NCBI RefSeq assembly: GCF_000214375.1
Contig: NC_015578.1
Span: 1,612,001-1,676,000, forward strand
Reading direction: 5' to 3'
Origin: Treponema primitia ZAS-2
GTDB lineage: Bacteria > Spirochaetota > Spirochaetia > Treponematales > Breznakiellaceae
DNA: 64,000 nucleotides
Part shown: piece after piece, positions 1 through 64,000 of the stretch
Numbering within the stretch: the first letter of the stretch is position 1
Layout: each line of letters starts with the position of its first letter
The notes under the pieces: model-generated
Database searches by the model: none
Seen by the model: the letters and a program-made list of their open reading frames with translations, nothing else
What the model was told of the DNA's origin: nothing
Translations under genes and position numbers: made by a program

Positions 1-354
1 AAAATTGCCAGTGTCCCTGAAATACAGTCGGATTTTATTTTCTCTTCATTTTCGGAAGAGGCGGGCTTGGTCGGGGTTATCCTGTTTTATGCCCTGTTTA
101 TTGTATTTACCGTCCAGGGCTACCGGGCGGCTTTGAAGGCCGATGATATGTTCCGACGCCTTTTGGGCTGCGGCCTGGTTACCGTTATCAGTTCCCAGGC
201 GCTGCTCAATATTGCTGTGGTTTCCGGGGCTGTGCCCGCCACAGGGGTTCCCCTGCCGTTCTTTTCAGCAGGCGGTTCTTCGCTGATAGTAACCTTGCTG
301 ATTGCAGGGATCATTGTCAATATTTCCCGAAAAAGGGAGGCCAGCCATGTCTGA
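1..354 (+). CDS. ftsW: FtsW, lipid II polymerase (C-terminal part only)
   Basis: This is the C-terminal 117 residues of a SEDS-family septal peptidoglycan polymerase; the 5' part lies before the window. The visible part starts with a PEIQSDFIFSSFSEEAGLVG stretch, matching the family loop that precedes the last membrane helices, and ends with GVPLPFFSAGGSS followed by a hydrophobic helix and the NISRKRE tail, typical of FtsW/RodA. Two or three membrane helices are visible. FtsW rather than RodA is chosen because ftsQ, ftsA and ftsZ follow directly. The stop overlaps the ftsQ start by 8 bases, indicating translational coupling. Confidence 0.88.
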   Translation, partial: KIASVPEIQSDFIFSSFSEEAGLVGVILFYALFIVFTVQGYRAALKADDMFRRLLGCGLVTVISSQALLNIAVVSGAVPATGVPLPFFSAGGSSLIVTLLIAGIIVNISRKREASHV

Positions 355-1168
355 TGGGTATATTTTTGACAGCGCCCTGCCGGAGGATCACCCTGTTCAT
401 GCAAAGATGAACAAACGGCTCAAGGGGGCATTGGTAGTCCTTGCAATAATTCTGGCAGGTGAACTTATCTGGGTTTTAGGGATAACTCCCTGTATGCCCT
501 TGGCGGTAATTGATATATCCGGAATTCCTGAACTGGATCGAGGGACGGTGCTGGCCCAGGCGGGAATCGGGATACACAGTTCCTACATGACCGTGGATAT
601 CCGTGGCGCCGAGCTTTCCCTGGGCGCCCTATACCAAGTGGAGTCAGCCCGGGTAACCAGGCAGTTTCCCGATACGGTTAAAATAGCCCTGGAGCCCCGT
701 AAGGCAGTGGCCATGGCGTTGGCGCCGGTAAATGGCTTGATAGAGCCGGTGTTTTTTGACAGGTTTGGTGTGGTTTTTAAAATCGGAATTGATGGAGATA
801 AACCGTTAGAAAGACTGCCGATTATTTCAGGGCTGGTGTTTGAGAATCCCTCCCTGGGAATGAAGCTGCCTTCAGTGTTTCAGAAATTTCTTTCCGACCT
901 GGCCCGGTTAAACAATTCCGATCCGGAACTTTTGGGAACCCTTTCAGAAATCCAGGTGAATCGAAGGCCCTATGACGGGTTTGATCTGGTCCTGTATCCG
1001 GTACATTATCCGGTAAAGATTCGGGTGGGTAATGAATTAACCCAGGAAACGCTTCGGTATATGCTTCTGCTTATCGATGTATTTATAAAACAGGGGGTGG
1101 CGGTGGATGAAATTGATTTCAGAACCGGTACCGCCTCGTATATCAGGAAGGAGGCATCCCTTGGCTAA
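347..1168 (+). CDS. ftsQ: FtsQ/DivIB cell-division protein
   Basis: Bitopic inner-membrane divisome protein of 273 residues that links the early division ring to the septal synthases FtsW and FtsI. A short cytoplasmic N-terminus is followed by one membrane helix (about residues 24-44), then a POTRA-like domain (GIPELDRGTVLAQAGI onward) and a beta domain, the normal FtsQ order. The ATG at 347 is chosen over an upstream in-frame ATG because it has an AAAAGGGAGG ribosome site and gives a short overlap with ftsW. Sequence conservation of FtsQ is low, so the call relies on topology plus position between ftsW and ftsA. Confidence 0.85.
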   Translation: MSDGYIFDSALPEDHPVHAKMNKRLKGALVVLAIILAGELIWVLGITPCMPLAVIDISGIPELDRGTVLAQAGIGIHSSYMTVDIRGAELSLGALYQVESARVTRQFPDTVKIALEPRKAVAMALAPVNGLIEPVFFDRFGVVFKIGIDGDKPLERLPIISGLVFENPSLGMKLPSVFQKFLSDLARLNNSDPELLGTLSEIQVNRRPYDGFDLVLYPVHYPVKIRVGNELTQETLRYMLLLIDVFIKQGVAVDEIDFRTGTASYIRKEASLG

Positions 1169-2429
1169 TGATGGATTAGTTGTGGGCCTTGATATAGGAA
1201 CCACCAGCACCCGCGCCGTGATAGGCGAGCGGACCGAAAAGGGAACTATTGAAATTACCGGTGTTGGGATCAGCCCTTCCACGGGATTGAAAAAAGGTGT
1301 GGTGGTAAATATTGAGGCAACCCTTCAGTCGGTGTCCGCAGCTATTGATGCGGCTGAGATGATGAGCGGCCGGGAAGTACATTCCTGCTGGGCCGGCATT
1401 GGGGGGAACCATATCGACGGGGTAAATTCCCGGGGTGTGGTGGCGGTGACAGGCAGGAGCCGGGACGAAAAGCAAAACCGGGAAATAGGGCCTGAGGATA
1501 TAAACCGGGTGCTTGAAGTTGCCCGGGCTATGGTTTTCCCCATGGATCGGCAAATACTGGAAGTGATACCCCAAACTTTTATTGTGGATAAGCAGCGGGG
1601 TATCAAGGATCCTATGAATTTTATCGGGGTAGGCCTGGAAGCAGAAGTGCATATCATTACCTGTTCCGCCAACAGCGCCCAGAACCTGATTAAGTGCGTT
1701 AACCGTGCAGGATTCCGGGTTAACGATCTGGTGCTGCAAACCCTGGCAGCGGGCCGGGCGGTTTTGACCGAAGAAGAAAAAGAATTGGGTGTAGCACTGG
1801 TTGATCTTGGGGGAGGCACCACGGACGTGATGGTTTACTGCCAGGGTGCTCCCTATTCAACCATTTCCATCCCCCTTGGGGGATCAGAAATTACCCGTGA
1901 TATTTCAGCAGTGAAGAATATTTCTTTTGAAAATGCCGAGAAGGCTAAGATCGACACCGGATGTTGTATTGCAGAAATGCTGGAAAGGGATGAGGATATT
2001 ATCATTGAGGGTATGGGCGGACGGCCTCCGATGCCTATTCCAAAATCTCAAATCGCAATAATAGTGCGGCCTCGGCTGGCGGAAATATTCCGTTTGGTCC
2101 AGGATAAGTTAGACAGTCTTTCTCTGCCCCGGCCGCTGGGCGGCGGGATTGTGCTTACCGGGGGGGGCGCAGAATTTTTGGGGGCCGTTGAACTGGCAAC
2201 CCGGATATTCAAGTTGCCTGTACGGATCGGTAACCCCCTGTCCCTTGGGGGGCTTCATGAAAAGTACCAAAGTCCGATTTACGCTACCGCAGTGGGACTG
2301 GTTCTGGAAGGGAATATCCGGGAGGGCATTAAAGTTCCTGAACGGGGACTTGATCCTAAGATTCCCCGGAAAGGGGGGAAATCTATTTTTAATAAAATAG
2401 GTGAATGGTTGAAAAAAGAATTGTTCTAA
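1161..2429 (+). CDS. ftsA: FtsA, actin-like divisome protein
   Basis: Actin-fold ATPase that tethers FtsZ filaments to the membrane; 422 residues, normal for the family. The phosphate-1 motif (VVGLDIGTTSTRAVIG) lies at residues 6-21, the phosphate-2 motif (VDLGGGTTDVMVY) near 213, and an adenosine motif (GIVLTGGGAEFLG) near 330. The C-terminus (FNKIGEWLKKELF) is the amphipathic membrane-targeting helix. The TTG at 1161 is chosen: it has an AGGAAGGAGG site 6 bases upstream and overlaps the ftsQ stop by 8 bases, whereas an ATG at 1107 would bury 62 bases in ftsQ. Confidence 0.95.
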   Translation: MANDGLVVGLDIGTTSTRAVIGERTEKGTIEITGVGISPSTGLKKGVVVNIEATLQSVSAAIDAAEMMSGREVHSCWAGIGGNHIDGVNSRGVVAVTGRSRDEKQNREIGPEDINRVLEVARAMVFPMDRQILEVIPQTFIVDKQRGIKDPMNFIGVGLEAEVHIITCSANSAQNLIKCVNRAGFRVNDLVLQTLAAGRAVLTEEEKELGVALVDLGGGTTDVMVYCQGAPYSTISIPLGGSEITRDISAVKNISFENAEKAKIDTGCCIAEMLERDEDIIIEGMGGRPPMPIPKSQIAIIVRPRLAEIFRLVQDKLDSLSLPRPLGGGIVLTGGGAEFLGAVELATRIFKLPVRIGNPLSLGGLHEKYQSPIYATAVGLVLEGNIREGIKVPERGLDPKIPRKGGKSIFNKIGEWLKKELF

Positions 2430-2496
2430 AGGTCTATAAAAGGCGCAGGGAACGCCTTAAAAAAATACATCAAAAAATGATGCGGGGGGGAACGAA
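2430..2496 (+). promoter_or_regulatory. ftsA-ftsZ intergenic hairpins
   Basis: The 67-base gap holds two small stem-loops: AAGGCG/CGCCTT at 2440-2458 and CATCA/TGATG at 2468-2482, the second abutting the G-rich ribosome site (GCGGGGGGG) of ftsZ. Neither is followed by a T-run on the plus strand, so they look more like mRNA stability or translation-control elements than a terminator. No convincing promoter is visible. The assignment of a role is inference. Confidence 0.35.
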
Positions 2497-3741
2497 ATGT
2501 TGAATCTTGAGGTACATGAAGAGACAGTGATGGGGCCGAGGCCGACGATTATCAAGGTTATCGGTGCCGGAGGTGGCGGGTGCAATGCGGTGAACCGTAT
2601 GATCGAACACGGTTTGCAGCAGGTACATTTTATCGCGGCCAATACGGATCAGCAGGCGCTGAACCTGAATAAGGCCGAGACAAAATTGCCCATTGGGTCC
2701 AAGCTCACCTCCGGCCTGGGAGCGGGGGGCAACCCTGATGTGGGGGAAAAAGCCGCCATGGAGGACAGGGATTCTGTGGCCAATGTCCTGAAAGGGGCGG
2801 ACATGGTTTTTGTTACCGCCGGCATGGGTGGGGGCACCGGTACCGGATCAGCCCCGGTAATCGCCCAGGTTGCCCGGGAAAACGGGGCGCTCACGGTTGG
2901 TGTGGTAACCACACCCTTCACTTTTGAGGGTCAAAAAAAGATGCAGCTTGCCGAAGAGGGGATCAACAAGATGCGGGAAGCGGTGGATACCCTCATCATT
3001 ATCCCTAATGAGCATCTCATGGGAATAATCGACAAGAAAACTACGATGAAGGAAGCCTTCCTCAAGGCCGATGATGTACTCCGTCAGGGAGTACAGGGCA
3101 TTGCAGACCTTATCACCACTCCCGGGGATGTTAATGTTGACTTTGCGGATGTTAAAACCGCCATGCTCGGCCAGGGGGATGCCCTTATGGGTATAGGGAC
3201 CGGGACCGGGGACAACCGTGCTCTGGATGCGGCTTCCAAGGCTATTGATAATCCCATGCTCAAGGATACTACCATTGCCGGAGCCCATCACATCCTGGTT
3301 AATATTTCCGGAGGTGCTGATATCTCGGTGTTTGAAGTTCAGGATATCGTTAATTATGTTAGAGAAAAAGCTGACCCCGATGTGTTGATCAAATACGGAA
3401 CCGCCTTCACTGCTACCCATGAGGATAAGATCCAGGTAACGGTTATTGCCACAGGCTTCCGGGGAGATAATATCAAGGAAGCGGAACTCCCAAACGCCCA
3501 GGAAGGGACCAAGCCTAAGGATGAAGACTTTCTCCATTTTTCCGAATGGGAAAAGGTGACCAACCATTCCAAGCAGGCATCTAAGCCCCGTAACGGGCAG
3601 GATGATTTTTTTGATTCTTCCCGGAAGAGCAATCATGAAGACTATTACAATGTGCCGGCGATTTACCGGGACAGAGAGTATTTGCTTCAATTTGAGAAGG
3701 GGAAAAGCGAGAAAACCGGTTCAGATAACAGGGAACTCTAG
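2497..3741 (+). CDS. ftsZ: FtsZ, tubulin-like division GTPase
   Basis: Cytoplasmic GTPase that forms the Z ring; 414 residues. The GTP-binding tubulin signature [10 protein letters not shown] is at about residues 110-119, an N-terminal [13 protein letters not shown] loop at 23-35, and the T7 synergy loop [11 protein letters not shown] near 211. A low-complexity charged linker (about 345-385) leads to [10 protein letters not shown], which resembles the conserved C-terminal peptide that binds FtsA, but about 25 further residues follow it, so the peptide is not terminal as in most bacteria. ATG 2497 has a G-rich ribosome site. The next gene begins at the base after the stop. Confidence 0.97.
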
Positions 3742-4656
3742 GTGCCGCGGCCTGATTTGTTGGGGCATTTCAAATCCAGGCTCCTTGCTCTGGAACACCG
3801 TTCCCTTCTGACCGCCCAGACCTATTGCTTTGAGGCGAAGCGTTTTCTGGAATGGCTGGAAACCGCGGGTCTTAAGGTGGAAACCGTGGATTCCCTTTCG
3901 ATTTCCCGGTACCTTGAGGAGCGGCGGGAACGGGACGGCATAGATTCCCGTTCCACCGCTAAAGCAATTTCCGCTCTTCGATCCTTCTTCCGGTATATTG
4001 GGGATGAAGGATTACGGGATGATAACCCTGCATCCATCCTGGAGCCTCCCCGGAGGAGCAAGCGCCTGCCGGAACTGCTCTCCCAGGAGGGGGTTGAAAA
4101 CGTTCTTGCCATGGCGGATCCCGAAAATCCCCGGGGCTTAAGGGACAGGGCGATCTTTGAGCTTATCTATTCTTCGGGCCTGCGGATTTCCGAAGCGGTT
4201 TCCCTGAATATCAGGGATCTGTACTTTCCCGAGGGCATTGCCCGGGTTCGGGGAAAGGGCAATAGGGAGCGGCTGGTCCCCTTTGGCGGGGAAGCTGCCC
4301 GGTGGCTTAAGCGCTATCTGGAGGACGGTCGGCCCAAGTTGGCGAAAAGCAGCCGGAGCCCGGCGCTTTTCCTGGGAAGGACCGGCAAACGGTTTTCCCG
4401 AAAGGGGATATGGAGGAACTACGCAGCCCTGGCGGGTCTTGCGGGGACCAGTTCCAGGGTCCATACCCTGCGGCATAGTTTTGCCACGGAACTCCTGGCC
4501 GGGGGGGCGGATCTCCGTTCAGTTCAGGAACTTTTGGGGCACGTGGATCTGGCGACCACCCAGATTTACACCCATGTTGATATGTCCTTGCTTAAGGATA
4601 GTTTGAAACGGTACCGGCCGAAATTGAAAGCTTTAAGGAGTTCTGATAAAGCATAG
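3742..4656 (+). CDS. xerC: Xer-type tyrosine recombinase (first copy)
   Basis: Tyrosine recombinase of 304 residues that, with a second Xer partner, resolves chromosome dimers at dif. An N-terminal SAM-like core-binding domain (about 5-90) precedes the catalytic domain. The active-site set is complete: R148, K172, H241, R244, H267 and nucleophile Y276, in SGLRISEA, RGKGNRE, HTLRHSFATE and LLGHVDLATTQIYTH contexts. Start is the GTG placed directly after the ftsZ stop, so expression is coupled to ftsZ. XerC versus XerD cannot be settled by eye; a second complete Xer lies at 8548. Housekeeping context argues against a phage integrase. Confidence 0.85.
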   Translation: MPRPDLLGHFKSRLLALEHRSLLTAQTYCFEAKRFLEWLETAGLKVETVDSLSISRYLEERRERDGIDSRSTAKAISALRSFFRYIGDEGLRDDNPASILEPPRRSKRLPELLSQEGVENVLAMADPENPRGLRDRAIFELIYSSGLRISEAVSLNIRDLYFPEGIARVRGKGNRERLVPFGGEAARWLKRYLEDGRPKLAKSSRSPALFLGRTGKRFSRKGIWRNYAALAGLAGTSSRVHTLRHSFATELLAGGADLRSVQELLGHVDLATTQIYTHVDMSLLKDSLKRYRPKLKALRSSDKA

Positions 4657-4663
4657 GGGTTTT

Positions 4664-5410
4664 ATGAAAGTCAAAAAGGAAATGGTCGTTGGCATTATTG
4701 TAATTATCCTCATTGCTACAGGATTGTTTACCTATATCGGACGCCAGCGGAGCAAGGGCCGGGACGCCCTGGCCAGGGAGATAATTTCCTTTAATCCCCA
4801 GAACGGTCCCCCGGAAACCATTGAGGGCCTGCGGACCGCCATACGGGCCTATGAAACCAAGATCCAGCAGCATGTTAAAGACGCCGCCCAGACCGGGGTT
4901 TACTGGAAGATACTGGCTAACCGGCTCCAGGACAAGGGGCTCCATGGTGAGGCCCTGGACGCCCTGGAGCGGGCCATCTATTATAAGCCCACAGATGCCT
5001 CCCTGTTTTACCAGGTGGGAATTTCCGCCGGGGTAATGGCCAAGTCCGCCCTGGATTTTAACGGGGCGCCCGGAGAGGCCCGGGAGCGCTACTATGCCCT
5101 TGCCGAAGAGGGCCACCTTAGGGCACTATCCCTGGACGAGCGTTATGTGAAGCCCATGTACGGCTTGGCAGTGCTCTATGTCTTTGAACTGAACCGGCCC
5201 AGGGAGGCCATACCCTATTTGCAGAAAAATTTGGCAATCAGCCCCGATACGGACGCCATGTTTGTCCTGGCCAGGGCCTATGTCATGACCGAATCCTTCA
5301 CCGAGGCGGTGAAGGTCTACGAAGACATTGTTTCCTTTACCAAGGATCCTGATAAACGGAACGAGGCCCAGGTAAACCGGCAGTTGGTATTGGACAGGTT
5401 ATATGAATAA
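4664..5410 (+). CDS. Membrane-anchored TPR protein
   Basis: A 248-residue protein with one N-terminal membrane helix (about residues 5-25, VVGIIVIILIATGLFTYIG) followed by a soluble helical domain with recognisable tetratricopeptide repeats (for example GEALDALERAIYYKPTDASL and REAIPYLQKNLAISPDTDAM). TPR domains bind partner proteins; the partner is not known. Lying between a Xer gene and dprA, and overlapping dprA by 8 bases (ATGAATAA), it is in the same operon as the division genes. A scaffold role in the envelope is inference. Confidence 0.75.
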   Translation: MKVKKEMVVGIIVIILIATGLFTYIGRQRSKGRDALAREIISFNPQNGPPETIEGLRTAIRAYETKIQQHVKDAAQTGVYWKILANRLQDKGLHGEALDALERAIYYKPTDASLFYQVGISAGVMAKSALDFNGAPGEARERYYALAEEGHLRALSLDERYVKPMYGLAVLYVFELNRPREAIPYLQKNLAISPDTDAMFVLARAYVMTESFTEAVKVYEDIVSFTKDPDKRNEAQVNRQLVLDRLYE

Positions 5411-6383
5411 AAGGGGTTTGCTGGATCTGATCATTAACCGTATTCCTGGCCTGGGCAGCCGGGAAAAAATATTCCTGGGTGAAAAATTTGACCGGGAGGG
5501 GGATTTTACCATACTTTCAAAGAAGGATGTTGAAGCCCTTATAAACCGGCCCTTGCAAGCTCCCTGGGATATGGGCACCCTCCGGGGTCTGGCTGAACGG
5601 GACGCTTCCCTGGGGCGGCTGCGGGGCATTGCCTGGGTATCCCATGGGGATCCCCGGTACCCGCCTTTGCTCCGGGAGCTTTGGGATCCCCCGGCTCTGC
5701 TCTTTTTCCGGGGGATACTGCCGGACCCGGAAAAGCCCCTGATCGCAGTGGTGGGAACCCGGCGGCCTTCCGGGCAGGCTGCGGCCCAGGCCTACGATAT
5801 ATCCCGGGACCTTGCCCGGGGAGGTGCCGTGGTGGTTTCCGGCCTGGCCCTGGGTATCGACGCCCTGGCCCACCGGGGTAACCTGGACGGCGGGGCGCCT
5901 ACGGTGGCAGTGCTGGGTTCCGGGCTGGACCAGATCTACCCCGCTTCGAACCGGCCTCTGGCAGGGCGTATCCTTGAAGCTGGGGGCTCCCTGGTGAGTG
6001 AATTTTCCCCGGAAATGGGGCCCCGGAGCTGGACTTTTCCCGCCCGGAACCGGATCATTTCCGGCCTTGCCCGGAGCGTGCTGATAGTGGAGGCGCCCCA
6101 GCGATCCGGGGCACTGATAACTGCCCGGTTTGCCCTGGAACAGGGCAGGGACCTGATGACAGCCTCCGCGGGGGTTTCCTCCTCTCTGGGGGTGGGGACC
6201 AGAAAGCTGGCCGAAGAGGGCGCCAAGGTAATAAGCGGCGCCGAAGAGATTTTTGAGGAATGGGGAATGGTTCCTGGGCCAAGGACTGGGGCAATGCCCG
6301 GGTCCGTAGAAAGGATGTACGAAAATGGAGTCGGACTGGCCTTGAGCCTTGCCCGATCCCTTAATATTGTTTGCGAGGAATAG
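5403..6383 (+). CDS. dprA: DprA/Smf DNA-processing protein
   Basis: Single-stranded-DNA and RecA-loading protein of natural transformation, also conserved in non-transformable bacteria; 326 residues. A helical N-terminal domain leads into the Rossmann-like DprA core: GTRRPSGQAAA near 117, SGLALGIDALAH near 148, AVLGSGLDQIYPASN near 169 and FPARNRIISGLA near 214, all diagnostic. The start ATG overlaps the stop of the TPR gene. No winged-helix C-terminal domain is evident; the tail after about residue 300 is short. Other competence genes are not in the window. Confidence 0.95.
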   Translation: MNKRGLLDLIINRIPGLGSREKIFLGEKFDREGDFTILSKKDVEALINRPLQAPWDMGTLRGLAERDASLGRLRGIAWVSHGDPRYPPLLRELWDPPALLFFRGILPDPEKPLIAVVGTRRPSGQAAAQAYDISRDLARGGAVVVSGLALGIDALAHRGNLDGGAPTVAVLGSGLDQIYPASNRPLAGRILEAGGSLVSEFSPEMGPRSWTFPARNRIISGLARSVLIVEAPQRSGALITARFALEQGRDLMTASAGVSSSLGVGTRKLAEEGAKVISGAEEIFEEWGMVPGPRTGAMPGSVERMYENGVGLALSLARSLNIVCEE

Positions 6384-6389
6384 GATACC

Positions 6390-8558
6390 ATGGCTGTAAA
6401 GACCGAAAAGATCGAAACGACCAAGAAGGCCGAAAAGAAAGTAAAGGGCAAAAAAGCTGGGAAGGAACGGAAAATTCTGGTCATTGTGGAATCCCCGGCC
6501 AAAGCTAAAACTATCGAAAAATATCTCGGCCCCAGCTACACCGTGAAAGCTTCCATGGGCCACCTCATCGATCTTCCCAAGTCAAGAATAGCCATTGATG
6601 TGGAAAATAACTTTGAGCCTGAATACATCACCGTCCGCGGCCGGGCAAAGCTGCTGAAGGAACTCCAGGGGGACGCCAAAAAAGCTGACACCGTGCTCCT
6701 GGCAAGTGATAATGACCGGGAAGGGGAGGCCATAGCCTGGCATTTGCGGAATGCGATTATTGCAAAGACCGACAAGGTTCCTATCCGGCGTATCAGTTTT
6801 AATGAGATAACCCCGGTGGCGATCAAGGCTGCAGTTGCCAATCCCACTGACATAGACGAATCCAAGGTGAATGCCCAGAAAGCCCGGCGGGTACTGGACC
6901 GCCTGGTGGGGTACAACCTTTCCCCCCTGCTCTGGAAAAAGGTGAAAAACGGCCTTTCTGCGGGCCGGGTCCAATCGGTGGCCCTCAGGCTTATCTGTGA
7001 ACGGGAGAAAGAAGTAGAGACCTTCATCCCCGAAGAGTACTGGACCCTGGAGGCGGATTTCAAAACCAGTAAAACAGTGTTTACCGCCCAGCTGGTTTCC
7101 TGGAAGGGGGCCAAGCCGGATCTTAAAAACGAAGGGGACGTGAAGAGCATTGTTGATCAGATTACCGGACTGGACTGCTCGGTCCTGGATATACGGGAAA
7201 CCGATAAGACCGTGAAGCCCAAGCCCCCCTTTACCACATCCCAGCTTCAGCAGACTGCGGCAAACCGTCTGGGCTTCACCAGCAAGAAAACTATGCAGAT
7301 AGCCCAGCAGCTTTACGAAGGGGTGAATATCGGCAGTTCTCGGATAGGGCTTATCACCTATATGCGCACCGATTCTGTGCGTATTTCTCAAACAGCCCTG
7401 GATGAGGTCCGCACCTGGATTGGGGAGAAGTACCCCAAGGATCTGCCGGAAAAAGTGGTGGAATATGTAATGGGCAAAAAAGCCCAGGATGCCCATGAAG
7501 CGATACGGCCCACATACGTAAGCTATCTCCCGGATGATATGAAGGATCATCTGACCCGGGATCAACTCAGGCTTTATACAATCATCTGGGAGCGTTTTGT
7601 TTCCAGCCAGATGAATCCTGCCAAAACTAAAACTGTCAGTACGGACATAAAAGCCGGGGAGGGGATCTTCCGGATCGCAGGTACTAAAATTGTGGAAAAA
7701 GGTTTCTATAGGGTTTTGAAGCTTCTCAATACTAAAGAAGAAAAGGGGAGCTCCTACCCGGTCCTGAAGATTGGGGATATAGTGACGGCGGATAAATTCT
7801 CCCCCGAACAGCACTTTACCCAAGGGCCGCCCCGGTACACCGATGCGACCATCATAAAGACCCTGGAGGATAAGGGCATTGGGCGGCCTTCAACCTATGC
7901 GCCTATTATCTCGGTGCTCATTGACAGGTATTATGTAACCCGGCCCAATAAACAGCTGGTTCCCACCCTGGTAGGAAGGATGATCTGCGATATGCTGGTG
8001 GAAAATTTTTCCACTGTGGTGGACGTTGCCTTTACTGCGGATATGGAAAATAAGCTGGACGAGGTGGAAGAAAGCCACATCCTCTGGCCCGACATGATCC
8101 GCGGCTTCTATCAGCCCTTTAAGGACCAGGTGGACCTGGTGGACAAATCCCTGGAATCCTTCAAGGGTTCCCTGGACGAAGCGACCGATTATGTCTGTGA
8201 AAAATGCGGTAAGCCCATGATAAAAAAACTGGGCCGTTTCGGATTTTTCCTTGCATGCTCAGGCTTCCCGGAGTGCAGAAATACTAAGTCCATACCCCTG
8301 GCCAAGTGCCCCAAATGCGGGGGGGACATCGTAGCCCGGAAAACCCGGGGCCGGGGCAAGGAATTTTACGGCTGCACCAATTACCCGGACTGTGATTTTA
8401 TCAGCCACTTTAAGCCCCTGAATCAGGACTGCCCCAAGTGCGGGCATTTCCTGGTGGAAAAATACGACAAGAAAAACGGGAACCATAAGGCGTGTATCAA
8501 TCCTGAATGCGACTATCTCCATTCCGATGATGATGAGGAGACTGCTGATGCCGAATAG
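6390..8558 (+). CDS. topA: DNA topoisomerase I
   Basis: Type IA topoisomerase relaxing negative supercoils; 722 residues. A lysine-rich N-terminal extension of about 28 residues precedes the TOPRIM domain (ILVIVESPAKAKTIEKYLG; acidic triad region LLASDNDREGEAIAWHLR). The catalytic Tyr is Y324 in GLITYMRTDSVRIS. Three C-terminal zinc ribbons are visible (CEKCGKPM...CSGFPEC, CPKCGGD...CTNYPDC, CPKCGHF...CINPEC). The stop lies inside the preferred start region of the downstream xer gene, so the two overlap by 11 bases. Confidence 0.97.
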   Translation: MAVKTEKIETTKKAEKKVKGKKAGKERKILVIVESPAKAKTIEKYLGPSYTVKASMGHLIDLPKSRIAIDVENNFEPEYITVRGRAKLLKELQGDAKKADTVLLASDNDREGEAIAWHLRNAIIAKTDKVPIRRISFNEITPVAIKAAVANPTDIDESKVNAQKARRVLDRLVGYNLSPLLWKKVKNGLSAGRVQSVALRLICEREKEVETFIPEEYWTLEADFKTSKTVFTAQLVSWKGAKPDLKNEGDVKSIVDQITGLDCSVLDIRETDKTVKPKPPFTTSQLQQTAANRLGFTSKKTMQIAQQLYEGVNIGSSRIGLITYMRTDSVRISQTALDEVRTWIGEKYPKDLPEKVVEYVMGKKAQDAHEAIRPTYVSYLPDDMKDHLTRDQLRLYTIIWERFVSSQMNPAKTKTVSTDIKAGEGIFRIAGTKIVEKGFYRVLKLLNTKEEKGSSYPVLKIGDIVTADKFSPEQHFTQGPPRYTDATIIKTLEDKGIGRPSTYAPIISVLIDRYYVTRPNKQLVPTLVGRMICDMLVENFSTVVDVAFTADMENKLDEVEESHILWPDMIRGFYQPFKDQVDLVDKSLESFKGSLDEATDYVCEKCGKPMIKKLGRFGFFLACSGFPECRNTKSIPLAKCPKCGGDIVARKTRGRGKEFYGCTNYPDCDFISHFKPLNQDCPKCGHFLVEKYDKKNGNHKACINPECDYLHSDDDEETADAE

Positions 8559-9516
8559 GGCGGGTGTGCTTCCGGCGGCGGCCAAAACAGGCACCGTTAC
8601 TGTGAACACAAATACTGAAAATTATATCCGCGAATACCTGAGCTACCTTTCTGCGGTCCGGGGGATATCCGAGCGGACCCGCCATGCCTACGAGGGGGAT
8701 CTGCTCCGGTTTGCCGCGTACTGTGAAAACCGGGAAACCACGGCGGAAACCGCAGTTCCCTACGAAGTTCAGGGCTTTATCGGGGATCTCAGCGCTGAGG
8801 GTATGGCTTCGGTGAGCGTGAACCGGGCACTTTCCTCGGTCAGAGGATTTTACCGCTGGCTCATACGCTTCGGCCTCCGCAAGGATAACCCCGCAGGAAA
8901 CCTCAGAAACATCAAAACCCCTAAAACCCTCCCGGTATTTCTCTGGGAAGGGGAGATGGCGGACTTCGCTGATCTGCCTGATACGGCGGGCATACTCTGG
9001 CCTTTGCGGGATAAGGCCCTGATTCTGACCATGTATTCTGCGGGGCTCCGTATTTCCGAGCTGGTGAGTCTGTCCCTGAAAGCCCTGGAACGGGATCTCA
9101 GCGGGGGCAGGGTTATCGGAAAGGGAGACAAGGAACGGATCGTGTTTTTTTCCGATGAGGCAAAGGAAGCTATCGCAGAATACCTGCCTGCCCGGCAGAA
9201 CCGGATCAAGGCGGAGCATCCCACGGACCGGCTTTTTGTCAACCGCCGGGGCGGCCCTATCTCTGTGGCAGGGGTACGGTGGATTATCGCTAAATACGCC
9301 GAACGCTCGGGTCTGCAGAAGAACGTGCACCCCCATGCGCTCAGGCACAGTTTTGCTACCCACCTGGTTAACGCAGGCTGTGATGTGCGTATAGTCCAGG
9401 AACTTTTAGGCCATGCAAGCCTGTCCACAACCCAGCGCTATACCCATGTGGATATGGAACGGTTAAAAAAAGTATATGTCAAAGCGCATCCCCACGGGAA
9501 AAGGAAAACCCAATGA
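8548..9516 (+). CDS. xerD: Xer-type tyrosine recombinase (second copy)
   Basis: Second complete tyrosine recombinase, 322 residues, likely partner of the one at 3742 in a XerC/XerD heterotetramer at dif. Catalytic residues are present: R168 in [12 protein letters not shown], Lys in [37 protein letters not shown] with nucleophile Y298. The ATG at 8548 is preferred because GATGAGGAG lies 7 bases upstream; an in-frame ATG at 8527 would add seven residues. The first 20 or so residues are unusually Ala/Thr/Asn-rich before the core-binding domain. Overlaps hslV by 4 bases. XerC/D naming is by convention only. Confidence 0.83.
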
Positions 9517-10085
9517 AGAATAAAAGTAATGAACTACAAGGGAATGGTACCGGAAAATTTCGCTCAACCACAGTATTGGCAGTACGCCGGGACGGCAAGG
9601 TTGCCATGGCCGGGGATGGCCAGGTAACTCTGGGGGAGACGGTGATGAAGAACAATGCCCGCAAGGTCAGGCGTCTTCTGGACGGCAAGGTCCTCTGCGG
9701 CTTTGCCGGGGCCACTGCCGACGCCTTTACCCTCTTTGACCGGTTTGAGGAAAAACTCAAGGAGTATTCCGGTGACCTTGCCCGGGCGGCGGTGGAGCTT
9801 GCCCAGGCCTGGCGCACCGACCGGGCCCTCAGGAAGTTGGAAGCCATGCTCCTGGTGGCGGACAAAGCCAAGACCCTGCTCATCTCCGGCACCGGGGATG
9901 TGGTGGAGCCTGCGGAAAACGCCCTGGCCATAGGCTCCGGGGGCAATTACGCCTATGCTGCGGCCCTGGCCTTTCTGGAAGGCAGCAGTTATTCTGCGGC
10001 AGAAATCGCCGAGAAGAGCCTTAGAATAGCAGGAAGCATCTGTATCTATACCAATGGGAATATTACCCTGGAGGAGCTGGACTGA
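9513..10085 (+). CDS. hslV: HslV/ClpQ peptidase subunit
   Basis: Proteasome-beta-like threonine peptidase forming the core of the HslVU protease; 190 residues. The catalytic N-terminus [19 protein letters not shown] and the [14 protein letters not shown] helix are clear. In most bacteria the first catalytic Thr follows the initiator Met directly, but here it is residue 19, after an 18-residue polar extension, and no alternative start codon lies between 9513 and the Thr. Removal by autolysis (as in proteasome beta subunits) or use of another N-terminal residue must be assumed for activity. Coupled to xer upstream (ATGA) and to hslU downstream (1-base overlap). Confidence 0.93.
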
Positions 10086-11665
10086 TGAGCGAAAAAAACC
10101 TGGACCGGCTTACCCCCCGGGAAATCGTTGCGGAACTGGACAAGTATATTGTGGGCCAGAAAAAAGCCAAGCGGGCGGTGGCAGTAGCCCTGCGGAACCG
10201 TATCCGGCGGCTCAAGCTGGACCCGGAAGTGCGGGAGGACATTGCCCCCAAGAACATACTCATGATAGGCCCTACGGGGGTGGGGAAAACCGAAATTGCC
10301 CGGCGCTTAGCAAAACTGGCGGGTTCCCCTTTCATAAAAGTGGAGGCCACCAAGTACACCGAGGTAGGCTATGTGGGCCGGGACGTGGAATCCATGATCC
10401 GGGACCTCATGGCCGCAGGGGTGCAGATGGTAAAACAGGAGATGCAGGAAACGGTCACCGCGGAAGCGGAAAAACGGGCCGAAGAAGCGCTGTTGGATCT
10501 CCTCCTCCCGGGTACCGGAAAAAAACCCAAGGAGCCAAAGACCCCGGACGGCCCGGTGGTACGGCCCATGGGAGCCTTTTCCATCAACCCCAATAACGGC
10601 GGCGGAAACGGAGCTTCCTTTATGGGCGCCGCCATCCAAGTGGGGATACCGGTATCCCGGAAGCAAAGCGGTGACACCCCTGAGCTTACGGCAGATTCGG
10701 AACAAACAGAAACCCTGAATGATTCTGCGGGAAGTACCGGAAACCAAAAAGACTTCGGGAACACTAATGATTCAAGAAATCAAAAAGACTCTACCCGTGA
10801 AAAATTCCGGGCCATGCTCCGGGATGGAAAACTTGAGGACCGGCTGGTTGAGATCACCATAAGCCAGAACCCCCAGTTTCCCATTGAAATGATGGGCGGC
10901 GGCGGCATGGAAGACCTGGAAAACAGCCTTTCGGGTATCGCCGGATTTTTCGGCGGCGGCAAGAAAAAGAAGCTGCTTCCGGTCAGCCGGGCCAGGGAAA
11001 TCCTAAAAGCCGAGGAATCGGAAAAACTCATAGACCGTGACCGGGTAAGCGACGAAGCCCGGCAGCGGGTCTGCGAAACCGGCATCGTATTTATTGATGA
11101 GATCGACAAGATCGCCGTAAAGGGCGACCGGGGAGGGGGGCCCGATGTTTCTCGGGAAGGGGTACAGCGGGACATACTGCCCATAGTCGAAGGCGCCACG
11201 GTGAACACCAAGTGGGGCCCCGTGGACACCAGTCACATCCTCTTCATTGCAGCCGGGGCCTTCAATGTCAGCAAGCCCTCGGACCTGATCCCGGAACTCC
11301 AAGGCCGCTTCCCCTTGCGGGTGGAACTGGAATCCCTGGGCAAGGATGAATTCCTCCGTATCCTCACGGAGCCGAAAAACGCCCTGACCAAGCAGTACAT
11401 CGACCTGCTGGGTACCGAGGATGTGACAATCGACTTTGTCCCTGAAGCCATTGAACGCCTGGCAGCCCTGGCTGCGGACGTGAATTCCCGGCTGGAAAAC
11501 ATAGGCGCCCGCCGGCTTCATACCATCATGGAGGCCCTTCTGGAGGAACTTTCCTTTGAGGCTCCGGATATTGCACCCACAAAAATTTCCATCACCGAAG
11601 CCTATGTGAACGAGCGGCTCAACGACCTGGTGGTGGACAACGACCTGGGGAGATATATCCTGTGA
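10085..11665 (+). CDS. hslU: HslU/ClpY unfoldase ATPase
   Basis: AAA+ unfoldase feeding substrates into HslV; 526 residues, longer than the usual ~440-470. Walker A is GPTGVGKTEIARR (about 62), then the pore loop region KYTEVGYVGRDVE, Walker B IVFIDEIDKIAV near 338, and C-terminal sensor region NIGARRLHTIMEALLEE. The extra length is in the I domain (about residues 140-240), which contains a Gly/Asn-rich and Ser/Thr/Asp-rich low-complexity stretch, probably disordered. Directly coupled to hslV. Confidence 0.95.
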   Translation: MSEKNLDRLTPREIVAELDKYIVGQKKAKRAVAVALRNRIRRLKLDPEVREDIAPKNILMIGPTGVGKTEIARRLAKLAGSPFIKVEATKYTEVGYVGRDVESMIRDLMAAGVQMVKQEMQETVTAEAEKRAEEALLDLLLPGTGKKPKEPKTPDGPVVRPMGAFSINPNNGGGNGASFMGAAIQVGIPVSRKQSGDTPELTADSEQTETLNDSAGSTGNQKDFGNTNDSRNQKDSTREKFRAMLRDGKLEDRLVEITISQNPQFPIEMMGGGGMEDLENSLSGIAGFFGGGKKKKLLPVSRAREILKAEESEKLIDRDRVSDEARQRVCETGIVFIDEIDKIAVKGDRGGGPDVSREGVQRDILPIVEGATVNTKWGPVDTSHILFIAAGAFNVSKPSDLIPELQGRFPLRVELESLGKDEFLRILTEPKNALTKQYIDLLGTEDVTIDFVPEAIERLAALAADVNSRLENIGARRLHTIMEALLEELSFEAPDIAPTKISITEAYVNERLNDLVVDNDLGRYIL

Positions 11666-11672
11666 TTGGGGT

Positions 11673-11699
11673 TAAAAGACGTTTAGTAAGTGCCGATGA
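11673..11699 (+). promoter_or_regulatory. Sigma-28 (FliA) type flagellar promoter
   Basis: TAAA at 11673-11676, then exactly 15 bases, then GCCGATGA at 11692-11699. This matches the bacterial sigma-28 consensus TAAA-N15-GCCGATAA at 11 of 12 positions. It sits between the hslU stop and flgB, leaving a short leader with a GGGAGA ribosome site before the ATG at 11718. It is the likely start of the flagellar operon transcript. No equally good sigma-70 site is seen in the gap. Confidence 0.85.
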
Positions 11700-11717
11700 T
11701 AAGAATGGGAGAATGTA

Positions 11718-12134
11718 ATGATATCGAATAACTTTGAAAAAACTGTGGATCTCCTGCACCGCTCCATGGATGCAGCCCTGATCCGCCGGGATGTGATAGC
11801 CAATAACCTTGCTAACTCGGAAGTTCCCAATTTTAAGCGGTCCAATGTGAACTTTGAGAGCGAGCTTAAGCGAGCCCTGGAAACAGAAAAACAGCGGCCC
11901 GCCCTGGACCTGACCCTGACTAATCCCAAGCACATCCCCAACTGGCGTGAGCGGGATTACCGGGACGTGGAACCCCGGCGGGTACTGGACTATACCAGTA
12001 CGTCCAAAAACAACGGGAACAATGTGGACGCCGAGCAGGAAGTGATGCTGGCCCTGGAAAACCAGATGATGTATACCCTTCTGGCCCAGGCCCAGACTTT
12101 TGAATTCAGCCAGATCAATATGGTCTTGAGATAA
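11718..12134 (+). CDS. flgB: FlgB flagellar proximal rod protein
   Basis: Component of the periplasmic rod that joins the MS ring to the hook; 138 residues, typical. The N-terminal helix carries the rod-protein signature (IRRDVIANNLANSEVPNFKR) and the C-terminus ends with the family helix EVMLALENQMMYTLLAQAQ. First gene of the flagellar operon behind the sigma-28 site; flgC follows after 11 bases with its own AAGGAGATAG ribosome site. Confidence 0.95.
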   Translation: MISNNFEKTVDLLHRSMDAALIRRDVIANNLANSEVPNFKRSNVNFESELKRALETEKQRPALDLTLTNPKHIPNWRERDYRDVEPRRVLDYTSTSKNNGNNVDAEQEVMLALENQMMYTLLAQAQTFEFSQINMVLR

Positions 12135-12145
12135 GGAGATAGAAT

Positions 12146-12604
12146 ATGGGACTTTTCAGTTCGATTAACATAGCTGCCACGGGGATGAGTGCCGAACGGC
12201 TCCGCTCGGATGTGATCGCCGACAACATGGCCAATGCCTCCACCACCCGTACCGCCGAGGGGGGACCCTTCCGCCGGAGCCGGGTGGTGCTGCGGCCCCG
12301 GGTTGAACAGCCCTACTGGCGTTCGCCTTTTCTGCCGGACATGATGGACAACGGCCCAGGACAGGGGGTCCGGGTGGCGGAGATACAAAAGGACACCACC
12401 CCGAACCGTCTGGTCTACGATCCCACCCACCCGGATGCAATTAAAGCCGGACCCCAGGCTGGGTACGTGGAGATGCCCAACGTTGATGTGGTCACCGAAA
12501 TGGTGGATATGATCGCGGCGACCCGGGCTTATGAAGCAAACGCTTCTATTATAGAAGGTTCCAAGACAATGTTTCTGCGGGCCCTGGATATAGGCAGCAG
12601 ATAA
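12146..12604 (+). CDS. flgC: FlgC flagellar proximal rod protein
   Basis: Second rod protein, 152 residues. The N-terminal motif (IAATGMSAERLRSDVIADNM) and the C-terminal signature VEMPNVDVVTEMVDMIAATR followed by AYEANASIIEG are diagnostic of rod/hook proteins and of FlgC in particular. Exported through the flagellar type III apparatus with no cleaved signal. Sits between flgB and fliE, the standard spirochaetal order. Confidence 0.95.
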   Translation: MGLFSSINIAATGMSAERLRSDVIADNMANASTTRTAEGGPFRRSRVVLRPRVEQPYWRSPFLPDMMDNGPGQGVRVAEIQKDTTPNRLVYDPTHPDAIKAGPQAGYVEMPNVDVVTEMVDMIAATRAYEANASIIEGSKTMFLRALDIGSR

Positions 12605-12623
12605 ATTAAGGGGGAGGGGATAG

Positions 12624-13022
12624 ATGACAATTTACAAACCTGAACTGGTAAGCGGGGACAAGGTCCCCATGGCGATAACAAATCCCAAGCACCTGGTACC
12701 CCAGGGCGGGCCCTTCTCAATCGGCGGCAAACTTGCGGCCGGCCAGGGCTCCCTGATTTCCGAAATGGGAAACACCATTGGCGCCGAGGCGGTTCTCGGC
12801 ACCGGCAGCTTTGAGGATGTGATGCTCCGGGCCCTGGACAGGGTCAGCGGGGAGCAGCAGTTTTCAGCGGATTTAACCCAAAGGGCCATCATTGAGCCTG
12901 GTTCCGTGGATGTCCATGACATAACCACCGCCCAGGCCAAGGCCAATATGTCATTGAACATAGCCCGGACCGTACTGAGCCGTGTGGTCCAGGGTTGGAA
13001 GGACATAATCAATACAAGATAA
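12624..13022 (+). CDS. fliE: FliE, MS-ring/rod junction protein
   Basis: Small exported protein connecting the FliF ring to the rod; 132 residues. The conserved C-terminal half is recognisable: SFEDVMLRALDRVSGEQQ, then VDVHDITTAQAKANMSLNIA and RTVLSRVVQGWKDIINTR. The N-terminal third is variable, as in the family. GGGGGAGGGG precedes the ATG. Followed by a 98-base gap with two hairpins before fliF. Confidence 0.92.
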   Translation: MTIYKPELVSGDKVPMAITNPKHLVPQGGPFSIGGKLAAGQGSLISEMGNTIGAEAVLGTGSFEDVMLRALDRVSGEQQFSADLTQRAIIEPGSVDVHDITTAQAKANMSLNIARTVLSRVVQGWKDIINTR

Positions 13023-13028
13023 GGGCCA

Positions 13029-13096
13029 TTAGCAGGGCTGCTAAAGCAGCTTAACATAGTTATAAATTAAAGGAGAAATCCGGCGTTGCCGGGTTT
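13029..13096 (+). promoter_or_regulatory. fliE-fliF intergenic stem-loops
   Basis: Two competing small hairpins, TTAGCAG/CTGCTAA (13029-13044) and GCTGC/GCAGC (13037-13050), share the same CTGC bases and cannot form together. Downstream is a stronger 9-pair stem AAATCCGGC/GCCGGGTTT with a 3-base loop (13076-13096). No clean T-run follows, so full termination is unlikely; partial attenuation, an RNA-processing site or protection of the mRNA end are possible. The fliF ribosome site (GGGGAGGGG) lies after it. Confidence 0.4.
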
Positions 13097-13120
13097 CCCG
13101 TTCTTCTGGGGAGGGGAACT

Positions 13121-14827
13121 ATGAACGAATTTTTCAAAAAAATCTTTGGACAGATCTCAGGACTTTGGGGCAAGTGGAGCTGGCTGCAAAGGGGCATACT
13201 CATCGGTATAACCGTGGCGGTCATCGCCGGGCTTATCGCCCTGGTGACGGTTTCTTCTGCACCCACCCTGGTGCCGGTCATCGATGTGTCTATCAAGGAC
13301 GAGATTAGCCGGGACCGGATCATCACCCGGATCAACGAGGAGGGGGTTAAAACCTCAATCAACGCTTCCGGGGTTATCATGGTGGAGGATGCCAAGACTG
13401 CCCAGCGTTTGCGGTCCATCCTTATCCGGGAGGACCTTATCCCCTCGGGAACCGACCCCTGGGCCATCTTCGACAAGGATCGCTGGTCCATTACCGACTT
13501 TGAGCGGAACGTCAACTTCCAGCGGGCCCAAACCCAGATGGTTACGGACCATATTAAATCTATTGATGATGTAGACGACGCTAACGTTACTATCGTGTTT
13601 CCGGCCCGGGAGCTTTTTTCCGCAGACCAGAACCCGGTTACCGCCAGCGTTATTATCACCCCCCGGCCGGGCAGCGATATTACGGCGAACCGCAAAAAAA
13701 TCGAAGGCATCCAGAAGCTCCTCAAATTTGCCATCGAGGGCCTCAAGGACGAGAACATCGTTATCGCGGATCAGAACGGCATGATGCTCAACGATTTTGC
13801 GGGCATGGCGGAATTTGACCGCCTGGCGGTGATAGAGCGGGAAACCAAACTGGTCCAGGGCCTGGAAGCCAAGTACCGGGCCATGGCGCTCAAGTCCCTC
13901 CAGGGGACCTTCAGCTCCGACCGGGTCCGGGAACTCAATATCAAGATCGATATGGATATGTCCAAGAAGGCGGTAAGTACCGAGGAATACTTCCCCATCA
14001 CCATAAAGCCCCGGACCCCGGGCCTTTCCTACGACGATTCGGAAAGCGCCAAATCCATTACCCGGTCCTTTTCCAACTCTAGCACCGCCTGGGAAGGCAC
14101 GGGCTTTAACCCCGAAGGCCCTGCGGGGGTAGAGGGCCAGACCGCCCCGGCTTTCCGGGACATGTCCAACCTCTACGGAAAGGTGAACCAGGAAACCAGA
14201 ACCCAGAACGAAGAAATCAACAGCCGGCATATACAGGAAGAAAAAAGTCCCAGTATTGACCGGGTAACCGTATCGGTGAATATCGACGGAACCTGGAAAT
14301 TGAAGTATGATGAAAAGAAGAACCCGGTGATACTGGTGGATGGTTCCCGGGAACGGGAATATACCCCGGTTGCGCCGGAGGATCTTAAGGCCGCCCAGGC
14401 CTTGATCCAGGACGCCATTGGGTTCAGCGCCGGCCGGGGGGACTCAGTAACGGTGCAGAACATCCGCTTTGACCGGACCAAGCAGTTTTTCGACGAGGAC
14501 GCCGACTACCACCGGCAGAAGCAGATGCAGACCACTATCCTGGTGCTCCTTTCAGGGGTGGCCCTGCTCCTGGTCGCCTTTATCGCCTTCCGGATGATCA
14601 CCCGGGAGATGGAACGGCGTCGGCGGCTTCGGGAAGAGGAACTTGCCCGGCAGCATCAGGAGATGCGGGAACGGGCCTTCCAGGAAGCGGAGGAAGAAGG
14701 GGTGGAGGTATCCATGTCCGTGGAAGAGCGGAAGCGCATGGAACTCCAGGAGAACGCCATCAATATGGCGAAGGAACATCCCGGGGATGTAGCCCAGCTT
14801 ATCAGAACCTGGCTTTTGGAGGAATAG
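13121..14827 (+). CDS. fliF: FliF flagellar MS-ring protein
   Basis: Inner-membrane ring protein on which the basal body is built; 568 residues. One membrane helix near the N-terminus (about 27-47) and one near the C-terminus (about 468-487) flank a large periplasmic region with ring-building motifs (for example GVKTSINASGVIMVEDAKTA and DDANVTIVFPARELFSADQ). The cytoplasmic C-terminal tail (EHPGDVAQLIRTWLLEE) is the FliG-binding segment. fliG follows after 3 bases. Confidence 0.96.
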   Translation: MNEFFKKIFGQISGLWGKWSWLQRGILIGITVAVIAGLIALVTVSSAPTLVPVIDVSIKDEISRDRIITRINEEGVKTSINASGVIMVEDAKTAQRLRSILIREDLIPSGTDPWAIFDKDRWSITDFERNVNFQRAQTQMVTDHIKSIDDVDDANVTIVFPARELFSADQNPVTASVIITPRPGSDITANRKKIEGIQKLLKFAIEGLKDENIVIADQNGMMLNDFAGMAEFDRLAVIERETKLVQGLEAKYRAMALKSLQGTFSSDRVRELNIKIDMDMSKKAVSTEEYFPITIKPRTPGLSYDDSESAKSITRSFSNSSTAWEGTGFNPEGPAGVEGQTAPAFRDMSNLYGKVNQETRTQNEEINSRHIQEEKSPSIDRVTVSVNIDGTWKLKYDEKKNPVILVDGSREREYTPVAPEDLKAAQALIQDAIGFSAGRGDSVTVQNIRFDRTKQFFDEDADYHRQKQMQTTILVLLSGVALLLVAFIAFRMITREMERRRRLREEELARQHQEMRERAFQEAEEEGVEVSMSVEERKRMELQENAINMAKEHPGDVAQLIRTWLLEE

Positions 14828-14830
14828 TAT

Positions 14831-15889
14831 ATGGCAAAAGCAGCAGCTCCAGGCGGCGGCGCCGCCGCGGGAGGAAAGAAAAAAGGTGTCAAGGATTTTA
14901 CCGGGCGCCAGAAAGCCGCAGTTTTCCTGGTCAGTATAGGATCGGAAATATCTGCGGAGATTTTTAAGTACCTCCGGGAAGATGAAATAGAAACCCTCAC
15001 CTTTGAGATAGCCCGGCTTGAAACCATAGAGCCGGATCAGAAAGAGGCGGTCCTCATAGAGTTCCAGGAACTCATGATGGCCAATGAGTTCATCACCACA
15101 GGGGGTATCGACTATGCCCGGGAACTTCTGGAAAAATCCCTGGGAAGCCAGAAAGCCATTGATATTATCAACCGCCTCACTTCCAGTCTCCAGGTACGGC
15201 CCTTTGACTTTATACGACGCACTGATCCTGCGCACCTCTTAAACTTTATCCAGCAGGAACACCCCCAGACCATCGCACTTATTCTGGCATACCTGGAGCC
15301 CCAAAAGGCGTCACTGATCTTGCAAAACCTCCCCCATGAGGTACAGAGCGATGTGGCTAAGCGTATCGCCACCATGGACCGGACCAGCCCTGAGGTGCTC
15401 CGGGAAGTGGAACGAGTTCTGGAGAAAAAACTCTCCACCCTGTCCAGCGAAGACTACACCGCCGCAGGTGGTGTGGAAAGCATCGTAGAAATACTGAACA
15501 TGGTTGACCGTTCATCAGAGAAGCAGATCATAGAAGCCCTGGAAGACGAGGACCCGGAACTGGCTGAAGAGATCAAGAAACGGATGTTCGTGTTCGAAGA
15601 CATTGTCATGCTGGACGACCGGGCCATACAGCGGGTTATGCGGGAAGTGGATTCCCAGGAACTTTCCAAGGCCCTCAAATCGGTGGATACGGAAGTGCAG
15701 GATAAGATATTCCGGAACATGTCAAAACGCGCCGCTCAGATGCTGAAGGAAGATATGGAATTTATGGGCCCTGTACGGCTTAAGGACGTTGAGGAAGCCC
15801 AGCAGAAGATCGTATCCATAATCAGGCACCTGGAAGAGACCGGGGACATTGTGGTTGCCCGGGCCGGTGAGGATGAGTTAGTCGTATGA
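14831..15889 (+). CDS. fliG: FliG flagellar motor switch protein
   Basis: Rotor protein that receives torque from the stator and transmits switching; 352 residues. After an Ala/Gly/Lys-rich N-terminus come the FliF-binding domain (RQKAAVFLVSIGSEISAEIF), the middle domain with the EHPQTIALILAYL motif that binds FliM, and the C-terminal domain with the charged torque helix (DDRAIQRVMREVDSQELSKA). The stop overlaps the fliH start (ATGA). Confidence 0.97.
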   Translation: MAKAAAPGGGAAAGGKKKGVKDFTGRQKAAVFLVSIGSEISAEIFKYLREDEIETLTFEIARLETIEPDQKEAVLIEFQELMMANEFITTGGIDYARELLEKSLGSQKAIDIINRLTSSLQVRPFDFIRRTDPAHLLNFIQQEHPQTIALILAYLEPQKASLILQNLPHEVQSDVAKRIATMDRTSPEVLREVERVLEKKLSTLSSEDYTAAGGVESIVEILNMVDRSSEKQIIEALEDEDPELAEEIKKRMFVFEDIVMLDDRAIQRVMREVDSQELSKALKSVDTEVQDKIFRNMSKRAAQMLKEDMEFMGPVRLKDVEEAQQKIVSIIRHLEETGDIVVARAGEDELVV

Positions 15890-16923
15890 TTACTAAAGCT
15901 GTTTTCAGGCCAGGGGAACTGGTCATGGTGGATCAAAAAGTTTTTCTGGAGCCCCCCCAGGCTTATGCGGAGCTGCCCTCCTTTTCGAGCCCCGCCCTGG
16001 AGCCCCTGGATGAACTTGAAGAGATGCCGGAATTTCTCGGCCCCACTGCAGACGATCTCAGGCGGGAAGCGGAACTGTTCAAAAGTAATTGGGACGCAGA
16101 ACGGGAAGCCATGATCGCCGAAGCTAAGGACAAGGCGGAAGCCATTGTCGCCGACGCCCAGGCCAATGCCGGCGAAGAGACCCTCCGGGCCGCCGAGGAA
16201 GCCCAGGAACTAAAAACCCGGGCGGAAGCGGAGGCGGAGACCCTCCTGGCTGAGGCAAAACAAAAGGCGGAAGAGCTTGAAAACTCCGCCCAAACCACCT
16301 TTGAGAAGGATCGCAAAGAGGCAGTCGATGCGGGAACCAAGGAAGGTCGGGAAGCAGGATACGCCGAAGGAAAAGCCGAAGCGGATCGCCTGATTGAGCG
16401 GGTCCAAACCGTGCTGGAACGGGCCCAGGGCCGGCGGGAAGAAATCCTGGAAGAGACGGAACAGCAGATCATCGATCTGGTGCTCATTTTGACCCGGAAG
16501 GTTATCAAGATCCTTTCGGAGACCCAAAAGGATGTGGTCAAAGCCAATGTAAGCGAAGCCCTGAGTAAAGTTAAGGGCCGGGGAGATATTATTATCCGGG
16601 TGAACATGACGGATGTAAAACTCACCACCGAACACATCAACAGTTTTATTACGAAGATGGAAGGTGTCAAGGGCATACAGGTGGCGGAGGATTCCACGGT
16701 TGGTCCCGGGGGCTGCATCATAGAAACCGATTTTGGGGAAATTGACGCCCGGATCAGCAGCCAGCTTTCTGAGCTTGAATCGAAAATACTGAATATGACC
16801 CCCATAAAGACGAAACCAAAGTCCCCTGCGGGGCCCTCGGTCTCCGGAGGACAGACCTCCGGCAGGGGGCTTGGCGCCCTCAGCGAGCAAGCTGAAACAG
16901 CGGACAGCGAAGCGGCTGAATAG
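15886..16923 (+). CDS. fliH: FliH flagellar export ATPase regulator
   Basis: Peripheral-stalk-like partner of FliI; 345 residues, on the long side. The N-terminus carries FRPGELVMVDQ, then a long Ala/Glu-rich coiled-coil region (about 60-200; repeats of EAEAE and AKQKAEEL type), then the globular C-terminal domain typical of FliH/V-ATPase E subunits (IIDLVLILTRKVIKILSETQ ... GGCIIETDFGEIDARISSQL). The last 40 residues are Pro/Ser/Gly-rich and likely disordered. Overlaps fliG by 4 bases and is followed by fliI after 8. Confidence 0.9.
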   Translation: MITKAVFRPGELVMVDQKVFLEPPQAYAELPSFSSPALEPLDELEEMPEFLGPTADDLRREAELFKSNWDAEREAMIAEAKDKAEAIVADAQANAGEETLRAAEEAQELKTRAEAEAETLLAEAKQKAEELENSAQTTFEKDRKEAVDAGTKEGREAGYAEGKAEADRLIERVQTVLERAQGRREEILEETEQQIIDLVLILTRKVIKILSETQKDVVKANVSEALSKVKGRGDIIIRVNMTDVKLTTEHINSFITKMEGVKGIQVAEDSTVGPGGCIIETDFGEIDARISSQLSELESKILNMTPIKTKPKSPAGPSVSGGQTSGRGLGALSEQAETADSEAAE

Positions 16924-16931
16924 GGGAGTGT

Positions 16932-18281
16932 ATGGAAACCTTATTAGACAAGTATATTGAAACTGCGGAAGAAGTTGAAACCATAAAATACGTGGGCCAT
17001 GTGATAAAGGTCCAGGGTATACTCATAGAAAGTCTCGGCCCTTCCGCCGTGATAGGAGAAGTGTGCCGCATAGAAGTACCCCGGGGTAAAGGGGTCATCC
17101 AGGCAGAAGTGGTGGGCCTCTCCAATGGCATAGTGCAGCTCATGGCCTACGAGGATATTGAAGGCATTGAGATAGGCAATAGGGTAGTGGCCTCAGGCGC
17201 TGCATTAGGGGTTGCAGTTTCCAACAAACTATTGGGCAGGGTCCTGGACGCCATGGGCCGCCCCAGTGATGGGAAGGGCGAGATAGATTCCCCCCTGCAG
17301 TATCCTGCCATCGCCAGCCCCCCGCCCCCCCTGAGCCGCAGACGTATTAAAGAGCGTATTGCAACCGGGGTGCGGGCCATAGACGGCATGTTAGCCGCAG
17401 GCCGTGGGCAGCGTCTGGGGATCTTCGCCGGTTCCGGGGTGGGGAAGTCCACCCTCCTGGGCATGATAGCCCGGAACACCAATGCTGATGTTAATGTTGT
17501 TGCCCTCATCGGAGAGCGGGGCCGGGAAGTCAACGATTTTATTGAAAATGATCTGGGCCCCGAAGGCCTGGCCCGGAGCGTAATTATTGTAACCCCTTCT
17601 AATTCCCCCCCCCTGGCCCGGCTTCGGGGCGCCTACACTGCCACTGCGGTGGCAGAATACTTCCGCGACCAGGGCCTGGACGTGATGCTCCTCTTTGACT
17701 CGGTCACCCGTTTCGCCCGGGCCCAGCGCGAAATAGGCCTGGCAATCGGGGAACCCCCGGCCACCCGGGGCTATACCCCCAGCATGTTTGACTCCATGCC
17801 CAAGCTCCTGGAACGCAGCGGCACTTCCGACCGGGGATCCATCACCGGCTTCTACACCATCCTGGTTGACGGGGACGACATGGACGAGCCTGTGGCGGAC
17901 ACAGTCCGGGGTATCCTGGACGGCCACATCATCCTTTCACGGGACCTGGCTCAGCGTTACCATTACCCCGCCATCGACGTGCTCACCAGCATATCCCGGC
18001 TGGCCCCCGCCGTATCCGGCCCGGTGACCAACAAAGCTGTGGGCTACATACGCCGGCTCATGGCGGACTATGCGGCGGCTGAGGACCTTATCAACGTGGG
18101 AGCCTACCGCACAGGCTCCAATCCAGCTATTGATCAGGCCATCGCCAAGCGGGAGGCCATTGAGAATTTCCTCGTCCAGAATGTGGATGAAAAATCCACC
18201 ATGAGCGAAACCCTAAAGACCCTGGCCGCCATAGCGGACATGCAGATCCCCGATGAAGAGCTGTCCCGGTACCGCGCATGA
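16932..18281 (+). CDS. fliI: FliI flagellar export ATPase
   Basis: F1-beta-like ATPase energising flagellar type III export; 449 residues. Walker A GSGVGKST lies at about 167-174, with GERGREVNDFIENDL, the Walker B region VMLLFDSVTRFARAQREIGL and EPPATRGYTPSMFDSMPKLL as family marks. Start ATG has GGGGAG upstream. Overlaps fliJ by 4 bases. Confidence 0.97.
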   Translation: METLLDKYIETAEEVETIKYVGHVIKVQGILIESLGPSAVIGEVCRIEVPRGKGVIQAEVVGLSNGIVQLMAYEDIEGIEIGNRVVASGAALGVAVSNKLLGRVLDAMGRPSDGKGEIDSPLQYPAIASPPPPLSRRRIKERIATGVRAIDGMLAAGRGQRLGIFAGSGVGKSTLLGMIARNTNADVNVVALIGERGREVNDFIENDLGPEGLARSVIIVTPSNSPPLARLRGAYTATAVAEYFRDQGLDVMLLFDSVTRFARAQREIGLAIGEPPATRGYTPSMFDSMPKLLERSGTSDRGSITGFYTILVDGDDMDEPVADTVRGILDGHIILSRDLAQRYHYPAIDVLTSISRLAPAVSGPVTNKAVGYIRRLMADYAAAEDLINVGAYRTGSNPAIDQAIAKREAIENFLVQNVDEKSTMSETLKTLAAIADMQIPDEELSRYRA

Positions 18282-18736
18282 GGCGTTTCAGATTTGCCCT
18301 GCAAAAAGTTCTTGAACTGAGAGAACATGTTGAAGCTGAAGCAAAAATAGAACTGGGCCGGGCCATGGGCGCCCTCAACCTCATAGAACAGCGCATAAAA
18401 ACTGTGGCAGAGCAGCGCAATAATGCTGTGGCGGAACGCTTCGCCCCGGGCAGGGATTTTTCGGAAATGCAGAACTACGAACGGTACATAGTCAGGCTCG
18501 ACCAGACTAAGGAAAAGCTCCTCAAGGACGCCTCCCTGGCGGAACTGGATGTGGCGGAAAAGCGGGACATCTACCTGGAAGCCGCCAGGGACCGCAAGGT
18601 CCTGGACAAGGTCAAGGAACGCCGCACCGGGGAGTACCGCAAGGAAGCCCTGGCTGAGGAGAACAAGGAACTGGATGAAGTGGCAGGGCGCCTCTTGCAA
18701 CGCAGTTCCCCGCGCATGAGGGACCGGGAAGGGTAA
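18278..18736 (+). CDS. fliJ: FliJ flagellar export chaperone
   Basis: A 152-residue, almost wholly helical, highly charged protein starting RRFRFALQKVLELREHVEAE, the standard FliJ N-terminus. FliJ acts like the central stalk of the export ATPase complex and escorts export substrates. Position directly after fliI and the 4-base overlap support the call. Last gene of the flagellar run in this window. Confidence 0.88.
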   Translation: MRRFRFALQKVLELREHVEAEAKIELGRAMGALNLIEQRIKTVAEQRNNAVAERFAPGRDFSEMQNYERYIVRLDQTKEKLLKDASLAELDVAEKRDIYLEAARDRKVLDKVKERRTGEYRKEALAEENKELDEVAGRLLQRSSPRMRDREG

Positions 18737-18744
18737 GCTGGCCC

Positions 18745-18773
18745 GGCATCCTGTTAAATAGTAAAAGGATGCC
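18745..18773 (+). terminator. Possible terminator of the flagellar operon
   Basis: An 8-pair inverted repeat, GGCATCCT at 18745-18752 and AGGATGCC at 18766-18773, with a 13-base AT-rich loop, lies just past the fliJ stop. The expected T-run is missing, so this may be a weak or factor-dependent terminator, or simply a 3'-end stabilising hairpin. It separates the flagellar operon from the next transcript. Confidence 0.4.
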
Positions 18774-18796
18774 CATAAATTCTACAAATATACGCC

Positions 18797-18825
18797 TTTT
18801 CATCCCCCTTTTGTTCTGCTATAAT
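18797..18825 (+). promoter_or_regulatory. Sigma-70 promoter abutting a start codon
   Basis: TTTTCA (18797-18802), a 17-base spacer and a perfect TATAAT (18820-18825). The ATG of the downstream substrate-binding protein begins at 18832, seven bases after the -10 box, where transcription itself should begin. The mRNA would be leaderless or nearly so, which agrees with the absence of a ribosome site before that ATG. Confidence 0.65.
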
Positions 18826-18831
18826 TCAAAT

Positions 18832-19791
18832 ATGAAAAATTATATGCTAAGACTAACATTATTTACGGCCCTCTTTGCGGGTCTCTGTGGAGCTTTGGCG
18901 GCCCAAACGCCGCTGACTATTTATGCTATCAAGGGGCCCTCAGGGGTCGGCATGATCCGGCTCTTTGACCGGCCCCCGGCCCTGCCCGGCGGTCCGGCGA
19001 AACTGGAAGCCCTAGCCCAGGCGGACCTGATGGCGGCGAAATTCATTTCAGGGGAAGCCAAAATCGGCATACTCCCCGCCAATGTGGCGGCCAAAATCGC
19101 TTCTACCGGCAAGCCCATCCAGATTGCGGCGGTGACCGGTACGGGTATGCTGAGCCTTTTGACCAGTGACAGCGCTGTCCGCAGTATTGCGGACCTTAAG
19201 GGAAAGTCTGTGGAGGTGGCAGGGCAGGGCGCCACCCCAGATTATGTTTTCAGGCGCATACTCCTTTCCAAGGGGATCAACCCTGACAAGGATATCCAGC
19301 TGGGCTATGCCCTGGCCTATCCTGAAATAGCCCAGTCCCTTATCGCCGGCCGGGTTTCTACGGCCCTGCTTCCTGAACCTTTTGCCACCATGGCCCGTAC
19401 CGGTAAGCCGGAACTCAGGGTGGTGGGGGATATCCAGGCTGAGTGGGTAAGCGCCGGGGGCAGGGGCAATTACCCCATGACAGTCCTTGTGGTGGACGCC
19501 GACTATGCTAAGGCCCAGCCCGCTGTTATCAGGACTGTGCTGAGCGCCCTCAAGGATTCTATCGAATGGGTAGTTGCCCATCCCGCCGAGGCTGGGGCGC
19601 TTGTGGAAAAGTACGACTTGGGACTCCGGGCGCCGGTGGTAACTGCGGCTATTCCCCGGAGCAATTATATTTTTATCCCCGTAAAAGAGGCCCGGCCTTC
19701 CCTGGAAGCGCTTTATAGAACTTTCTTGGAATTTTCTCCTGTCTCAATCGGGGGCGCCCTTCCGGCGAACAGCTTCTACCTTGATCTCTAA
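18832..19791 (+). CDS. ABC transporter substrate-binding protein, NitT/TauT type
   Basis: Exported solute-binding protein of 319 residues. The N-terminus (MLRLTLFTALFAGLCGALAA) is a signal peptide. The fold marks of the NMT1/SsuA-like family are visible: GMIRLFDRP, AKIGILPANVAAKIAST, SIADLKGKSVEVAGQGATPD and LIAGRVSTALLPEPFATMA. Substrates in the family include sulfonates, nitrate and thiamine precursors; the ligand cannot be told here. ATG 18832 is chosen because it gives a clean signal peptide, though it has no ribosome site; an ATG at 18769 would add 21 residues. Forms one operon with the next two genes. Confidence 0.82.
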   Translation: MKNYMLRLTLFTALFAGLCGALAAQTPLTIYAIKGPSGVGMIRLFDRPPALPGGPAKLEALAQADLMAAKFISGEAKIGILPANVAAKIASTGKPIQIAAVTGTGMLSLLTSDSAVRSIADLKGKSVEVAGQGATPDYVFRRILLSKGINPDKDIQLGYALAYPEIAQSLIAGRVSTALLPEPFATMARTGKPELRVVGDIQAEWVSAGGRGNYPMTVLVVDADYAKAQPAVIRTVLSALKDSIEWVVAHPAEAGALVEKYDLGLRAPVVTAAIPRSNYIFIPVKEARPSLEALYRTFLEFSPVSIGGALPANSFYLDL

Positions 19792-20533
19792 GAACTGGTG
19801 GTGGAGCCTTGCAGGTATTGTAAGCTTCATCGCCTTATGGGAAATCGGAGCTTTGGCGGCTGGGAGTGATCTTATCTTTCCCGGCCCTCTGCCGGCGGCT
19901 CGGCGCTTTGTTGAACTGCTGCAAAGCCCCCGTTTCCTCCGCGCCCTGGGGGGAAGCTTCCTCCGGGTGCTTTTGGGGATACTCCTCTCTGCGCCCCTGG
20001 GTATGGTCCTGGGTATAGCTGCCGGGCTGGACAAGCGGTTCAGCGCCTTTTTGTCGCCCTTCTTTTCAGTTATCGCTGCCACCCCGGTGATGGCGGTGAT
20101 CCTCATCGCCTTTCTGGTATTCGGCTCCGAGCGCACCCCGGTCTTTACCGCCTTCCTCATGGTCTTCCCGGTGATGGCTGCCAATGCCATGGCCGGGGTT
20201 CGGGCGGTGGATCCCAAGCTCAGGGAACTTTTTGCCCTTTACGGCTTGTCCCGCAGCGAAACAGTGCGGCGCCTCTACATTCCGGCGATCAAACCCTTCA
20301 TCCTGGGGGGGATGCGGAGTTCCCTTTCCCTTTGCTGGAAGGTGGTGGTGGCTTCGGAGGTGCTGGTCCAGCCTTTGCTGGCCCTGGGTACCGGTATGCA
20401 GCGGGCTAAGGCCCAGTTTGAAACCCCGGAACTCTTCGCCTGGACCGCAGCCACGGTGATCGCCGCCGCCCTTTCCGAGGCCCTCTTTACCCTTGCCGCA
20501 ACTGGGTCAGGCAAAAGGCGTTTAGCAGCGTGA
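19781..20533 (+). CDS. ABC transporter permease, NitT/TauT type
   Basis: Integral-membrane permease of 250 residues with five or six predicted helices. The coupling-loop signature for the ATPase is present (DPKLRELFALYGLSRSETVR). The start is a TTG at 19781 overlapping the stop of the binding protein by 11 bases; no good ribosome site is seen, so translational coupling is likely. Works with the flanking binding protein and ATPase as an importer. Confidence 0.85.
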   Translation: MISKNWWWSLAGIVSFIALWEIGALAAGSDLIFPGPLPAARRFVELLQSPRFLRALGGSFLRVLLGILLSAPLGMVLGIAAGLDKRFSAFLSPFFSVIAATPVMAVILIAFLVFGSERTPVFTAFLMVFPVMAANAMAGVRAVDPKLRELFALYGLSRSETVRRLYIPAIKPFILGGMRSSLSLCWKVVVASEVLVQPLLALGTGMQRAKAQFETPELFAWTAATVIAAALSEALFTLAATGSGKRRLAA

Positions 20534-21249
20534 GTATTTCTGTTGAAAACATTTCTTTCAGTTATGGTGAAAAATCTGTTTTCAAAGACCTTTCCATGGA
20601 AATAGGGGAGGGTGAAAGCCCGGTAGTAATACTCGGCGCCTCAGGCTGCGGCAAGACCACCCTTTTGCGGCTCATGGCGGGTCTCCTTAAACCAAGCTCC
20701 GGCGCGGTGGAATCCAGCGACAGGGCTTCCTTTGTGTTCCAGGAAAACCGGCTCCTCCCCTGGTACACGGTGCTGGAAAATGTCAGCCTCCCCATAGAGA
20801 CACTATTAGGTAAGCCTGAAGCCCGTGAAAAGGCCCGGCAGTTTCTGGAACTGGTTTCCCTGGGGGATAAGGCCAACGCTTTTCCCACCGAACTTTCCGG
20901 GGGCCAGGCCCAACGAGCCGCTATTGCCCGGGCTTTTGCCTACCCGTCACCATTACTGTTTATGGATGAACCCTTTCAGTCCCTGGACATACCCCTGCGG
21001 CTCCAGCTTATGGACACGGTACTTGCCCTGCTGGAAAAAGAAAAACGTCTCACCCTTTTGGTAACCCACGATCCCCGGGAGGGAATCTACCTAGGCCGGC
21101 GCATCCTGGTCCTGGGCGCCGCTCCCGCCGGGATCATCCTTGATGAAGGGGTGGATTTTTCCCGGGAAGACCGCGCCTACGGGGCCGCCGCCCACAGCGG
21201 GCTTGAGAAAAGGCTCATGGATGCCCTGAGGCAGGGCCCTATAGGCTGA
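20530..21249 (+). CDS. ABC transporter ATP-binding protein, NitT/TauT type
   Basis: Cytoplasmic ATPase of 239 residues. Walker A GASGCGKTT (about 37-45), Q-loop FQENRLLPW, signature LSGGQAQRAAIARAFA, Walker B LLFMDEPF and switch His in LLVTHDPRE are all intact. GTG start overlaps the permease stop by 4 bases (GTGA). Completes the three-gene importer; substrate unknown. Its 3' end overlaps a decayed reading frame on the other strand. Confidence 0.92.
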   Translation: MSISVENISFSYGEKSVFKDLSMEIGEGESPVVILGASGCGKTTLLRLMAGLLKPSSGAVESSDRASFVFQENRLLPWYTVLENVSLPIETLLGKPEAREKARQFLELVSLGDKANAFPTELSGGQAQRAAIARAFAYPSPLLFMDEPFQSLDIPLRLQLMDTVLALLEKEKRLTLLVTHDPREGIYLGRRILVLGAAPAGIILDEGVDFSREDRAYGAAAHSGLEKRLMDALRQGPIG

Positions 21250-21331
21250 GTTCTTTTCTGTAGGCGACGACATAGGGCGCCAGGCGTTCCCGTTTTTCTC
21301 CGGGGAAACGAATCCAGTTGTTTCGACATGC
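21239..21331 (-). pseudogene. C-terminal gene remnant
   Basis: On the minus strand an open stretch of about 30 codons reads NNWIRFPGEKRERLAPYVV then AYRKELSL and stops at 21239. It has protein-like composition and the GC-rich codon use of the flanking core genes, but no start codon, and a stop lies a few codons upstream. It looks like the end of a protein whose 5' part was lost where the minus-strand block (21393 onward) begins. Family not recognised. Confidence 0.35.
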
Positions 21332-21374
21332 CGGCGAAAGTATCTATATGTTATACTAAACTAACATCATAGGC

Positions 21375-21392
21375 AAAAAAAACCCTTTTTCG
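21375..21392 (-). terminator. Possible weak terminator of the minus-strand block
   Basis: Directly after the stop of the 21393 gene, the minus strand reads AAAAA GGG TTTTTTTT. The stem is only A-T pairs, but the eight-base T-run is what a Rho-independent site needs. An IR of ATGTTA/TAACAT (21348-21367) follows. Low certainty. Confidence 0.3.
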
Positions 21393-22715
21393 CTAAAGTC
21401 CAAACACGCTTCTTCCGGTGAGGGAAACCAACAGAACAATACTGAAGGGGCGATTATTTTTGTCAGCGTTGTAGCTATAATAGGTCCCGTCCTCGCTGCC
21501 TAAGGCCATGGGAACGGCTAAGGATACCGCCATATGGGGTAGTGGATTTATTCTGATCCCCGGCACGAGCTGTGCGGTATTTTCTTTAGGGGCATACAGA
21601 AACTGAAGGACAAAGCGGAGGTCCTTGAACCAGTCGGGTCTAAAACGCAGGTTAAGGGCGGTATTCAAGCCGCCAATAAAAGGAGATACCTCCTCTTCCC
21701 GTAAATCAGTTTTTGGGCGGAATAAACCAGAGCCTGCTTCGCCATTATAAAATACTTCGGCATTGACCGTCAGTTTGTCCGTAAAGAAATCCTGTAAAAC
21801 CCCAAGGTTGGCGGAAAAGTTCCAATTATCCCAGGTATCATGATCGTCAGTAAAGGGATGCTGAACTGAGGTCATCCCTTCAGTATAGAGTTCAGTTTCC
21901 TTAATCGTTTTCTTAACGGAGATAAAAGCTCTCAGGGGCATGGCTGCAAGGAAAAAGGCTCCCACATCAATATCCGCCCAGGGAAAGGCTAGATTGTATT
22001 TAGCGCCGTATCCAATCTCGCGTAAACCAGGATTAATACTGTTATCTTCTATAAAACCACGACGGTGCAGGGCAAGGACTTGCAGACCCCCAATGCCGAT
22101 AGGGATATCGGCCCTGGCCACGATTGCACTCTGGCTGGAGTTCAATGCGACTTTCCACCAGGGCCCGTTGGGCACCCTGGCTAACAGGTTGGTAAACGGA
22201 AAATTAGAAGAAATCCCCCAGGTAGGTTCGTACTTTCCTGCCCGGATAAAAACAGCATTTTTAATCGTATAATCAAAGAAAAATTGGTCGACGTACAAGG
22301 AAAAATTGGGGTAGTAAAAGCCAAAGCTGTTTTTTACCCGAAACACATCGGAGATCTGGACATCAAGCCCCATACCACCGGCCATTCCCAGACCTACAAT
22401 ATGTGTGTACTCATTTTCCTTGCTCGACGAATCCCAGTGCCAAGGAGCCTGGTTCCAACCGGGAGCAATACCGGCATTGAAATAATAGGAAGCGTCCAGG
22501 GAGGCCCCTGTTTTTCGCAACAGAAAGGCCGGCACATTCTTTGCAGGAACGCTTTCTTCCTTGACATCACCCTTCTCTCCGGGGGACACTTCTTCCGTAT
22601 CCACCGGCTCGTTAAACAGGGTGTCCATATCCCAATCAGAAAAATCTGTGTCATCCGCCCATACTACAAAGAATAATGAATGAAACAGCAATAGTAACAA
22701 AAAAGCACGCCGCAT
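21393..22715 (-). CDS. Probable outer-membrane beta-barrel protein
   Basis: A 440-residue exported protein. It has a signal peptide (RRAFLLLLLFHSLFFVVWA), a short acidic linker (about 22-60), and then alternating hydrophobic/polar strands rich in aromatic residues and Gly, with a terminal hydrophobic-aromatic strand (LLVSLTGRSVFGL), the usual look of an outer-membrane barrel. No specific family is recognised. Last gene of a LolA-LolCDE-like operon, overlapping the LolA-like gene by one base (TAATG), which suggests a role connected with lipoprotein sorting or a cargo made with it; this is inference. Confidence 0.6.
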   Translation of the reverse strand: MRRAFLLLLLFHSLFFVVWADDTDFSDWDMDTLFNEPVDTEEVSPGEKGDVKEESVPAKNVPAFLLRKTGASLDASYYFNAGIAPGWNQAPWHWDSSSKENEYTHIVGLGMAGGMGLDVQISDVFRVKNSFGFYYPNFSLYVDQFFFDYTIKNAVFIRAGKYEPTWGISSNFPFTNLLARVPNGPWWKVALNSSQSAIVARADIPIGIGGLQVLALHRRGFIEDNSINPGLREIGYGAKYNLAFPWADIDVGAFFLAAMPLRAFISVKKTIKETELYTEGMTSVQHPFTDDHDTWDNWNFSANLGVLQDFFTDKLTVNAEVFYNGEAGSGLFRPKTDLREEEVSPFIGGLNTALNLRFRPDWFKDLRFVLQFLYAPKENTAQLVPGIRINPLPHMAVSLAVPMALGSEDGTYYSYNADKNNRPFSIVLLVSLTGRSVFGL

Positions 22716-23488
22716 TATCGGTTCACCGACTCCAGAAACGTTTTTGAATAGACTGAGTCGGCAATCTTTTCAAAAGAAGGTTTATTAATTGTAATCAAAG
22801 TCCGCTCTTTTACCAATTTTCCGTTAATCACGGCCCCCCGCAGGGCTTCTTCAAACAGAATCTGGGTAGGAACAAACCGCTTCCCTGTCCTCTGATAATC
22901 GAGGATAGCCGAGGTCCGCATCAACTGGCCGGAAAGGCTGTAATCTTCGGTTTTCCGTACCAGGCCGTCCTCACTGATCCATAGCTTCATCCGGGGATAG
23001 GTAAGCCCGGCGCTTACCTCTTCCAGGGTAAGGAGACGGCATTTGAACCGTCCCAGAACGGTATCTTCCCCGTTTACAACCCGGTAATCATCCGCCAGAG
23101 TGGAGCGGGTAAAATCGGAATTTCGGGCGTTAGTATTTTGGAACCGTTCACTGCTGCTTGTGGTGTTAAAACGACGGCTATCGGGATCGTAGAACCATAG
23201 GGTGTCATCCTGTTTCAGATATCCCTGTCCCCGGCTAATTTGGGGCTGCATAATAATTATCACATATATTGCCCGGGAATCCCGACGAAATACCCCTGCC
23301 ACAGTGGTGGACCGGTCCTGTCCGGGTTTATCCTGAACAATAGTATATTCCGCAGAAAAATCCGTATCATAATAACTGGCAAGGCCATCCGCATTGCGTA
23401 GCAGTTCTAAATCGGTAATTGCCCAAAGGAAATGTGCGGAGAATACCAGCAGAGAAACCAAAAGTGTATGACAGAAACGTGTATTCAT
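22715..23488 (-). CDS. LolA-like outer-membrane lipoprotein-sorting protein
   Basis: A 257-residue periplasmic protein with a signal peptide (MNTRFCHTLLVSLLVFSAHF...) and a LolA/LppX-like fold signature: DTDFSAEYTIVQDKPGQ, then IMQPQISRGQGYLKQDDTLWF with the family G-YL pattern, and SLSGQLMRTSAILDYQRTGK. This matches the outer-membrane lipoprotein-sorting family found next to FtsX permeases in spirochaetes. It likely carries lipid or lipoprotein from the LolCDE-like complex. ATG 23488 overlaps the upstream stop (TGATG). Confidence 0.78.
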   Translation of the reverse strand: MNTRFCHTLLVSLLVFSAHFLWAITDLELLRNADGLASYYDTDFSAEYTIVQDKPGQDRSTTVAGVFRRDSRAIYVIIIMQPQISRGQGYLKQDDTLWFYDPDSRRFNTTSSSERFQNTNARNSDFTRSTLADDYRVVNGEDTVLGRFKCRLLTLEEVSAGLTYPRMKLWISEDGLVRKTEDYSLSGQLMRTSAILDYQRTGKRFVPTQILFEEALRGAVINGKLVKERTLITINKPSFEKIADSVYSKTFLESVNR

Positions 23489-24792
23489 CAATCATTTCCT
23501 CCGGATAACATCCCTGGCAATGGATTCCGTGATGAGCGGAATGCCGGAAGCCAAATTGCCGCCATCAGGATAGAAAAAAACACGGCAAGATTGATAAGCA
23601 TCGTATTGGAAAGATAGAGAGGTGTTAAGCGTCCATTCTTCATGAAGATTTCAAAACTGGGAAACCAGGAAAGGGGAATAAACTGTACCGCCCGGGACAA
23701 AATAAATGCGAAGATAAAGCCCGCGATCAGGGAAAGCAGCCCTAACCCAAGGGTCTCCAGTATCAAAATGTGCCGTACATCAGCTTCATGAAAGCCAATG
23801 GCCCGCATGGTCCCCATTTCCCGGGATCGTTCGTGGAGAATGAGATTGTAGGTTACCATGGCGCTTACCAAAATAATCACCATCATCATCAAATACAAAA
23901 AATAGGTAATGATGTTTATGGCGCCCAAGAGATCCGCAACTTCTGAAAGATATACCGGAATAGTAAGGACAAATATTTTTACTCCATTCCATGGTTGATC
24001 TCTCTCCCGTATCAGTTCATCCCGATCCTGCACCAGCGGAGCGGTCGGAATATTTTTCTCTAATTCCTTCTGTAAAATATTTTTTTTTACATTTGTTTCC
24101 CGTCGATCATTGAAGAACAACCCGATACTAGAACATTCATCTGCTCTGAATAAAAAGAGTCTGTTAAGGGTGGGACGGGAAACATAGGCCTTATAATAAC
24201 CAAAAAGTGTTGAATCCTCCACAATACCTCTAACCACAAATACACCGGTATTACTTTGACCAAATCGGGTTTTTACCCCCAGGACAAGACTATCCCCAAG
24301 GCGAACCCCCAGCTCTTTGGCTACGGGAACGGAGAGCAGGATGGTATCTTTATCCTCTGAAAAACTTTGACGTTCCTGGTAAACAAGGCTATCAAAATAG
24401 TTTTTTTCGGTATTCCAATCCACTCCAATGGTATACTTAAGGGATAGCGCTGATCCATTAAAATAGAGAATCCCGTCGCTGGACAATGTCCGCATGACGG
24501 CACGCGCCGGATTAATTTTTGTATTTTTAATTACCCAGCCGATTTTAATCATATCAAGTATTTTTATATGGTCTGTCTCTATCTGTCCTTTGTCATAACC
24601 ATTAATAATAATATCACCGGCATAATGAGACTGGGCTGAATTATAGATATTTTCGTACATCCCGTCTTTAATAGAAGTAATAAAGGTAACAATACCAAAG
24701 CTAAAGGTCAATGCCAGAAAGAGAAAGAGATACCGGCGGCGGTAACGAAAGAGATATTTCATGGCCAAGTGCGGTACCAGTAAAAATTTCAT
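23488..24792 (-). CDS. FtsX-family permease (LolC/LolE-like)
   Basis: A 434-residue membrane protein with one N-terminal helix (about 20-40), a large extracytoplasmic MacB-like domain, and three C-terminal helices, the standard FtsX/LolCE layout. The conserved C-terminal region SREMGTMRAIGFHEADVRHI is the coupling segment to the ATPase. Paired with the next permease 2 bases away and the LolD-like ATPase, it should extract lipoproteins or another amphiphile from the inner membrane. Confidence 0.85.
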   Translation of the reverse strand: MKFLLVPHLAMKYLFRYRRRYLFLFLALTFSFGIVTFITSIKDGMYENIYNSAQSHYAGDIIINGYDKGQIETDHIKILDMIKIGWVIKNTKINPARAVMRTLSSDGILYFNGSALSLKYTIGVDWNTEKNYFDSLVYQERQSFSEDKDTILLSVPVAKELGVRLGDSLVLGVKTRFGQSNTGVFVVRGIVEDSTLFGYYKAYVSRPTLNRLFLFRADECSSIGLFFNDRRETNVKKNILQKELEKNIPTAPLVQDRDELIRERDQPWNGVKIFVLTIPVYLSEVADLLGAINIITYFLYLMMMVIILVSAMVTYNLILHERSREMGTMRAIGFHEADVRHILILETLGLGLLSLIAGFIFAFILSRAVQFIPLSWFPSFEIFMKNGRLTPLYLSNTMLINLAVFFSILMAAIWLPAFRSSRNPLPGMLSGGND

Positions 24793-24794
24793 GT

Positions 24795-26243
24795 TTATCC
24801 CTGCCGCACCGCAACAATAGGATTCACACGAACCGCCATTTCCACCGGATAGAGGGATGCGGCAATGCCAAGAAACAGTGAAACACCAAAGGATGCCAAT
24901 GCCGCGGAGGGTAAAAAAGAAATCTGTACCATTTGATCATCCAAGAGAGAGGCAATAAGCGTATTGGAAATGATAATATCAAAGCCGTTGATGATGCGGA
25001 GAAAACAATAGCCCCCCAGAATACCAAGGATGCCAGCAATACAAGCGAGAATGAGGTTTTCACCCAGGATAAGGGTGCGGATATATCCATCATAGGCGCC
25101 CATAGCCCTCAGGGCGCCTATTTCCTTTGTTCGCCTGAATACTGAAATTAAAAGAATATTTACTGCGGCGATGATACCGGCCACACTCACCAGAAACATT
25201 CCGATGTTAAATAAGTTTTTTATAAGCAGCATAAGAATAGCGGAACTACCCGCTGCTATACGCCAGCCCACCGCGGTAACTTCAAAGGGGGCAAGTTTTT
25301 TGTTGAGCGATGCAATTACGGCCCCAGGATTCACTCCCTTCTTAAGGCGGAGGATAATGAAATTCCAATCGCCTCCTACCGGTATATTTTGCTGATCCGC
25401 TTCTTCTTTTGAATTTTGCAAAACATTTTTAAGGAAATCCACAGAAAAACTTTCTTCTTCGTCGCCTTCTCTCCCAAAATCACCGCTAAAAAAATCATCC
25501 AAATCTATCCCAAACAAAAGGGAGTCTTTCTGGTCAAGCTCTATATCTGAAGCAGCAACCTGTATTGACTCAAGCACCCGAACCGTCTGAGGATCGGCGA
25601 TGACTATTTTGTTCATAAAAGTGCCGGGATTCCGGTAGCGATAGATCCCCACCAGGGGAACATCTCTGATCTTGAACCCTGTAGTCCCTCCTGCGGTAAG
25701 CAACAGAGAATCACCAATAGCCGGACGCTGTCCGGTTTGTTTTTCAATACGCTCTGCTCTATCGGCGCTTATCATGACGCCGTATTCGTTTGCTTCCAGA
25801 AAGCGCCCTTCCTCAAGGAGGATTCCCGGAAAGGCAGTGAAATAGGTTGACGCATCTATCCCGCAGAGCAGAACCCCCTCCCGGACCCCCAGGGCATCCA
25901 AAAATGCACGACTTGATACCTGACTGGTAACAACACTAATGCCCGGTTCTTCAAGGATAAGTTCCCGTACCATATCATACGCGGGAAAAGAAGGGATATT
26001 GAAATATTCATCAATTACGGGTGTATTGGCGCCAAAGAGATTCATGGTTACATCGGATGTTTTCTGGATAACCACATCCCCGGTAAGGCTTTCCACAAAA
26101 GCGTTCCGCAAGCCCTGATCGGACTTCCCGAGTATGCTGTTCCCGATAAAAAGAATAAAAGTAATAACCCCGATAAGCAGGATTATTACCAAACTATTTT
26201 TTTTATTCCGGGTTATATTTTTAAGCATAAGCTGCCAATTCAT
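24795..26243 (-). CDS. FtsX-family permease (LolC/LolE-like), second subunit
   Basis: A 482-residue paralogue with the same four-helix FtsX layout: helix at 18-38, large periplasmic domain to about 340, then three helices. It contains the coupling motif RRTKEIGALRAMGAYDGYIR. An acidic segment (about 220-250) is specific to this copy. Overlaps the ATPase gene by 4 bases (ATGA). Two different permeases imply a LolCE-type heterodimer. Confidence 0.85.
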   Translation of the reverse strand: MNWQLMLKNITRNKKNSLVIILLIGVITFILFIGNSILGKSDQGLRNAFVESLTGDVVIQKTSDVTMNLFGANTPVIDEYFNIPSFPAYDMVRELILEEPGISVVTSQVSSRAFLDALGVREGVLLCGIDASTYFTAFPGILLEEGRFLEANEYGVMISADRAERIEKQTGQRPAIGDSLLLTAGGTTGFKIRDVPLVGIYRYRNPGTFMNKIVIADPQTVRVLESIQVAASDIELDQKDSLLFGIDLDDFFSGDFGREGDEEESFSVDFLKNVLQNSKEEADQQNIPVGGDWNFIILRLKKGVNPGAVIASLNKKLAPFEVTAVGWRIAAGSSAILMLLIKNLFNIGMFLVSVAGIIAAVNILLISVFRRTKEIGALRAMGAYDGYIRTLILGENLILACIAGILGILGGYCFLRIINGFDIIISNTLIASLLDDQMVQISFLPSAALASFGVSLFLGIAASLYPVEMAVRVNPIVAVRQG

Positions 26244-26923
26244 CGTCGCTTCTCCGATTCTATACGACCATCCTTTAAAAAAACAATGTGATTAGCCATT
26301 TCCCAAATATCCGGATCATGGGTTGAAAAAATAAAAGTCGTCCCCTCTTCCTGATTTATTTTTTTCATAAGTTCCAATACCCGCTCCCCATTGGCGGAAT
26401 CCAGGTTTGCCGTGGGTTCATCGGCAATAACTATTTTTGGTCTGGTTACCAACGCCCGGGCGATAGCCACACGTTGCTGTTGTCCGCCGGAGAGCTCTGA
26501 AGGCTTATGGGTTTTCCTATCCCCTAACCCGACTTCCTCCAAAAGGTATTCAACCCGTTCCCGTCGTTCAGCACGGGCAGTCTTTTTTTGTGCGATTGTT
26601 AGGGGAAGTTCTACATTCTCAAAAACCGTTAAAACCGGCAGCAGATTAAAAGATTGGAATACAAACCCAATGCTTTCCTGCCGTATGCGGGTCAGTTCCT
26701 TACGGCGGAGGTTCCCGGTCTCTTTACCGTCGATAAGTACCCTGCCGCTGCTTGGGGTATCAATGAGGCCGATAATGTTCATTAGGGTAGTTTTTCCTGA
26801 ACCCGAAGGACCGGCTACGGAAACAAAATCACCCTTGGATAGTTCCAGAGAAATCCCGTTCAAGGCATCTACGCCGAGTTTTCCCATGGGGTAGCTTTTC
26901 CAAATGTCCCTTAGCGTAATCAT
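26240..26923 (-). CDS. lolD: LolD-like lipoprotein-export ATPase
   Basis: ABC ATPase of the MacB/LolD family, 227 residues. Walker A GPSGSGKT (about 39-46), Q-loop FQSFNLLPVLTVFENVELPL, signature LSGGQQQRVAIARALV, Walker B IVIADEPTANLD and switch FSTHDPD are intact. It energises the two FtsX-type permeases. LolD is preferred over MacB because a LolA-like protein is in the operon. It lies only 12 bases after the sugar transferase gene, so the Lol block may be co-transcribed with the polysaccharide island. Confidence 0.82.
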   Translation of the reverse strand: MITLRDIWKSYPMGKLGVDALNGISLELSKGDFVSVAGPSGSGKTTLMNIIGLIDTPSSGRVLIDGKETGNLRRKELTRIRQESIGFVFQSFNLLPVLTVFENVELPLTIAQKKTARAERRERVEYLLEEVGLGDRKTHKPSELSGGQQQRVAIARALVTRPKIVIADEPTANLDSANGERVLELMKKINQEEGTTFIFSTHDPDIWEMANHIVFLKDGRIESEKRR

Positions 26924-26935
26924 CTTACCGGCACC

Positions 26936-28303
26936 TCATCGTCCTTCCTGCTTAAGCACGGTTACCACGGTCTTAAACAATATAGAAATATCCAGTAAAA
27001 GGGACATATTCTTGATATAATACAAATCGCGCTGCATTTTTTTACGGGTATCTTCTCCGGAAGGCGAATGATACTCCCCCGATACCTGATCCCATCCAGT
27101 AAGGCCTGGTTTTACCAATAGGCGCTGGCGGTAAAAGGGAATATTCTTCTCCAGATGACTAACAAAAACAGGCTGCTCCGGCCGGGGTCCGATAAAACTC
27201 ATATCACCCCTAATAATATTAATACATTGTGGAATTTCATCAATCCGGGTTTTGCGCAGGAAATCACCGAATTTCGTTATACGGGGATCATTGTTAGTAA
27301 CCATGCCGCCGGTATTTTTTTCTATCCGCATGGTACGAAATTTTATAATAGTAAATTCATTACCAAAAAGACCAACCCGCTTCTGAAAGAAAAAAGCAGA
27401 TCCCGGACTTTCTGCTTTTATCATCAGGATGATAAGGGGGAAAAAAGGCAGTGCTAAAATCAAGATCAATAGGGCTATTATTATATCGCCTATTCGTTTA
27501 AAATATTGATACAGGTTTTTGACGTTTAGATTAATACTTCGTAAAAACCAGAGTTCATTTACCGAATCAATGGGAATACGCCGCAAATATGTTTCATAAA
27601 AATCAGCTATATTGAAAAAAAAGACGCGGCTATGCAAAAGTTCAAACAGGATATCTTGCAGGATGTAAGAAATATTTATATCATTAGCAAAAACTATTGC
27701 CTGGATATTATTTTTTTTGATTTCATTTATAAATGATGCTTTTTCTTTACACACCGGTATACCGCAATAATCATCTCCCTCATAGGTATCATCAAATATA
27801 AAGGGAACATGATAGGTCATATACGAAAAATTGCTGGTGTTATGTAATAAATCGGCAACCGTATTGTTAATACCAATAAAAATAATATTAGACACGGGAA
27901 AATACTTTTTTAATACTACGCTAAGAAACCATCGCCAAAACCCAATAAGGGCAAAGGCGAAGGATGAAAATAACAACAGAATAGTTTTCGGCACAATTAG
28001 TGAGTCATAATTGAGATAATAAATAGAAAAACCAAAAAACGTACAAATAATGGCAACAAGAAATATGGTCCATATTGTTTTATAGCCTGCATAGGGCATT
28101 TCCAGGGAATAAAACCCAAGGGTGTAAAAACAGATTATCCAGGCTATGATTACCGGAAGCATCACCCATATATGGACAAAATAATCATGAATAGACGGAA
28201 AGAGACGCCACCGTATGACAAGCGCCATGTGTACCGAAATAAGGAGTAATATAATATCAATAATAGCTATAAAAAATTGACGTTTCTTTCGAGATAGAGC
28301 CAT
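26936..28303 (-). CDS. Undecaprenyl-phosphate sugar phosphotransferase (WbaP/CpsE type)
   Basis: Polyisoprenyl-phosphate hexose-1-phosphate transferase that starts assembly of a surface glycan; 455 residues. Four N-terminal helices and a CoA-binding-like middle domain lead to a fifth helix (KRIGDIIIALLILILALPFF) and the catalytic domain, with IIKFRTMR, LRKTRIDEIPQCINIIRGD and FIGPRPEQP, and KPGLTGWDQVSG. This is the likely priming enzyme of the galactofuranose-containing polymer made by this island. No strong ribosome site precedes the ATG. Confidence 0.92.
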   Translation of the reverse strand: MALSRKKRQFFIAIIDIILLLISVHMALVIRWRLFPSIHDYFVHIWVMLPVIIAWIICFYTLGFYSLEMPYAGYKTIWTIFLVAIICTFFGFSIYYLNYDSLIVPKTILLLFSSFAFALIGFWRWFLSVVLKKYFPVSNIIFIGINNTVADLLHNTSNFSYMTYHVPFIFDDTYEGDDYCGIPVCKEKASFINEIKKNNIQAIVFANDINISYILQDILFELLHSRVFFFNIADFYETYLRRIPIDSVNELWFLRSINLNVKNLYQYFKRIGDIIIALLILILALPFFPLIILMIKAESPGSAFFFQKRVGLFGNEFTIIKFRTMRIEKNTGGMVTNNDPRITKFGDFLRKTRIDEIPQCINIIRGDMSFIGPRPEQPVFVSHLEKNIPFYRQRLLVKPGLTGWDQVSGEYHSPSGEDTRKKMQRDLYYIKNMSLLLDISILFKTVVTVLKQEGR

Positions 28304-28312
28304 AAAATTTTC

Positions 28313-30316
28313 TTATTCTTTTCCTATTTTTTTCAGATATTCCAAGGTTGTTTCCGGCACGAGCTTGGAAATCTCTACGAAGTTCTTTTCTTCAAGCAGC
28401 TTCCGTACCTTTGATGCGCTAATTGGCGTTCCATCCACTTCTTTCCTGGGAATTACTTCAAATTCGATGCCATGCTGCGGTAATATCCGCTTCATAGTAT
28501 CGTTATATTGGCGTGTTACATTGTCCAATGGCTCTTCCCCGGCAAAACGTACGTTTATACCTAAAGTAGGAGCTATTTCTTCCGCGAAAATGGTAACATC
28601 ATTTGACGGGTCAATCACCCGATCCTGTATTTTCGATTTATTAAAATAGTCGTTGAACGTGAGGGATGAAATAATAAACTTACCGCTTGGCAGTACGGTA
28701 ACATTCGGTAAGTCTTTCACGCCGGCTTTGATAAGCTCTAACCTGTCTGCAAATGGGAATATAGACTTGTCTTCTTCCACCGCAAAGATATAGAGCCGTT
28801 CAACCTGTTGTGCGGCGTACTCCGCGAGATACCGGTGACCGAAGGTAAATGGATTGCAGTTCATGACAATAGCGCCGATTCTTGTTTTATGCTCAAGCAG
28901 CGATCTTTTGTATTTTTCTAATTCAGCGGTGTATTCGGAGGGAATATTTGTAGAGGATGCCGTGTTTTTCTGTAGGGCTGATTCCGGAATACCGAATAAA
29001 TGCGGAAATGCAGACAGTGCACAGGGTGGAGCGGCGTTTTCTTTAGGCGCAGAAAAAAAATCATGTTTTTCGAGAACTTTATAGAGGGCATCTGCTATGG
29101 CGCGATTGCCGTTTTCATTCCAATGCAACTGATCAATAAACACTTCACCGTAAGAATGAGGACGCTGTAAAATTTGGGATAAATCAGTCCAACAATAGTG
29201 CTCTGATGGAGAAGCCGAGGTAATCACAATATCTCCCGGCTTTACTGGTAAAAGAAATAGTTGGCGTAAATAGTCCTCATGGCGCCCATGTATATAGCCG
29301 CCATAATTCCGTACGATGAAATGCCGCTCCGGAACATGCCTATTTAACAGCGCTTGTAAATATGATGAAGTCGTGCCGCTGTCCGGCGCACCATAACCAA
29401 AAAGTCTACAATCGCCATAGAAATAAATGGTTTGCACCGGGTTTTCAGGCTGCCCGATTGTTACTCGGTGACCATCTTTAATGTTTACATATTTTCCTTC
29501 TTTGTCATTGTAAATACGAAGATTATTAGTATCTAAATAAGAAGAAGAAGGAGTCATCATTTCGAGCACATCCGACGGCGTATAGGAAAACTCATTATAG
29601 GTGGATGTGGTAAATATACCCTTTTTTAATCCTTGTATAAATTTCCCTAATGAACTGTGCCCATTCAAAATATCAGTTTCGTTTTCTGTTCCTTTTTTTT
29701 GTGGAAATAACGGAGCGTGATATGTAAGTAAGTTAACGTAGGGATAGATGGAAGTAAAGAGGATTAGTGGTCTTTCATAAAGGAAATAGAAATGCAGAAT
29801 CTGTATTAATGATGGCAGCTGCACAATCCGCGTTTTAGTTCCTTTCAGATATTTCTCAGCCGCATAATCGATAACCGGTTTGATGATAAAGATCACATCT
29901 ACATCTTTCAGATCGATTGTATCGAGCGTACCGGAAACAAAACTGCCAAAATGAATGACATCGTGATAATTTATTATAAAAGGAATTCTTGAACAGGCAT
30001 GCATTGTTATTCTTTCATCCATACGAAATGATAAAGCGATCGGTTCCATCAAAGGCCAATATTGCTTTTCTGTATAGAGAACAATGTTTTTATATCCCTT
30101 GTCAACGCACCATTGTGTGGCTGTATAACCTGCCGCATACAACTCATGGATTTGAGAAAGCCATTTTTGCATAATATCGTGTGCAAGGGATGGAAGGAAA
30201 TTATGCTCTGCCTTGTCCGCATTTACTTGTACTGACTTATTTTTCTGTAGGCTCCGATTTTTTAAAATTTCACACGGTAGAATGGTTTTGACAATTTCCT
30301 TCAGCGTAATTTTCAA
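28313..30316 (-). CDS. Leader/Rossmann/Cys-SGNH/CitC-like protein, paralogue 1
   Basis: First of four tandem paralogues; 667 residues from the TTG at 30316, which has the same AAGGAAACTAAG-TTG-AAA context as its sisters (an upstream GTG at 30343 is less likely). Order: basic amphipathic leader (1-25), Rossmann-like domain (about 50-200, GYKNIVLYTEKQYWPL), SGNH-like domain (about 290-420) with FYGDCRLFGYG in place of GDS, so the nucleophile position is Cys (about 303), and DQLHWNENGN giving the D-x-x-H pair; then a CitC-like nucleotidyltransferase (about 480-667) with NPFTFGHRYL ((T/H)xGH motif) and ISASKVR. No citrate lyase genes are nearby. Function unknown; a glycan-modifying acyl or nucleotidyl transfer is suspected. 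Confidence 0.75.
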   Translation of the reverse strand: MKITLKEIVKTILPCEILKNRSLQKNKSVQVNADKAEHNFLPSLAHDIMQKWLSQIHELYAAGYTATQWCVDKGYKNIVLYTEKQYWPLMEPIALSFRMDERITMHACSRIPFIINYHDVIHFGSFVSGTLDTIDLKDVDVIFIIKPVIDYAAEKYLKGTKTRIVQLPSLIQILHFYFLYERPLILFTSIYPYVNLLTYHAPLFPQKKGTENETDILNGHSSLGKFIQGLKKGIFTTSTYNEFSYTPSDVLEMMTPSSSYLDTNNLRIYNDKEGKYVNIKDGHRVTIGQPENPVQTIYFYGDCRLFGYGAPDSGTTSSYLQALLNRHVPERHFIVRNYGGYIHGRHEDYLRQLFLLPVKPGDIVITSASPSEHYCWTDLSQILQRPHSYGEVFIDQLHWNENGNRAIADALYKVLEKHDFFSAPKENAAPPCALSAFPHLFGIPESALQKNTASSTNIPSEYTAELEKYKRSLLEHKTRIGAIVMNCNPFTFGHRYLAEYAAQQVERLYIFAVEEDKSIFPFADRLELIKAGVKDLPNVTVLPSGKFIISSLTFNDYFNKSKIQDRVIDPSNDVTIFAEEIAPTLGINVRFAGEEPLDNVTRQYNDTMKRILPQHGIEFEVIPRKEVDGTPISASKVRKLLEEKNFVEISKLVPETTLEYLKKIGKE

Positions 30317-30332
30317 CTTAGTTTCCTTGAGG

Positions 30333-32342
30333 CTATTTACCACATTTTTCTTGCAAATACTTTAACGTTGTTTCCGGCACCAGCTTTGAAATCTTCACGA
30401 AGTTCTTTTCTTCAAGCAGTTTCCGTACTTTTGATGCGCTAATTGGCGTGCCATCCACTTCTTTCCTGGGAATTACTTCAAATTCGATACCGTGCTGCGG
30501 TAATATCCGCTTCATAGTATCGTTATATTGGCGTGTTACATTGTCCAATGGCTCTTCCCCGGCAAAACGCACGTTTATACCTAAAGTAGGAGCTATTTCC
30601 TCTGCAAAAATAGTCACATCATTTGACGGGTCAATCACACGATCCTGCATTTCTGATTTATTAAAATAATCTTTGAACGTGAGGGATGAAATAATAAACT
30701 TACCGCTTGGCAGCACGGTAACATTCGGTAAGTCTTTCACGCCGGCTTTGATAAGCTCTAACCTGTCTGCAAATGGGAATATAGACTTGTCTTCTTCCAC
30801 CGCAAAGATATAAAGCCGTTCAACCTGTTGTGCGGCGTACTCCGCGAGATACCGGTGACCGAAGGTAAATGGATTGCAGTTCATGACGACAGCGCCGATT
30901 CTTGTTTTATGCTCAAGCAGCGATTTTTTGTATTTTTCTAATTCTGCGGTGTATTCGGAGGGAATATTTATAGAAGATGCCGTGTTTTGCTGTAGAGCTG
31001 ATTCCGGAATACCGAATAAATGCGGAAGCGCAAACAGTGAACTGGGGGGAGCGTCGATTTTTTTAGGCTCAGAAAAAAAATTGTTTTCTTCGAGAGCTTT
31101 ATAGAGGGCATCCGTCACGGCGCGATTACCATTTTCATTAAAATGTAACCTATCAATAAATACTTCACCGTAAGAATGGGGGCGTTGCAAAATTTCTGAT
31201 AAATCAGTCCAATAATAGTGTTCTGATGGAGGAGCATGGGAGACTACAATGTCGCCTGGTTTTACAGATAAAGAAAATAATTGGCGTAAATAGTCATCAT
31301 GACGTCCGTATATATAACCGCCATAATTCTGTACGATGAAATGCCGCTCTGGAATATGCCTATTTAACAGCGCCTGTAATTGTGAAGGAATTGTGCCACT
31401 GTCCGGTGAGCCATGACCAAAGATATCACAAGGTCCAGAAAAATAAATCGTACGTTCCGGGTTTTCAGGCTGCCCGATTGTTACTCGGTGACCATCTTTA
31501 ATGTTTACATATTTCCCTTCTTTATCATTATAAATACGGAGATTATTGTCGTCTAAATAAGAAGTTGGGGTTGTTAACATTTCGAGCACATCCGACGGCG
31601 TATAGGAAAGCTCATCATAGGTGGATGTGATAAATATACCCTTTTTTAATCCATCCAAAAATTCTTTTTCTGCCCTGCGATTACTCAAAATATTATCTTC
31701 ATTTTCCGTTCTATTTTTTTGTGGAAATCGTGGATAGCGATATGTAAGTAAGTGAACATCGGGATGAAGGGAGGCAAAGAGGATCAGTGGTTTTTCGAAA
31801 AGGAAATAAGCACGCAAAAGCTGTATCAGGTCCGGCAGCTGCACAATCCGCATTTTAGTTCCTTCCAGATATTTTTCAGCGGCAGAATCAATAAACGGTT
31901 TGATGATAAAGATCACGTCTACATTGTTCAGATCGATTGTATTGAGCGCACCGGAAACAAACCAGCCAAAAACAACTTCATCTTGATACCTTGATATAAA
32001 AGGAATTCTTGAACAGGCATGCATTGCTATTCTTTTATCCATACGAAATGATAAAGCAATTGGTTCTATCAAAGGCCAATATTGCTTTTCTGTATAGAGA
32101 ACGACGTTTTTATACCCCTTGTCAATGCACCATTGTGTGGCGGTATAACCTGCCGCGTATAACTCATGGATTTGAAAAAAAAGCCATTTTTGAGCAATAT
32201 CAGTCTGCACATTGGGTGGAGGGAAATTATGCTGTAGTTTTTCTGCGTTTACCCGTATTGATTTGGATTTTTTTACATCCAATATTTTTAAAATCCCATA
32301 CGGTATAAAAGCTTTGACAATCTTCTTCGGCGTAATTTTCAA
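30333..32342 (-). CDS. Leader/Rossmann/Cys-SGNH/CitC-like protein, paralogue 2
   Basis: Second paralogue, 669 residues, TTG start with AAAAGGAGAC. Leader KITPKKIVKAFIPYGILKI at 2-20. The Rossmann-like domain has GYKNVVLYTEKQ at about 76-87. SGNH block I reads FSGPCDIFGHG with Cys305; block II is QNYGGYIYGRH (about 338-348); block III, usually GxND, reads HAPPSEH; D397 and H400 form the D-x-x-H pair (FIDRLHFNENGN). The C-terminal CitC-like domain has NPFTFGHRYLAEYAA (490-504) and ISASKVRKLL (634-643). It shares its C-terminal half with paralogue 1 but its N-terminal third with paralogue 3. Confidence 0.75.
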   Translation of the reverse strand: MKITPKKIVKAFIPYGILKILDVKKSKSIRVNAEKLQHNFPPPNVQTDIAQKWLFFQIHELYAAGYTATQWCIDKGYKNVVLYTEKQYWPLIEPIALSFRMDKRIAMHACSRIPFISRYQDEVVFGWFVSGALNTIDLNNVDVIFIIKPFIDSAAEKYLEGTKMRIVQLPDLIQLLRAYFLFEKPLILFASLHPDVHLLTYRYPRFPQKNRTENEDNILSNRRAEKEFLDGLKKGIFITSTYDELSYTPSDVLEMLTTPTSYLDDNNLRIYNDKEGKYVNIKDGHRVTIGQPENPERTIYFSGPCDIFGHGSPDSGTIPSQLQALLNRHIPERHFIVQNYGGYIYGRHDDYLRQLFSLSVKPGDIVVSHAPPSEHYYWTDLSEILQRPHSYGEVFIDRLHFNENGNRAVTDALYKALEENNFFSEPKKIDAPPSSLFALPHLFGIPESALQQNTASSINIPSEYTAELEKYKKSLLEHKTRIGAVVMNCNPFTFGHRYLAEYAAQQVERLYIFAVEEDKSIFPFADRLELIKAGVKDLPNVTVLPSGKFIISSLTFKDYFNKSEMQDRVIDPSNDVTIFAEEIAPTLGINVRFAGEEPLDNVTRQYNDTMKRILPQHGIEFEVIPRKEVDGTPISASKVRKLLEEKNFVKISKLVPETTLKYLQEKCGK

Positions 32343-32358
32343 TTTAGTCTCCTTTTAG

Positions 32359-34401
32359 CTATCCGCTGTACTTTTCTTTCAAATATAACAGCGTCGTCTC
32401 TGGAACGATCTTGGAAATCTCCACAAAGTTTTTTTCTTCAAGCAGCCTCCGTACCGTTGATGCGCTGATTGCTACACCGCCAATTTCTTTTCTCGGAATC
32501 TCAACAAGACTCACACCGTTTTCAGGAAAAATCTTATGCATAGTCTCGTTATACTGTTTTGTAACAGTATCGAATGGCTCTGTCCCTACAAATCTAGTTT
32601 TAATATTAAGAATTGGGGCAATCTCTTCTGCGAAGAAAATTACATCACTTGACGGGTCGATTTTTACCTCCTGTAGTTTTTCCCTGTTATAATAACTGGA
32701 AAAAGTAAGCCGTGAACCTATGAACATACCGGAAGACAAAACGACAACATTTGGAAGGTCTTTGGTTCCCTCCTTTACCATTGCATACCTATCTTCATAC
32801 TCCAAAAAAGTTTTGTTGTCTTTAACTACAAAAATATATAAGGTTGAAACTCGTGCTGCAGCATATTCAACTAAATATCGATGCCCATAGGTGAATGGAC
32901 CTGCCGTCATAGCAATAGCCCCATTTTCACCCAAAGTTTTGTTGCGGTGTTCATACAAAACTTTTTTGTATTCCTCAATCTGCTTTTCATACCCAGGGAA
33001 TAATTTGTGTTTTGCAGGGATATTCGTAGAGAATGCTGCTTTGCTCTGTAATACTGATTCCGGGATACCGAATAAATGCGGAAGCGCAAACAGTGTACCG
33101 GGGGGAGCGGCGTTTTCTTTAGGCGCAGAAAAAAAATCATGTTCTTCGAGAGTTTTATAAAGAGCATCCGCTATGGCGCGATTGCCGTTTTCATTAAAAT
33201 GTACCCCGTCTATAAATACTTCACCATAAGGATGGGGGCGTTGCAAAATTTGTGATAAATCAGTCCAACAATAGTGTTCTGATAGAGGAGCCCAAACCTC
33301 GGAAACTACAATATCTCCTGGTTTTACAGACAAAGAAAATAATTTGCGTAAACGGTCATCATGACGTCCGTATACATGGCCGCCATAATTCTGTACGATA
33401 AAATGCCGCTCGGGAGCATGGCTATTTAGCAACGCTTGTAAATGTGATGAAGTCGTGCCACTGTCCGGTGCGCCATGGCCAAAGATTCGACAACCACCAA
33501 AAAAATAAATCGTATGTTCCGGGTTTTCAGGCTGCCCGATTGTTATTCGGTGACCATCTTTAATGTTTACATATTTCCCTTCTTTATCATTGTAAATACG
33601 GAGATTGGTGTTATCTAAATAAGAGGGCGGAGGGCACATCATTTCAAGTACATCCGAAGGTGTATAGGGAAATTCATCATAGGAGGATGTGGTAAATATA
33701 CCCTTTTTTAATCCATCCAAAAATTCTTTTTCTGCCCTGCGATTACTCAAAATATTATCTTCATTTTCCGTTCTATTTTTTTGTGGAAATCGTGGAGAGC
33801 AATACGTAAGTAAGTGAACATAGGGATGGAGGGAAGTAAAGAGGATCAGTGGTTTTTCAAGAAAGAAATAATCACGCAAAAGCTGTATCAAGGATGGCAA
33901 CTGCACAATCCGCGTTTTAGTTCCCTCCAGATATTTCTCAGCGGCAGAATCAATAAACGGTTTGATGATAAAAACCACGTCTACATCTTTTAGATCGATT
34001 GTATTGAGCGCACTGGAAACAAACCAGCCAAAAATAGCTTCATCTTGATACCTTGTTATAAAAGGAATTCTTGAACAGGCATGCGTTGTAATTCTTTCGT
34101 CCATACGAAATGATAAAGCAATCGGTTCTATCAAAGGCCAATATTGCTTTTCTGTATAGAGAACGACATTTTTATACCCCTTGTCAATGCACCATTGTGT
34201 GGCGGTATAACCTGCCGCGCATAACCCATGGATTTGAGAAAGCCATTTTTGCATAATATCAGTCTGTACAAGGGGTGAAGGGGGATTATACTGTAGTTTT
34301 TCTGCGTTTACCCGTATTGATTTGGATTTTTTTACATCCAATATTTTTAAAATCCCATACGGTATAAAAGCTTTGACAATCTTCTTCGGCGTAATTTTCA
34401 A
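32359..34401 (-). CDS. Leader/Rossmann/Cys-SGNH/CitC-like protein, paralogue 3
   Basis: Third paralogue, 680 residues, TTG start with GAAAGGAGAC. The first 37 residues match paralogue 2 exactly; the SGNH block I is FFGGCRIFGHG (Cys about 304), with FIDGVHFNENGN as the D-x-x-H block. The C-terminal nucleotidyltransferase is a second version (type B): GPFTYGHRYLVEYAAAR, ISASTVRRLL, and a longer linker before it containing AKHKLFPGYEKQIEEYKK. Type B is shared with paralogue 4. The (T/H)xGH motif is intact (TYGH). Function unknown as for its sisters. Confidence 0.75.
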   Translation of the reverse strand: MKITPKKIVKAFIPYGILKILDVKKSKSIRVNAEKLQYNPPSPLVQTDIMQKWLSQIHGLCAAGYTATQWCIDKGYKNVVLYTEKQYWPLIEPIALSFRMDERITTHACSRIPFITRYQDEAIFGWFVSSALNTIDLKDVDVVFIIKPFIDSAAEKYLEGTKTRIVQLPSLIQLLRDYFFLEKPLILFTSLHPYVHLLTYCSPRFPQKNRTENEDNILSNRRAEKEFLDGLKKGIFTTSSYDEFPYTPSDVLEMMCPPPSYLDNTNLRIYNDKEGKYVNIKDGHRITIGQPENPEHTIYFFGGCRIFGHGAPDSGTTSSHLQALLNSHAPERHFIVQNYGGHVYGRHDDRLRKLFSLSVKPGDIVVSEVWAPLSEHYCWTDLSQILQRPHPYGEVFIDGVHFNENGNRAIADALYKTLEEHDFFSAPKENAAPPGTLFALPHLFGIPESVLQSKAAFSTNIPAKHKLFPGYEKQIEEYKKVLYEHRNKTLGENGAIAMTAGPFTYGHRYLVEYAAARVSTLYIFVVKDNKTFLEYEDRYAMVKEGTKDLPNVVVLSSGMFIGSRLTFSSYYNREKLQEVKIDPSSDVIFFAEEIAPILNIKTRFVGTEPFDTVTKQYNETMHKIFPENGVSLVEIPRKEIGGVAISASTVRRLLEEKNFVEISKIVPETTLLYLKEKYSG

Positions 34402-34417
34402 TTTAGTCTCCTTTCAG

Positions 34418-36454
34418 CTATCCGCCGTACTTTTCTTTCAAATATGACAGCGTCGTCTCTGGAACGATCTTGGAAATCTCCACAAAGTTCTTTTCTTCAA
34501 GCAGCCTCCGTACCCTTGATGCGCTGATTGCTACATCGCCAATTTCTTTTCTCTGAATTTCAACAAGACTTAAACCGTTTTCAGGAAAAATCTTATGCAT
34601 AGTCTCGTTATACTGTTTTGTAACAGTATCGAATGGCTCTGTCCCTACAAATCTAGTTTTAATATTAAGAATTGGGGCAATCTCTTTTGAGAAGAAAATT
34701 ACATCGCTTGACGGGTCGATTTTTACTTCCTGTAGTTTTTCCCTGTTATAATAACTGGAAAAAGTAAGCCGTGAACCTATGAACATACCGGAAGACAAAA
34801 CAACAACATTTGGAAGGTCTTTGGTTCCCTCCTTTACCATTGCATACCTATCTTCATACTCCAAAAAAGTTTTGTTGTCTTTAACTACAAAAATATATAA
34901 GGTTGAAGCTCGTGCTGCAGCATATTCAACTAAATATCGATGCCCATAGGTGAATGGACCTGCCGTCATAACAATAGCCCCATTTTCACCCAAAGCTTTG
35001 TTGCGGTGTTCATACAAAACTTCTTTATATTCCTCAATCTGCTTTTCATACCCAGGGAATAATTTGTGTTTTACAGGGATATTCGTAGAGAATGCTGCCT
35101 TGCTCTGTAATACTGATTCCGGGATACCGAATAAATGTGGAAACGCAAACAGTGTGCCGGGAGGAAGGTTATTTTCTTTAGGTTCAGAGAAAAAATCGTT
35201 TTCTTCGAGGGTTTTATAGAGAGCATCCGCCATGGCGCGATTACCATTTTCATTCCAATGTCTTTTGTCTATAAAAACTTCACCATAAGGATGGGGACGT
35301 TGTAAGATTTGCGATAAATCTATCCAAAAATAGTGTTTTGATGGGGTAGCCTGGATTACAACAATGTCTCCTGGTTTTACGGGCAGTAAAAACAGTTGGC
35401 GAAAATAGTCCTCATGGCGCCCATGTATATAGCTGCCATAATTCTGTACAATGAAATGCCGCTCGGGAGCATGGCTATTTAGCAGCGTTTGCAATTGCGA
35501 AGGTATCGTACCACCGTCCGGCGCACCATGACCAAAAAAATTACATTGTCCAATAAAATAAACCGTTCGTTCTGAATTTTCAGGCTGCCCGATTGTTACC
35601 CGGTGACCATCTTTAATGTTTACATATTTCCCTTCCTTGTCATTGTAAATACGGAGATTATTATTGTCCAGATAAGAAGGAGGGGGCGTAATCATTTCAA
35701 GCACATCCGATGGAGTATAGGAAAACTCGTCATACGTGGATGTGTTAAATATACCATTTTTTAATCCTACAGTAAATTCCAACCCTGCCTTACTTCTCTT
35801 GAAAATATTATTTTCATTTTCTGTTCTATTTTTTTGTGGAAATATCGGCGCATGAAATGTGAGTAGGTGAACATCGGGATGGAGAGATGTAAAGAGGAGG
35901 AGCGGTTTTTCAGAAAAGAAATAAGAATGTATGATTTGTATCAATGATGGCAACTGTACAATCCGTGCCTTTGATCCTTTTAGCTCTTTCTCAACATCCA
36001 AATCAACATCCGGTTTGATGATAAAGACCACGTCTACATCTTTTAGATCGATTGTACTGAGCGCATCTGAAACAAAGCTGCCAAAATCAATCTCATTTTG
36101 ATAATTGATTATAAAAGGAATTTTAGAATAGGCACGCATTGTTGTCCTTTCGTCAATACGAAACGATAAAGCAATCGGTTCCATCAAAGGCCAATATTGC
36201 TTTTCTGTATAAAGTACGACATTTTTATATCCTTTTTCAACGCACCATTGTGTGGCGGTATAACCTGCCGCATATAGCTCATGGATTTGGGAAAGCCGTT
36301 TTTGCATAATATAGTTCGGTATATGGGCTGGAGAGAAATTATGTTGTTTTTTGTCTATATTTACCGATATTGACTTTTTTCTCTGTATATTCCGAATTTT
36401 TAGAATTCCGTATGGTATAAAAGCTTTGATAATCTTCTTTAATGTGATTTTCAA
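34418..36454 (-). CDS. Leader/Rossmann/Cys-SGNH/CitC-like protein, paralogue 4
   Basis: Fourth paralogue, 678 residues, TTG start with AAAAGGAGAT. Leader KITLKKIIKAFIPYGILKI. SGNH block I is FIGQCNFFGHGAPDGGT with Cys at about 304 and FIDKRHWNENGN as the D-x-x-H block; block III reads QATPSKH, again lacking Asn. The type B CitC-like domain carries GPFTYGHRYL and ISASRVRRLL. First of the array to be transcribed, right behind the pyruvyltransferase-MenD fusion. Its middle variable segment (about 210-240) differs from the others, consistent with segmental exchange. Confidence 0.75.
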   Translation of the reverse strand: MKITLKKIIKAFIPYGILKIRNIQRKKSISVNIDKKQHNFSPAHIPNYIMQKRLSQIHELYAAGYTATQWCVEKGYKNVVLYTEKQYWPLMEPIALSFRIDERTTMRAYSKIPFIINYQNEIDFGSFVSDALSTIDLKDVDVVFIIKPDVDLDVEKELKGSKARIVQLPSLIQIIHSYFFSEKPLLLFTSLHPDVHLLTFHAPIFPQKNRTENENNIFKRSKAGLEFTVGLKNGIFNTSTYDEFSYTPSDVLEMITPPPSYLDNNNLRIYNDKEGKYVNIKDGHRVTIGQPENSERTVYFIGQCNFFGHGAPDGGTIPSQLQTLLNSHAPERHFIVQNYGSYIHGRHEDYFRQLFLLPVKPGDIVVIQATPSKHYFWIDLSQILQRPHPYGEVFIDKRHWNENGNRAMADALYKTLEENDFFSEPKENNLPPGTLFAFPHLFGIPESVLQSKAAFSTNIPVKHKLFPGYEKQIEEYKEVLYEHRNKALGENGAIVMTAGPFTYGHRYLVEYAAARASTLYIFVVKDNKTFLEYEDRYAMVKEGTKDLPNVVVLSSGMFIGSRLTFSSYYNREKLQEVKIDPSSDVIFFSKEIAPILNIKTRFVGTEPFDTVTKQYNETMHKIFPENGLSLVEIQRKEIGDVAISASRVRRLLEEKNFVEISKIVPETTLSYLKEKYGG

Positions 36455-36484
36455 CTTAATCTCCTTTTAATTTTCCTTTGGCGG

Positions 36485-39403
36485 CTATATCTTTACTACG
36501 CCGAAAAATACCTCAAAGAACAACGGTTCATTTATCTCGGAGGACACAAACAACGACAATTGTGCTTCAAACTCTTCCTTTGTTTTGGCAGAAAGATATT
36601 TAAAACCGAGTGATTTTACCCAACCCTCAGCGGCCGTTTCGTGTGCCTGGGTAACGCCGGGACTACGATGATGCCGGAGTAATCCGGCTCCTCCATCGTT
36701 GTTGAGGAGTATGCGGATATTTCCTGTAATATTTTTATTCCAAAGACTGTTCATATCATAGAAAAATGATAAATCTCCAACAAGCAGAAAACAAAGACGC
36801 GATGGCTCAGTTACCGCAGCTTGTCCCATAAAAGTGGACACACAGCCATCTATGCCATTTGTCCCCATGTTGCAGAACACCTCAACGCTGGGATGAAGCG
36901 CATATCTTTGGGACATCATAAATGTATTGCCAACCGCGAGGTGAAGTGTCGAATTTGGCGGGATACGTTTCATAGTTTCGTTTAGTGTAAAGTCTGTAAA
37001 GTAATTTGTTGGATTTTTAATATCTAGCTGATCAATGCTTTTTTTAATCAACGAAAAATATTCATTGGTATTTTTAATATTTCCCGCATGTTCGGCAAAA
37101 TACTTAAAGAAATAATTATCTGAACACTCAAAAACCGCGGTGAGCTTACGATAGGGATCAACAATAGCTCCATCCTCGGACACACGCCATATATCTACAT
37201 TTTGGGGCGCTCCACGTAACCTATCACCGGTAGGATTATTCATAACCTGCTTGTCACCTATGGATATTACCAGATCTGGTGACATGGTTTGATTGAATTC
37301 TTCTTGAGTGCAATGATTGAATAGGAGATAGGTATGGAGGCTTTTCTCAGAATGATAATTTGAAAGGTGATCGGTTGTTATTACGCAGTTATATTTTTTT
37401 ACAAACACATCAATGTTATTGCGTAATTCCGGAGAAGGCGGAAGATATTGCCCAACGACAATCAGTACCCGTTTTTTACCGTGCAAAACCGTTATATAAT
37501 CGTCCCATATTTTTGAGCCGCTTTCAAGCGTAATCCGCTGAATAATTCGTAATGGCGGAAGTTTCAATGTTGTCAAATCAGTCGGCGGCATACGTTCAAT
37601 ATAATTTATTGGCACATTTATCTGAACAGGCCCTTTGGAATGATGGGTTGCCTCTAAGATTGCCTCCGATGTCAGCAGCCTTGTTTCCCATTTACCAAAA
37701 TAATCGCCATTAATAGGAAGGGTTACACTTTTTTTGCAGACCGCGCCGTACATACCCGGTTGTGGGATTGTTTGGTCTTCCATTTGCCCGAGAAAACACG
37801 GGTATCTATCGGCGGTAATCGCAATGAGTGGCACATGCTGATAGAACGCTTCAGTTATTGCGCTTAGGTAATTTGACGCGGCGGTACCTGAAGTACAGCA
37901 CATTCCAACCGGCTGTTTTCCTAATTTGATCGACAGCCCAAGCGCAAAGAATCCAGCGCTGCGTTCATCTGTCACATGATATATTTTAAAAAAGTCATTA
38001 TTTGCCTCGAATAGCCGGACAAGGGAAACATTGCGCGTGCCGGAAGAAATCACAATATGTTTTATGTTGTATGTTTTGCACAGTGACACTACAATTCGAC
38101 AACGCTCAATATCAGGATGTATTATGGTGTCCACTGTTTTGCCTATAGATTTGGCCGGCGGCATCTTGTCATTTGGTTTTGGCTGTATTGGCTCATTTTT
38201 ATTTAAATCCCGAATTTTTAAAATCCCGTATGGTATAAAAGCTTTGACAATTTTCTTGGGTGTAATATTTAATTTACCTCCCTCCGATGGTGGTGTAAAC
38301 AGCGTCTTTTTTATCCACTTCAGGGAATATCTTTTTGGAGGTAATGCATTCTTTAGCCAATCAAGAGATTTTTTACGTTCTTCTTTTAACACGGAATTTA
38401 TTTTTTCATAGTCAAGCGCTTCGAAAAGCTTTTCATTTCCTATGATAGTTTCGGCGTCGGTTGTGAATCGTTCTTTGTTTTCTATCATTTCAAAAAGAGA
38501 GTCAAACCGTGACATACCCCGCATTTTGTTCCCTATAGTTACAAAGGGCTTGTTGAAAAGCAGGGCAAAAACAGTTCCATGAAAAGAGTCGGTTATAACA
38601 AAGTTTGCGTTGAGGTATAAATATACAAAATCTTCACTTTCTACGTCTTCCGCTATGCCATCTAAATCAAGCGCTTTTTTATTCCCTTCAAATTTCCATG
38701 GCAACCCGTCAAGAATATGTATCAACTTCAATCCCAAATGCTCTGCTATATAGAGCATTGCCCTGCGTTTTTCGGGTGTGGGGTCCAAAATGTATGATAA
38801 AACATAGGGTTTCTTTTCGCGTAACAAAGATTTTTCAGCAAGTTTTTCATACAGTTTTTTTCCGCATAACAATATGGGGTCTAAAACCTGTGTTGCCTTA
38901 ACATCGTAAATGTCCCTGCATAAACGAACACCGCTCTTTTCTCTGACAGAAATGGCGTTAAAACATTTCATATAGCCGCTGATATTTTTACGTTCTTCCG
39001 GCGGGGCGAAATCAACCGAATGTCCAAAAGAAGTGGAATAAGAAATTTTATGCTTGGTATTGTATGCAAAATCTAAATAATAGGCTTTGCCGAAATTTTT
39101 ACTGATCCCGTAATTCCACAGTTGGTCAGAACCCACAATAAATGCGTCGCATAAATCGTTGAGTTCAGAAATATCTGATAAGGTATAATATTTGCTTATA
39201 TTATAATGCATCCGTGCAAAACGCATGCTAAAGGTGTCCCCACGTTCCGGATCCGTTAGGGAAGCATTGATTTTTGAAATCATCAGCACTGAAAACCCCA
39301 GGGATTTCAAGGTTTCATGCAAACCATAATAGGTCAAAACACCGCCATAATTACAGCTGTGCCATAGACCAAGTACCCCAATGTCATATTTCTTTTTATT
39401 CAT
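36485..39403 (-). CDS. Polysaccharide pyruvyltransferase / MenD-like ThDP enzyme fusion
   Basis: A 972-residue two-enzyme protein. Residues 1-370 are a WcaK/CsaB-type pyruvyltransferase (LWHSCNYGGVLTYYGL, AFIVGSDQLWNYG, NFVITDSFHGTVFALLFNKP), a family that adds pyruvate ketals to sugars. Residues 377-397 repeat the leader of the downstream array (ITPKKIVKAFIPYGILKIR). Residues about 428-972 are a thiamine-diphosphate enzyme closest to MenD: VTDERSAGFFALGL with catalytic-type E480, CCTSGTAASNYLSAITEAFY, NGIDGCVSTFMGQAAV, and GDLSFFYDMNSLW...NNDGG. Both parts look intact. The linker codes over a former ribosome site (GGAGGGAGG), suggesting recent fusion. Substrates are unknown; MenD chemistry here is probably for an unusual sugar or acyl group. 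Confidence 0.82.
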   Translation of the reverse strand: MNKKKYDIGVLGLWHSCNYGGVLTYYGLHETLKSLGFSVLMISKINASLTDPERGDTFSMRFARMHYNISKYYTLSDISELNDLCDAFIVGSDQLWNYGISKNFGKAYYLDFAYNTKHKISYSTSFGHSVDFAPPEERKNISGYMKCFNAISVREKSGVRLCRDIYDVKATQVLDPILLCGKKLYEKLAEKSLLREKKPYVLSYILDPTPEKRRAMLYIAEHLGLKLIHILDGLPWKFEGNKKALDLDGIAEDVESEDFVYLYLNANFVITDSFHGTVFALLFNKPFVTIGNKMRGMSRFDSLFEMIENKERFTTDAETIIGNEKLFEALDYEKINSVLKEERKKSLDWLKNALPPKRYSLKWIKKTLFTPPSEGGKLNITPKKIVKAFIPYGILKIRDLNKNEPIQPKPNDKMPPAKSIGKTVDTIIHPDIERCRIVVSLCKTYNIKHIVISSGTRNVSLVRLFEANNDFFKIYHVTDERSAGFFALGLSIKLGKQPVGMCCTSGTAASNYLSAITEAFYQHVPLIAITADRYPCFLGQMEDQTIPQPGMYGAVCKKSVTLPINGDYFGKWETRLLTSEAILEATHHSKGPVQINVPINYIERMPPTDLTTLKLPPLRIIQRITLESGSKIWDDYITVLHGKKRVLIVVGQYLPPSPELRNNIDVFVKKYNCVITTDHLSNYHSEKSLHTYLLFNHCTQEEFNQTMSPDLVISIGDKQVMNNPTGDRLRGAPQNVDIWRVSEDGAIVDPYRKLTAVFECSDNYFFKYFAEHAGNIKNTNEYFSLIKKSIDQLDIKNPTNYFTDFTLNETMKRIPPNSTLHLAVGNTFMMSQRYALHPSVEVFCNMGTNGIDGCVSTFMGQAAVTEPSRLCFLLVGDLSFFYDMNSLWNKNITGNIRILLNNDGGAGLLRHHRSPGVTQAHETAAEGWVKSLGFKYLSAKTKEEFEAQLSLFVSSEINEPLFFEVFFGVVKI
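38213..38285 (-). repeat. Fifth copy of the leader module, with fossil ribosome site
   Basis: On the minus strand GGAGGGAGGTAAATTAAATA aligns with the start regions of the array genes (GGAGACTAAATTGAAAAT), followed by codons for ITPKKIVKAFIPYGILKI. Where the array genes have the TTG start, this copy has TTA, and the sequence is read through in frame from the upstream pyruvyltransferase. It marks where a separate MenD-like gene used to begin. Internal initiation at the following ATT codon is conceivable but weak. Confidence 0.7.
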
Positions 39404-41195
39404 GGTTTAACTCTAAATACTTTTCCCAGAACTCGAATGAGGTCAATTCCTTATGCGCTTTGGTATATTCTTTTTTTAAATCATCAAAACGCGCTTTGAT
39501 CTGCTTCATCCGTGCTTTGAATTCTTTTTCAAACACTATCATGCGTTTACGGTCATATTTTCTGATACAATATTTTCCGGTTAACAAATTGTATACTTTT
39601 ACTGTTTTAACAAGCATAAAGTTATCCATCGGCGGGTACCACTCAAGGGCATTGGATTCTTTTTCCCAGAGGAATTGCGGGCAATATTTGCCATGCCTTG
39701 TCAACTTAAATACTATCTTACGTTTTTTCCTTGGTGGATAATAGGTTTTAGCGTATTCAATTTCACGTATTTCGGCATCAAAATATTCTGGTTTTTTTAC
39801 CATGCTTTGTAATTCTTTGTGTAGCAGTTCAGGATTTTGTTTGAGCATTTGCGGCCCCGCAAGAACGTCATCAAGCGCCCTAAATAATAAATCGATATCA
39901 TTATAATTATATGTTTTCAGTAAAAAATAAAAAACATCTGTCAAGAATTTTTTATAGGTGTTCTTAAAATCATCAATATAAATTGACCAAACAATAAAAA
40001 CATTTCTGTGATGATAATATCGGTCTGTCAGCGGAGGAACCTTCCACATAAAAGGCTCATGCCAAACACAAATACCGTTCAATGCGATATGGTGCTTTCC
40101 CTGATGCCGCCAGCCCCATTCCACATCATCGCATCTAATAAAGAATGGGAGGGGCAATCCTTTTTCATGAATAAAGGAGACCGGGAAGCAATTATACCAC
40201 CATCCGGAAAACACCTTTTTTTCAGAAAATAATTTGTCTTGTACTGTATTGATTTTTAGGATATTTTCCAGCCTGAGAACATCCATCCCTGAATACACAC
40301 CCTTAACCCAATCTCCCTTTTGAAATGCAAGGGCCTCAAATAACCAATGCTTCGAAACCATTTCCATCATGGCACCGCTAATAAAGGCATCACGGTATTC
40401 TTCGCGTAAATAATTTGAAACAATCAATGTGCGGAAATAAGATTCCGGTAAAACATCAATATCATCATCCATCAGAAGGATTCTGGTATACCCCGCATTT
40501 GATTTTACCGCTTCCATCATTCCCCGTGTAAAGCCGCCGGCGCCGCCGGCATTCATATTGGGCAAAATATCTGTATGAGCATAACGTTTACCGGCATCCA
40601 AAGTTCTTCCGTTGTCAATGACAAATAGATGTATTTTATCGCGCAGTGCTTCGTTTTCTGTTAAAAAATTTTCAAATTTGCCGATGTTATTTAAAATATA
40701 TTCTTCCCGCTTGAAGGTACATGAAACAATGGCAAGTTTGTTTTCAGTTCCAGGCGTCTTATCGGTGCACCATTGTATTGAATTAATAGCAAAAGGTTCA
40801 GTTGATTTTTTGTAAATAGTGAACCAAATACCATCATAGTTTTTTGCATCAGGAATTGATACTTGTTCACTATCGGTATCAATATATGTATCGAGTAAAA
40901 TACTGTCCAATGATGTGCCAAAAGCATGATTTTGATTTGTGCCCATAATCTGTAATTGATAAGCGCCGGTAATGTTAAGTCTAAGATAAATTTCGCCCAA
41001 ATCGCAGTAGGCGTACCATTTCTTTGCTCCGAATAAATTCATCCATGTGTTAAATTGATAGACATCGCCTTGTTCCAAATTACCAAGATCCTTATGGTGC
41101 CAATAAAAAAGCCCCTTATAGTGAAGAAAATTTGGTGGAGGTAATACCACATTTGAAAGCGGGTACAGTTTCTTTATCACTTTTGACGACTCCAT
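39396..41195 (-). CDS. GlfT2-like galactofuranosyltransferase (copy 1)
   Basis: GT2-family enzyme of 599 residues with the GlfT2 layout: an N-terminal beta-sandwich domain (about 1-160), then the GT-A domain starting VSCTFKREEYILNNI, the NAGGAGGFTRGMMEA motif, the metal-binding LLMDDDIDV (about 245), and RCDDVEWGWR with catalytic acid residues, then VWHEPF with the metal His; a helical C-terminal domain follows. GlfT2 adds galactofuranose from UDP-Galf; the glf gene in this operon supplies the donor. Overlaps the exporter ATPase gene by 19 bases and the fusion gene by 8. Confidence 0.82.
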   Translation of the reverse strand: MESSKVIKKLYPLSNVVLPPPNFLHYKGLFYWHHKDLGNLEQGDVYQFNTWMNLFGAKKWYAYCDLGEIYLRLNITGAYQLQIMGTNQNHAFGTSLDSILLDTYIDTDSEQVSIPDAKNYDGIWFTIYKKSTEPFAINSIQWCTDKTPGTENKLAIVSCTFKREEYILNNIGKFENFLTENEALRDKIHLFVIDNGRTLDAGKRYAHTDILPNMNAGGAGGFTRGMMEAVKSNAGYTRILLMDDDIDVLPESYFRTLIVSNYLREEYRDAFISGAMMEMVSKHWLFEALAFQKGDWVKGVYSGMDVLRLENILKINTVQDKLFSEKKVFSGWWYNCFPVSFIHEKGLPLPFFIRCDDVEWGWRHQGKHHIALNGICVWHEPFMWKVPPLTDRYYHHRNVFIVWSIYIDDFKNTYKKFLTDVFYFLLKTYNYNDIDLLFRALDDVLAGPQMLKQNPELLHKELQSMVKKPEYFDAEIREIEYAKTYYPPRKKRKIVFKLTRHGKYCPQFLWEKESNALEWYPPMDNFMLVKTVKVYNLLTGKYCIRKYDRKRMIVFEKEFKARMKQIKARFDDLKKEYTKAHKELTSFEFWEKYLELNHE

Positions 41196-41947
41196 ATGTT
41201 CTTAAGATGGGTCCCTAGCATATACTTCAGATATTCGGTATGAACTTCTTTTGGTGGGCCCTGCATAGCAATAATGCCATCATTTATCCAGTAGGTGCGG
41301 TTACAGAATGCCTCTATGGTTCCCAAACCGTGTGCAACTATTGCAATGGTCATGCCTGCCTCCTGCAATTCGTGCATTTTTTTGATACATTTTGCAGAAA
41401 ACGCGGCATCCCCCACTGCCAAAACTTCATCTGCCAATAAAATATCCGCATCGACATTGATAGCTATGGCAAACGCAAGGCGAACATACATACCGGAAGA
41501 ATAGGTCCGCACAGGATTGTCCAAATAATTGCTAAGTTCGGAAAAGTCGATAATATCCTGTAGTCGTGCGTCTGTTTCTTGTTTTGAGAGTCCAAAAATT
41601 GAGGCATTTATATAGATATTCTCCCTGCCGGTCATATCCGGATGGAATCCGGCGCCCATCTCGAGCAGACTTGATATGCGGCCAACCATTTCGATGTTTC
41701 CCTGGTCGGGATACATAATTCTTGTCATGAGTTTAAGGAGCGTGCTTTTTCCGGCGCCGTTTTTCCCGATTATTCCAATAGATTCACCTTTTTTTGTTTC
41801 AAGCGAAACACCCTTCAACACCCACCTATCCTCATAATAATTTCTGTTCCTAAATAGAAGACGTTCCTTTAGTGTTTTGCCTTTGTCGAAGTACACTTTG
41901 TATTTTTTATATACATTGTCAACTTTTATTATTGTATCGTCCGCCAT
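41177..41947 (-). CDS. Polysaccharide export ATPase (Wzt/TagH-like)
   Basis: ABC ATPase of 256 residues from the polysaccharide/teichoic acid exporter family. Walker A GKNGAGKST, the loop MGAGFHPDMTGRENIYINAS typical of Wzt-like proteins, signature TYSSGMYVRLAFAIAI, Walker B ILLADEVLAVGD and switch His in AIVAHG are present. There is no C-terminal carbohydrate-binding domain, so it is the short form that exports without recognising a capped end. Directly follows its permease (stop and start adjacent). Confidence 0.92.
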   Translation of the reverse strand: MADDTIIKVDNVYKKYKVYFDKGKTLKERLLFRNRNYYEDRWVLKGVSLETKKGESIGIIGKNGAGKSTLLKLMTRIMYPDQGNIEMVGRISSLLEMGAGFHPDMTGRENIYINASIFGLSKQETDARLQDIIDFSELSNYLDNPVRTYSSGMYVRLAFAIAINVDADILLADEVLAVGDAAFSAKCIKKMHELQEAGMTIAIVAHGLGTIEAFCNRTYWINDGIIAMQGPPKEVHTEYLKYMLGTHLKNIWSRQK

Positions 41948-42724
41948 CTATAATTCCTCCGCAAAATATTTTTTTAGCCTTTGAAAAACGAATATGCCGA
42001 TGCATAAACAAACCACACTCACCGCAAAAGCGTGGACGAGAGTCAGCCAATCGGGAATTTTTCCTCTATAGAGAATATCCCGATAGACTTCGACTATGGG
42101 AGTCATGGGATTCAGGATATACCATTTTTGATATTTTTTAGGCACATTTTCAATGGAATAGAATAGCGGCGTGAGAAACATCCACAGCATTGAGACTGTA
42201 CTTAGAATATATTGCACATCCCGGAAGTATACGGTAATTGCGGAGGTGATAAAGGTTATGGCAAGGGCAAGTAAGTATTCAATTATCATGATGAGTGGCA
42301 AATAGAGCATGGCGACCGGATTTATGGGGACGCCGGAAATAAACACCACCGCAAACACAATTACAAAACAGTATAGCATATTGATGAAATTGGTAGTTAC
42401 AAATGCGATGGGCAGCACTTCCCGGGGGAAGTATATTTTTTTTACCATGCCGCCATTCGCGATGATGACGGCACAGCCGCTGTGTAGTGCCATTGAAAAA
42501 AATGTCCATGGGATAAAAGCAACAAATAAAAACACACTAAAATTCGGAATGTTCGTACGTCTGATTGTGGAAAATACGAAGGTATAGACAACGAACTGTA
42601 AGAACGGATTAATGAAGGTCCATAGGAACCCCAGCACTGACCCCTTATACCGCCCACGTAACTCGCGGTGTATAATACCAGCAAGCATATATCGATAATT
42701 GTAAATTTCTTTTAAAGTATTCAT
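41948..42724 (-). CDS. Polysaccharide export ABC-2 permease (Wzm/TagG-like)
   Basis: Membrane permease of 258 residues with six predicted helices and the ABC-2 signature GRYKGSVLGFLWTFINPFLQ near the N-terminus and ILNPMTPIVEVYRDILYRG near 200. It forms the channel for lipid-linked polysaccharide export with the adjacent ATPase. The presence of an ABC exporter and absence of Wzx/Wzy genes in the island indicate the polymer is completed in the cytoplasm before export. Confidence 0.92.
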   Translation of the reverse strand: MNTLKEIYNYRYMLAGIIHRELRGRYKGSVLGFLWTFINPFLQFVVYTFVFSTIRRTNIPNFSVFLFVAFIPWTFFSMALHSGCAVIIANGGMVKKIYFPREVLPIAFVTTNFINMLYCFVIVFAVVFISGVPINPVAMLYLPLIMIIEYLLALAITFITSAITVYFRDVQYILSTVSMLWMFLTPLFYSIENVPKKYQKWYILNPMTPIVEVYRDILYRGKIPDWLTLVHAFAVSVVCLCIGIFVFQRLKKYFAEEL

Positions 42725-42730
42725 TAGGGC

Positions 42731-44320
42731 TTATTTATCCTCCATTAGTTGGCGCGGGATATCCAGGTGTTGGCACCAAAAATCCAGGCTGGAAATTTCT
42801 TCCTGTCGTTTCCGAAAGGAACGGGCCGCTGCAGGATAGTTTTGAATCATTTTTACCGTCATGGATGTCAAATCCCGAAAGGTTTTACGGATACTCTTTT
42901 TTACCGTTCCGGAAGATATGGCCAGTAAATCCCTGTGTAAAAGCTCTTCATCGATGGTCAGAAAAAAATCTATTCCCTGCAAAAAATCTTCATAAGCTTT
43001 ATTTATAAAATTAATAGCCATATACTGCCGGCGGAGGGATAACTTTATTGTGCCATAAACAAATTTTAACCAGTGGATAAACAAACCGGCACGGGGGCAG
43101 TGCAAAACATCTACAATCATGTGATTACGCCTGACATAATAAGACATTACGGGCCTGTTGTATTTGCTGTCAAAATCCGGATGCCAAATTCCTATGCCGT
43201 TCATGAGCGCCAATCTTTTAACAGTTCTTAGACCGTAGTCCACATCATCGCTATTAATAAACAAAGGCAGGGGCAGCTTATACTGATCTACCACAGAGAG
43301 GGGCATACACATATACCACCACCCCTGATAATCTATTTTTTCCTCAACTTCATTTTCAAGGACAGAATCAATGCTTCTTAAATCCAGATTATGCTTGACA
43401 GACACACATTTCCCCCGCCAAACACCGCCGGCTTCATGCTGAAGGAAAGGCAAATCCAAGCGCAGCATACTGGCGCCAATACATAAATCCTTATGTTCCG
43501 GCCGGATTACCCGGAGAAAAGATACGGTTTTTGCCAGGGTTTCTGCGTCAAATATAATATCATCATCCATGAGCAGAAAATGGGTGAACTCGTCCTTCCG
43601 TTTATGGGCTTCAATAATGCCCCGGGTAAATCCTCCGCTGCCGCCATAGTTTTTATTGGGAAATACCTGAATACGGTTCTTATCCCAGCGGTCTTCCGGT
43701 ATAGTTTTTCCGTTATCAATAATAAAAAATTTTATGCGGCCGGCAATAAAATAAAGATCGGCGTTCTGAAATATATACCGTTCTGCCATCTCCATATTAC
43801 GGTAAAGGAAGGCTTCGCGCTTATAGGTGCAGATAATAACCGCTGCTTTTACATTATTGGGCGGCTCCATATCTTCCGATGCATAATACGCACCGGAAAG
43901 AACTGCTCCGTCGGATATGGCCCTTACTTCTATATAATAAAAACCTATGGTCCTGTCCATAGAAAAATCATTGCCAAGACGAACTTCTTCAAATGATTCT
44001 GTATGGATATCCTTCGATGCCAGTACTTCCCTGTGTATCCTACGGCCCTGTCTGCGTACCGCCAAAAGACGGATACTAACTTCACCTTTTAAACGCAGGA
44101 CCGCTGCAACAGTGCTTACGGTGGTATAGGCCAGATATTTTGAATAGGAAAAACAATTAAAATAGGTGTCAAAAGAAAGGACCGTTCCTTTTTTTATCTC
44201 CAGTCCTTCGCTGCTGAAGGCTACTCTCCCTAGCTCCCCGCCTGCTGCATAGGCACGGTAATATAATTCTTGTTCTTGACAAATTCCTTCATTTGGCCAT
44301 CTAAAATTAAATAACTTCAA
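42731..44320 (-). CDS. GlfT2-like galactofuranosyltransferase (copy 2)
   Basis: Second GlfT2-type enzyme, 529 residues. N-terminal beta-sandwich (about 1-165), GT-A core from VIICTYKREAFLYRNM, NYGGSGGFTRGIIEA, LLMDDDIIFDAE and NSDDVDYGLRT with the acidic pair, then GIWHPDF with the metal-ligand His. Start is a TTG at 44320 with only a weak ribosome site. It differs widely from copy 1, so the two probably act on different acceptors or linkages in the same Galf polymer. Confidence 0.8.
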   Translation of the reverse strand: MKLFNFRWPNEGICQEQELYYRAYAAGGELGRVAFSSEGLEIKKGTVLSFDTYFNCFSYSKYLAYTTVSTVAAVLRLKGEVSIRLLAVRRQGRRIHREVLASKDIHTESFEEVRLGNDFSMDRTIGFYYIEVRAISDGAVLSGAYYASEDMEPPNNVKAAVIICTYKREAFLYRNMEMAERYIFQNADLYFIAGRIKFFIIDNGKTIPEDRWDKNRIQVFPNKNYGGSGGFTRGIIEAHKRKDEFTHFLLMDDDIIFDAETLAKTVSFLRVIRPEHKDLCIGASMLRLDLPFLQHEAGGVWRGKCVSVKHNLDLRSIDSVLENEVEEKIDYQGWWYMCMPLSVVDQYKLPLPLFINSDDVDYGLRTVKRLALMNGIGIWHPDFDSKYNRPVMSYYVRRNHMIVDVLHCPRAGLFIHWLKFVYGTIKLSLRRQYMAINFINKAYEDFLQGIDFFLTIDEELLHRDLLAISSGTVKKSIRKTFRDLTSMTVKMIQNYPAAARSFRKRQEEISSLDFWCQHLDIPRQLMEDK

Positions 44321-44326
44321 TATTTT

Positions 44327-45085
44327 TTACCAATTTAATTTTACAATACCCTGTAAACCCCAATACAATGTATTAAAAATACTACGCACATAACTTAATC
44401 CCAGGTATTGGTGGTAAAAACTAAATTGTTTTTTTATCAATTTAGTTTTTACCCCTGTGGTTGATGAGCCAATAAGCCGATACTTTGCCAACACTTCCGG
44501 GTTACCATAGGCAATGCCGGAAAATTTTAAAATATCTAACCAATATGCATAATCATCCCGGATACTTTTTAATTCTTCCCGCAGATAAACTTTTCCGTAT
44601 TTTGTTGTATCATATAAGCCGGTTAAACATTGAATATAATTGGTTGATAACATTTTTTTATAGGTTATAAACGGGCGGGCCATTACAGGATTTAAGAATT
44701 CCTTTGAGTACTCATTTATTCTCCCACAGGATGCATAGACAAGCACAGCATTATTTTTCTTTAGAAAATCAATTTGGCTTTCAAGAAAATTCGGTTCCCA
44801 TAAATCATCCGCATCCAATAACGCAATATACTGTCCATTGGCATGGCGAATACCGTTATTCCGTGCGGATGCGGAACCCATATTGGCCTGTTGTAATAAA
44901 AGGAACCTTGGATCACTGGATATAACACTATTTATTACTTCAATACTTTTATCGGTAGATCCGTCATCGATGATGATCATCTCCCAATTTGTATACCTTT
45001 GATTACGCACAGATTCGATGGTTTCACCAATGTATTTGGATCCATTGTATATTGGAGTAATTATACTTACTAATTTATCAACCAT
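44327..45085 (-). CDS. GT2-family glycosyltransferase
   Basis: A 252-residue GT-A glycosyltransferase. The N-terminus SIITPIYNGSKYIGETIES, the IIDDGSTDKS motif and the metal-binding ALLDADDLW (about 92-100) are standard GT2 marks, close to WaaE/SpsA-like enzymes. Donor and acceptor cannot be told. No membrane helix is evident; membrane association through the lipid-linked acceptor is likely. Confidence 0.88.
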   Translation of the reverse strand: MVDKLVSIITPIYNGSKYIGETIESVRNQRYTNWEMIIIDDGSTDKSIEVINSVISSDPRFLLLQQANMGSASARNNGIRHANGQYIALLDADDLWEPNFLESQIDFLKKNNAVLVYASCGRINEYSKEFLNPVMARPFITYKKMLSTNYIQCLTGLYDTTKYGKVYLREELKSIRDDYAYWLDILKFSGIAYGNPEVLAKYRLIGSSTTGVKTKLIKKQFSFYHQYLGLSYVRSIFNTLYWGLQGIVKLNW

Positions 45086-45095
45086 AATGAATTAT

Positions 45096-46076
45096 CTAAA
45101 GGTATTTTAAATGACGGGTAAAATCATTATTAAATGCATCTGCGACCGATTGCAGATACAATTTATATCCATCCATATCAAAATTTTTAGTAATTAAAAA
45201 TAACCATGTATACATAAAGAATTTCAACGCAATTTTTATTTTTTTGTCATAGTGAAGGTAAATGTAGGTATGGTTCCGTATTAAACATACCATTCGCAGT
45301 TTTGATTCTGAATAAGGAACATGAAAGAAACCGCACATAATTGGCACCAGGGGAAGTTTTTTCGCCGGGTGATAAAACAGTGCATCCATTGCGGTTACCG
45401 GATCAATATGGTGTTTCTTGCATCTCCAATAATGCTCATATTCATCTCCCCAGATAAAAAAATCCTTGTTTACATATCCAACGGAATCAATACAAAATTT
45501 TGATAACAAAGCGCCATTAAAGGGATACACATAGTTCATAATGGCACCCCATGATCGTTTTAATTCATCATAATATATTGTTTTTCCCCTGTTACGCTTT
45601 ATGGTTGGCCAGGACAGTTCAGTGTGGTTTTCAATGTTTATACTAACCGGCATGGCATAGTCATAGTGCTCTGTCAGGGACTCTGTTAAGGATAATTGTT
45701 TTTCCAAACAATCTTCAGATGGATACCCATCATCATCCATGAGCCAGAAATACTCACTATTTAATACTTCATTCGCAATTTTTAGCCCCGTGTAGAATCC
45801 GCCTGAGCCACCGGTATTGGTTTCCTTGTATTCATAATAAATATCCGCATTATTTATGCCCGGCAGCACCATCAAGTCGTCTATTAATAGTGTAGGTATC
45901 TTACCATCACCGGATTGATACAATTCCCGGTACATAAAATTAAAAGTATCTGCAGAAGCGTTATCAACCACAAGTATAGAAGTAACTTTGTGTGTCTGAG
46001 CCAAGATCGCCTTTATGCAGCGAAGTAATTCTGCCTTGCGATTATAGGTAACTATAACTGCGGTAATCGCACTCAT
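45096..46076 (-). CDS. GT2 glycosyltransferase, GlfT1-like
   Basis: A 326-residue GT2 enzyme with TAVIVTYNRKAELLRCI, NTGGSGGFYTGLKIA and FWLMDDDGYPSEDC, the DDD-type metal site and glycine-rich motif shared with galactofuranosyltransferases of the GlfT1 class; FIWGDEYEHYWRC carries the later acidic residues. It overlaps glf by 4 bases (ATGA), so synthesis of donor and first Galf transfer appear coupled. GlfT1-like initiation of the galactan is the best guess; rhamnosyltransferase is the alternative. Confidence 0.78.
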   Translation of the reverse strand: MSAITAVIVTYNRKAELLRCIKAILAQTHKVTSILVVDNASADTFNFMYRELYQSGDGKIPTLLIDDLMVLPGINNADIYYEYKETNTGGSGGFYTGLKIANEVLNSEYFWLMDDDGYPSEDCLEKQLSLTESLTEHYDYAMPVSINIENHTELSWPTIKRNRGKTIYYDELKRSWGAIMNYVYPFNGALLSKFCIDSVGYVNKDFFIWGDEYEHYWRCKKHHIDPVTAMDALFYHPAKKLPLVPIMCGFFHVPYSESKLRMVCLIRNHTYIYLHYDKKIKIALKFFMYTWLFLITKNFDMDGYKLYLQSVADAFNNDFTRHLKYL

Positions 46077-47188
46077 AGGTCCAGTTCTTTTTCCGCCGCC
46101 TCTAAAGACGCGAGGATAGCCTGATCCATATCGTAGTAAGCGTATTTTGCAAGGCGGCCGAGAAAAATAGTCCCCCGATCACGGGTCTCTGCCTTTGCTG
46201 CTTCGGCATACCGGCCATACAGGGCTTGGTTTGCAGCATCATTCACGGGGTAATAGGGTTCCATCCCCGGCTGCCATTCCAGGGAATATTCCTTGGTTAC
46301 CACGGTCTTGGGCTGTGTGCCATATACAAAATGCTTGTGCTCAATGCTGCGGGTATAGGGAGTCTGGGCATCGGTGTAATTTACCACTCCTACCCCCTGG
46401 TGGTTTTCTTCGTCAAGAACTTCGTGTTCAAACCGAAGGCTCCGGTAGTGGAGCTGCCCAAGGGCATACTCAAAATAGGCGTCTATCATGCCGGTATACA
46501 CCGCTTTTTTTGCAAGGGCTTTAAACCCCTGCTTATCCGTAAGGAAATCAGTATCAAGCCTGATCTCTGTCCCGGATAAAAGCTTTGCGATCAATGTGGT
46601 GTAGCCCAAGGAGGGGATTCCTTGGAAGCGGCTGGTAAAATAGTTATTATCAAAAGTAAAGCGCAGGGGCAGCCGTTTGATGATGAAGGCGGGCAATTCC
46701 GTGCAGGGCCGGTTCCACTGCTTTTCTGTATAGCCCCGGATCAACTTCTCATAAATATCATGGCCCACCAAGCTGAGGGCCTGCTCCTTAAGGTTGGCGG
46801 GCTCCCGGTCGTAGTGTACCCTTTGGGATTCCAGTTTTGCCTTTGCCTCCGCTGGGGTCTTGGTTCCCCAGAGGGCGTAGAAGGTATTCATGTTAAAGGG
46901 CAGGTTAAAAAGCGCGCCTTCAAAATTTGCTACCGGGCTGTTGATATAGCGGTTAAATTCCGTGAGGGAGTTTACGTATCCCCAGACCCGTTCATTATCG
47001 GTATGGAAGATGTGGGCGCCGTAACAATGGACGGCAATGCCTTCCCTCATTTCGGTGTATACATTACCCCCGAGGTGTGGACGTTTTTCCAGCACCAGAC
47101 AGCGCTTACCTCTTTTAGTTGCCTCATGGGCAAATACGGCTCCGGAAAGGCCGCTGCCAACAATAAGGTAATCATAGGATGATGACAT
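46073..47188 (-). CDS. glf: UDP-galactopyranose mutase
   Basis: Flavoenzyme of 371 residues that converts UDP-galactopyranose to UDP-galactofuranose. The FAD-binding Rossmann motif (GSGLSGAVFAHEATKRG, 8-24), GGNVYTEMREGIAVHCYGAH with the conserved YGAHIFHT, and ARGYTEKQW-like RGYTEKQWNRP are diagnostic. AAGGAAG ribosome site; first gene of the minus-strand island. Its codon use is more GC-rich than the genes downstream, closer to the flanking core genome. Confidence 0.96.
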   Translation of the reverse strand: MSSSYDYLIVGSGLSGAVFAHEATKRGKRCLVLEKRPHLGGNVYTEMREGIAVHCYGAHIFHTDNERVWGYVNSLTEFNRYINSPVANFEGALFNLPFNMNTFYALWGTKTPAEAKAKLESQRVHYDREPANLKEQALSLVGHDIYEKLIRGYTEKQWNRPCTELPAFIIKRLPLRFTFDNNYFTSRFQGIPSLGYTTLIAKLLSGTEIRLDTDFLTDKQGFKALAKKAVYTGMIDAYFEYALGQLHYRSLRFEHEVLDEENHQGVGVVNYTDAQTPYTRSIEHKHFVYGTQPKTVVTKEYSLEWQPGMEPYYPVNDAANQALYGRYAEAAKAETRDRGTIFLGRLAKYAYYDMDQAILASLEAAEKELDL

Positions 47189-47226
47189 AACACTTCCTTT
47201 CGGGGATGGGATCTGATAATTAGGAC

Positions 47227-47260
47227 AAAAAAAAGCCTTTTCCGGAAAATATCCGGAAAA
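47227..47260 (-). promoter_or_regulatory. Hairpin plus T-run in the glf leader (attenuator candidate)
   Basis: On the minus strand, TTTTCCGG and CCGGAAAA (plus-strand 47253-47260 and 47238-47245) pair around a 7-base loop; after GGC come eight Ts (47227-47234). It lies between the promoter candidate and the glf start, so it would act as a leader terminator or attenuator for the whole island. No leader peptide is evident next to it. Confidence 0.45.
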
Positions 47261-47332
47261 AACGCATAGAAAAAGTTAGAAACATTTAACAGAGCCTAGG
47301 TGGCCGAAACACACTCTAAGATATCCAAATGT

Positions 47333-47369
47333 TTATTTATAATGCTTATTTTATAAATAAGACATTATA
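47333..47369 (-). promoter_or_regulatory. Promoter and overlapping palindromic operator for the island
   Basis: Minus-strand TATAAT lies at 47364-47369 with only a weak -35 (TTTTCC, spacing 18). A perfect 10-base inverted repeat, TTATTTATAA/TTATAAATAA with an 8-base spacer (47333-47360), covers the predicted transcription start. A repressor bound there would block the promoter. The regulator is not identified. Confidence 0.4.
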
Positions 47370-47411
47370 TCATAATTTAATACAAAAGGAAAAGGTGGGA
47401 TTCGAGCTAGA

Positions 47412-47576
47412 ACAGGGCGAGGGCATATAAATTAAGGGGAAAACGCAAGCGAATCCGGTTCGGAAGCAAAGGAGGAATGGAGCAGGAGCTGTTCAAAAAT
47501 CATTGGGGCCTGTGGGCCTGGAACATTTTGAGGTAAATTCCCTTTAATTTTCCTTTTTTATATGCCCTCGCCCTGT
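47412..47576. repeat. 165-base element bounded by an 18-base inverted repeat
   Basis: ACAGGGCGAGGGCATATA at 47412-47429 is matched by its exact reverse complement at 47559-47576; the similarity continues inward less perfectly (AATTAAGGGGAAAA against GGAAAATTAAAGGG). The inside holds a strong ribosome-like AAAGGAGGA with a 19-codon frame. This is most of the 435-base gap between glf and the rpoZ-like gene. It could be a MITE-like insertion, a structured RNA or a two-way terminator. Confidence 0.6.
47477..47536 (+). CDS. Possible 19-residue peptide inside the inverted repeat
   Basis: ATG at 47477 preceded by AAAGGAGGA encodes MEQELFKNHWGLWAWNILR and a TAA stop. The ribosome site is very strong but closer to the ATG than usual. 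The peptide is Trp-rich (three of 19) and not clearly a membrane helix. It may be chance; the combination of good ribosome site and position inside the repeat is the only support. Confidence 0.25.
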   Translation: MEQELFKNHWGLWAWNILR

Positions 47577-47586
47577 ATTAGCCCCC

Positions 47587-47615
47587 TTTACAGAGTGCTC
47601 AGAAGTTACTATGAT
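47587..47615 (+). promoter_or_regulatory. Sigma-70 promoter abutting the rpoZ-like start
   Basis: TTTACA (47587-47592), exactly 17 bases, then TATGAT (47610-47615); each hexamer is one base from consensus. The ATG of the next gene starts at 47624, so the transcript would carry about two bases before the start codon. No ribosome site is seen before that ATG. Confidence 0.65.
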
Positions 47616-47623
47616 AGTATATC

Positions 47624-47818
47624 ATGATATTTCCCCTAGAAGAACTGATTGAATACGATGGCAATATGTACGGGATCACCTCCGCAGCCTCCCGGCGTTC
47701 CTACCAGCTTTCCATGTTGAAGGACCCGGAAATTGAGGATAATGAAGGCAAGGTCGTATCCCTGGCGGCCCGTCAAGTCTTCACCAAGCAGATCGATTTC
47801 CGGCTGGAATCCGAATAA
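47624..47818 (+). CDS. rpoZ: RNA polymerase omega subunit-like protein
   Basis: A 64-residue protein, MIFPLEELIEYDGNMYGITS..., with omega-like features: the helix ITSAASRRSYQLSML corresponding to the conserved AArRA-QL segment, and GKVVSLAARQVFTKQIDFRL resembling the omega KPV-xAL-E region. Spirochaetal omega proteins are short and diverged, and rpoZ next to miaA fits. Omega stabilises the beta-prime subunit in RNA polymerase. Probably translated from a leaderless message. Confidence 0.7.
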   Translation: MIFPLEELIEYDGNMYGITSAASRRSYQLSMLKDPEIEDNEGKVVSLAARQVFTKQIDFRLESE

Positions 47819-47851
47819 GAGCCTCTCATCGGCATTGCCGGAGAACCTTAG

Positions 47852-48850
47852 GTGACCCTAACCCCCATTCCGGTTTTGCTTCTTTTTGGCCCTACCGCCT
47901 CCGGTAAAACCGAAATCCTGGAAAAACTCTTTACCGGGGATCGGTTTTCCGGGGAAGTGGTTTCCGCCGACTCCATGCAGGTTTACCGGGGCATGGACAT
48001 CGGTACTGCCAAGCCTTCTCCGGATCTGCTTGCCCGGCTGCCCCATCACTTAATTGATATACTCAACCCCAATGAACAGTTCAATGTTGGTGAATTTGTC
48101 CGTTTGGCGGACTGCGCTTGCCAAGACATCGCCCACCGGGGCAAGCTTCCGGTGGTTTCCGGGGGGACCGGGTTCTACCTCCGCAACTTTGTCCTGGGCT
48201 TAAGCGAGGCCCCCCCTTCGGACCTTTTGATCCGGCAAACCCTGGCAAAAGAACTTGAGACCCGGGGCGCCCCCTCGCTTATGGAAGATCTAGCCGCCTG
48301 TGATCCGGTCAGCGCTGCCCGTATCCACATCAACGACCATTACCGGCTCCTGCGGGCCCTGGAAGTGTTCCGTACCACCGGCCGCCCCTTAAGCTCCTAC
48401 GCCCAATCCGGTGCTGTTTCGGAATTTGCCGGCGCCAGTGAAGCCCCGGCCCGGCCTTCCTACCGTTTCCTCATCCTGGGCCTGGACCGCCCCCGGGCTG
48501 AGGTCTACCGCCGTATAAATGAGCGCTGTGCCCTCATGTTTCAGCACGGCCTGCCGGAAGAAGTTCGGCGCCTCCATGAGGCAGGCTACGGCCCGGGTGA
48601 TCCCGGCATGAAGGCCATAGGGTACCAGGAATTTTTTGTGAAAGATGATCCCGGGACTTGGCAGCTTTCAAAGGACCTTGGGGTGGTGGAAACCCTGGTA
48701 GCCCGGAACAGCCGCCATTATGCCAAACGGCAGTACACCTTTTTTGCATCAATCCCGAATGTTAAGTGGATATCCATGGCCGATGATCCGGTGGGGGACA
48801 TACGGCGGGAACTGAAGAATATAGGGTATGAGGTCACGACATCTTTTTAG
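47852..48850 (+). CDS. miaA: tRNA dimethylallyltransferase
   Basis: Adds a dimethylallyl group to A37 of tRNAs reading codons that start with U; 332 residues. P-loop GPTASGKTEI (13-22), VSADSMQVYRGMDIGTAKPS, the catalytic-threonine region SGGTGFYLRNFVLGL and DPVSAARIHINDHYRLLRAL match the family. GTG start with GGAGAA seven bases upstream. miaB-type partners are outside the window. Confidence 0.95.
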   Translation: MTLTPIPVLLLFGPTASGKTEILEKLFTGDRFSGEVVSADSMQVYRGMDIGTAKPSPDLLARLPHHLIDILNPNEQFNVGEFVRLADCACQDIAHRGKLPVVSGGTGFYLRNFVLGLSEAPPSDLLIRQTLAKELETRGAPSLMEDLAACDPVSAARIHINDHYRLLRALEVFRTTGRPLSSYAQSGAVSEFAGASEAPARPSYRFLILGLDRPRAEVYRRINERCALMFQHGLPEEVRRLHEAGYGPGDPGMKAIGYQEFFVKDDPGTWQLSKDLGVVETLVARNSRHYAKRQYTFFASIPNVKWISMADDPVGDIRRELKNIGYEVTTSF

Positions 48851-48853
48851 TAT

Positions 48854-48964
48854 ATGACCAAAGTAAAAGGGATGGGAAAGAAGAAGGCGATAGTGGTGAT
48901 AGCAATAGACAATGAAAGTAAAACTGCGTATAAAAAATACCTGGATCTAATCAAGGATCAGTAA
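48854..48964 (+). CDS. Small hypothetical protein
   Basis: An open frame of 36 codons starting four bases past the miaA stop: MTKVKGMGKKKAIVVIAIDN then ESKTAYKKYLDLIKDQ. Basic N-terminus, hydrophobic core strand, amphipathic end, so it looks protein-like. No ribosome site is clear before the first ATG; an internal ATG (GMGKKK) has AAAAGGG before it. It may be a small protein or a fragment. Family not recognised. Confidence 0.35.
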   Translation: MTKVKGMGKKKAIVVIAIDNESKTAYKKYLDLIKDQ

Positions 48965-49000
48965 AAATGCCAATCCCTGAAGGCTGGCGACATGCTTTTC

Positions 49001-49640
49001 CTAGCGGGTTCCTTCCCTTGTTTCTCCCCTGATGGGCGGAATCCGCAGCACTAAGCCGGGTACAATGAGATTGGGGTTATCCGGTTCCGGAAGGGTACTT
49101 TTATTGGCTTCATAGAGAACCGGCCATTGGGCGCCTTCGGCGTAGACAAAGGGTAGGCGGGCAATGTTGGCCAGGGTGTCCCGGCGCTTGACTACATAGA
49201 AGGCCGGGAACTGGTTTTCTTCCGGGGAAGCAGCCGGAGTGGGGGCTTCCGTTGCCCCGGCCTCCGGGTTCGGAGCCGGCGGTTCGGGCTTGTCGGCAAT
49301 CAGTGTTGATGCGGCAGCTTGCTCTGGGGTGATCGCTTCCGCTGCGGCAAGCTGCTCTACTCTGATCGCCTCCGCAGCCGCAAGCCGCTCCCCGGCAAGG
49401 CGCCTTCCAGGGCAATGAAGTCTACCTGTTCCGCCGCCTCCGCCCCAATCCCCAGGGAAAAGGCGGTGATAAAATTACACTAACCGTATATGCCGCACCG
49501 TCCGCCTGGGCGCGCTGGCATCCGCTTCAACTGTTATTTGTGCCATCGGGCTTTCATGAGATTGGGCGTCCACCCCGTAAAGGGTAAGCGTATAGGAGCC
49601 GCAGAAGAAGGAGGCAAAAACGGTGCCTGATACTCTTTTC
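49001..49640 (-). pseudogene. Decayed LysM-domain surface protein
   Basis: The minus strand carries successive protein-like pieces in different frames. The 3' piece (to the stop at 49001-49003) has an Ala/Glu/Pro-rich linker and a LysM domain (FYVVKRRDTLANIARLPFVY ... NPNLIVPGLVLRIPPIRGET), the form used to bind peptidoglycan. Upstream, around 49400-49480, NFITAFSLGIGAEAAEQVDF lies in another frame; further up, around 49497-49640, SGTVFASFFCGSYTLTLYGV reads like a beta-rich surface domain before a stop. At least two frame breaks make it a pseudogene. It fills most of the 48965-49727 gap. Confidence 0.6.
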
Positions 49641-49690
49641 CAAGACTAATGCATTTTGCCGCATCGCGGGTGCAGGGGGAAGTCCGGCCG

Positions 49691-49720
49691 TTGGCCTGGG
49701 GTTCTCCGGTATGGTATAAT
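49691..49720 (+). promoter_or_regulatory. Promoter close to the aspartic-protease start
   Basis: TTGGCC (49691-49696), 18-base spacer, and a perfect TATAAT (49715-49720). An in-frame ATG begins at 49728, eight bases after the -10 box, and a second at 49743 has a GAGG ribosome site. The message is thus either leaderless from 49728 or has a leader of about 16 bases to 49743. Confidence 0.55.
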
Positions 49721-49742
49721 AATTTTAATGGAGCGAGGCAAA

Positions 49743-50159
49743 ATGGTGGGAACTGTGTATGAACTAATCACCCTGAAAAATCTGGGTGATATAACGAGAT
49801 GTGGAGATGGGCTTATCAAGGAAACGGAAATCCGGCAAATGACGGTCCGGTGTGTGGTTGATACCGGCGCGGGGACCCTGGTAATCAGCGAAGCAGTGCA
49901 GAAAGAACTGGGTCTGCGGACGGAACACCTGCACGAATCTACTCTGGCAAATGGGGAAAATGTGGTCTGCAAAATAGCCGAGACCGTAAGGGTATACTGG
50001 AAGGATCGCTACATGACCTGTGATCCCTGGGTACTCCCCGGCGCATCGGAGGTGCTCCTGGGCGCTATCCCCCTAGAAAACATGGACCTTATGGTGGACC
50101 CGAAAAGGCTGCAATTGGTTGGCGTCCATGGTGACCAACCTTTGGGGATGATCTACTAA
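49743..50159 (+). CDS. Small clan AA aspartic protease (retropepsin-like)
   Basis: A 138-residue soluble protein with one aspartic-protease half-site: VVDTGAGTLVIS with D40, and the second conserved hydrophobic-Gly region VLLGAIPLENMDLMVD. Such single-domain proteins act as dimers like retroviral proteases. The family is common as stand-alone bacterial genes often linked to toxin-like or unknown systems; no partner is seen here. ATG 49743 is chosen for its GAGG site; ATG 49728 would add five residues. Confidence 0.75.
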   Translation: MVGTVYELITLKNLGDITRCGDGLIKETEIRQMTVRCVVDTGAGTLVISEAVQKELGLRTEHLHESTLANGENVVCKIAETVRVYWKDRYMTCDPWVLPGASEVLLGAIPLENMDLMVDPKRLQLVGVHGDQPLGMIY

Positions 50160-50258
50160 ACGGAACGGAGGCTGGTTGGCGTCCAGGGCCGTATCTGGTA
50201 AGCCGGTACTGGAAAAAGAATCCCCTTTTATGGCATACTAAGCCATCGGAGGGGTGCG

Positions 50259-53200
50259 GTGTATCAAGCGGTTGATCCTAAGGTAAGTTTTCCCAAACTG
50301 GAAGAAGAAATCCTCTCTTTTTGGGAGAAAAACGACATTTTCAAGAAATCCGTTTCCCAGCGGGACGGGGCAACAGAGTACGTCTTCTACGATGGCCCCC
50401 CCTTTGCCACGGGGATGCCCCATTTCGGCCACTTTGTACCCAGTACCATCAAAGACATTATCCCCCGCTACCAGGCCATGAAGGGCAAAAAGGTAGAGCG
50501 CCGCTTCGGCTGGGACTGCCACGGGCTGCCGGTAGAAAACCTCATCGAAAAAGAGCTGGGCCTCAATTCCAAGACTGATATCGAAAAGTTCGGGGTGGCG
50601 GAATTTAACGAAGCCTGCCGAGCTTCGGTGCTGCGCTATGTGGATGAATGGCGGAATGTGATCACCCGCCTAGGCCGCTGGGTGGACTTTGACCACGACT
50701 ATAAGACCATGGACGCGGACTATATGGAGACCATCTGGTGGGTCATGAAGTCTCTCTGGGAAAAGGGCCTCCTCTACGAAGGCCACTATATCCTGCCCTA
50801 TTGCCCCCGCTGTTCCACGGTACTTTCCAACCACGAACTCAACCTGGGGGGCTACAAGGACGTCCACGATCCGGCCATCACGGTGCGCTTTAAGGTGACC
50901 GGTATCACTCCGGCGAGTCCCGCCTCGGCCCAGACAGGCCTGAACGGCCTGGCTGATGGCGCCACCTATCTTCTGGCCTGGACCACCACCCCCTGGACCC
51001 TGCCTTCAAACCTGGCCCTGACCCTGGGGCCGGACATCGACTATGTGCTGGTCCAGGACGCCGGTGATGTGCTTCCCGCCCACCCCCAGCGCTACATCCT
51101 GGCGGAGGCTCGCTTGTCGGCCTACTACAAAAGCCCGGATGAATACACGATTATTTGGAAGCAGAAAGGCGCGGACCTTATCGGCATCAAATACGAACCC
51201 TTGTTCCCTTACTTTAAGGAAGCTGCGGAGCAGAACGCCTTCCGGACCTATCCCGGGGACTTTGTGTCCACCAGTGATGGTACCGGCATAGTCCACACCG
51301 CCCCTGGTTTCGGCGAAGACGACGCCCGGGTGCTCAAGGGCACCGGGGTCCCGGTTATCTGCCCCATCGACGCGGAGTGCAGGTTTACTGCGGAGGTGAG
51401 CGACTATCAGGGAATCTTTGTGAAGGATGCGGACAAGCCCATCATGGATAGGCTCAAGGCCGAGGGGAAACTGGTAAAGCGGGAGCAGATACTCCACGCC
51501 TACCCCCACTGCTGGCGCTGCGGCCACCCCCTGATCTATCGCGCCGTGGGCTCCTGGTTTGTCAATGTAGAAAAGATCAAGCAGGATATGCTGGACGCCA
51601 ACAATCAGATTTACTGGGTGCCCGAGCACATCAAGGCCGGCCGTTTCGGGAAGTGGCTGGAAGGCGCCCGGGACTGGGCTATCAGCCGGAATCGCTATTG
51701 GGGGAACCCCCTGCCCATCTGGAAGTGCCCTGACTGCGGCAAGACTATCTGCGTGGGGAGTAGGGCGGAACTCAAGGAACTTTCCGGGGTGGAAGCCACA
51801 GATTTACATAAGCACTTTGTTGACAAGATTTCTATTCCCTGCAAGGCCGCGCCGGGCGGGAGCAAGGATTGTGGGGGCACCATGACCCGGATCCCCGAAG
51901 TGTTGGACTGCTGGTTTGAATCCGGGGCCATGCCCTATGGGCAGAATCACTATCCTTTTGAGAACAAAGAATTTTTTGACAGCCATTTTCCGGCGGACTT
52001 TATCAACGAAGGCCTGGACCAGACCCGGGGCTGGTTTTATACCCTCACCATCCTTGCGGCGGCGCTTTTCAAAAAGCCCGCCTTCAATAATTGCATAGTC
52101 TCAGGATTGGTGCTGGCTTCGGACGGCAAGAAAATGAGCAAGAGCCTGAAAAATTACACCGACCCCATGGAGGTGGTGAACAGTTTTGGTGCCGACGCCC
52201 TCAGGCTTTTCCTGATCCACTCGGCGGTGGTGAAGGCCGACGATCTCCGGTACAGCGATGAAGGGGTCCGGGATGTGATGAAGAGCATACTCATCCCCCT
52301 CTGGAACGCCTACAGTTTTTATGTTACCTACGCTAATATTGACAAGGCGGATCCCGCCGGGGCTCCCGAGAATCCCTCCAACCCCCTGGACAAGTGGATC
52401 CTTTCTGCGGCCGAGTCCCTGACCGAAAAAGTGGGGGCCGCCCTGGACGCCTACGATCTTTCCCGGGCGGTGGACCCGATCCTGGAATTTATCGACCTCC
52501 TCAACAACTGGTACATACGCCGCTCCCGCCGCCGCTTCTGGCGCAGCGAGAACGATTCTGACAAAGCTGAAGCCTACAGCGCCCTTTACGATGTGCTGAA
52601 AACCCTGATTACTGTTGCTGCGCCCTTCATGCCCTTTACCACCGACGCTATCTGGCAAAACCTCCGCCGGGAGGGGGAGAGCGAGTCAGTTCACCTGGCG
52701 GACTACCCCCTGGCCCGGGAAAGCCGGCGGGACCGGGATCTGGAGTTCCGGATGGCGGCGGTACAGCACGCGGTTTCCATGGGCCGGTCCCTCCGCTCCC
52801 AGTACAACATCAAGGTGCGCCAGCCCCTGCGGACTGTGGAACTGGTCACCCGGAACCCGGATGAAAAGAAGGTGCTCCTGGAAATGGAGGAGATCATCCG
52901 GGAGGAGCTGAACGTAAAGTCCGTGATCTTCCGGAACAACGAGGAAGACCTGGTGGAGTACCAGGCCAAGGCCAATTTCCGGGTCCTGGGCAAAGAGCTG
53001 GGGAAGGACATGAAGGCCGCCGCCTCCCGTATTGAAGCCCTCAGCCAGGCGGAGATCCAAGGCCTCCTGGAAGGGGCCACTCTTTCCATTGACGTGGCGG
53101 TCTCTTCGGGTACATCCTTAACCGTGGAGATTACCGCTGAAAAGCTCGACATACGGCGTATCGAAAAAGCCAATCTCCGGGTGCTGAACGAGGGGACCCT

Positions 53201-53489
53201 GACCGTGGGGCTGGATACGGTGGTGAGCGAAGAGCTTTCCCGGGAAGGGGATGTGCGGGACCTGGTCCGGGGTGTGCAGAACCTCAGAAAAGATACGGGG
53301 CTTGAGGTAACGGACCGTATCGGGATCACCCTTTTTGGATCCGACCGGCTCAAGGCTGCCTGGGAGTCCTTTGCGGGTTATGTGGCTGCCGAAACCCTGG
53401 CGAAATCCGTGGACTGGGGCCAGGCAGAAGGCCAGACCCCGGTAGACGCCGGGGATGAACAGTGGCTGGTAAGTTTGAGGAAGGTATAA
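50259..53489 (+). CDS. ileS: Isoleucyl-tRNA synthetase, eukaryote-like type
   Basis: Class I synthetase charging tRNA-Ile; 1076 residues. The HIGH motif is PHFGH (54-58), the KMSKS motif is K625-S629, and the editing domain has TTTPWTLPSNLALTL. The length, FGWDCHGLPVENLIEKELG and the lack of a C-terminal zinc finger of the short type place it with the long IleS2 group, which tends to resist mupirocin; that property is inference from the family. GTG start with GGAGGGG; a small ATGGC/GCCAT hairpin (50230-50246) lies just upstream of the ribosome site. No T-box leader is seen. Confidence 0.96.
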   Translation: MYQAVDPKVSFPKLEEEILSFWEKNDIFKKSVSQRDGATEYVFYDGPPFATGMPHFGHFVPSTIKDIIPRYQAMKGKKVERRFGWDCHGLPVENLIEKELGLNSKTDIEKFGVAEFNEACRASVLRYVDEWRNVITRLGRWVDFDHDYKTMDADYMETIWWVMKSLWEKGLLYEGHYILPYCPRCSTVLSNHELNLGGYKDVHDPAITVRFKVTGITPASPASAQTGLNGLADGATYLLAWTTTPWTLPSNLALTLGPDIDYVLVQDAGDVLPAHPQRYILAEARLSAYYKSPDEYTIIWKQKGADLIGIKYEPLFPYFKEAAEQNAFRTYPGDFVSTSDGTGIVHTAPGFGEDDARVLKGTGVPVICPIDAECRFTAEVSDYQGIFVKDADKPIMDRLKAEGKLVKREQILHAYPHCWRCGHPLIYRAVGSWFVNVEKIKQDMLDANNQIYWVPEHIKAGRFGKWLEGARDWAISRNRYWGNPLPIWKCPDCGKTICVGSRAELKELSGVEATDLHKHFVDKISIPCKAAPGGSKDCGGTMTRIPEVLDCWFESGAMPYGQNHYPFENKEFFDSHFPADFINEGLDQTRGWFYTLTILAAALFKKPAFNNCIVSGLVLASDGKKMSKSLKNYTDPMEVVNSFGADALRLFLIHSAVVKADDLRYSDEGVRDVMKSILIPLWNAYSFYVTYANIDKADPAGAPENPSNPLDKWILSAAESLTEKVGAALDAYDLSRAVDPILEFIDLLNNWYIRRSRRRFWRSENDSDKAEAYSALYDVLKTLITVAAPFMPFTTDAIWQNLRREGESESVHLADYPLARESRRDRDLEFRMAAVQHAVSMGRSLRSQYNIKVRQPLRTVELVTRNPDEKKVLLEMEEIIREELNVKSVIFRNNEEDLVEYQAKANFRVLGKELGKDMKAAASRIEALSQAEIQGLLEGATLSIDVAVSSGTSLTVEITAEKLDIRRIEKANLRVLNEGTLTVGLDTVVSEELSREGDVRDLVRGVQNLRKDTGLEVTDRIGITLFGSDRLKAAWESFAGYVAAETLAKSVDWGQAEGQTPVDAGDEQWLVSLRKV

Positions 53490-53491
53490 TT

Positions 53492-54439
53492 ATGAAAATT
53501 CGTCGTTTTTGTATAATTTCGCTGTCCTCTTTTTTTGTACTCTTGGTCGTCGCTTCCTGTGCCTCTTCCCCCAAAGGGCAAGGCCCCGGGCAGAGCCTGG
53601 GCCAGTCCGACACGGATTTTGCTTCCCTGCCTACCGGAGGGCTGGTTTACTTTTTGATAGATGTAAACAAGGCCAGGCCCATCATGAACCATATTTCTCT
53701 GGGGGGCCTTAATGGAAAGCAGGCCCAAAGTATTCTGAAAAAAGTAAACTATATCTCCGGAGCCATGTTTCCTGCCGGCGCTCCCCAGCGTATTATAGCC
53801 CATGCCTGGAGGCTGAAGGGCAATCTCCCCGGCGGGGCAGGCTTGTCTTTCAGTTCCCGTTGGAAGAAAACCGGCGCCCGGGGCAAAACCTACTGGCATT
53901 CCGACAAGGACGGCCTTTCGGTGGCCCTTAAAAAGGGTGACGCCTATGTGTCGGACAAGAATCCCTTCCCTGACACCCCTCCCATAGCAGTGCCGGATAA
54001 ATTGGCGGATCTTCGCTTTGAGGCGGTGCTGCTGGGATGGCTGGAGGATGCGGGTTCCCAGATTAACCGTTTCCTTTCCACCACCGGATTACCCATGCAG
54101 ATTCCCACCCAGCAGGTCTTCTTTGCGGTCTCGGAGTCCCAAACTGCGGATGATGATGATGCCCCTTCCTCTGGCCCAGGGCCCCTATACCGGATTGCCA
54201 TCCGGGTGGAAACCCAATCCGAATCCCAGGCCAAGGCCCTGGCGACCCTTCTGTCCTATGTCCGTGTCTTTACCGAAACCCCCAATCTCAACATGGAGGA
54301 GGGGTTCCTGGAAATCCTCAAGCCTTTACTGGCTAATCCTCCCAGCCAGGAGGGTACGGATCTCTGGTTACGAACCGGTGCCATGAACGCTGAAAGGGTA
54401 GCTTTACTTTTTAGCGGATTTTCAGTATACTCAAGATAA
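53492..54439 (+). CDS. Lipoprotein in the TP0453 position
   Basis: A 315-residue predicted lipoprotein: signal peptide with lipobox VVAS-C23, then a Ser/Gly/Gln-rich linker. The mature part has several amphipathic segments (for example NGKQAQSILKKVNYISGAMF) and no barrel pattern. In T. pallidum, ileS is followed by TP0453, a lipoprotein with amphipathic helices that inserts into the outer membrane; the same neighbourhood suggests this is its counterpart. Start ATG 53492 has GAGGAAGG and overlaps nothing; it directly follows the ileS stop. Confidence 0.65.
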   Translation: MKIRRFCIISLSSFFVLLVVASCASSPKGQGPGQSLGQSDTDFASLPTGGLVYFLIDVNKARPIMNHISLGGLNGKQAQSILKKVNYISGAMFPAGAPQRIIAHAWRLKGNLPGGAGLSFSSRWKKTGARGKTYWHSDKDGLSVALKKGDAYVSDKNPFPDTPPIAVPDKLADLRFEAVLLGWLEDAGSQINRFLSTTGLPMQIPTQQVFFAVSESQTADDDDAPSSGPGPLYRIAIRVETQSESQAKALATLLSYVRVFTETPNLNMEEGFLEILKPLLANPPSQEGTDLWLRTGAMNAERVALLFSGFSVYSR

Positions 54440-54456
54440 AACAAAAGGAATCACCC

Positions 54457-54747
54457 ATGCCTACTTATGAATATGAATGCAAAAGCTGCGGCCACTCATT
54501 TGAAGCCGTTCAGAGCATGAAAGATGAAGCTCTTAAGGAATGCCCCCTCTGTGGAAAGGAAATACGCCGGGTGATCAACGGCGGAACCGGTATTATCTTT
54601 AAGGGTTCGGGTTTTTATGTTACCGACAATTCCCAAAAGGGCAGCGGCAAATCCTCCCGCCCCAAGGAGACCAAAGCTGCTGAGCCAGCCGCTTGCGCGG
54701 CCTGTGCCCAGGCGGCTGGTTGTGGCGCCCAGGCAGTAAACTCCTAG
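54457..54747 (+). CDS. FmdB-family zinc-ribbon protein
   Basis: A 96-residue protein with the standard FmdB-type N-terminus PTYEYECKSCGHSFEAVQSM and a second knuckle CPLCGKEIRRVI, making a four-Cys zinc ribbon, then the FKGSGFYVTD motif typical of the family. The C-terminal tail is Lys/Ala-rich with four extra Cys. Proposed to be regulatory or a small metal-binding factor; the exact role is not known for the family. Confidence 0.88.
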   Translation: MPTYEYECKSCGHSFEAVQSMKDEALKECPLCGKEIRRVINGGTGIIFKGSGFYVTDNSQKGSGKSSRPKETKAAEPAACAACAQAAGCGAQAVNS

Positions 54748-54756
54748 CGGTCCCCC

Positions 54757-55065
54757 ATGGCCGCTCATTTCTTTTGTGAAAATTGCGGCGCCGAGGTCAA
54801 ACGGGATTCCAAAAATTGCCCGAAATGCGGCCGCTCTTTTGCCAGCATACTCTGCCCCGCCTGCGGTTTTGTGGGTGAGGAGGCCCTTTTTGCCGGGGGC
54901 TGTCCGGTCTGCGGTTATACCGCCCCGGCCCAGGGCGCCCCAAAAAATCATCCCGGTAAAACCCTGCCCCAAAAATTCTCCGCTGGCGCCCTGCCCGGCT
55001 GGGCCTATGCCCTGGCGGTCCTGGTCTTTGCGGCAGTCGCGGCATTGCTGCTGTTTTCGCAGTGA
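54757..55065 (+). CDS. Zinc-ribbon protein with C-terminal membrane anchor
   Basis: A 102-residue protein with two zinc ribbons (FCENCGAEV...CPKCGRSF and CPACGFVG...CPVCGYTA) followed by a Pro/Gly linker and a C-terminal helix (YALAVLVFAAVAALLLF), so it is probably tail-anchored in the inner membrane with the ribbons in the cytoplasm. Function unknown. It lies 9 bases after the FmdB gene and may be in the same operon. Confidence 0.7.
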   Translation: MAAHFFCENCGAEVKRDSKNCPKCGRSFASILCPACGFVGEEALFAGGCPVCGYTAPAQGAPKNHPGKTLPQKFSAGALPGWAYALAVLVFAAVAALLLFSQ

Positions 55066-55075
55066 AGGTGGAAAT

Positions 55076-55105
55076 TTGCCCGAAACCACAAAATCCGGTT
55101 ATGAT
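55076..55105 (+). promoter_or_regulatory. Candidate promoter of the alpha-2-macroglobulin gene
   Basis: TTGCCC (55076-55081), 18-base spacer, TATGAT (55100-55105). This would give a leader of about 17 bases with the GGAGGG ribosome site before the ATG at 55129. Moderate match only. Confidence 0.45.
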
Positions 55106-55128
55106 ATAAAGGTCCTTCCGGAGGGTCC

Positions 55129-58100
55129 ATGAAAAAATCATCGTTTCTTATGCTCATATTTCCACTGACAGCACTTTTAACCGGTATCCTCCTATCCTGT
55201 TCAGAGAAGCCCGCCCCCGCGCCGGACCCGGCCCTCGTCGCCGCCCATACCGGGGGCATCATACGCAGTACCGATCCCATCGAAGTGGTGTTCACTAAAG
55301 AACAGGACAGCTCGACGGCCTTTTCCCCGGAAAACTTCCGTCTGAAACCCCAGGCGCGGGGAACCCTGTCCTGGAAAAACGGCTCCACCCTCACTTTTAC
55401 CCCTGAGGCGCCCCTGAAGCCCGGGACCCATTACCAGGTTACGGTGGACGGGAAAGCCCTGGGGATGAAGCCCTTTGGCTTTAGCTTTGAAACCCAGGTT
55501 CCCACGATAGAACTTGTGCTTGATCCGCTGTTTATCGATTCTGCAGGGGATGCCCGGGTCACAGGAAAGCTGTTTGTTTCTGAGCCAAGTGATACTTCCC
55601 AAATAGAAAAAATCCTGAGCTCCGCTGATTTGGGGCTGCCTTCATGGTCCCACGAAAACGAAACCCACCGTTTTTCTTTTATGCCTGTCAGGCGCCTTGA
55701 TGCGGATCGCACAGTAACGGTAAGCTGGACCGGTAGTCCCATAGGTGCCCGGGAAAAAGGCTCCGCTGCCATTACTGTTCCTGCAAGGAACCTTTTTAAG
55801 GTAATGGAACTGCGCCATGACAAGGGTGTGCTGGAACTGGTTTTTTCTTCTCCGGTAAAGCAGTACCAGGACTTACGGGGCTTTGTGTCCCTGTCGGGGG
55901 ATACCAATGTCCGCTATTCTCTGGAAGGCAATGTGATACGGATCTTTGGCCCCCGGGAGGGAACCGTTACCCCGGGGATGGAACTTCTTGTCCAGGACCT
56001 GGAGGATATCAACGGCCTTCCCCTGGCAGAGCCGGTGCGCTACACCGTGCCCAGCACCTGGGAATTGCCTGAGCTCCGGTTCGCCGGCACCGGGAACATA
56101 CTTCCCTCAAGCCAGGGAACTTCCATAGTCATTGAAACCCGGAACCTTTCGGGCCTCATGGTGGAGGCCTTCCTGATCCCTGCTGACAATATGATTCAGT
56201 TCTTCCAGGTAAATGAAATTGAGGGCGAACAGGAACTCTACCGGGTGGGGGAGAGCCAGTGGGCCACATCCGTTGATTTGCCCTGGAAGGATTCGGATCA
56301 GAACCGCTGGGTCCGTCATGGCCTGGACCTTTCGGAGCTTTCCCGGAAATACCCCGACGGAATGTTCCGCATACGGCTCAGTTTCCGGAAACGGCACATC
56401 AAGTACGAATGCCCTGAAACCCACGGGGATTTTTCCAATCTCCCCTTCCCGGACGAGTCCTTCCCGGCCTATGCCAACGGCGGCGAAAATTACTGGGATT
56501 TTATAAATAATTCAGGTTATTCCTGGTATGACTGGTCTCAGCAGCGCAAGGACCCCTGTCATCCGGCCTATTACCTTTCCTACTACGATCACAATATTAT
56601 TGTAGGCCGCAATGTGCTTGTTTCGGATCTGGGGCTGCTGGCAAAAAAAGGCCTGGACGGGACATACCTTATAGCTGCAAACAACCTTAAAACTGCCCAC
56701 CCCATGGCAAACACGGATATTGAGGCCCTCAATTTTCAAGGACGCCTCCTGGCCCGGTTTAAGACCGGCTCCGACGGTCTTGTGTCCATGGACAGTTTTA
56801 TTGCCCAGCCGGGCGCAGGACCCGCTCAGTCGGCATCCGGCGGAACTCCCTATTTTCTCGTTGCCAAAAACGGCCCGGCCCGGGCTTTCCTCAAGCTCAA
56901 CGATTCTCTGGCCCTGGCAACAAGCCACTTCGACGTTGCCGGGGATGCTCCGGTGGAGGGCTTGCGGGGGCTCATCTATGGTGAGCGTGGAGTGTGGAGG
57001 CCCGGGGACGATATCTTTCTCACCTTCCTCCTCTCGGACCCCGCCGCAACACTACCTGCGGATCATCCTGTGTCCTTTGAGCTTGAAGATCCCCGTGGTC
57101 GCTTAAGCTTTCAACAGACCTATAGCTCTTCTGTGGACGGCTTCTATCCCATTGCTGCCTCTACCGCCGCGGATGCACTTACCGGAGACTGGATTGCCCG
57201 GGTGCGGGTCGGGGGCGCTGTTTTTACCCGGAATATCAAGGTGGAAACGGTGATGCCCAATCGGCTTAAGGTGGATTTGGATTTTGGTCCCAAAGACTAT
57301 ATTGACGGGTTAAAAAACAACATTACCCTGGAGGCGGCCTGGCTTTACGGCGCCCCGGCTCCGGGGCTTAAGGCAGATATCTCGGTTTCTTTTACAGACA
57401 GGGAAACCAGCTTCAATACTTACACTGAGTATTCATTCAGAGATCCTTCGCGTAGTGTTTCTGTGGAGCGGCAGACTGTTTTTGAAGGTACCCTGGACAA
57501 TGCCGGGAGGGCGTCCTTTGACATGGAGTTGAAACCAGGACCGGCCATTCCGGGAAAATTGTCGGCCCGTTTTTTAACCCGGGTTTTTGAACCCTCAGGG
57601 GTTTTTTCATCGGAACAGATAAGCAGGGACGTCTCTCCTTACAAACGTTATGTGGGACTCAAGCTTCCCCGGGGAAATGGGGCTATGCTTTCAACCGATA
57701 CCGAACACCAGGCGGATATCGTGGTACTGGATGGGGATGGCAGACCGGTAAAAGACGCAGTAAGCCTGGACTGTTCTATTTATAAACTTAATTGGCGTTG
57801 GTGGTGGGAACAGGGAGATGGTGAACGGGCTGAATTTTCTTCCGACCTTTCCCGCACCCCGGTTGCCCAGGGAACCATCATCAGCTCCGGAGGCAAAGCT
57901 GCCTGGAATTTTCGGGTAAAGAGTCCTGACTGGGGCCGCTACCTGGTGGTAGTCCAGGATACCCAGGGCGGACATTCCGCCTCTTCAATCGTATACATAG
58001 ACTGGCCCGGATCGCCAAGCCGGGATCAGGAAGGCGGACAGGGGGCCGCAGCAATGCTGACCCTTAGCGCCGGAAAATCCGCCTACAGCCCGGGCGAAAA

Positions 58101-60678
58101 AATTTCCGTCAGCTTCCCTTCCAACAAGGAAGCTGCTGCATTGGCGGTGGTGGAGAAGGGCGGGAAAATACTCAGGAGCGAATGGATCACCTGTTCTGAT
58201 TTTCTTACAGAGTATGAATTTTCCGCTGACCCTTCCATGGTTCCCAATATCTATGTGCACGTAATATTACTACAGCCCCATCTCCAAACCCAAAACGATC
58301 TCCCCCTGCGGCTCTATGGCATAATCCCGGTAAGCGTGGATGATCCCCGCACCAGGATTACACCCCGGATAGAGGCTCCTGAGACTTGGCTGCCTGAATC
58401 CGCTGTTTCTTTCACGGTCTCCGAAGCTTCGGGCCGGCCCATGGTATATACCGTGGCGGTGGTTGACCAGGGGCTTTTGGGGCTTACCCGGTATACCCTG
58501 CCCAATCCCCGGAACACTTTTTATGCTAAGGAAGCCTCCTTCCTCAAATCCTGGGACCTTTTTTCGGATGTCCTGGGGGCCTACTCGGGGCAGCTTGAAA
58601 CCCTTTTGGCCATAGGGGGTGGGGATGACGAAGTACTTGAGGGCAGCAAGGAAACCCAGCGCTTTAAGCCGGTGGTTCGTTTCTTTGGCCCCTATGAGTT
58701 GAAGGCCGGGGAACAGCGGCCCGAAACCTTTGAGCTTCCCCCTTATACCGGGGCCCTGCGTATCATGGTGATGGCAGCCTCTTCCTCAAAAGAGTCTCCT
58801 GAATCCCGGCAGCCCAATAAATCTGCCCGGGCCTACGGCGTCGCAGAAAAATCCGTGAAGGTCGCTTCGGATCTGATGGTCTTTGGTACCATTCCCCGGC
58901 TGCTTTCCCCGGGGGATGAGGCGGAGATCCCTGTATCGGTGAATTCCTACGCCCCTGGGGCGAGGACTGTAACGATAAAGCTCGCCGCACCCGGCGCAGA
59001 GCTGAGCGATGGGGGAACACAATCGGTGTTCTTTGATATACCCGGAGAGAAGTTGATCCATTTCAAGCTGCGCTCTCCGGACCTGAGCGGACAAGTCCGT
59101 ATCAGTATTACTGCTGAATCACCGGGTCTCAGGACCGCCAGCCATATAACAGACCTGTGGATACGATCTACCGTCATTCCGGTTACCAAATCTGCTTTGA
59201 GTCTTATCCCACCGGGTGAAATATGGCAGGGCGCCTTGGAATTCCCCGGCAGGACAGGCACTAATACCGGGATGGCGGAATTTTCCCGGTTTCCGCCCAT
59301 AAACCTGGAATCCCGGCTCCAGTATCTTATAGCCTATCCCCACGGCTGTATAGAACAAACCGTCAGCGCTGTTTTTCCCCAGCTCTACCTGGACAGAATT
59401 CTTACCCTGGATGAAAAACAAACCGCAGATATACGTACAAATATCACTGCGGGGATAGAAAAGCTGCGGGGCTTCCAGGTTCCGGGAGGCGGCTTTTCCT
59501 ACTGGCCCGGTGAAGAGTCAGCCCATGATTGGGGCAGTACCTGGGCCGGGCATTTCCTCATAGAGGCTAAGCGGGCGGGTTATAGGGTGAGTGATGATAT
59601 GCTGAACCAATTCTTCCACTTTCAGAAAGACCGGGCCGCATTGTGGGCCGCCAATGACGGTAACCCTTTGTCACAGGCCTACCGGCTCTATACCCTGGCC
59701 CTGGCTTCCGAGGCGGACCTAGGTTCCATGAACCGGCTTCGGGAACGGCGGGACCTGAACCCTCAGGCGGCATGGCGGCTGGCCACAGCCTACTGGTACG
59801 CAGGGCAGCGGGACATAGCCCGTTCCATGATCAGGCAGCTTGATCCGGTGGCACCTGAATACCGGGAACTGAGCGGAACCTTCGGTTCAGAACTGCGGGA
59901 TAAAGCCATGATCCTGGAAACCCTGATCCTCCTGGGGGAAAGCGCCCGTACCCGGCCCCTCTTTGAAGAACTGGCCGGGGCCATGTCAGGCGAACACTGG
60001 CTTTCTACCCAGGAAACCGCCTATGCCCTGATCGCCATGGCCCCCTACATGGGAGAAGCCGACAATGTAAAAAGCAGTATTACTGCGGATATTAGCCTGT
60101 CCGATCAAAACCGTTCCGTTAGTTTTACTACACCTGTTATCCGGCTCGATCTGGGAAACATGGCCGGGACTTCCGGGACCTATAGGGTACAGAACCGTTC
60201 TGCCTCTCCGCTGTATGCGCGGATAACTGTTACCGGTTTACCCGAAGAAGGCCTGGAGTCTGCCCTGTCCGAGGGGCTTTCTATGACCGTGGAGTACCGG
60301 AATATGCAGGGCCAGGCTATTGATCCGGATACCCTGAAACCCGGAGATGATATGGAAGTTCGCCTCCGGGTTAGAAATTCTTACGCCCAGGATGTACCGG
60401 AAATAGCTTTAGTACACCCCATCCCCGCGTCCTGGGAGCTTATCAACTACCGTCTTGCCGGCGCCCCAGGGGATAACTCTCCGGCTTCAACATATAAATA
60501 TCAGGACATCCGGGACGATAGGGTGATGACCTACTTTGATCTGGCCCGTGGCGCAGAACAGACCGTGATTTTTCGGGTGAACAAAACGTATGGGGGAACC
60601 TACTTCCGTCCGGCGATTCATGCCTATGCTATGTACGATGAGTCAATCAGGGCATTGATACCCGGGGTGAGGAAATAG
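55129..60678 (+). CDS. Bacterial alpha-2-macroglobulin lipoprotein
   Basis: A 1849-residue envelope protein that is expected to trap attacking proteases. Signal peptide ends in the lipobox LLS-C24. A chain of macroglobulin-like beta domains follows, with MG-type marks such as GLIYGERGVWRPGDDIFLTF and VVDQGLLGLTRYTLPNPRNT. The thioester motif GCIEQ is at C1407-Q1410, within a helical domain (YPHGCIEQTVSAVFPQLYLD), so the trap should be able to cross-link its target. It is 8 bases from pbpC, the same pairing as E. coli yfhM-pbpC, suggesting joint defence and repair of the cell wall. Confidence 0.93.
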   Translation: MKKSSFLMLIFPLTALLTGILLSCSEKPAPAPDPALVAAHTGGIIRSTDPIEVVFTKEQDSSTAFSPENFRLKPQARGTLSWKNGSTLTFTPEAPLKPGTHYQVTVDGKALGMKPFGFSFETQVPTIELVLDPLFIDSAGDARVTGKLFVSEPSDTSQIEKILSSADLGLPSWSHENETHRFSFMPVRRLDADRTVTVSWTGSPIGAREKGSAAITVPARNLFKVMELRHDKGVLELVFSSPVKQYQDLRGFVSLSGDTNVRYSLEGNVIRIFGPREGTVTPGMELLVQDLEDINGLPLAEPVRYTVPSTWELPELRFAGTGNILPSSQGTSIVIETRNLSGLMVEAFLIPADNMIQFFQVNEIEGEQELYRVGESQWATSVDLPWKDSDQNRWVRHGLDLSELSRKYPDGMFRIRLSFRKRHIKYECPETHGDFSNLPFPDESFPAYANGGENYWDFINNSGYSWYDWSQQRKDPCHPAYYLSYYDHNIIVGRNVLVSDLGLLAKKGLDGTYLIAANNLKTAHPMANTDIEALNFQGRLLARFKTGSDGLVSMDSFIAQPGAGPAQSASGGTPYFLVAKNGPARAFLKLNDSLALATSHFDVAGDAPVEGLRGLIYGERGVWRPGDDIFLTFLLSDPAATLPADHPVSFELEDPRGRLSFQQTYSSSVDGFYPIAASTAADALTGDWIARVRVGGAVFTRNIKVETVMPNRLKVDLDFGPKDYIDGLKNNITLEAAWLYGAPAPGLKADISVSFTDRETSFNTYTEYSFRDPSRSVSVERQTVFEGTLDNAGRASFDMELKPGPAIPGKLSARFLTRVFEPSGVFSSEQISRDVSPYKRYVGLKLPRGNGAMLSTDTEHQADIVVLDGDGRPVKDAVSLDCSIYKLNWRWWWEQGDGERAEFSSDLSRTPVAQGTIISSGGKAAWNFRVKSPDWGRYLVVVQDTQGGHSASSIVYIDWPGSPSRDQEGGQGAAAMLTLSAGKSAYSPGEKISVSFPSNKEAAALAVVEKGGKILRSEWITCSDFLTEYEFSADPSMVPNIYVHVILLQPHLQTQNDLPLRLYGIIPVSVDDPRTRITPRIEAPETWLPESAVSFTVSEASGRPMVYTVAVVDQGLLGLTRYTLPNPRNTFYAKEASFLKSWDLFSDVLGAYSGQLETLLAIGGGDDEVLEGSKETQRFKPVVRFFGPYELKAGEQRPETFELPPYTGALRIMVMAASSSKESPESRQPNKSARAYGVAEKSVKVASDLMVFGTIPRLLSPGDEAEIPVSVNSYAPGARTVTIKLAAPGAELSDGGTQSVFFDIPGEKLIHFKLRSPDLSGQVRISITAESPGLRTASHITDLWIRSTVIPVTKSALSLIPPGEIWQGALEFPGRTGTNTGMAEFSRFPPINLESRLQYLIAYPHGCIEQTVSAVFPQLYLDRILTLDEKQTADIRTNITAGIEKLRGFQVPGGGFSYWPGEESAHDWGSTWAGHFLIEAKRAGYRVSDDMLNQFFHFQKDRAALWAANDGNPLSQAYRLYTLALASEADLGSMNRLRERRDLNPQAAWRLATAYWYAGQRDIARSMIRQLDPVAPEYRELSGTFGSELRDKAMILETLILLGESARTRPLFEELAGAMSGEHWLSTQETAYALIAMAPYMGEADNVKSSITADISLSDQNRSVSFTTPVIRLDLGNMAGTSGTYRVQNRSASPLYARITVTGLPEEGLESALSEGLSMTVEYRNMQGQAIDPDTLKPGDDMEVRLRVRNSYAQDVPEIALVHPIPASWELINYRLAGAPGDNSPASTYKYQDIRDDRVMTYFDLARGAEQTVIFRVNKTYGGTYFRPAIHAYAMYDESIRALIPGVRK

Positions 60679-60686
60679 TTTCACCC

Positions 60687-63242
60687 ATGCGCCGCCTCTT
60701 GTTTTGGTCCGGACTTACGGTCCTGCTACTCATGTTTGCACTTTCACTGCCGGACTCGCTCTTTGAAGCGTATTATTCACCGGTCCTCTACGACCGTGAA
60801 GGAAAACTCCTGGGCGCCCGGGTGGCCCTGGATGGACAGTGGCGGTTCCCTGATGCTTCAGGGATGGGATTGAACGAAAAATTTATTGCCGCCCTTATTG
60901 AAGCAGAGGATCACCGCTTCAAATGGCACCCAGGCATTGATCCCCTGGCCATAGGCCGGGCCCTGGTTCAGAACATCCGCGAAGGGCGGGTGGTTTCCGG
61001 GGGCTCCACCATCACCATGCAGACCCTGCGGCTCATGCGGAAATCAAAGGGGCGGACGGTTTTTGAAAAAGCGGTGGAAGCAGTACTGGCCCTGCGGCTG
61101 GAAATAAGTCTATCAAAGGATGATATACTAAAACTCTATGCCGCCAATGCCCCTTTCGGTGCCAATGTGGTGGGCTTTGAGGCCGCTTCCTGGCGCTGGT
61201 TTGGCAGGGAAGGGGCGGAGCTTTCCTGGGCGGAGGCCGCAACCCTGGCGGTGCTTCCTAATAACCCTGCGCTTATCCATCCAGGCCGCAACCGGGATGG
61301 GCTGCGGAAAAAACGGGATGCTTTGTTGGGACGGCTCTACACCAAGAGGTTCTTTGACGCAGAAACACTAATTCTTGCTAAAGCTGAAAACTTGCCCGAG
61401 GAACCATTGCCCCTGCCCCAGCTTGCTCCGCATCTCCTTAACCGGGCAGTTGTGGAAGCCGGAGGGGTAGCGAATTTTGCAAGCGGCGCTAATGCCATGC
61501 ATTCCCCCAGAATACAAACCACCCTGGACCGGACCATTCAGGAGCGGGCCCTGGGTATAATGAACCGGGCGGCGGATCGTTTTGCGGTGAATGGGATCAT
61601 GAACGGCGCCTGCCTTGTCATGGACACCCGCAGCGGAGCTGTGGCGGCTTATGTGGGGAACGTGGATTCACCGCTTGCCCGTGATGTGGACATTATTCCC
61701 GCAAAGCGCAGTTCCGGGAGCCTGCTCAAGCCCTTCCTCTATGCGGCAATGCTGGATTCCGGGGACCTGCTTCCCAAAGGGCTCATCAGCGATATTCCTA
61801 CCCGGGTGGGAAGCTACAGCCCGGAGAACATCACCAGGACCTATCTGGGGGCGGTTCCGGCGGATGAAGCCCTGGCCCGGTCCCTCAATGTTCCTGCGGT
61901 GCGTTCTCTCCGGATCTTCGGGGTGGACCGCTTTGCCCGACTGCTCCGCAGTATTGGTGTTTCTACTCTGTTTCGTCCTGCTGAAGAATACGGCCTACCG
62001 CTTATCCTTGGCGGCGCGGAAGTGACACTTTGGGAAATGGCCGCTCTTTACGGCGGCCTGGCCCGATCTGTGTACGCCCAGACGGACACCGGTGCGCGGG
62101 GAACTTCGTTGCAAGTAGCAGCCGAAGGGCCAGTCTTTTTTCCGCCCCGGGTCTTTGCCTGGGAAACCGCCGCAAAAATCCGCCGCCCCGTGGCCTCGGC
62201 TCAACAGGCCCTGTTCCCGGAAACTCGCGCTCCTGTGGCTGCGGCCCAGCGGCCCCTGTCCCCGGGCGCGGCTTGGCTCACCCTGGATGCCCTCACCTTT
62301 GTTGTGCGTCCTGGCGAGGAAGCCCATTGGCAGGAGTATGCCGGGAGCCGGCGTATAGCCTGGAAGACCGGGACCAGCTTTGGGTTTCGGGACGCCTGGG
62401 CCATCGGTGTAACCCCTCAATGGACCGTGGCGGTGTGGATAGGGAACGCCTCAGGGGAAGGCCGGGCAGAACTGCGGAGCGCCGTTACTTCCGCGCCGGT
62501 ACTCTTTGAACTTTTCTCTGCCCTCGATTCGTGGCGAGGGTATGTACCCGAGTCCAATACCTCTAAAGAACAACCATACCCCAGCCGCTCTGCCTCCCTT
62601 GCGAAGCAAGTTCTTGGGTTGGTTGATTCTGTACCTTCCGGCGAGGACTGGCTCTGGTTTCCCCAGCCGGCGGATGATTTGAAGTCCCAGGAAGTCTGCG
62701 CATGGTCGGGCTATCCTGTGGGCCCCGACTGCGGCCCTGTCAAAACAGTATTACTGCCCCGGAACGCGCCGCCTCACCGGGCCTGCGAATATTGTCGTAC
62801 CGTTGCCTTAAATGAGGCGGAGGATCGCCAGATACGGCCCGCCGGAAATGACGGCCGGCCGGTGGTCCTGAAAAAGCGCTTTGTCCTTCCCCCTGCGGAG
62901 GAATGGTACTACCGGCGCTGGCGGGCGGATTACAAGCCCCTGCCCCCTCCTGAAAACGATGCTGGCCAACTGCCCCTAGCCCTGTTTAACCCCGAACCCT
63001 TCTCCCGTATCTTTGTGCCCCGGGAGTTGGACGGCAGGGAAGGCCGGGTGGTTTTCAGCGCCGCCCACCGTGAGGATTCCGCCCTCATCCACTGGCACCT
63101 GGACGGCGAGTACCTGGGCAGCACCAGGGTTTTCCACGAAATGGAGGCCCGCCCCGCCCCGGGCTTTCATACCCTTACCCTGGTGGACGGGGCGGGAAAT
63201 ACCCTGACGCGCCGCTTTGAGGTGATAGACAATGGCACATAA
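60687..63242 (+). CDS. pbpC: Penicillin-binding protein 1C
   Basis: Bifunctional class A PBP of 851 residues. N-terminal membrane helix (about 3-21), GT51 glycosyltransferase domain with EAEDHRFKWHPGIDP and GGSTITMQTLRLM, transpeptidase domain with S345-LLK (SxxK), later KTGTSFGFRDAW, and a C-terminal PBP1C-type domain from about residue 755. The domain order is that of PbpC rather than PBP1A/B. Coupled with the upstream alpha-2-macroglobulin gene; the pair is a known co-occurring unit in Gram-negative bacteria. Confidence 0.93.
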   Translation: MRRLLFWSGLTVLLLMFALSLPDSLFEAYYSPVLYDREGKLLGARVALDGQWRFPDASGMGLNEKFIAALIEAEDHRFKWHPGIDPLAIGRALVQNIREGRVVSGGSTITMQTLRLMRKSKGRTVFEKAVEAVLALRLEISLSKDDILKLYAANAPFGANVVGFEAASWRWFGREGAELSWAEAATLAVLPNNPALIHPGRNRDGLRKKRDALLGRLYTKRFFDAETLILAKAENLPEEPLPLPQLAPHLLNRAVVEAGGVANFASGANAMHSPRIQTTLDRTIQERALGIMNRAADRFAVNGIMNGACLVMDTRSGAVAAYVGNVDSPLARDVDIIPAKRSSGSLLKPFLYAAMLDSGDLLPKGLISDIPTRVGSYSPENITRTYLGAVPADEALARSLNVPAVRSLRIFGVDRFARLLRSIGVSTLFRPAEEYGLPLILGGAEVTLWEMAALYGGLARSVYAQTDTGARGTSLQVAAEGPVFFPPRVFAWETAAKIRRPVASAQQALFPETRAPVAAAQRPLSPGAAWLTLDALTFVVRPGEEAHWQEYAGSRRIAWKTGTSFGFRDAWAIGVTPQWTVAVWIGNASGEGRAELRSAVTSAPVLFELFSALDSWRGYVPESNTSKEQPYPSRSASLAKQVLGLVDSVPSGEDWLWFPQPADDLKSQEVCAWSGYPVGPDCGPVKTVLLPRNAPPHRACEYCRTVALNEAEDRQIRPAGNDGRPVVLKKRFVLPPAEEWYYRRWRADYKPLPPPENDAGQLPLALFNPEPFSRIFVPRELDGREGRVVFSAAHREDSALIHWHLDGEYLGSTRVFHEMEARPAPGFHTLTLVDGAGNTLTRRFEVIDNGT

Positions 63243-63280
63243 TTTTTTGTTACTAAAAAAGTAAAAATATTTTGAGAGGA

Positions 63281-63359
63281 TTGCACAAATTTTCCGTATT
63301 GACTATGCTATTCCCATGCTTCCGGCAAGGGCAACTCCCAAGTGGGTTGCAGTTGCTGG
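63281..63359 (+). promoter_or_regulatory. Promoter candidate and structured 5' leader
   Basis: A weak promoter (TTGCAC, 17 bases, TATGCT; 63281-63309) precedes a nested stem-loop: CCGGCAA (63322-63328) pairs with TTGCTGG (63353-63359, one G-U), enclosing a hairpin GCAACTC...GGGTTGC (63331-63350). It is followed by an AAAGGAG ribosome site. The fold would start just after the predicted transcription start. It does not match a riboswitch class I recognise. Confidence 0.4.
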
Positions 63360-63388
63360 GACATAAAAACCGCAAAGGAGTTGTTCAC

Positions 63389-64000
63389 ATGAAGAATAAT
63401 AAGTTGATTGTAAGGGGAATGTTGGCAGTGTTACTGGCATCCGGTTTGGTTTTGTCGGGATGCGGTGATGACGGTTCAAACGATACACCATGGGCATACC
63501 TCCCTGACATCATCGCCCCAGTGGTAACAGGCGCTGTTATTGAAGATATCGAAAAAAATGTATTAAAAGTAAGCTTTAGCGAAGCGGTTACCGGGGTTTC
63601 AGCGGCGGACTGGACCGTTACCGGCAGCCCAAAAAATATAACCGTCAGCGGTGCTTCGGGCAGCGGCGCAAACTGGACGCTTACCCTGAGCCGCCTGGCA
63701 GTCAATGGCGAGAAGATTACCCTAGCCTATAGCGGAGCCACTGTTGTAGATGCGGTGGGAAACGCGCTTGCAGGGTTTACCGGCAATCCGGTAACCAACA
63801 ACGCGGCAATAGTAGGCAGCCCATACGACCATACCGAGCCTCTGTTGGCTACCGCAGTTATCGCGTACGATGCGCCAAATATACTTATTCTTACCTTTAG
63901 CGAACCGGTTATCGGGGTTTCAGCGGCGGGCTTTACCGTTACCGGTAGTCCCGCAAATATAACCATCAACCGCGCTTCGGGCAGCGGTACAATCTGGGCG
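63389..64000 (+). CDS. Repeat-containing lipoprotein (5' part)
   Basis: Start of a surface lipoprotein that runs off the window; 204 codons are visible. Signal peptide with lipobox LSG-C25, then an acidic/Asn linker and tandem Ig-like beta repeats of about 105 residues: each has VSFSEAV or LTFSEPV, GVSAA, TVTGSP-NIT and ASGSG-W; the first full copy ends DAVGNALAGFTGNPVTNNA. This layout resembles SbsA/SwmB-type bacterial Ig-like repeats. Likely displayed on the outer surface; ligand unknown. AAAGGAG ribosome site eight bases before the ATG. Confidence 0.8.
   Translation, partial: MKNNKLIVRGMLAVLLASGLVLSGCGDDGSNDTPWAYLPDIIAPVVTGAVIEDIEKNVLKVSFSEAVTGVSAADWTVTGSPKNITVSGASGSGANWTLTLSRLAVNGEKITLAYSGATVVDAVGNALAGFTGNPVTNNAAIVGSPYDHTEPLLATAVIAYDAPNILILTFSEPVIGVSAAGFTVTGSPANITINRASGSGTIWA

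Follow-up and report, generated by a model that had tools for sequence, protein, structure and literature searches.

The minus strand of the Treponema primitia ZAS-2 window (the whole 64,000-nucleotide stretch of DNA that was analysed) carries four head-to-tail genes, spanning exactly positions 28313-36454 in the ORF calls and encoding proteins of 676, 669, 680 and 678 aa. The proteins align end to end with pairwise identities of 67-80%, and all four display the same order of domains, i.e. a leader, a Rossmann-like domain, an SGNH-like domain and a CitC-like domain:

28313..30343, minus strand: array copy 1, a 676-aa ORF that probably begins with the TTG at 30316 (hence 667 aa)
29408-29410 (Cys) and 29123-29125 (His), minus strand: SGNH-like domain of copy 1
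28835-28852 (PFTFGH of the NPFTFGH motif) and 28403-28423 (ISASKVR), minus strand: CitC-like domain of copy 1, type 1
30333..32342, minus strand: array copy 2, 669 aa, domains ordered as in copy 1
31428-31430 (Cys) and 31143-31145 (His), minus strand: SGNH-like domain of copy 2
within copy 2, minus strand: CitC-like domain of type 1, 96% identical to that of copy 1, the linker with a C6 run
32359..34401, minus strand: array copy 3, 680 aa, domains ordered as in copy 1
33490-33492 (Cys) and 33199-33201 (His), minus strand: SGNH-like domain of copy 3
within copy 3, minus strand: CitC-like domain of type 2 (GPFTYGH), the linker with a C6 run
34418..36454, minus strand: array copy 4, 678 aa, domains ordered as in copy 1
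35543-35545 (Cys) and 35258-35260 (His), minus strand: SGNH-like domain of copy 4
within copy 4, minus strand: CitC-like domain of type 2, 94% identical to that of copy 3

The original prediction of four tandem multi-domain genes was thus borne out, as was its reading of the CitC motifs, with NPFTFGH in copies 1 and 2, GPFTYGH in copies 3 and 4, and ISASxVR in all four. The copies use TTG as start codon and are mosaics, two CitC types being shared among the four genes and the SGNH-like domains differing around the nucleophile. The dN/dS ratios (0.07-0.57) indicate purifying selection. The leader resembles an amphipathic helix; its motif also occurs on a methyltransferase-like protein elsewhere and inside the adjoining pyruvyl transferase-MenD fusion, where NITPKKIVKAFIPYGILKIRD is found at the point at which the two halves join (36485..39403).

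The genes on either side of the array are the following:

26936..28303, minus strand: undecaprenyl-phosphate sugar-phosphate transferase (EPS_sugtrans)
36485..39403, minus strand: polysaccharide pyruvyl transferase fused to a MenD-like ThDP enzyme
39396..41195, minus strand: GlfT2-like galactofuranosyltransferase
41177..41947, minus strand: Wzt-type ABC exporter ATPase
41948..42724, minus strand: Wzm-type ABC exporter permease
42731..44320, minus strand: GlfT2-like glycosyltransferase
44327..45085, minus strand: family 2 glycosyltransferase
45096..46076, minus strand: family 2 glycosyltransferase
46073..47188, minus strand: UDP-galactopyranose mutase (GLF)

The glycan-island setting proposed for the array therefore holds, with GLF, two GlfT2-like and two family 2 glycosyltransferases, a Wzm/Wzt exporter and a sugar-phosphate transferase all present. 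The GC content of the island is 0.36-0.41, as compared to 0.55-0.57 farther away.

The C-terminal domain of the four proteins matches Pfam Citrate_ly_lig (PF08218) with 192-215 bits (cut-off 20.9; E values from 8e-64 to 8e-57). As this Pfam domain is the one found in citrate lyase ligases, the array proteins could be ordinary ligases misplaced in a glycan island, but we rejected this reading as highly improbable. Their whole-protein TIGR00124 scores (207.8, 207.1, 176.9 and 182.6 bits) all lie below the equivalog cut-off of 262.1, and the matches start only at position 122-126 of the 335 of the profile, so that the GNAT part is missing; the SGNH fold occupies the place of the N-terminal GNAT acetyltransferase of CitC. 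In a tree, the fused CitC domains separate from those of GNAT-CitC proteins (support 0.86), with the exception of one divergent pair. A genuine CitC is also encoded elsewhere: the genome harbors citF at 0.84 and 3.03 Mb, the latter next to citC, and the array at 1.64 Mb. The absence of citrate lyase genes that had been noted is correct for the window but does not extend to the genome.

The PFTxGH-type and ISAS-R motifs are kept throughout the fusion family, and a fold search with the predicted structure assigned the CitC part to the PPAT-type nucleotidyltransferases (Z about 19). Since PPAT and NMNAT share this fold, the domain could instead transfer a cytidylyl or adenylyl group and thereby activate a polyol-phosphate or a similar group for the glycan, with the SGNH domain trimming or transferring it. 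A match to TIGR00125 cyt_tran_rel (28 bits) and a relative (L171) adjoining a CDP-glycerol glycerophosphotransferase point in the same direction. We nevertheless find nucleotidyl transfer unlikely, given that the general CTP_transf_like model reaches 21 bits against about 215 for Citrate_ly_lig, and that the domain is constantly paired with an SGNH fold, i.e. with acyl chemistry. Acyl transfer is the most economical reading, and we infer from its family membership that the CitC-like domain would make an acyl-AMP rather than nucleotidylate another molecule.

Matches of the SGNH-like domain to Pfam remain below the gathering cut-offs (Lipase_GDSL, 15.9 bits vs 32.9; Lipase_GDSL_2, 12.7-14.9 vs 23.6), and profile alignment pairs its GxC with the GDS of solved SGNH esterases. 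Because a full-chain fold search returned the CitC part only, we folded the SGNH part alone (model m7a3a29a79101, mean pLDDT 86.5). The best structural match to this model was CgnD (Z 12.1, rmsd 2.9, 153 aligned residues), followed by TesA and carbohydrate esterases; many GDSL esterases had Z of 8-10, and the peptidoglycan O-acetyltransferase PatB 7.9. The SGNH (flavodoxin-like) fold that had been proposed is thus confirmed at the level of the predicted structure, with the amendment that the nucleophile position holds Cys and not Ser. Cys is found there in all four array copies and in 47 of 58 family members, the others having Ser (10) or Pro (1). The catalytic His of block V is conserved in 57/57 and lies within FIDxxH in the array copies. 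In block III, an invariant Asn is not apparent after the GDI strand; another Asn (VxN) is kept in 57 of the 58. Note that the unrecognizable canonical oxyanion residues (block III Asn) and the one relative devoid of nucleophile count against acyl transfer.

This degenerate block III, together with the thioesterase TesA and esterases among the nearest folds, would also suit an SGNH domain that removes or edits acyl groups, or an inactive one that binds the acceptor, the CitC-like domain then acylating another thiol carrier. We regard both variants as improbable: ATP would be wasted if the chain hydrolysed an acyl group that it had itself activated, and the Cys/Ser and His hardly vary.

The SGNH-CitC fusion is found in Treponema, Negativicutes, Oscillospirales, Riflebacteria, Propionibacteriaceae and Vibrio. 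Strong SGNH matches are nearly always accompanied by a CitC domain, either within the ORF or immediately downstream of it; the remainder lie at contig or locus ends. Relatives lie in glycan loci in Treponema, Oscillospirales and several Selenomonadaceae, and one Treponema relative is a single PS_pyruv_trans-SGNH-CitC-epimerase chain. Many rumen Selenomonadales copies, in contrast, adjoin GatB, SPFH, ClpB, radical-SAM or histidine-kinase genes, and the acceptor there may differ. The expectation that the architecture occurs only in surface-glycan loci is thus not supported by the neighborhood survey. What survives of the original inference of a glycan acyl- or nucleotidyl-transfer system is an SGNH-CitC fusion in a glycan island, unlinked to citrate lyase and, as far as we could find, outside any named family, with acyl transfer as its simplest role. 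These housekeeping settings, as well as copies near large ‘FDLQRFA’-type, putative surface proteins, raise the alternative that the target of the family is a surface protein, some other molecule than a glycan, or a glycan synthesized elsewhere, glycan loci being one home among others. Given the glycan loci of the three groups above, the PS_pyruv_trans fusion and neighbors such as FrhB_FdhB and glycosyltransferases, we consider this alternative to have a small probability.

The plasmid search yielded one SGNH-CitC fusion, carried by a large Vibrio replicon, as well as a CitC domain within a 912-aa protein of Deltaproteobacterium Smac51; the other matches, among those listed, cover the CitC part only. 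Phage carriage of the whole fusion was considered and rejected, the three matches covering the CitC part only and lying partly in records that resemble bacterial DNA. In the collection of papers searched, none was found on CitC with SGNH or polysaccharide, on CitC with acetyl-AMP or on SGNH-cytidylyltransferase fusions, and the two papers that mention both citrate lyase ligase and glycosyltransferase deal with other matters; as far as we could find, the fusion is undescribed and no named family covers it.

The SGNH-CitC linkers of relatives contain C/G tracts of 8-14 nt, a feature absent from the original prediction. Tracts of at least 8 nt are present in the linkers of 16 of 54 members and of 8 of 29 in a second set, as compared to a mean of 0.67 and a maximum of 4 in codon-shuffled linkers; within the domains, there are none. 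Half or more of the linker tracts break the frame, bearing in mind that homopolymer errors in metagenome assemblies may mimic single frame states, though not the enrichment or position of the tracts. In the array copies the longest C run is C6, long C/G tracts being confined to relatives; T8 and A8 runs are present and were considered as possible contingency tracts, A/T runs being common in the AT-richer island. The relatives' tracts resemble a phase-variation device by which the CitC half is gained or lost. The collection of papers searched held none on phase variation in these taxa.

We propose, with belief and doubt evenly balanced, that each array protein is a self-contained, CoA-independent enzyme that activates and transfers acyl groups for the surface glycan. 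The CitC-like domain would convert ATP and a small carboxylic acid to acyl-AMP and PPi. The Cys/Ser of the SGNH Cys-His pair would then accept the acyl group as a thioester or ester, in the role that the N-terminal acetyltransferase domain plays in genuine CitC, and would pass it to a sugar hydroxyl or amine. Binding of the acceptor may fall to the N-terminal Rossmann-like domain, and docking at the membrane assembly complex to the leader helix. The two CitC types may use different acids and, with the varied SGNH domains, the copies may put different acids at different positions of a galactofuranose-type polymer. In relatives, slippage in the observed linker tracts would add or remove the CitC half; phase variation through a mutable tract between two catalytic domains would be out of the ordinary, as it would alter what the enzyme can do and not its production. 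More tentatively, and a little short of an even chance, the whole could represent an undescribed CoA-independent acyltransferase family, in which an acyl-AMP domain feeds an SGNH Cys/Ser, slipped-strand tracts where the domains meet make the activation half phase-variable, and arrays of copies yield a combinatorial code of surface acylation.

Surface polysaccharides usually receive their acid substituents from CoA, PEP or membrane acyl carriers. If the proposal is true, a fused acid-activating and -transferring enzyme would offer a different route, by which cells could use free acids such as acetate, plentiful in termite guts and rumens.

The array proteins have in common with CitC (TIGR00124, PF08218) the C-terminal nucleotidyltransferase domain and its motifs, but they lack GNAT, have SGNH instead, lie away from citrate lyase and score 177-208 bits against 262; CitC itself acetylates the thiol cofactor of citrate lyase by way of acetyl-AMP. 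Simple-sequence contingency loci of surface-antigen genes, e.g. the poly-C/G tracts of Campylobacter, resemble the linkers in their mononucleotide C/G tracts, on/off frames and surface-structure genes; the relatives' tract, however, lies mostly between domains, and its off state would keep SGNH and lose CitC. PatB and other SGNH O-acetyltransferases, as well as carbohydrate esterases (CE3, Axe2 and others), share the fold and acyl chemistry on sugars, whereas these enzymes take an ester donor, use a Ser nucleophile and lack an activating domain in the same polypeptide. TmcAL (HIGH_NTase1), of the same nucleotidyltransferase superfamily, uses ATP to turn acetate into acetyl-AMP (PMC7408541), but its acetylation target is tRNA and it has no SGNH domain. 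Finally, CgnD, the crocagin SGNH-fold protease (PDB 8a2n; catalytic triad Asp325/His328/Ser79, PMC10070186), is alike over the whole domain fold, including the N-terminal hairpins, and in the DxxH motif, but differs in its Ser nucleophile, its peptide substrate and its lack of a CitC domain.

The genome, a single contig of 4,059,867 bases that contains the window at 1,612,001-1,676,000, carries the genes under study as follows (window coordinates):

28313-36454, minus strand: array of four ORFs of 676, 669, 680 and 678 aa, head to tail, aligning end to end
36485-39403: fusion of a polysaccharide pyruvyl transferase and a MenD-like ThDP enzyme (narrowly under the TIGR00173 cut-off, 242.3 against 244.2 bits)

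The array genes start with TTG; for copy 1, a GTG start is listed, 9 codons ahead of the TTG that corresponds to the starts of the other copies. The last 185 residues of the proteins match Citrate_ly_lig (PF08218) at 192-215 bits, and a fold search places this domain close to phosphopantetheine adenylyltransferase (Z ~19). With TIGR00124, which describes the whole citrate lyase ligase CitC, the match begins only at profile position 122-126 and scores below the cut-off: the proteins lack the acetyltransferase (GNAT) half of CitC. In the tree, the CitC domains of the fusions separate from those of GNAT-CitC (support 0.86), except for one divergent pair (L085 and L111). A genuine CitC is encoded with the citrate lyase subunit CitF at 3.02 Mb of the same genome; another CitF gene lies at 0.84 Mb.

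The preceding SGNH-like domain is barely detected by Pfam. Modelled alone (mean pLDDT 86.5), it best matches CgnD (8a2n; Z 12.1, 153 residues aligned); next come many GDSL esterases, TesA and PatB, an O-acetyltransferase. A 15-member profile aligns its GxC with the GDS, and its HxN with the HPN, of solved esterases; the triad of CgnD is Asp325, His328 and Ser79 (PMC10070186). Across 58 copies, the nucleophile position holds Cys (47), Ser (10) or Pro (1), and R15, T46, Q52 and D92 (SGNH model numbering) are invariant; the catalytic His is retained in 57/57 family copies. At the N-terminus, the full-chain model predicts, at lower confidence, a Rossmann-like domain over 200 residues, of which the first 25 resemble an amphipathic helix. 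This leader motif recurs at the joint of the adjoining PS_pyruv_trans-MenD fusion. The same leader-type N-terminus is also seen on a methyltransferase-like protein at 0.25 Mb of the genome (L182, G000:C1:254528-254605; FkbM type as judged by eye), which suggests that glycan enzymes have a docking helix in common.

The array is mosaic. CitC domains are 96% identical between copies 1 and 2 and 94% between copies 3 and 4, but only 56-59% between these two types, whereas SGNH domains share 77-82% in every pair and N domains 71-86%. Synonymous divergence exceeds 2 between CitC types, against 0.2-0.8 for the N and SGNH domains, and copies 2 and 3 have the closest front halves (dS 0.21 for N, 0.30 for SGNH) yet different CitC types. 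The simplest reading is that the CitC half was exchanged or gene-converted within the array. As dN/dS stays below 0.6 in all comparisons, all four copies are under constraint.

The surrounding island (GC 0.36-0.41, versus 0.55-0.57 further out) encodes UDP-galactopyranose mutase and four glycosyltransferases, two of them GlfT2-like and two of family GT2, together with a Wzm/Wzt exporter, a sugar-phosphate transferase and the PS_pyruv_trans-MenD fusion, from which we infer an exported, pyruvylated polymer, probably containing galactofuranose. The MenD-like half may provide this glycan with an unusual acid.

The SGNH-CitC fusion is present in Treponema; the five genomes searched from the genus of the window's own genome gave no match. 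It also occurs in Negativicutes (matches in 28/300 genomes, some weak, and in 56/189 of the family of one relative's genome, G370), in Oscillospirales (matches in 14/394, about half weak), in single genomes of Riflebacteria and Propionibacteriaceae and on one large Vibrio replicon; one unrelated Selenomonadales genome has a four-copy array of its own. Nearly every strong SGNH match is accompanied by a CitC domain, either within one ORF or immediately downstream. N-terminal partners differ among relatives, as in this Treponema chain:

L174:3380-7384: PS_pyruv_trans-SGNH-CitC-NAD-dependent epimerase, 1335 aa, with two long tracts behind the CitC domain

Treponema relatives are flanked by glycan genes (GT2, GT4, GT8), Oscillospirales copies by FrhB_FdhB and nucleotidyltransferases, and several Selenomonadaceae copies by Wzx, CMP-sugar synthetase-like, Wzy and CDP-glycerol transferase genes. 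Many rumen Selenomonadales copies sit amid housekeeping genes, so the original prediction that the architecture recurs only in surface-glycan loci fails. CitC domains are also joined to other proteins, in a Deltaproteobacterium chain of 912 aa that contains an FFGDST motif as well as TPR repeats (L176:1-2733) and in a chain from Fibrobacterales that contains an FGLC motif (L013:3-1430); these may be independent SGNH-CitC fusions.

The linker between the SGNH and CitC domains carries a run of 8-14 C or G in 16/54 non-window members (8 in frame, 8 out of frame), whereas codon shuffling of the linkers yields 0.67 such members on average and never more than 4. No such run lies within the domains of these members (52 kb), and neighbouring DNA has 23 in 735 kb, several at ends of family genes; in seven more members, a run precedes the SGNH domain or lies at the C-terminus. 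Of 29 further members, analysed as a second set once the pattern was known, 8 have a linker tract (2 in frame, 6 out); five tracts precede the SGNH domain and none lies inside domains. With both sets pooled, frame breaks are associated with tracts (14/24 vs 6/57; Fisher p 2e-5, a guide only as related genomes are non-independent). Almost all of these members derive from sources that include metagenome-assembled genomes, so single frame states could be assembly errors. C and G tracts occupy different sites in different lineages, suggesting repeated origin. These often frame-breaking linker tracts (L006, L007, L135, L137, L139, L140, L143, L146, L151, L155-L157, L173 and others) are candidate phase-variable switches, through which relatives would turn the CitC domain on and off. 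One family gene has a run of 24 C near its C-terminus (L138:5291). In the four copies of the window, the matching site holds nothing longer than C6, seen in copies 2 and 3, so the four are probably fixed on; possible weak slippage sites in the array (28313-36454) are an A8 run of copy 1 and the T8 runs that copies 1-3 have at the SGNH-linker boundary.

We propose that the CitC-like domain would form an acyl-AMP, that the Cys or Ser of the SGNH-like domain would take up the acyl group, and that a glycan would be the final acceptor. The CitC family itself is a precedent for acyl-AMP formation. TmcAL provides a further one (PMC7408541).
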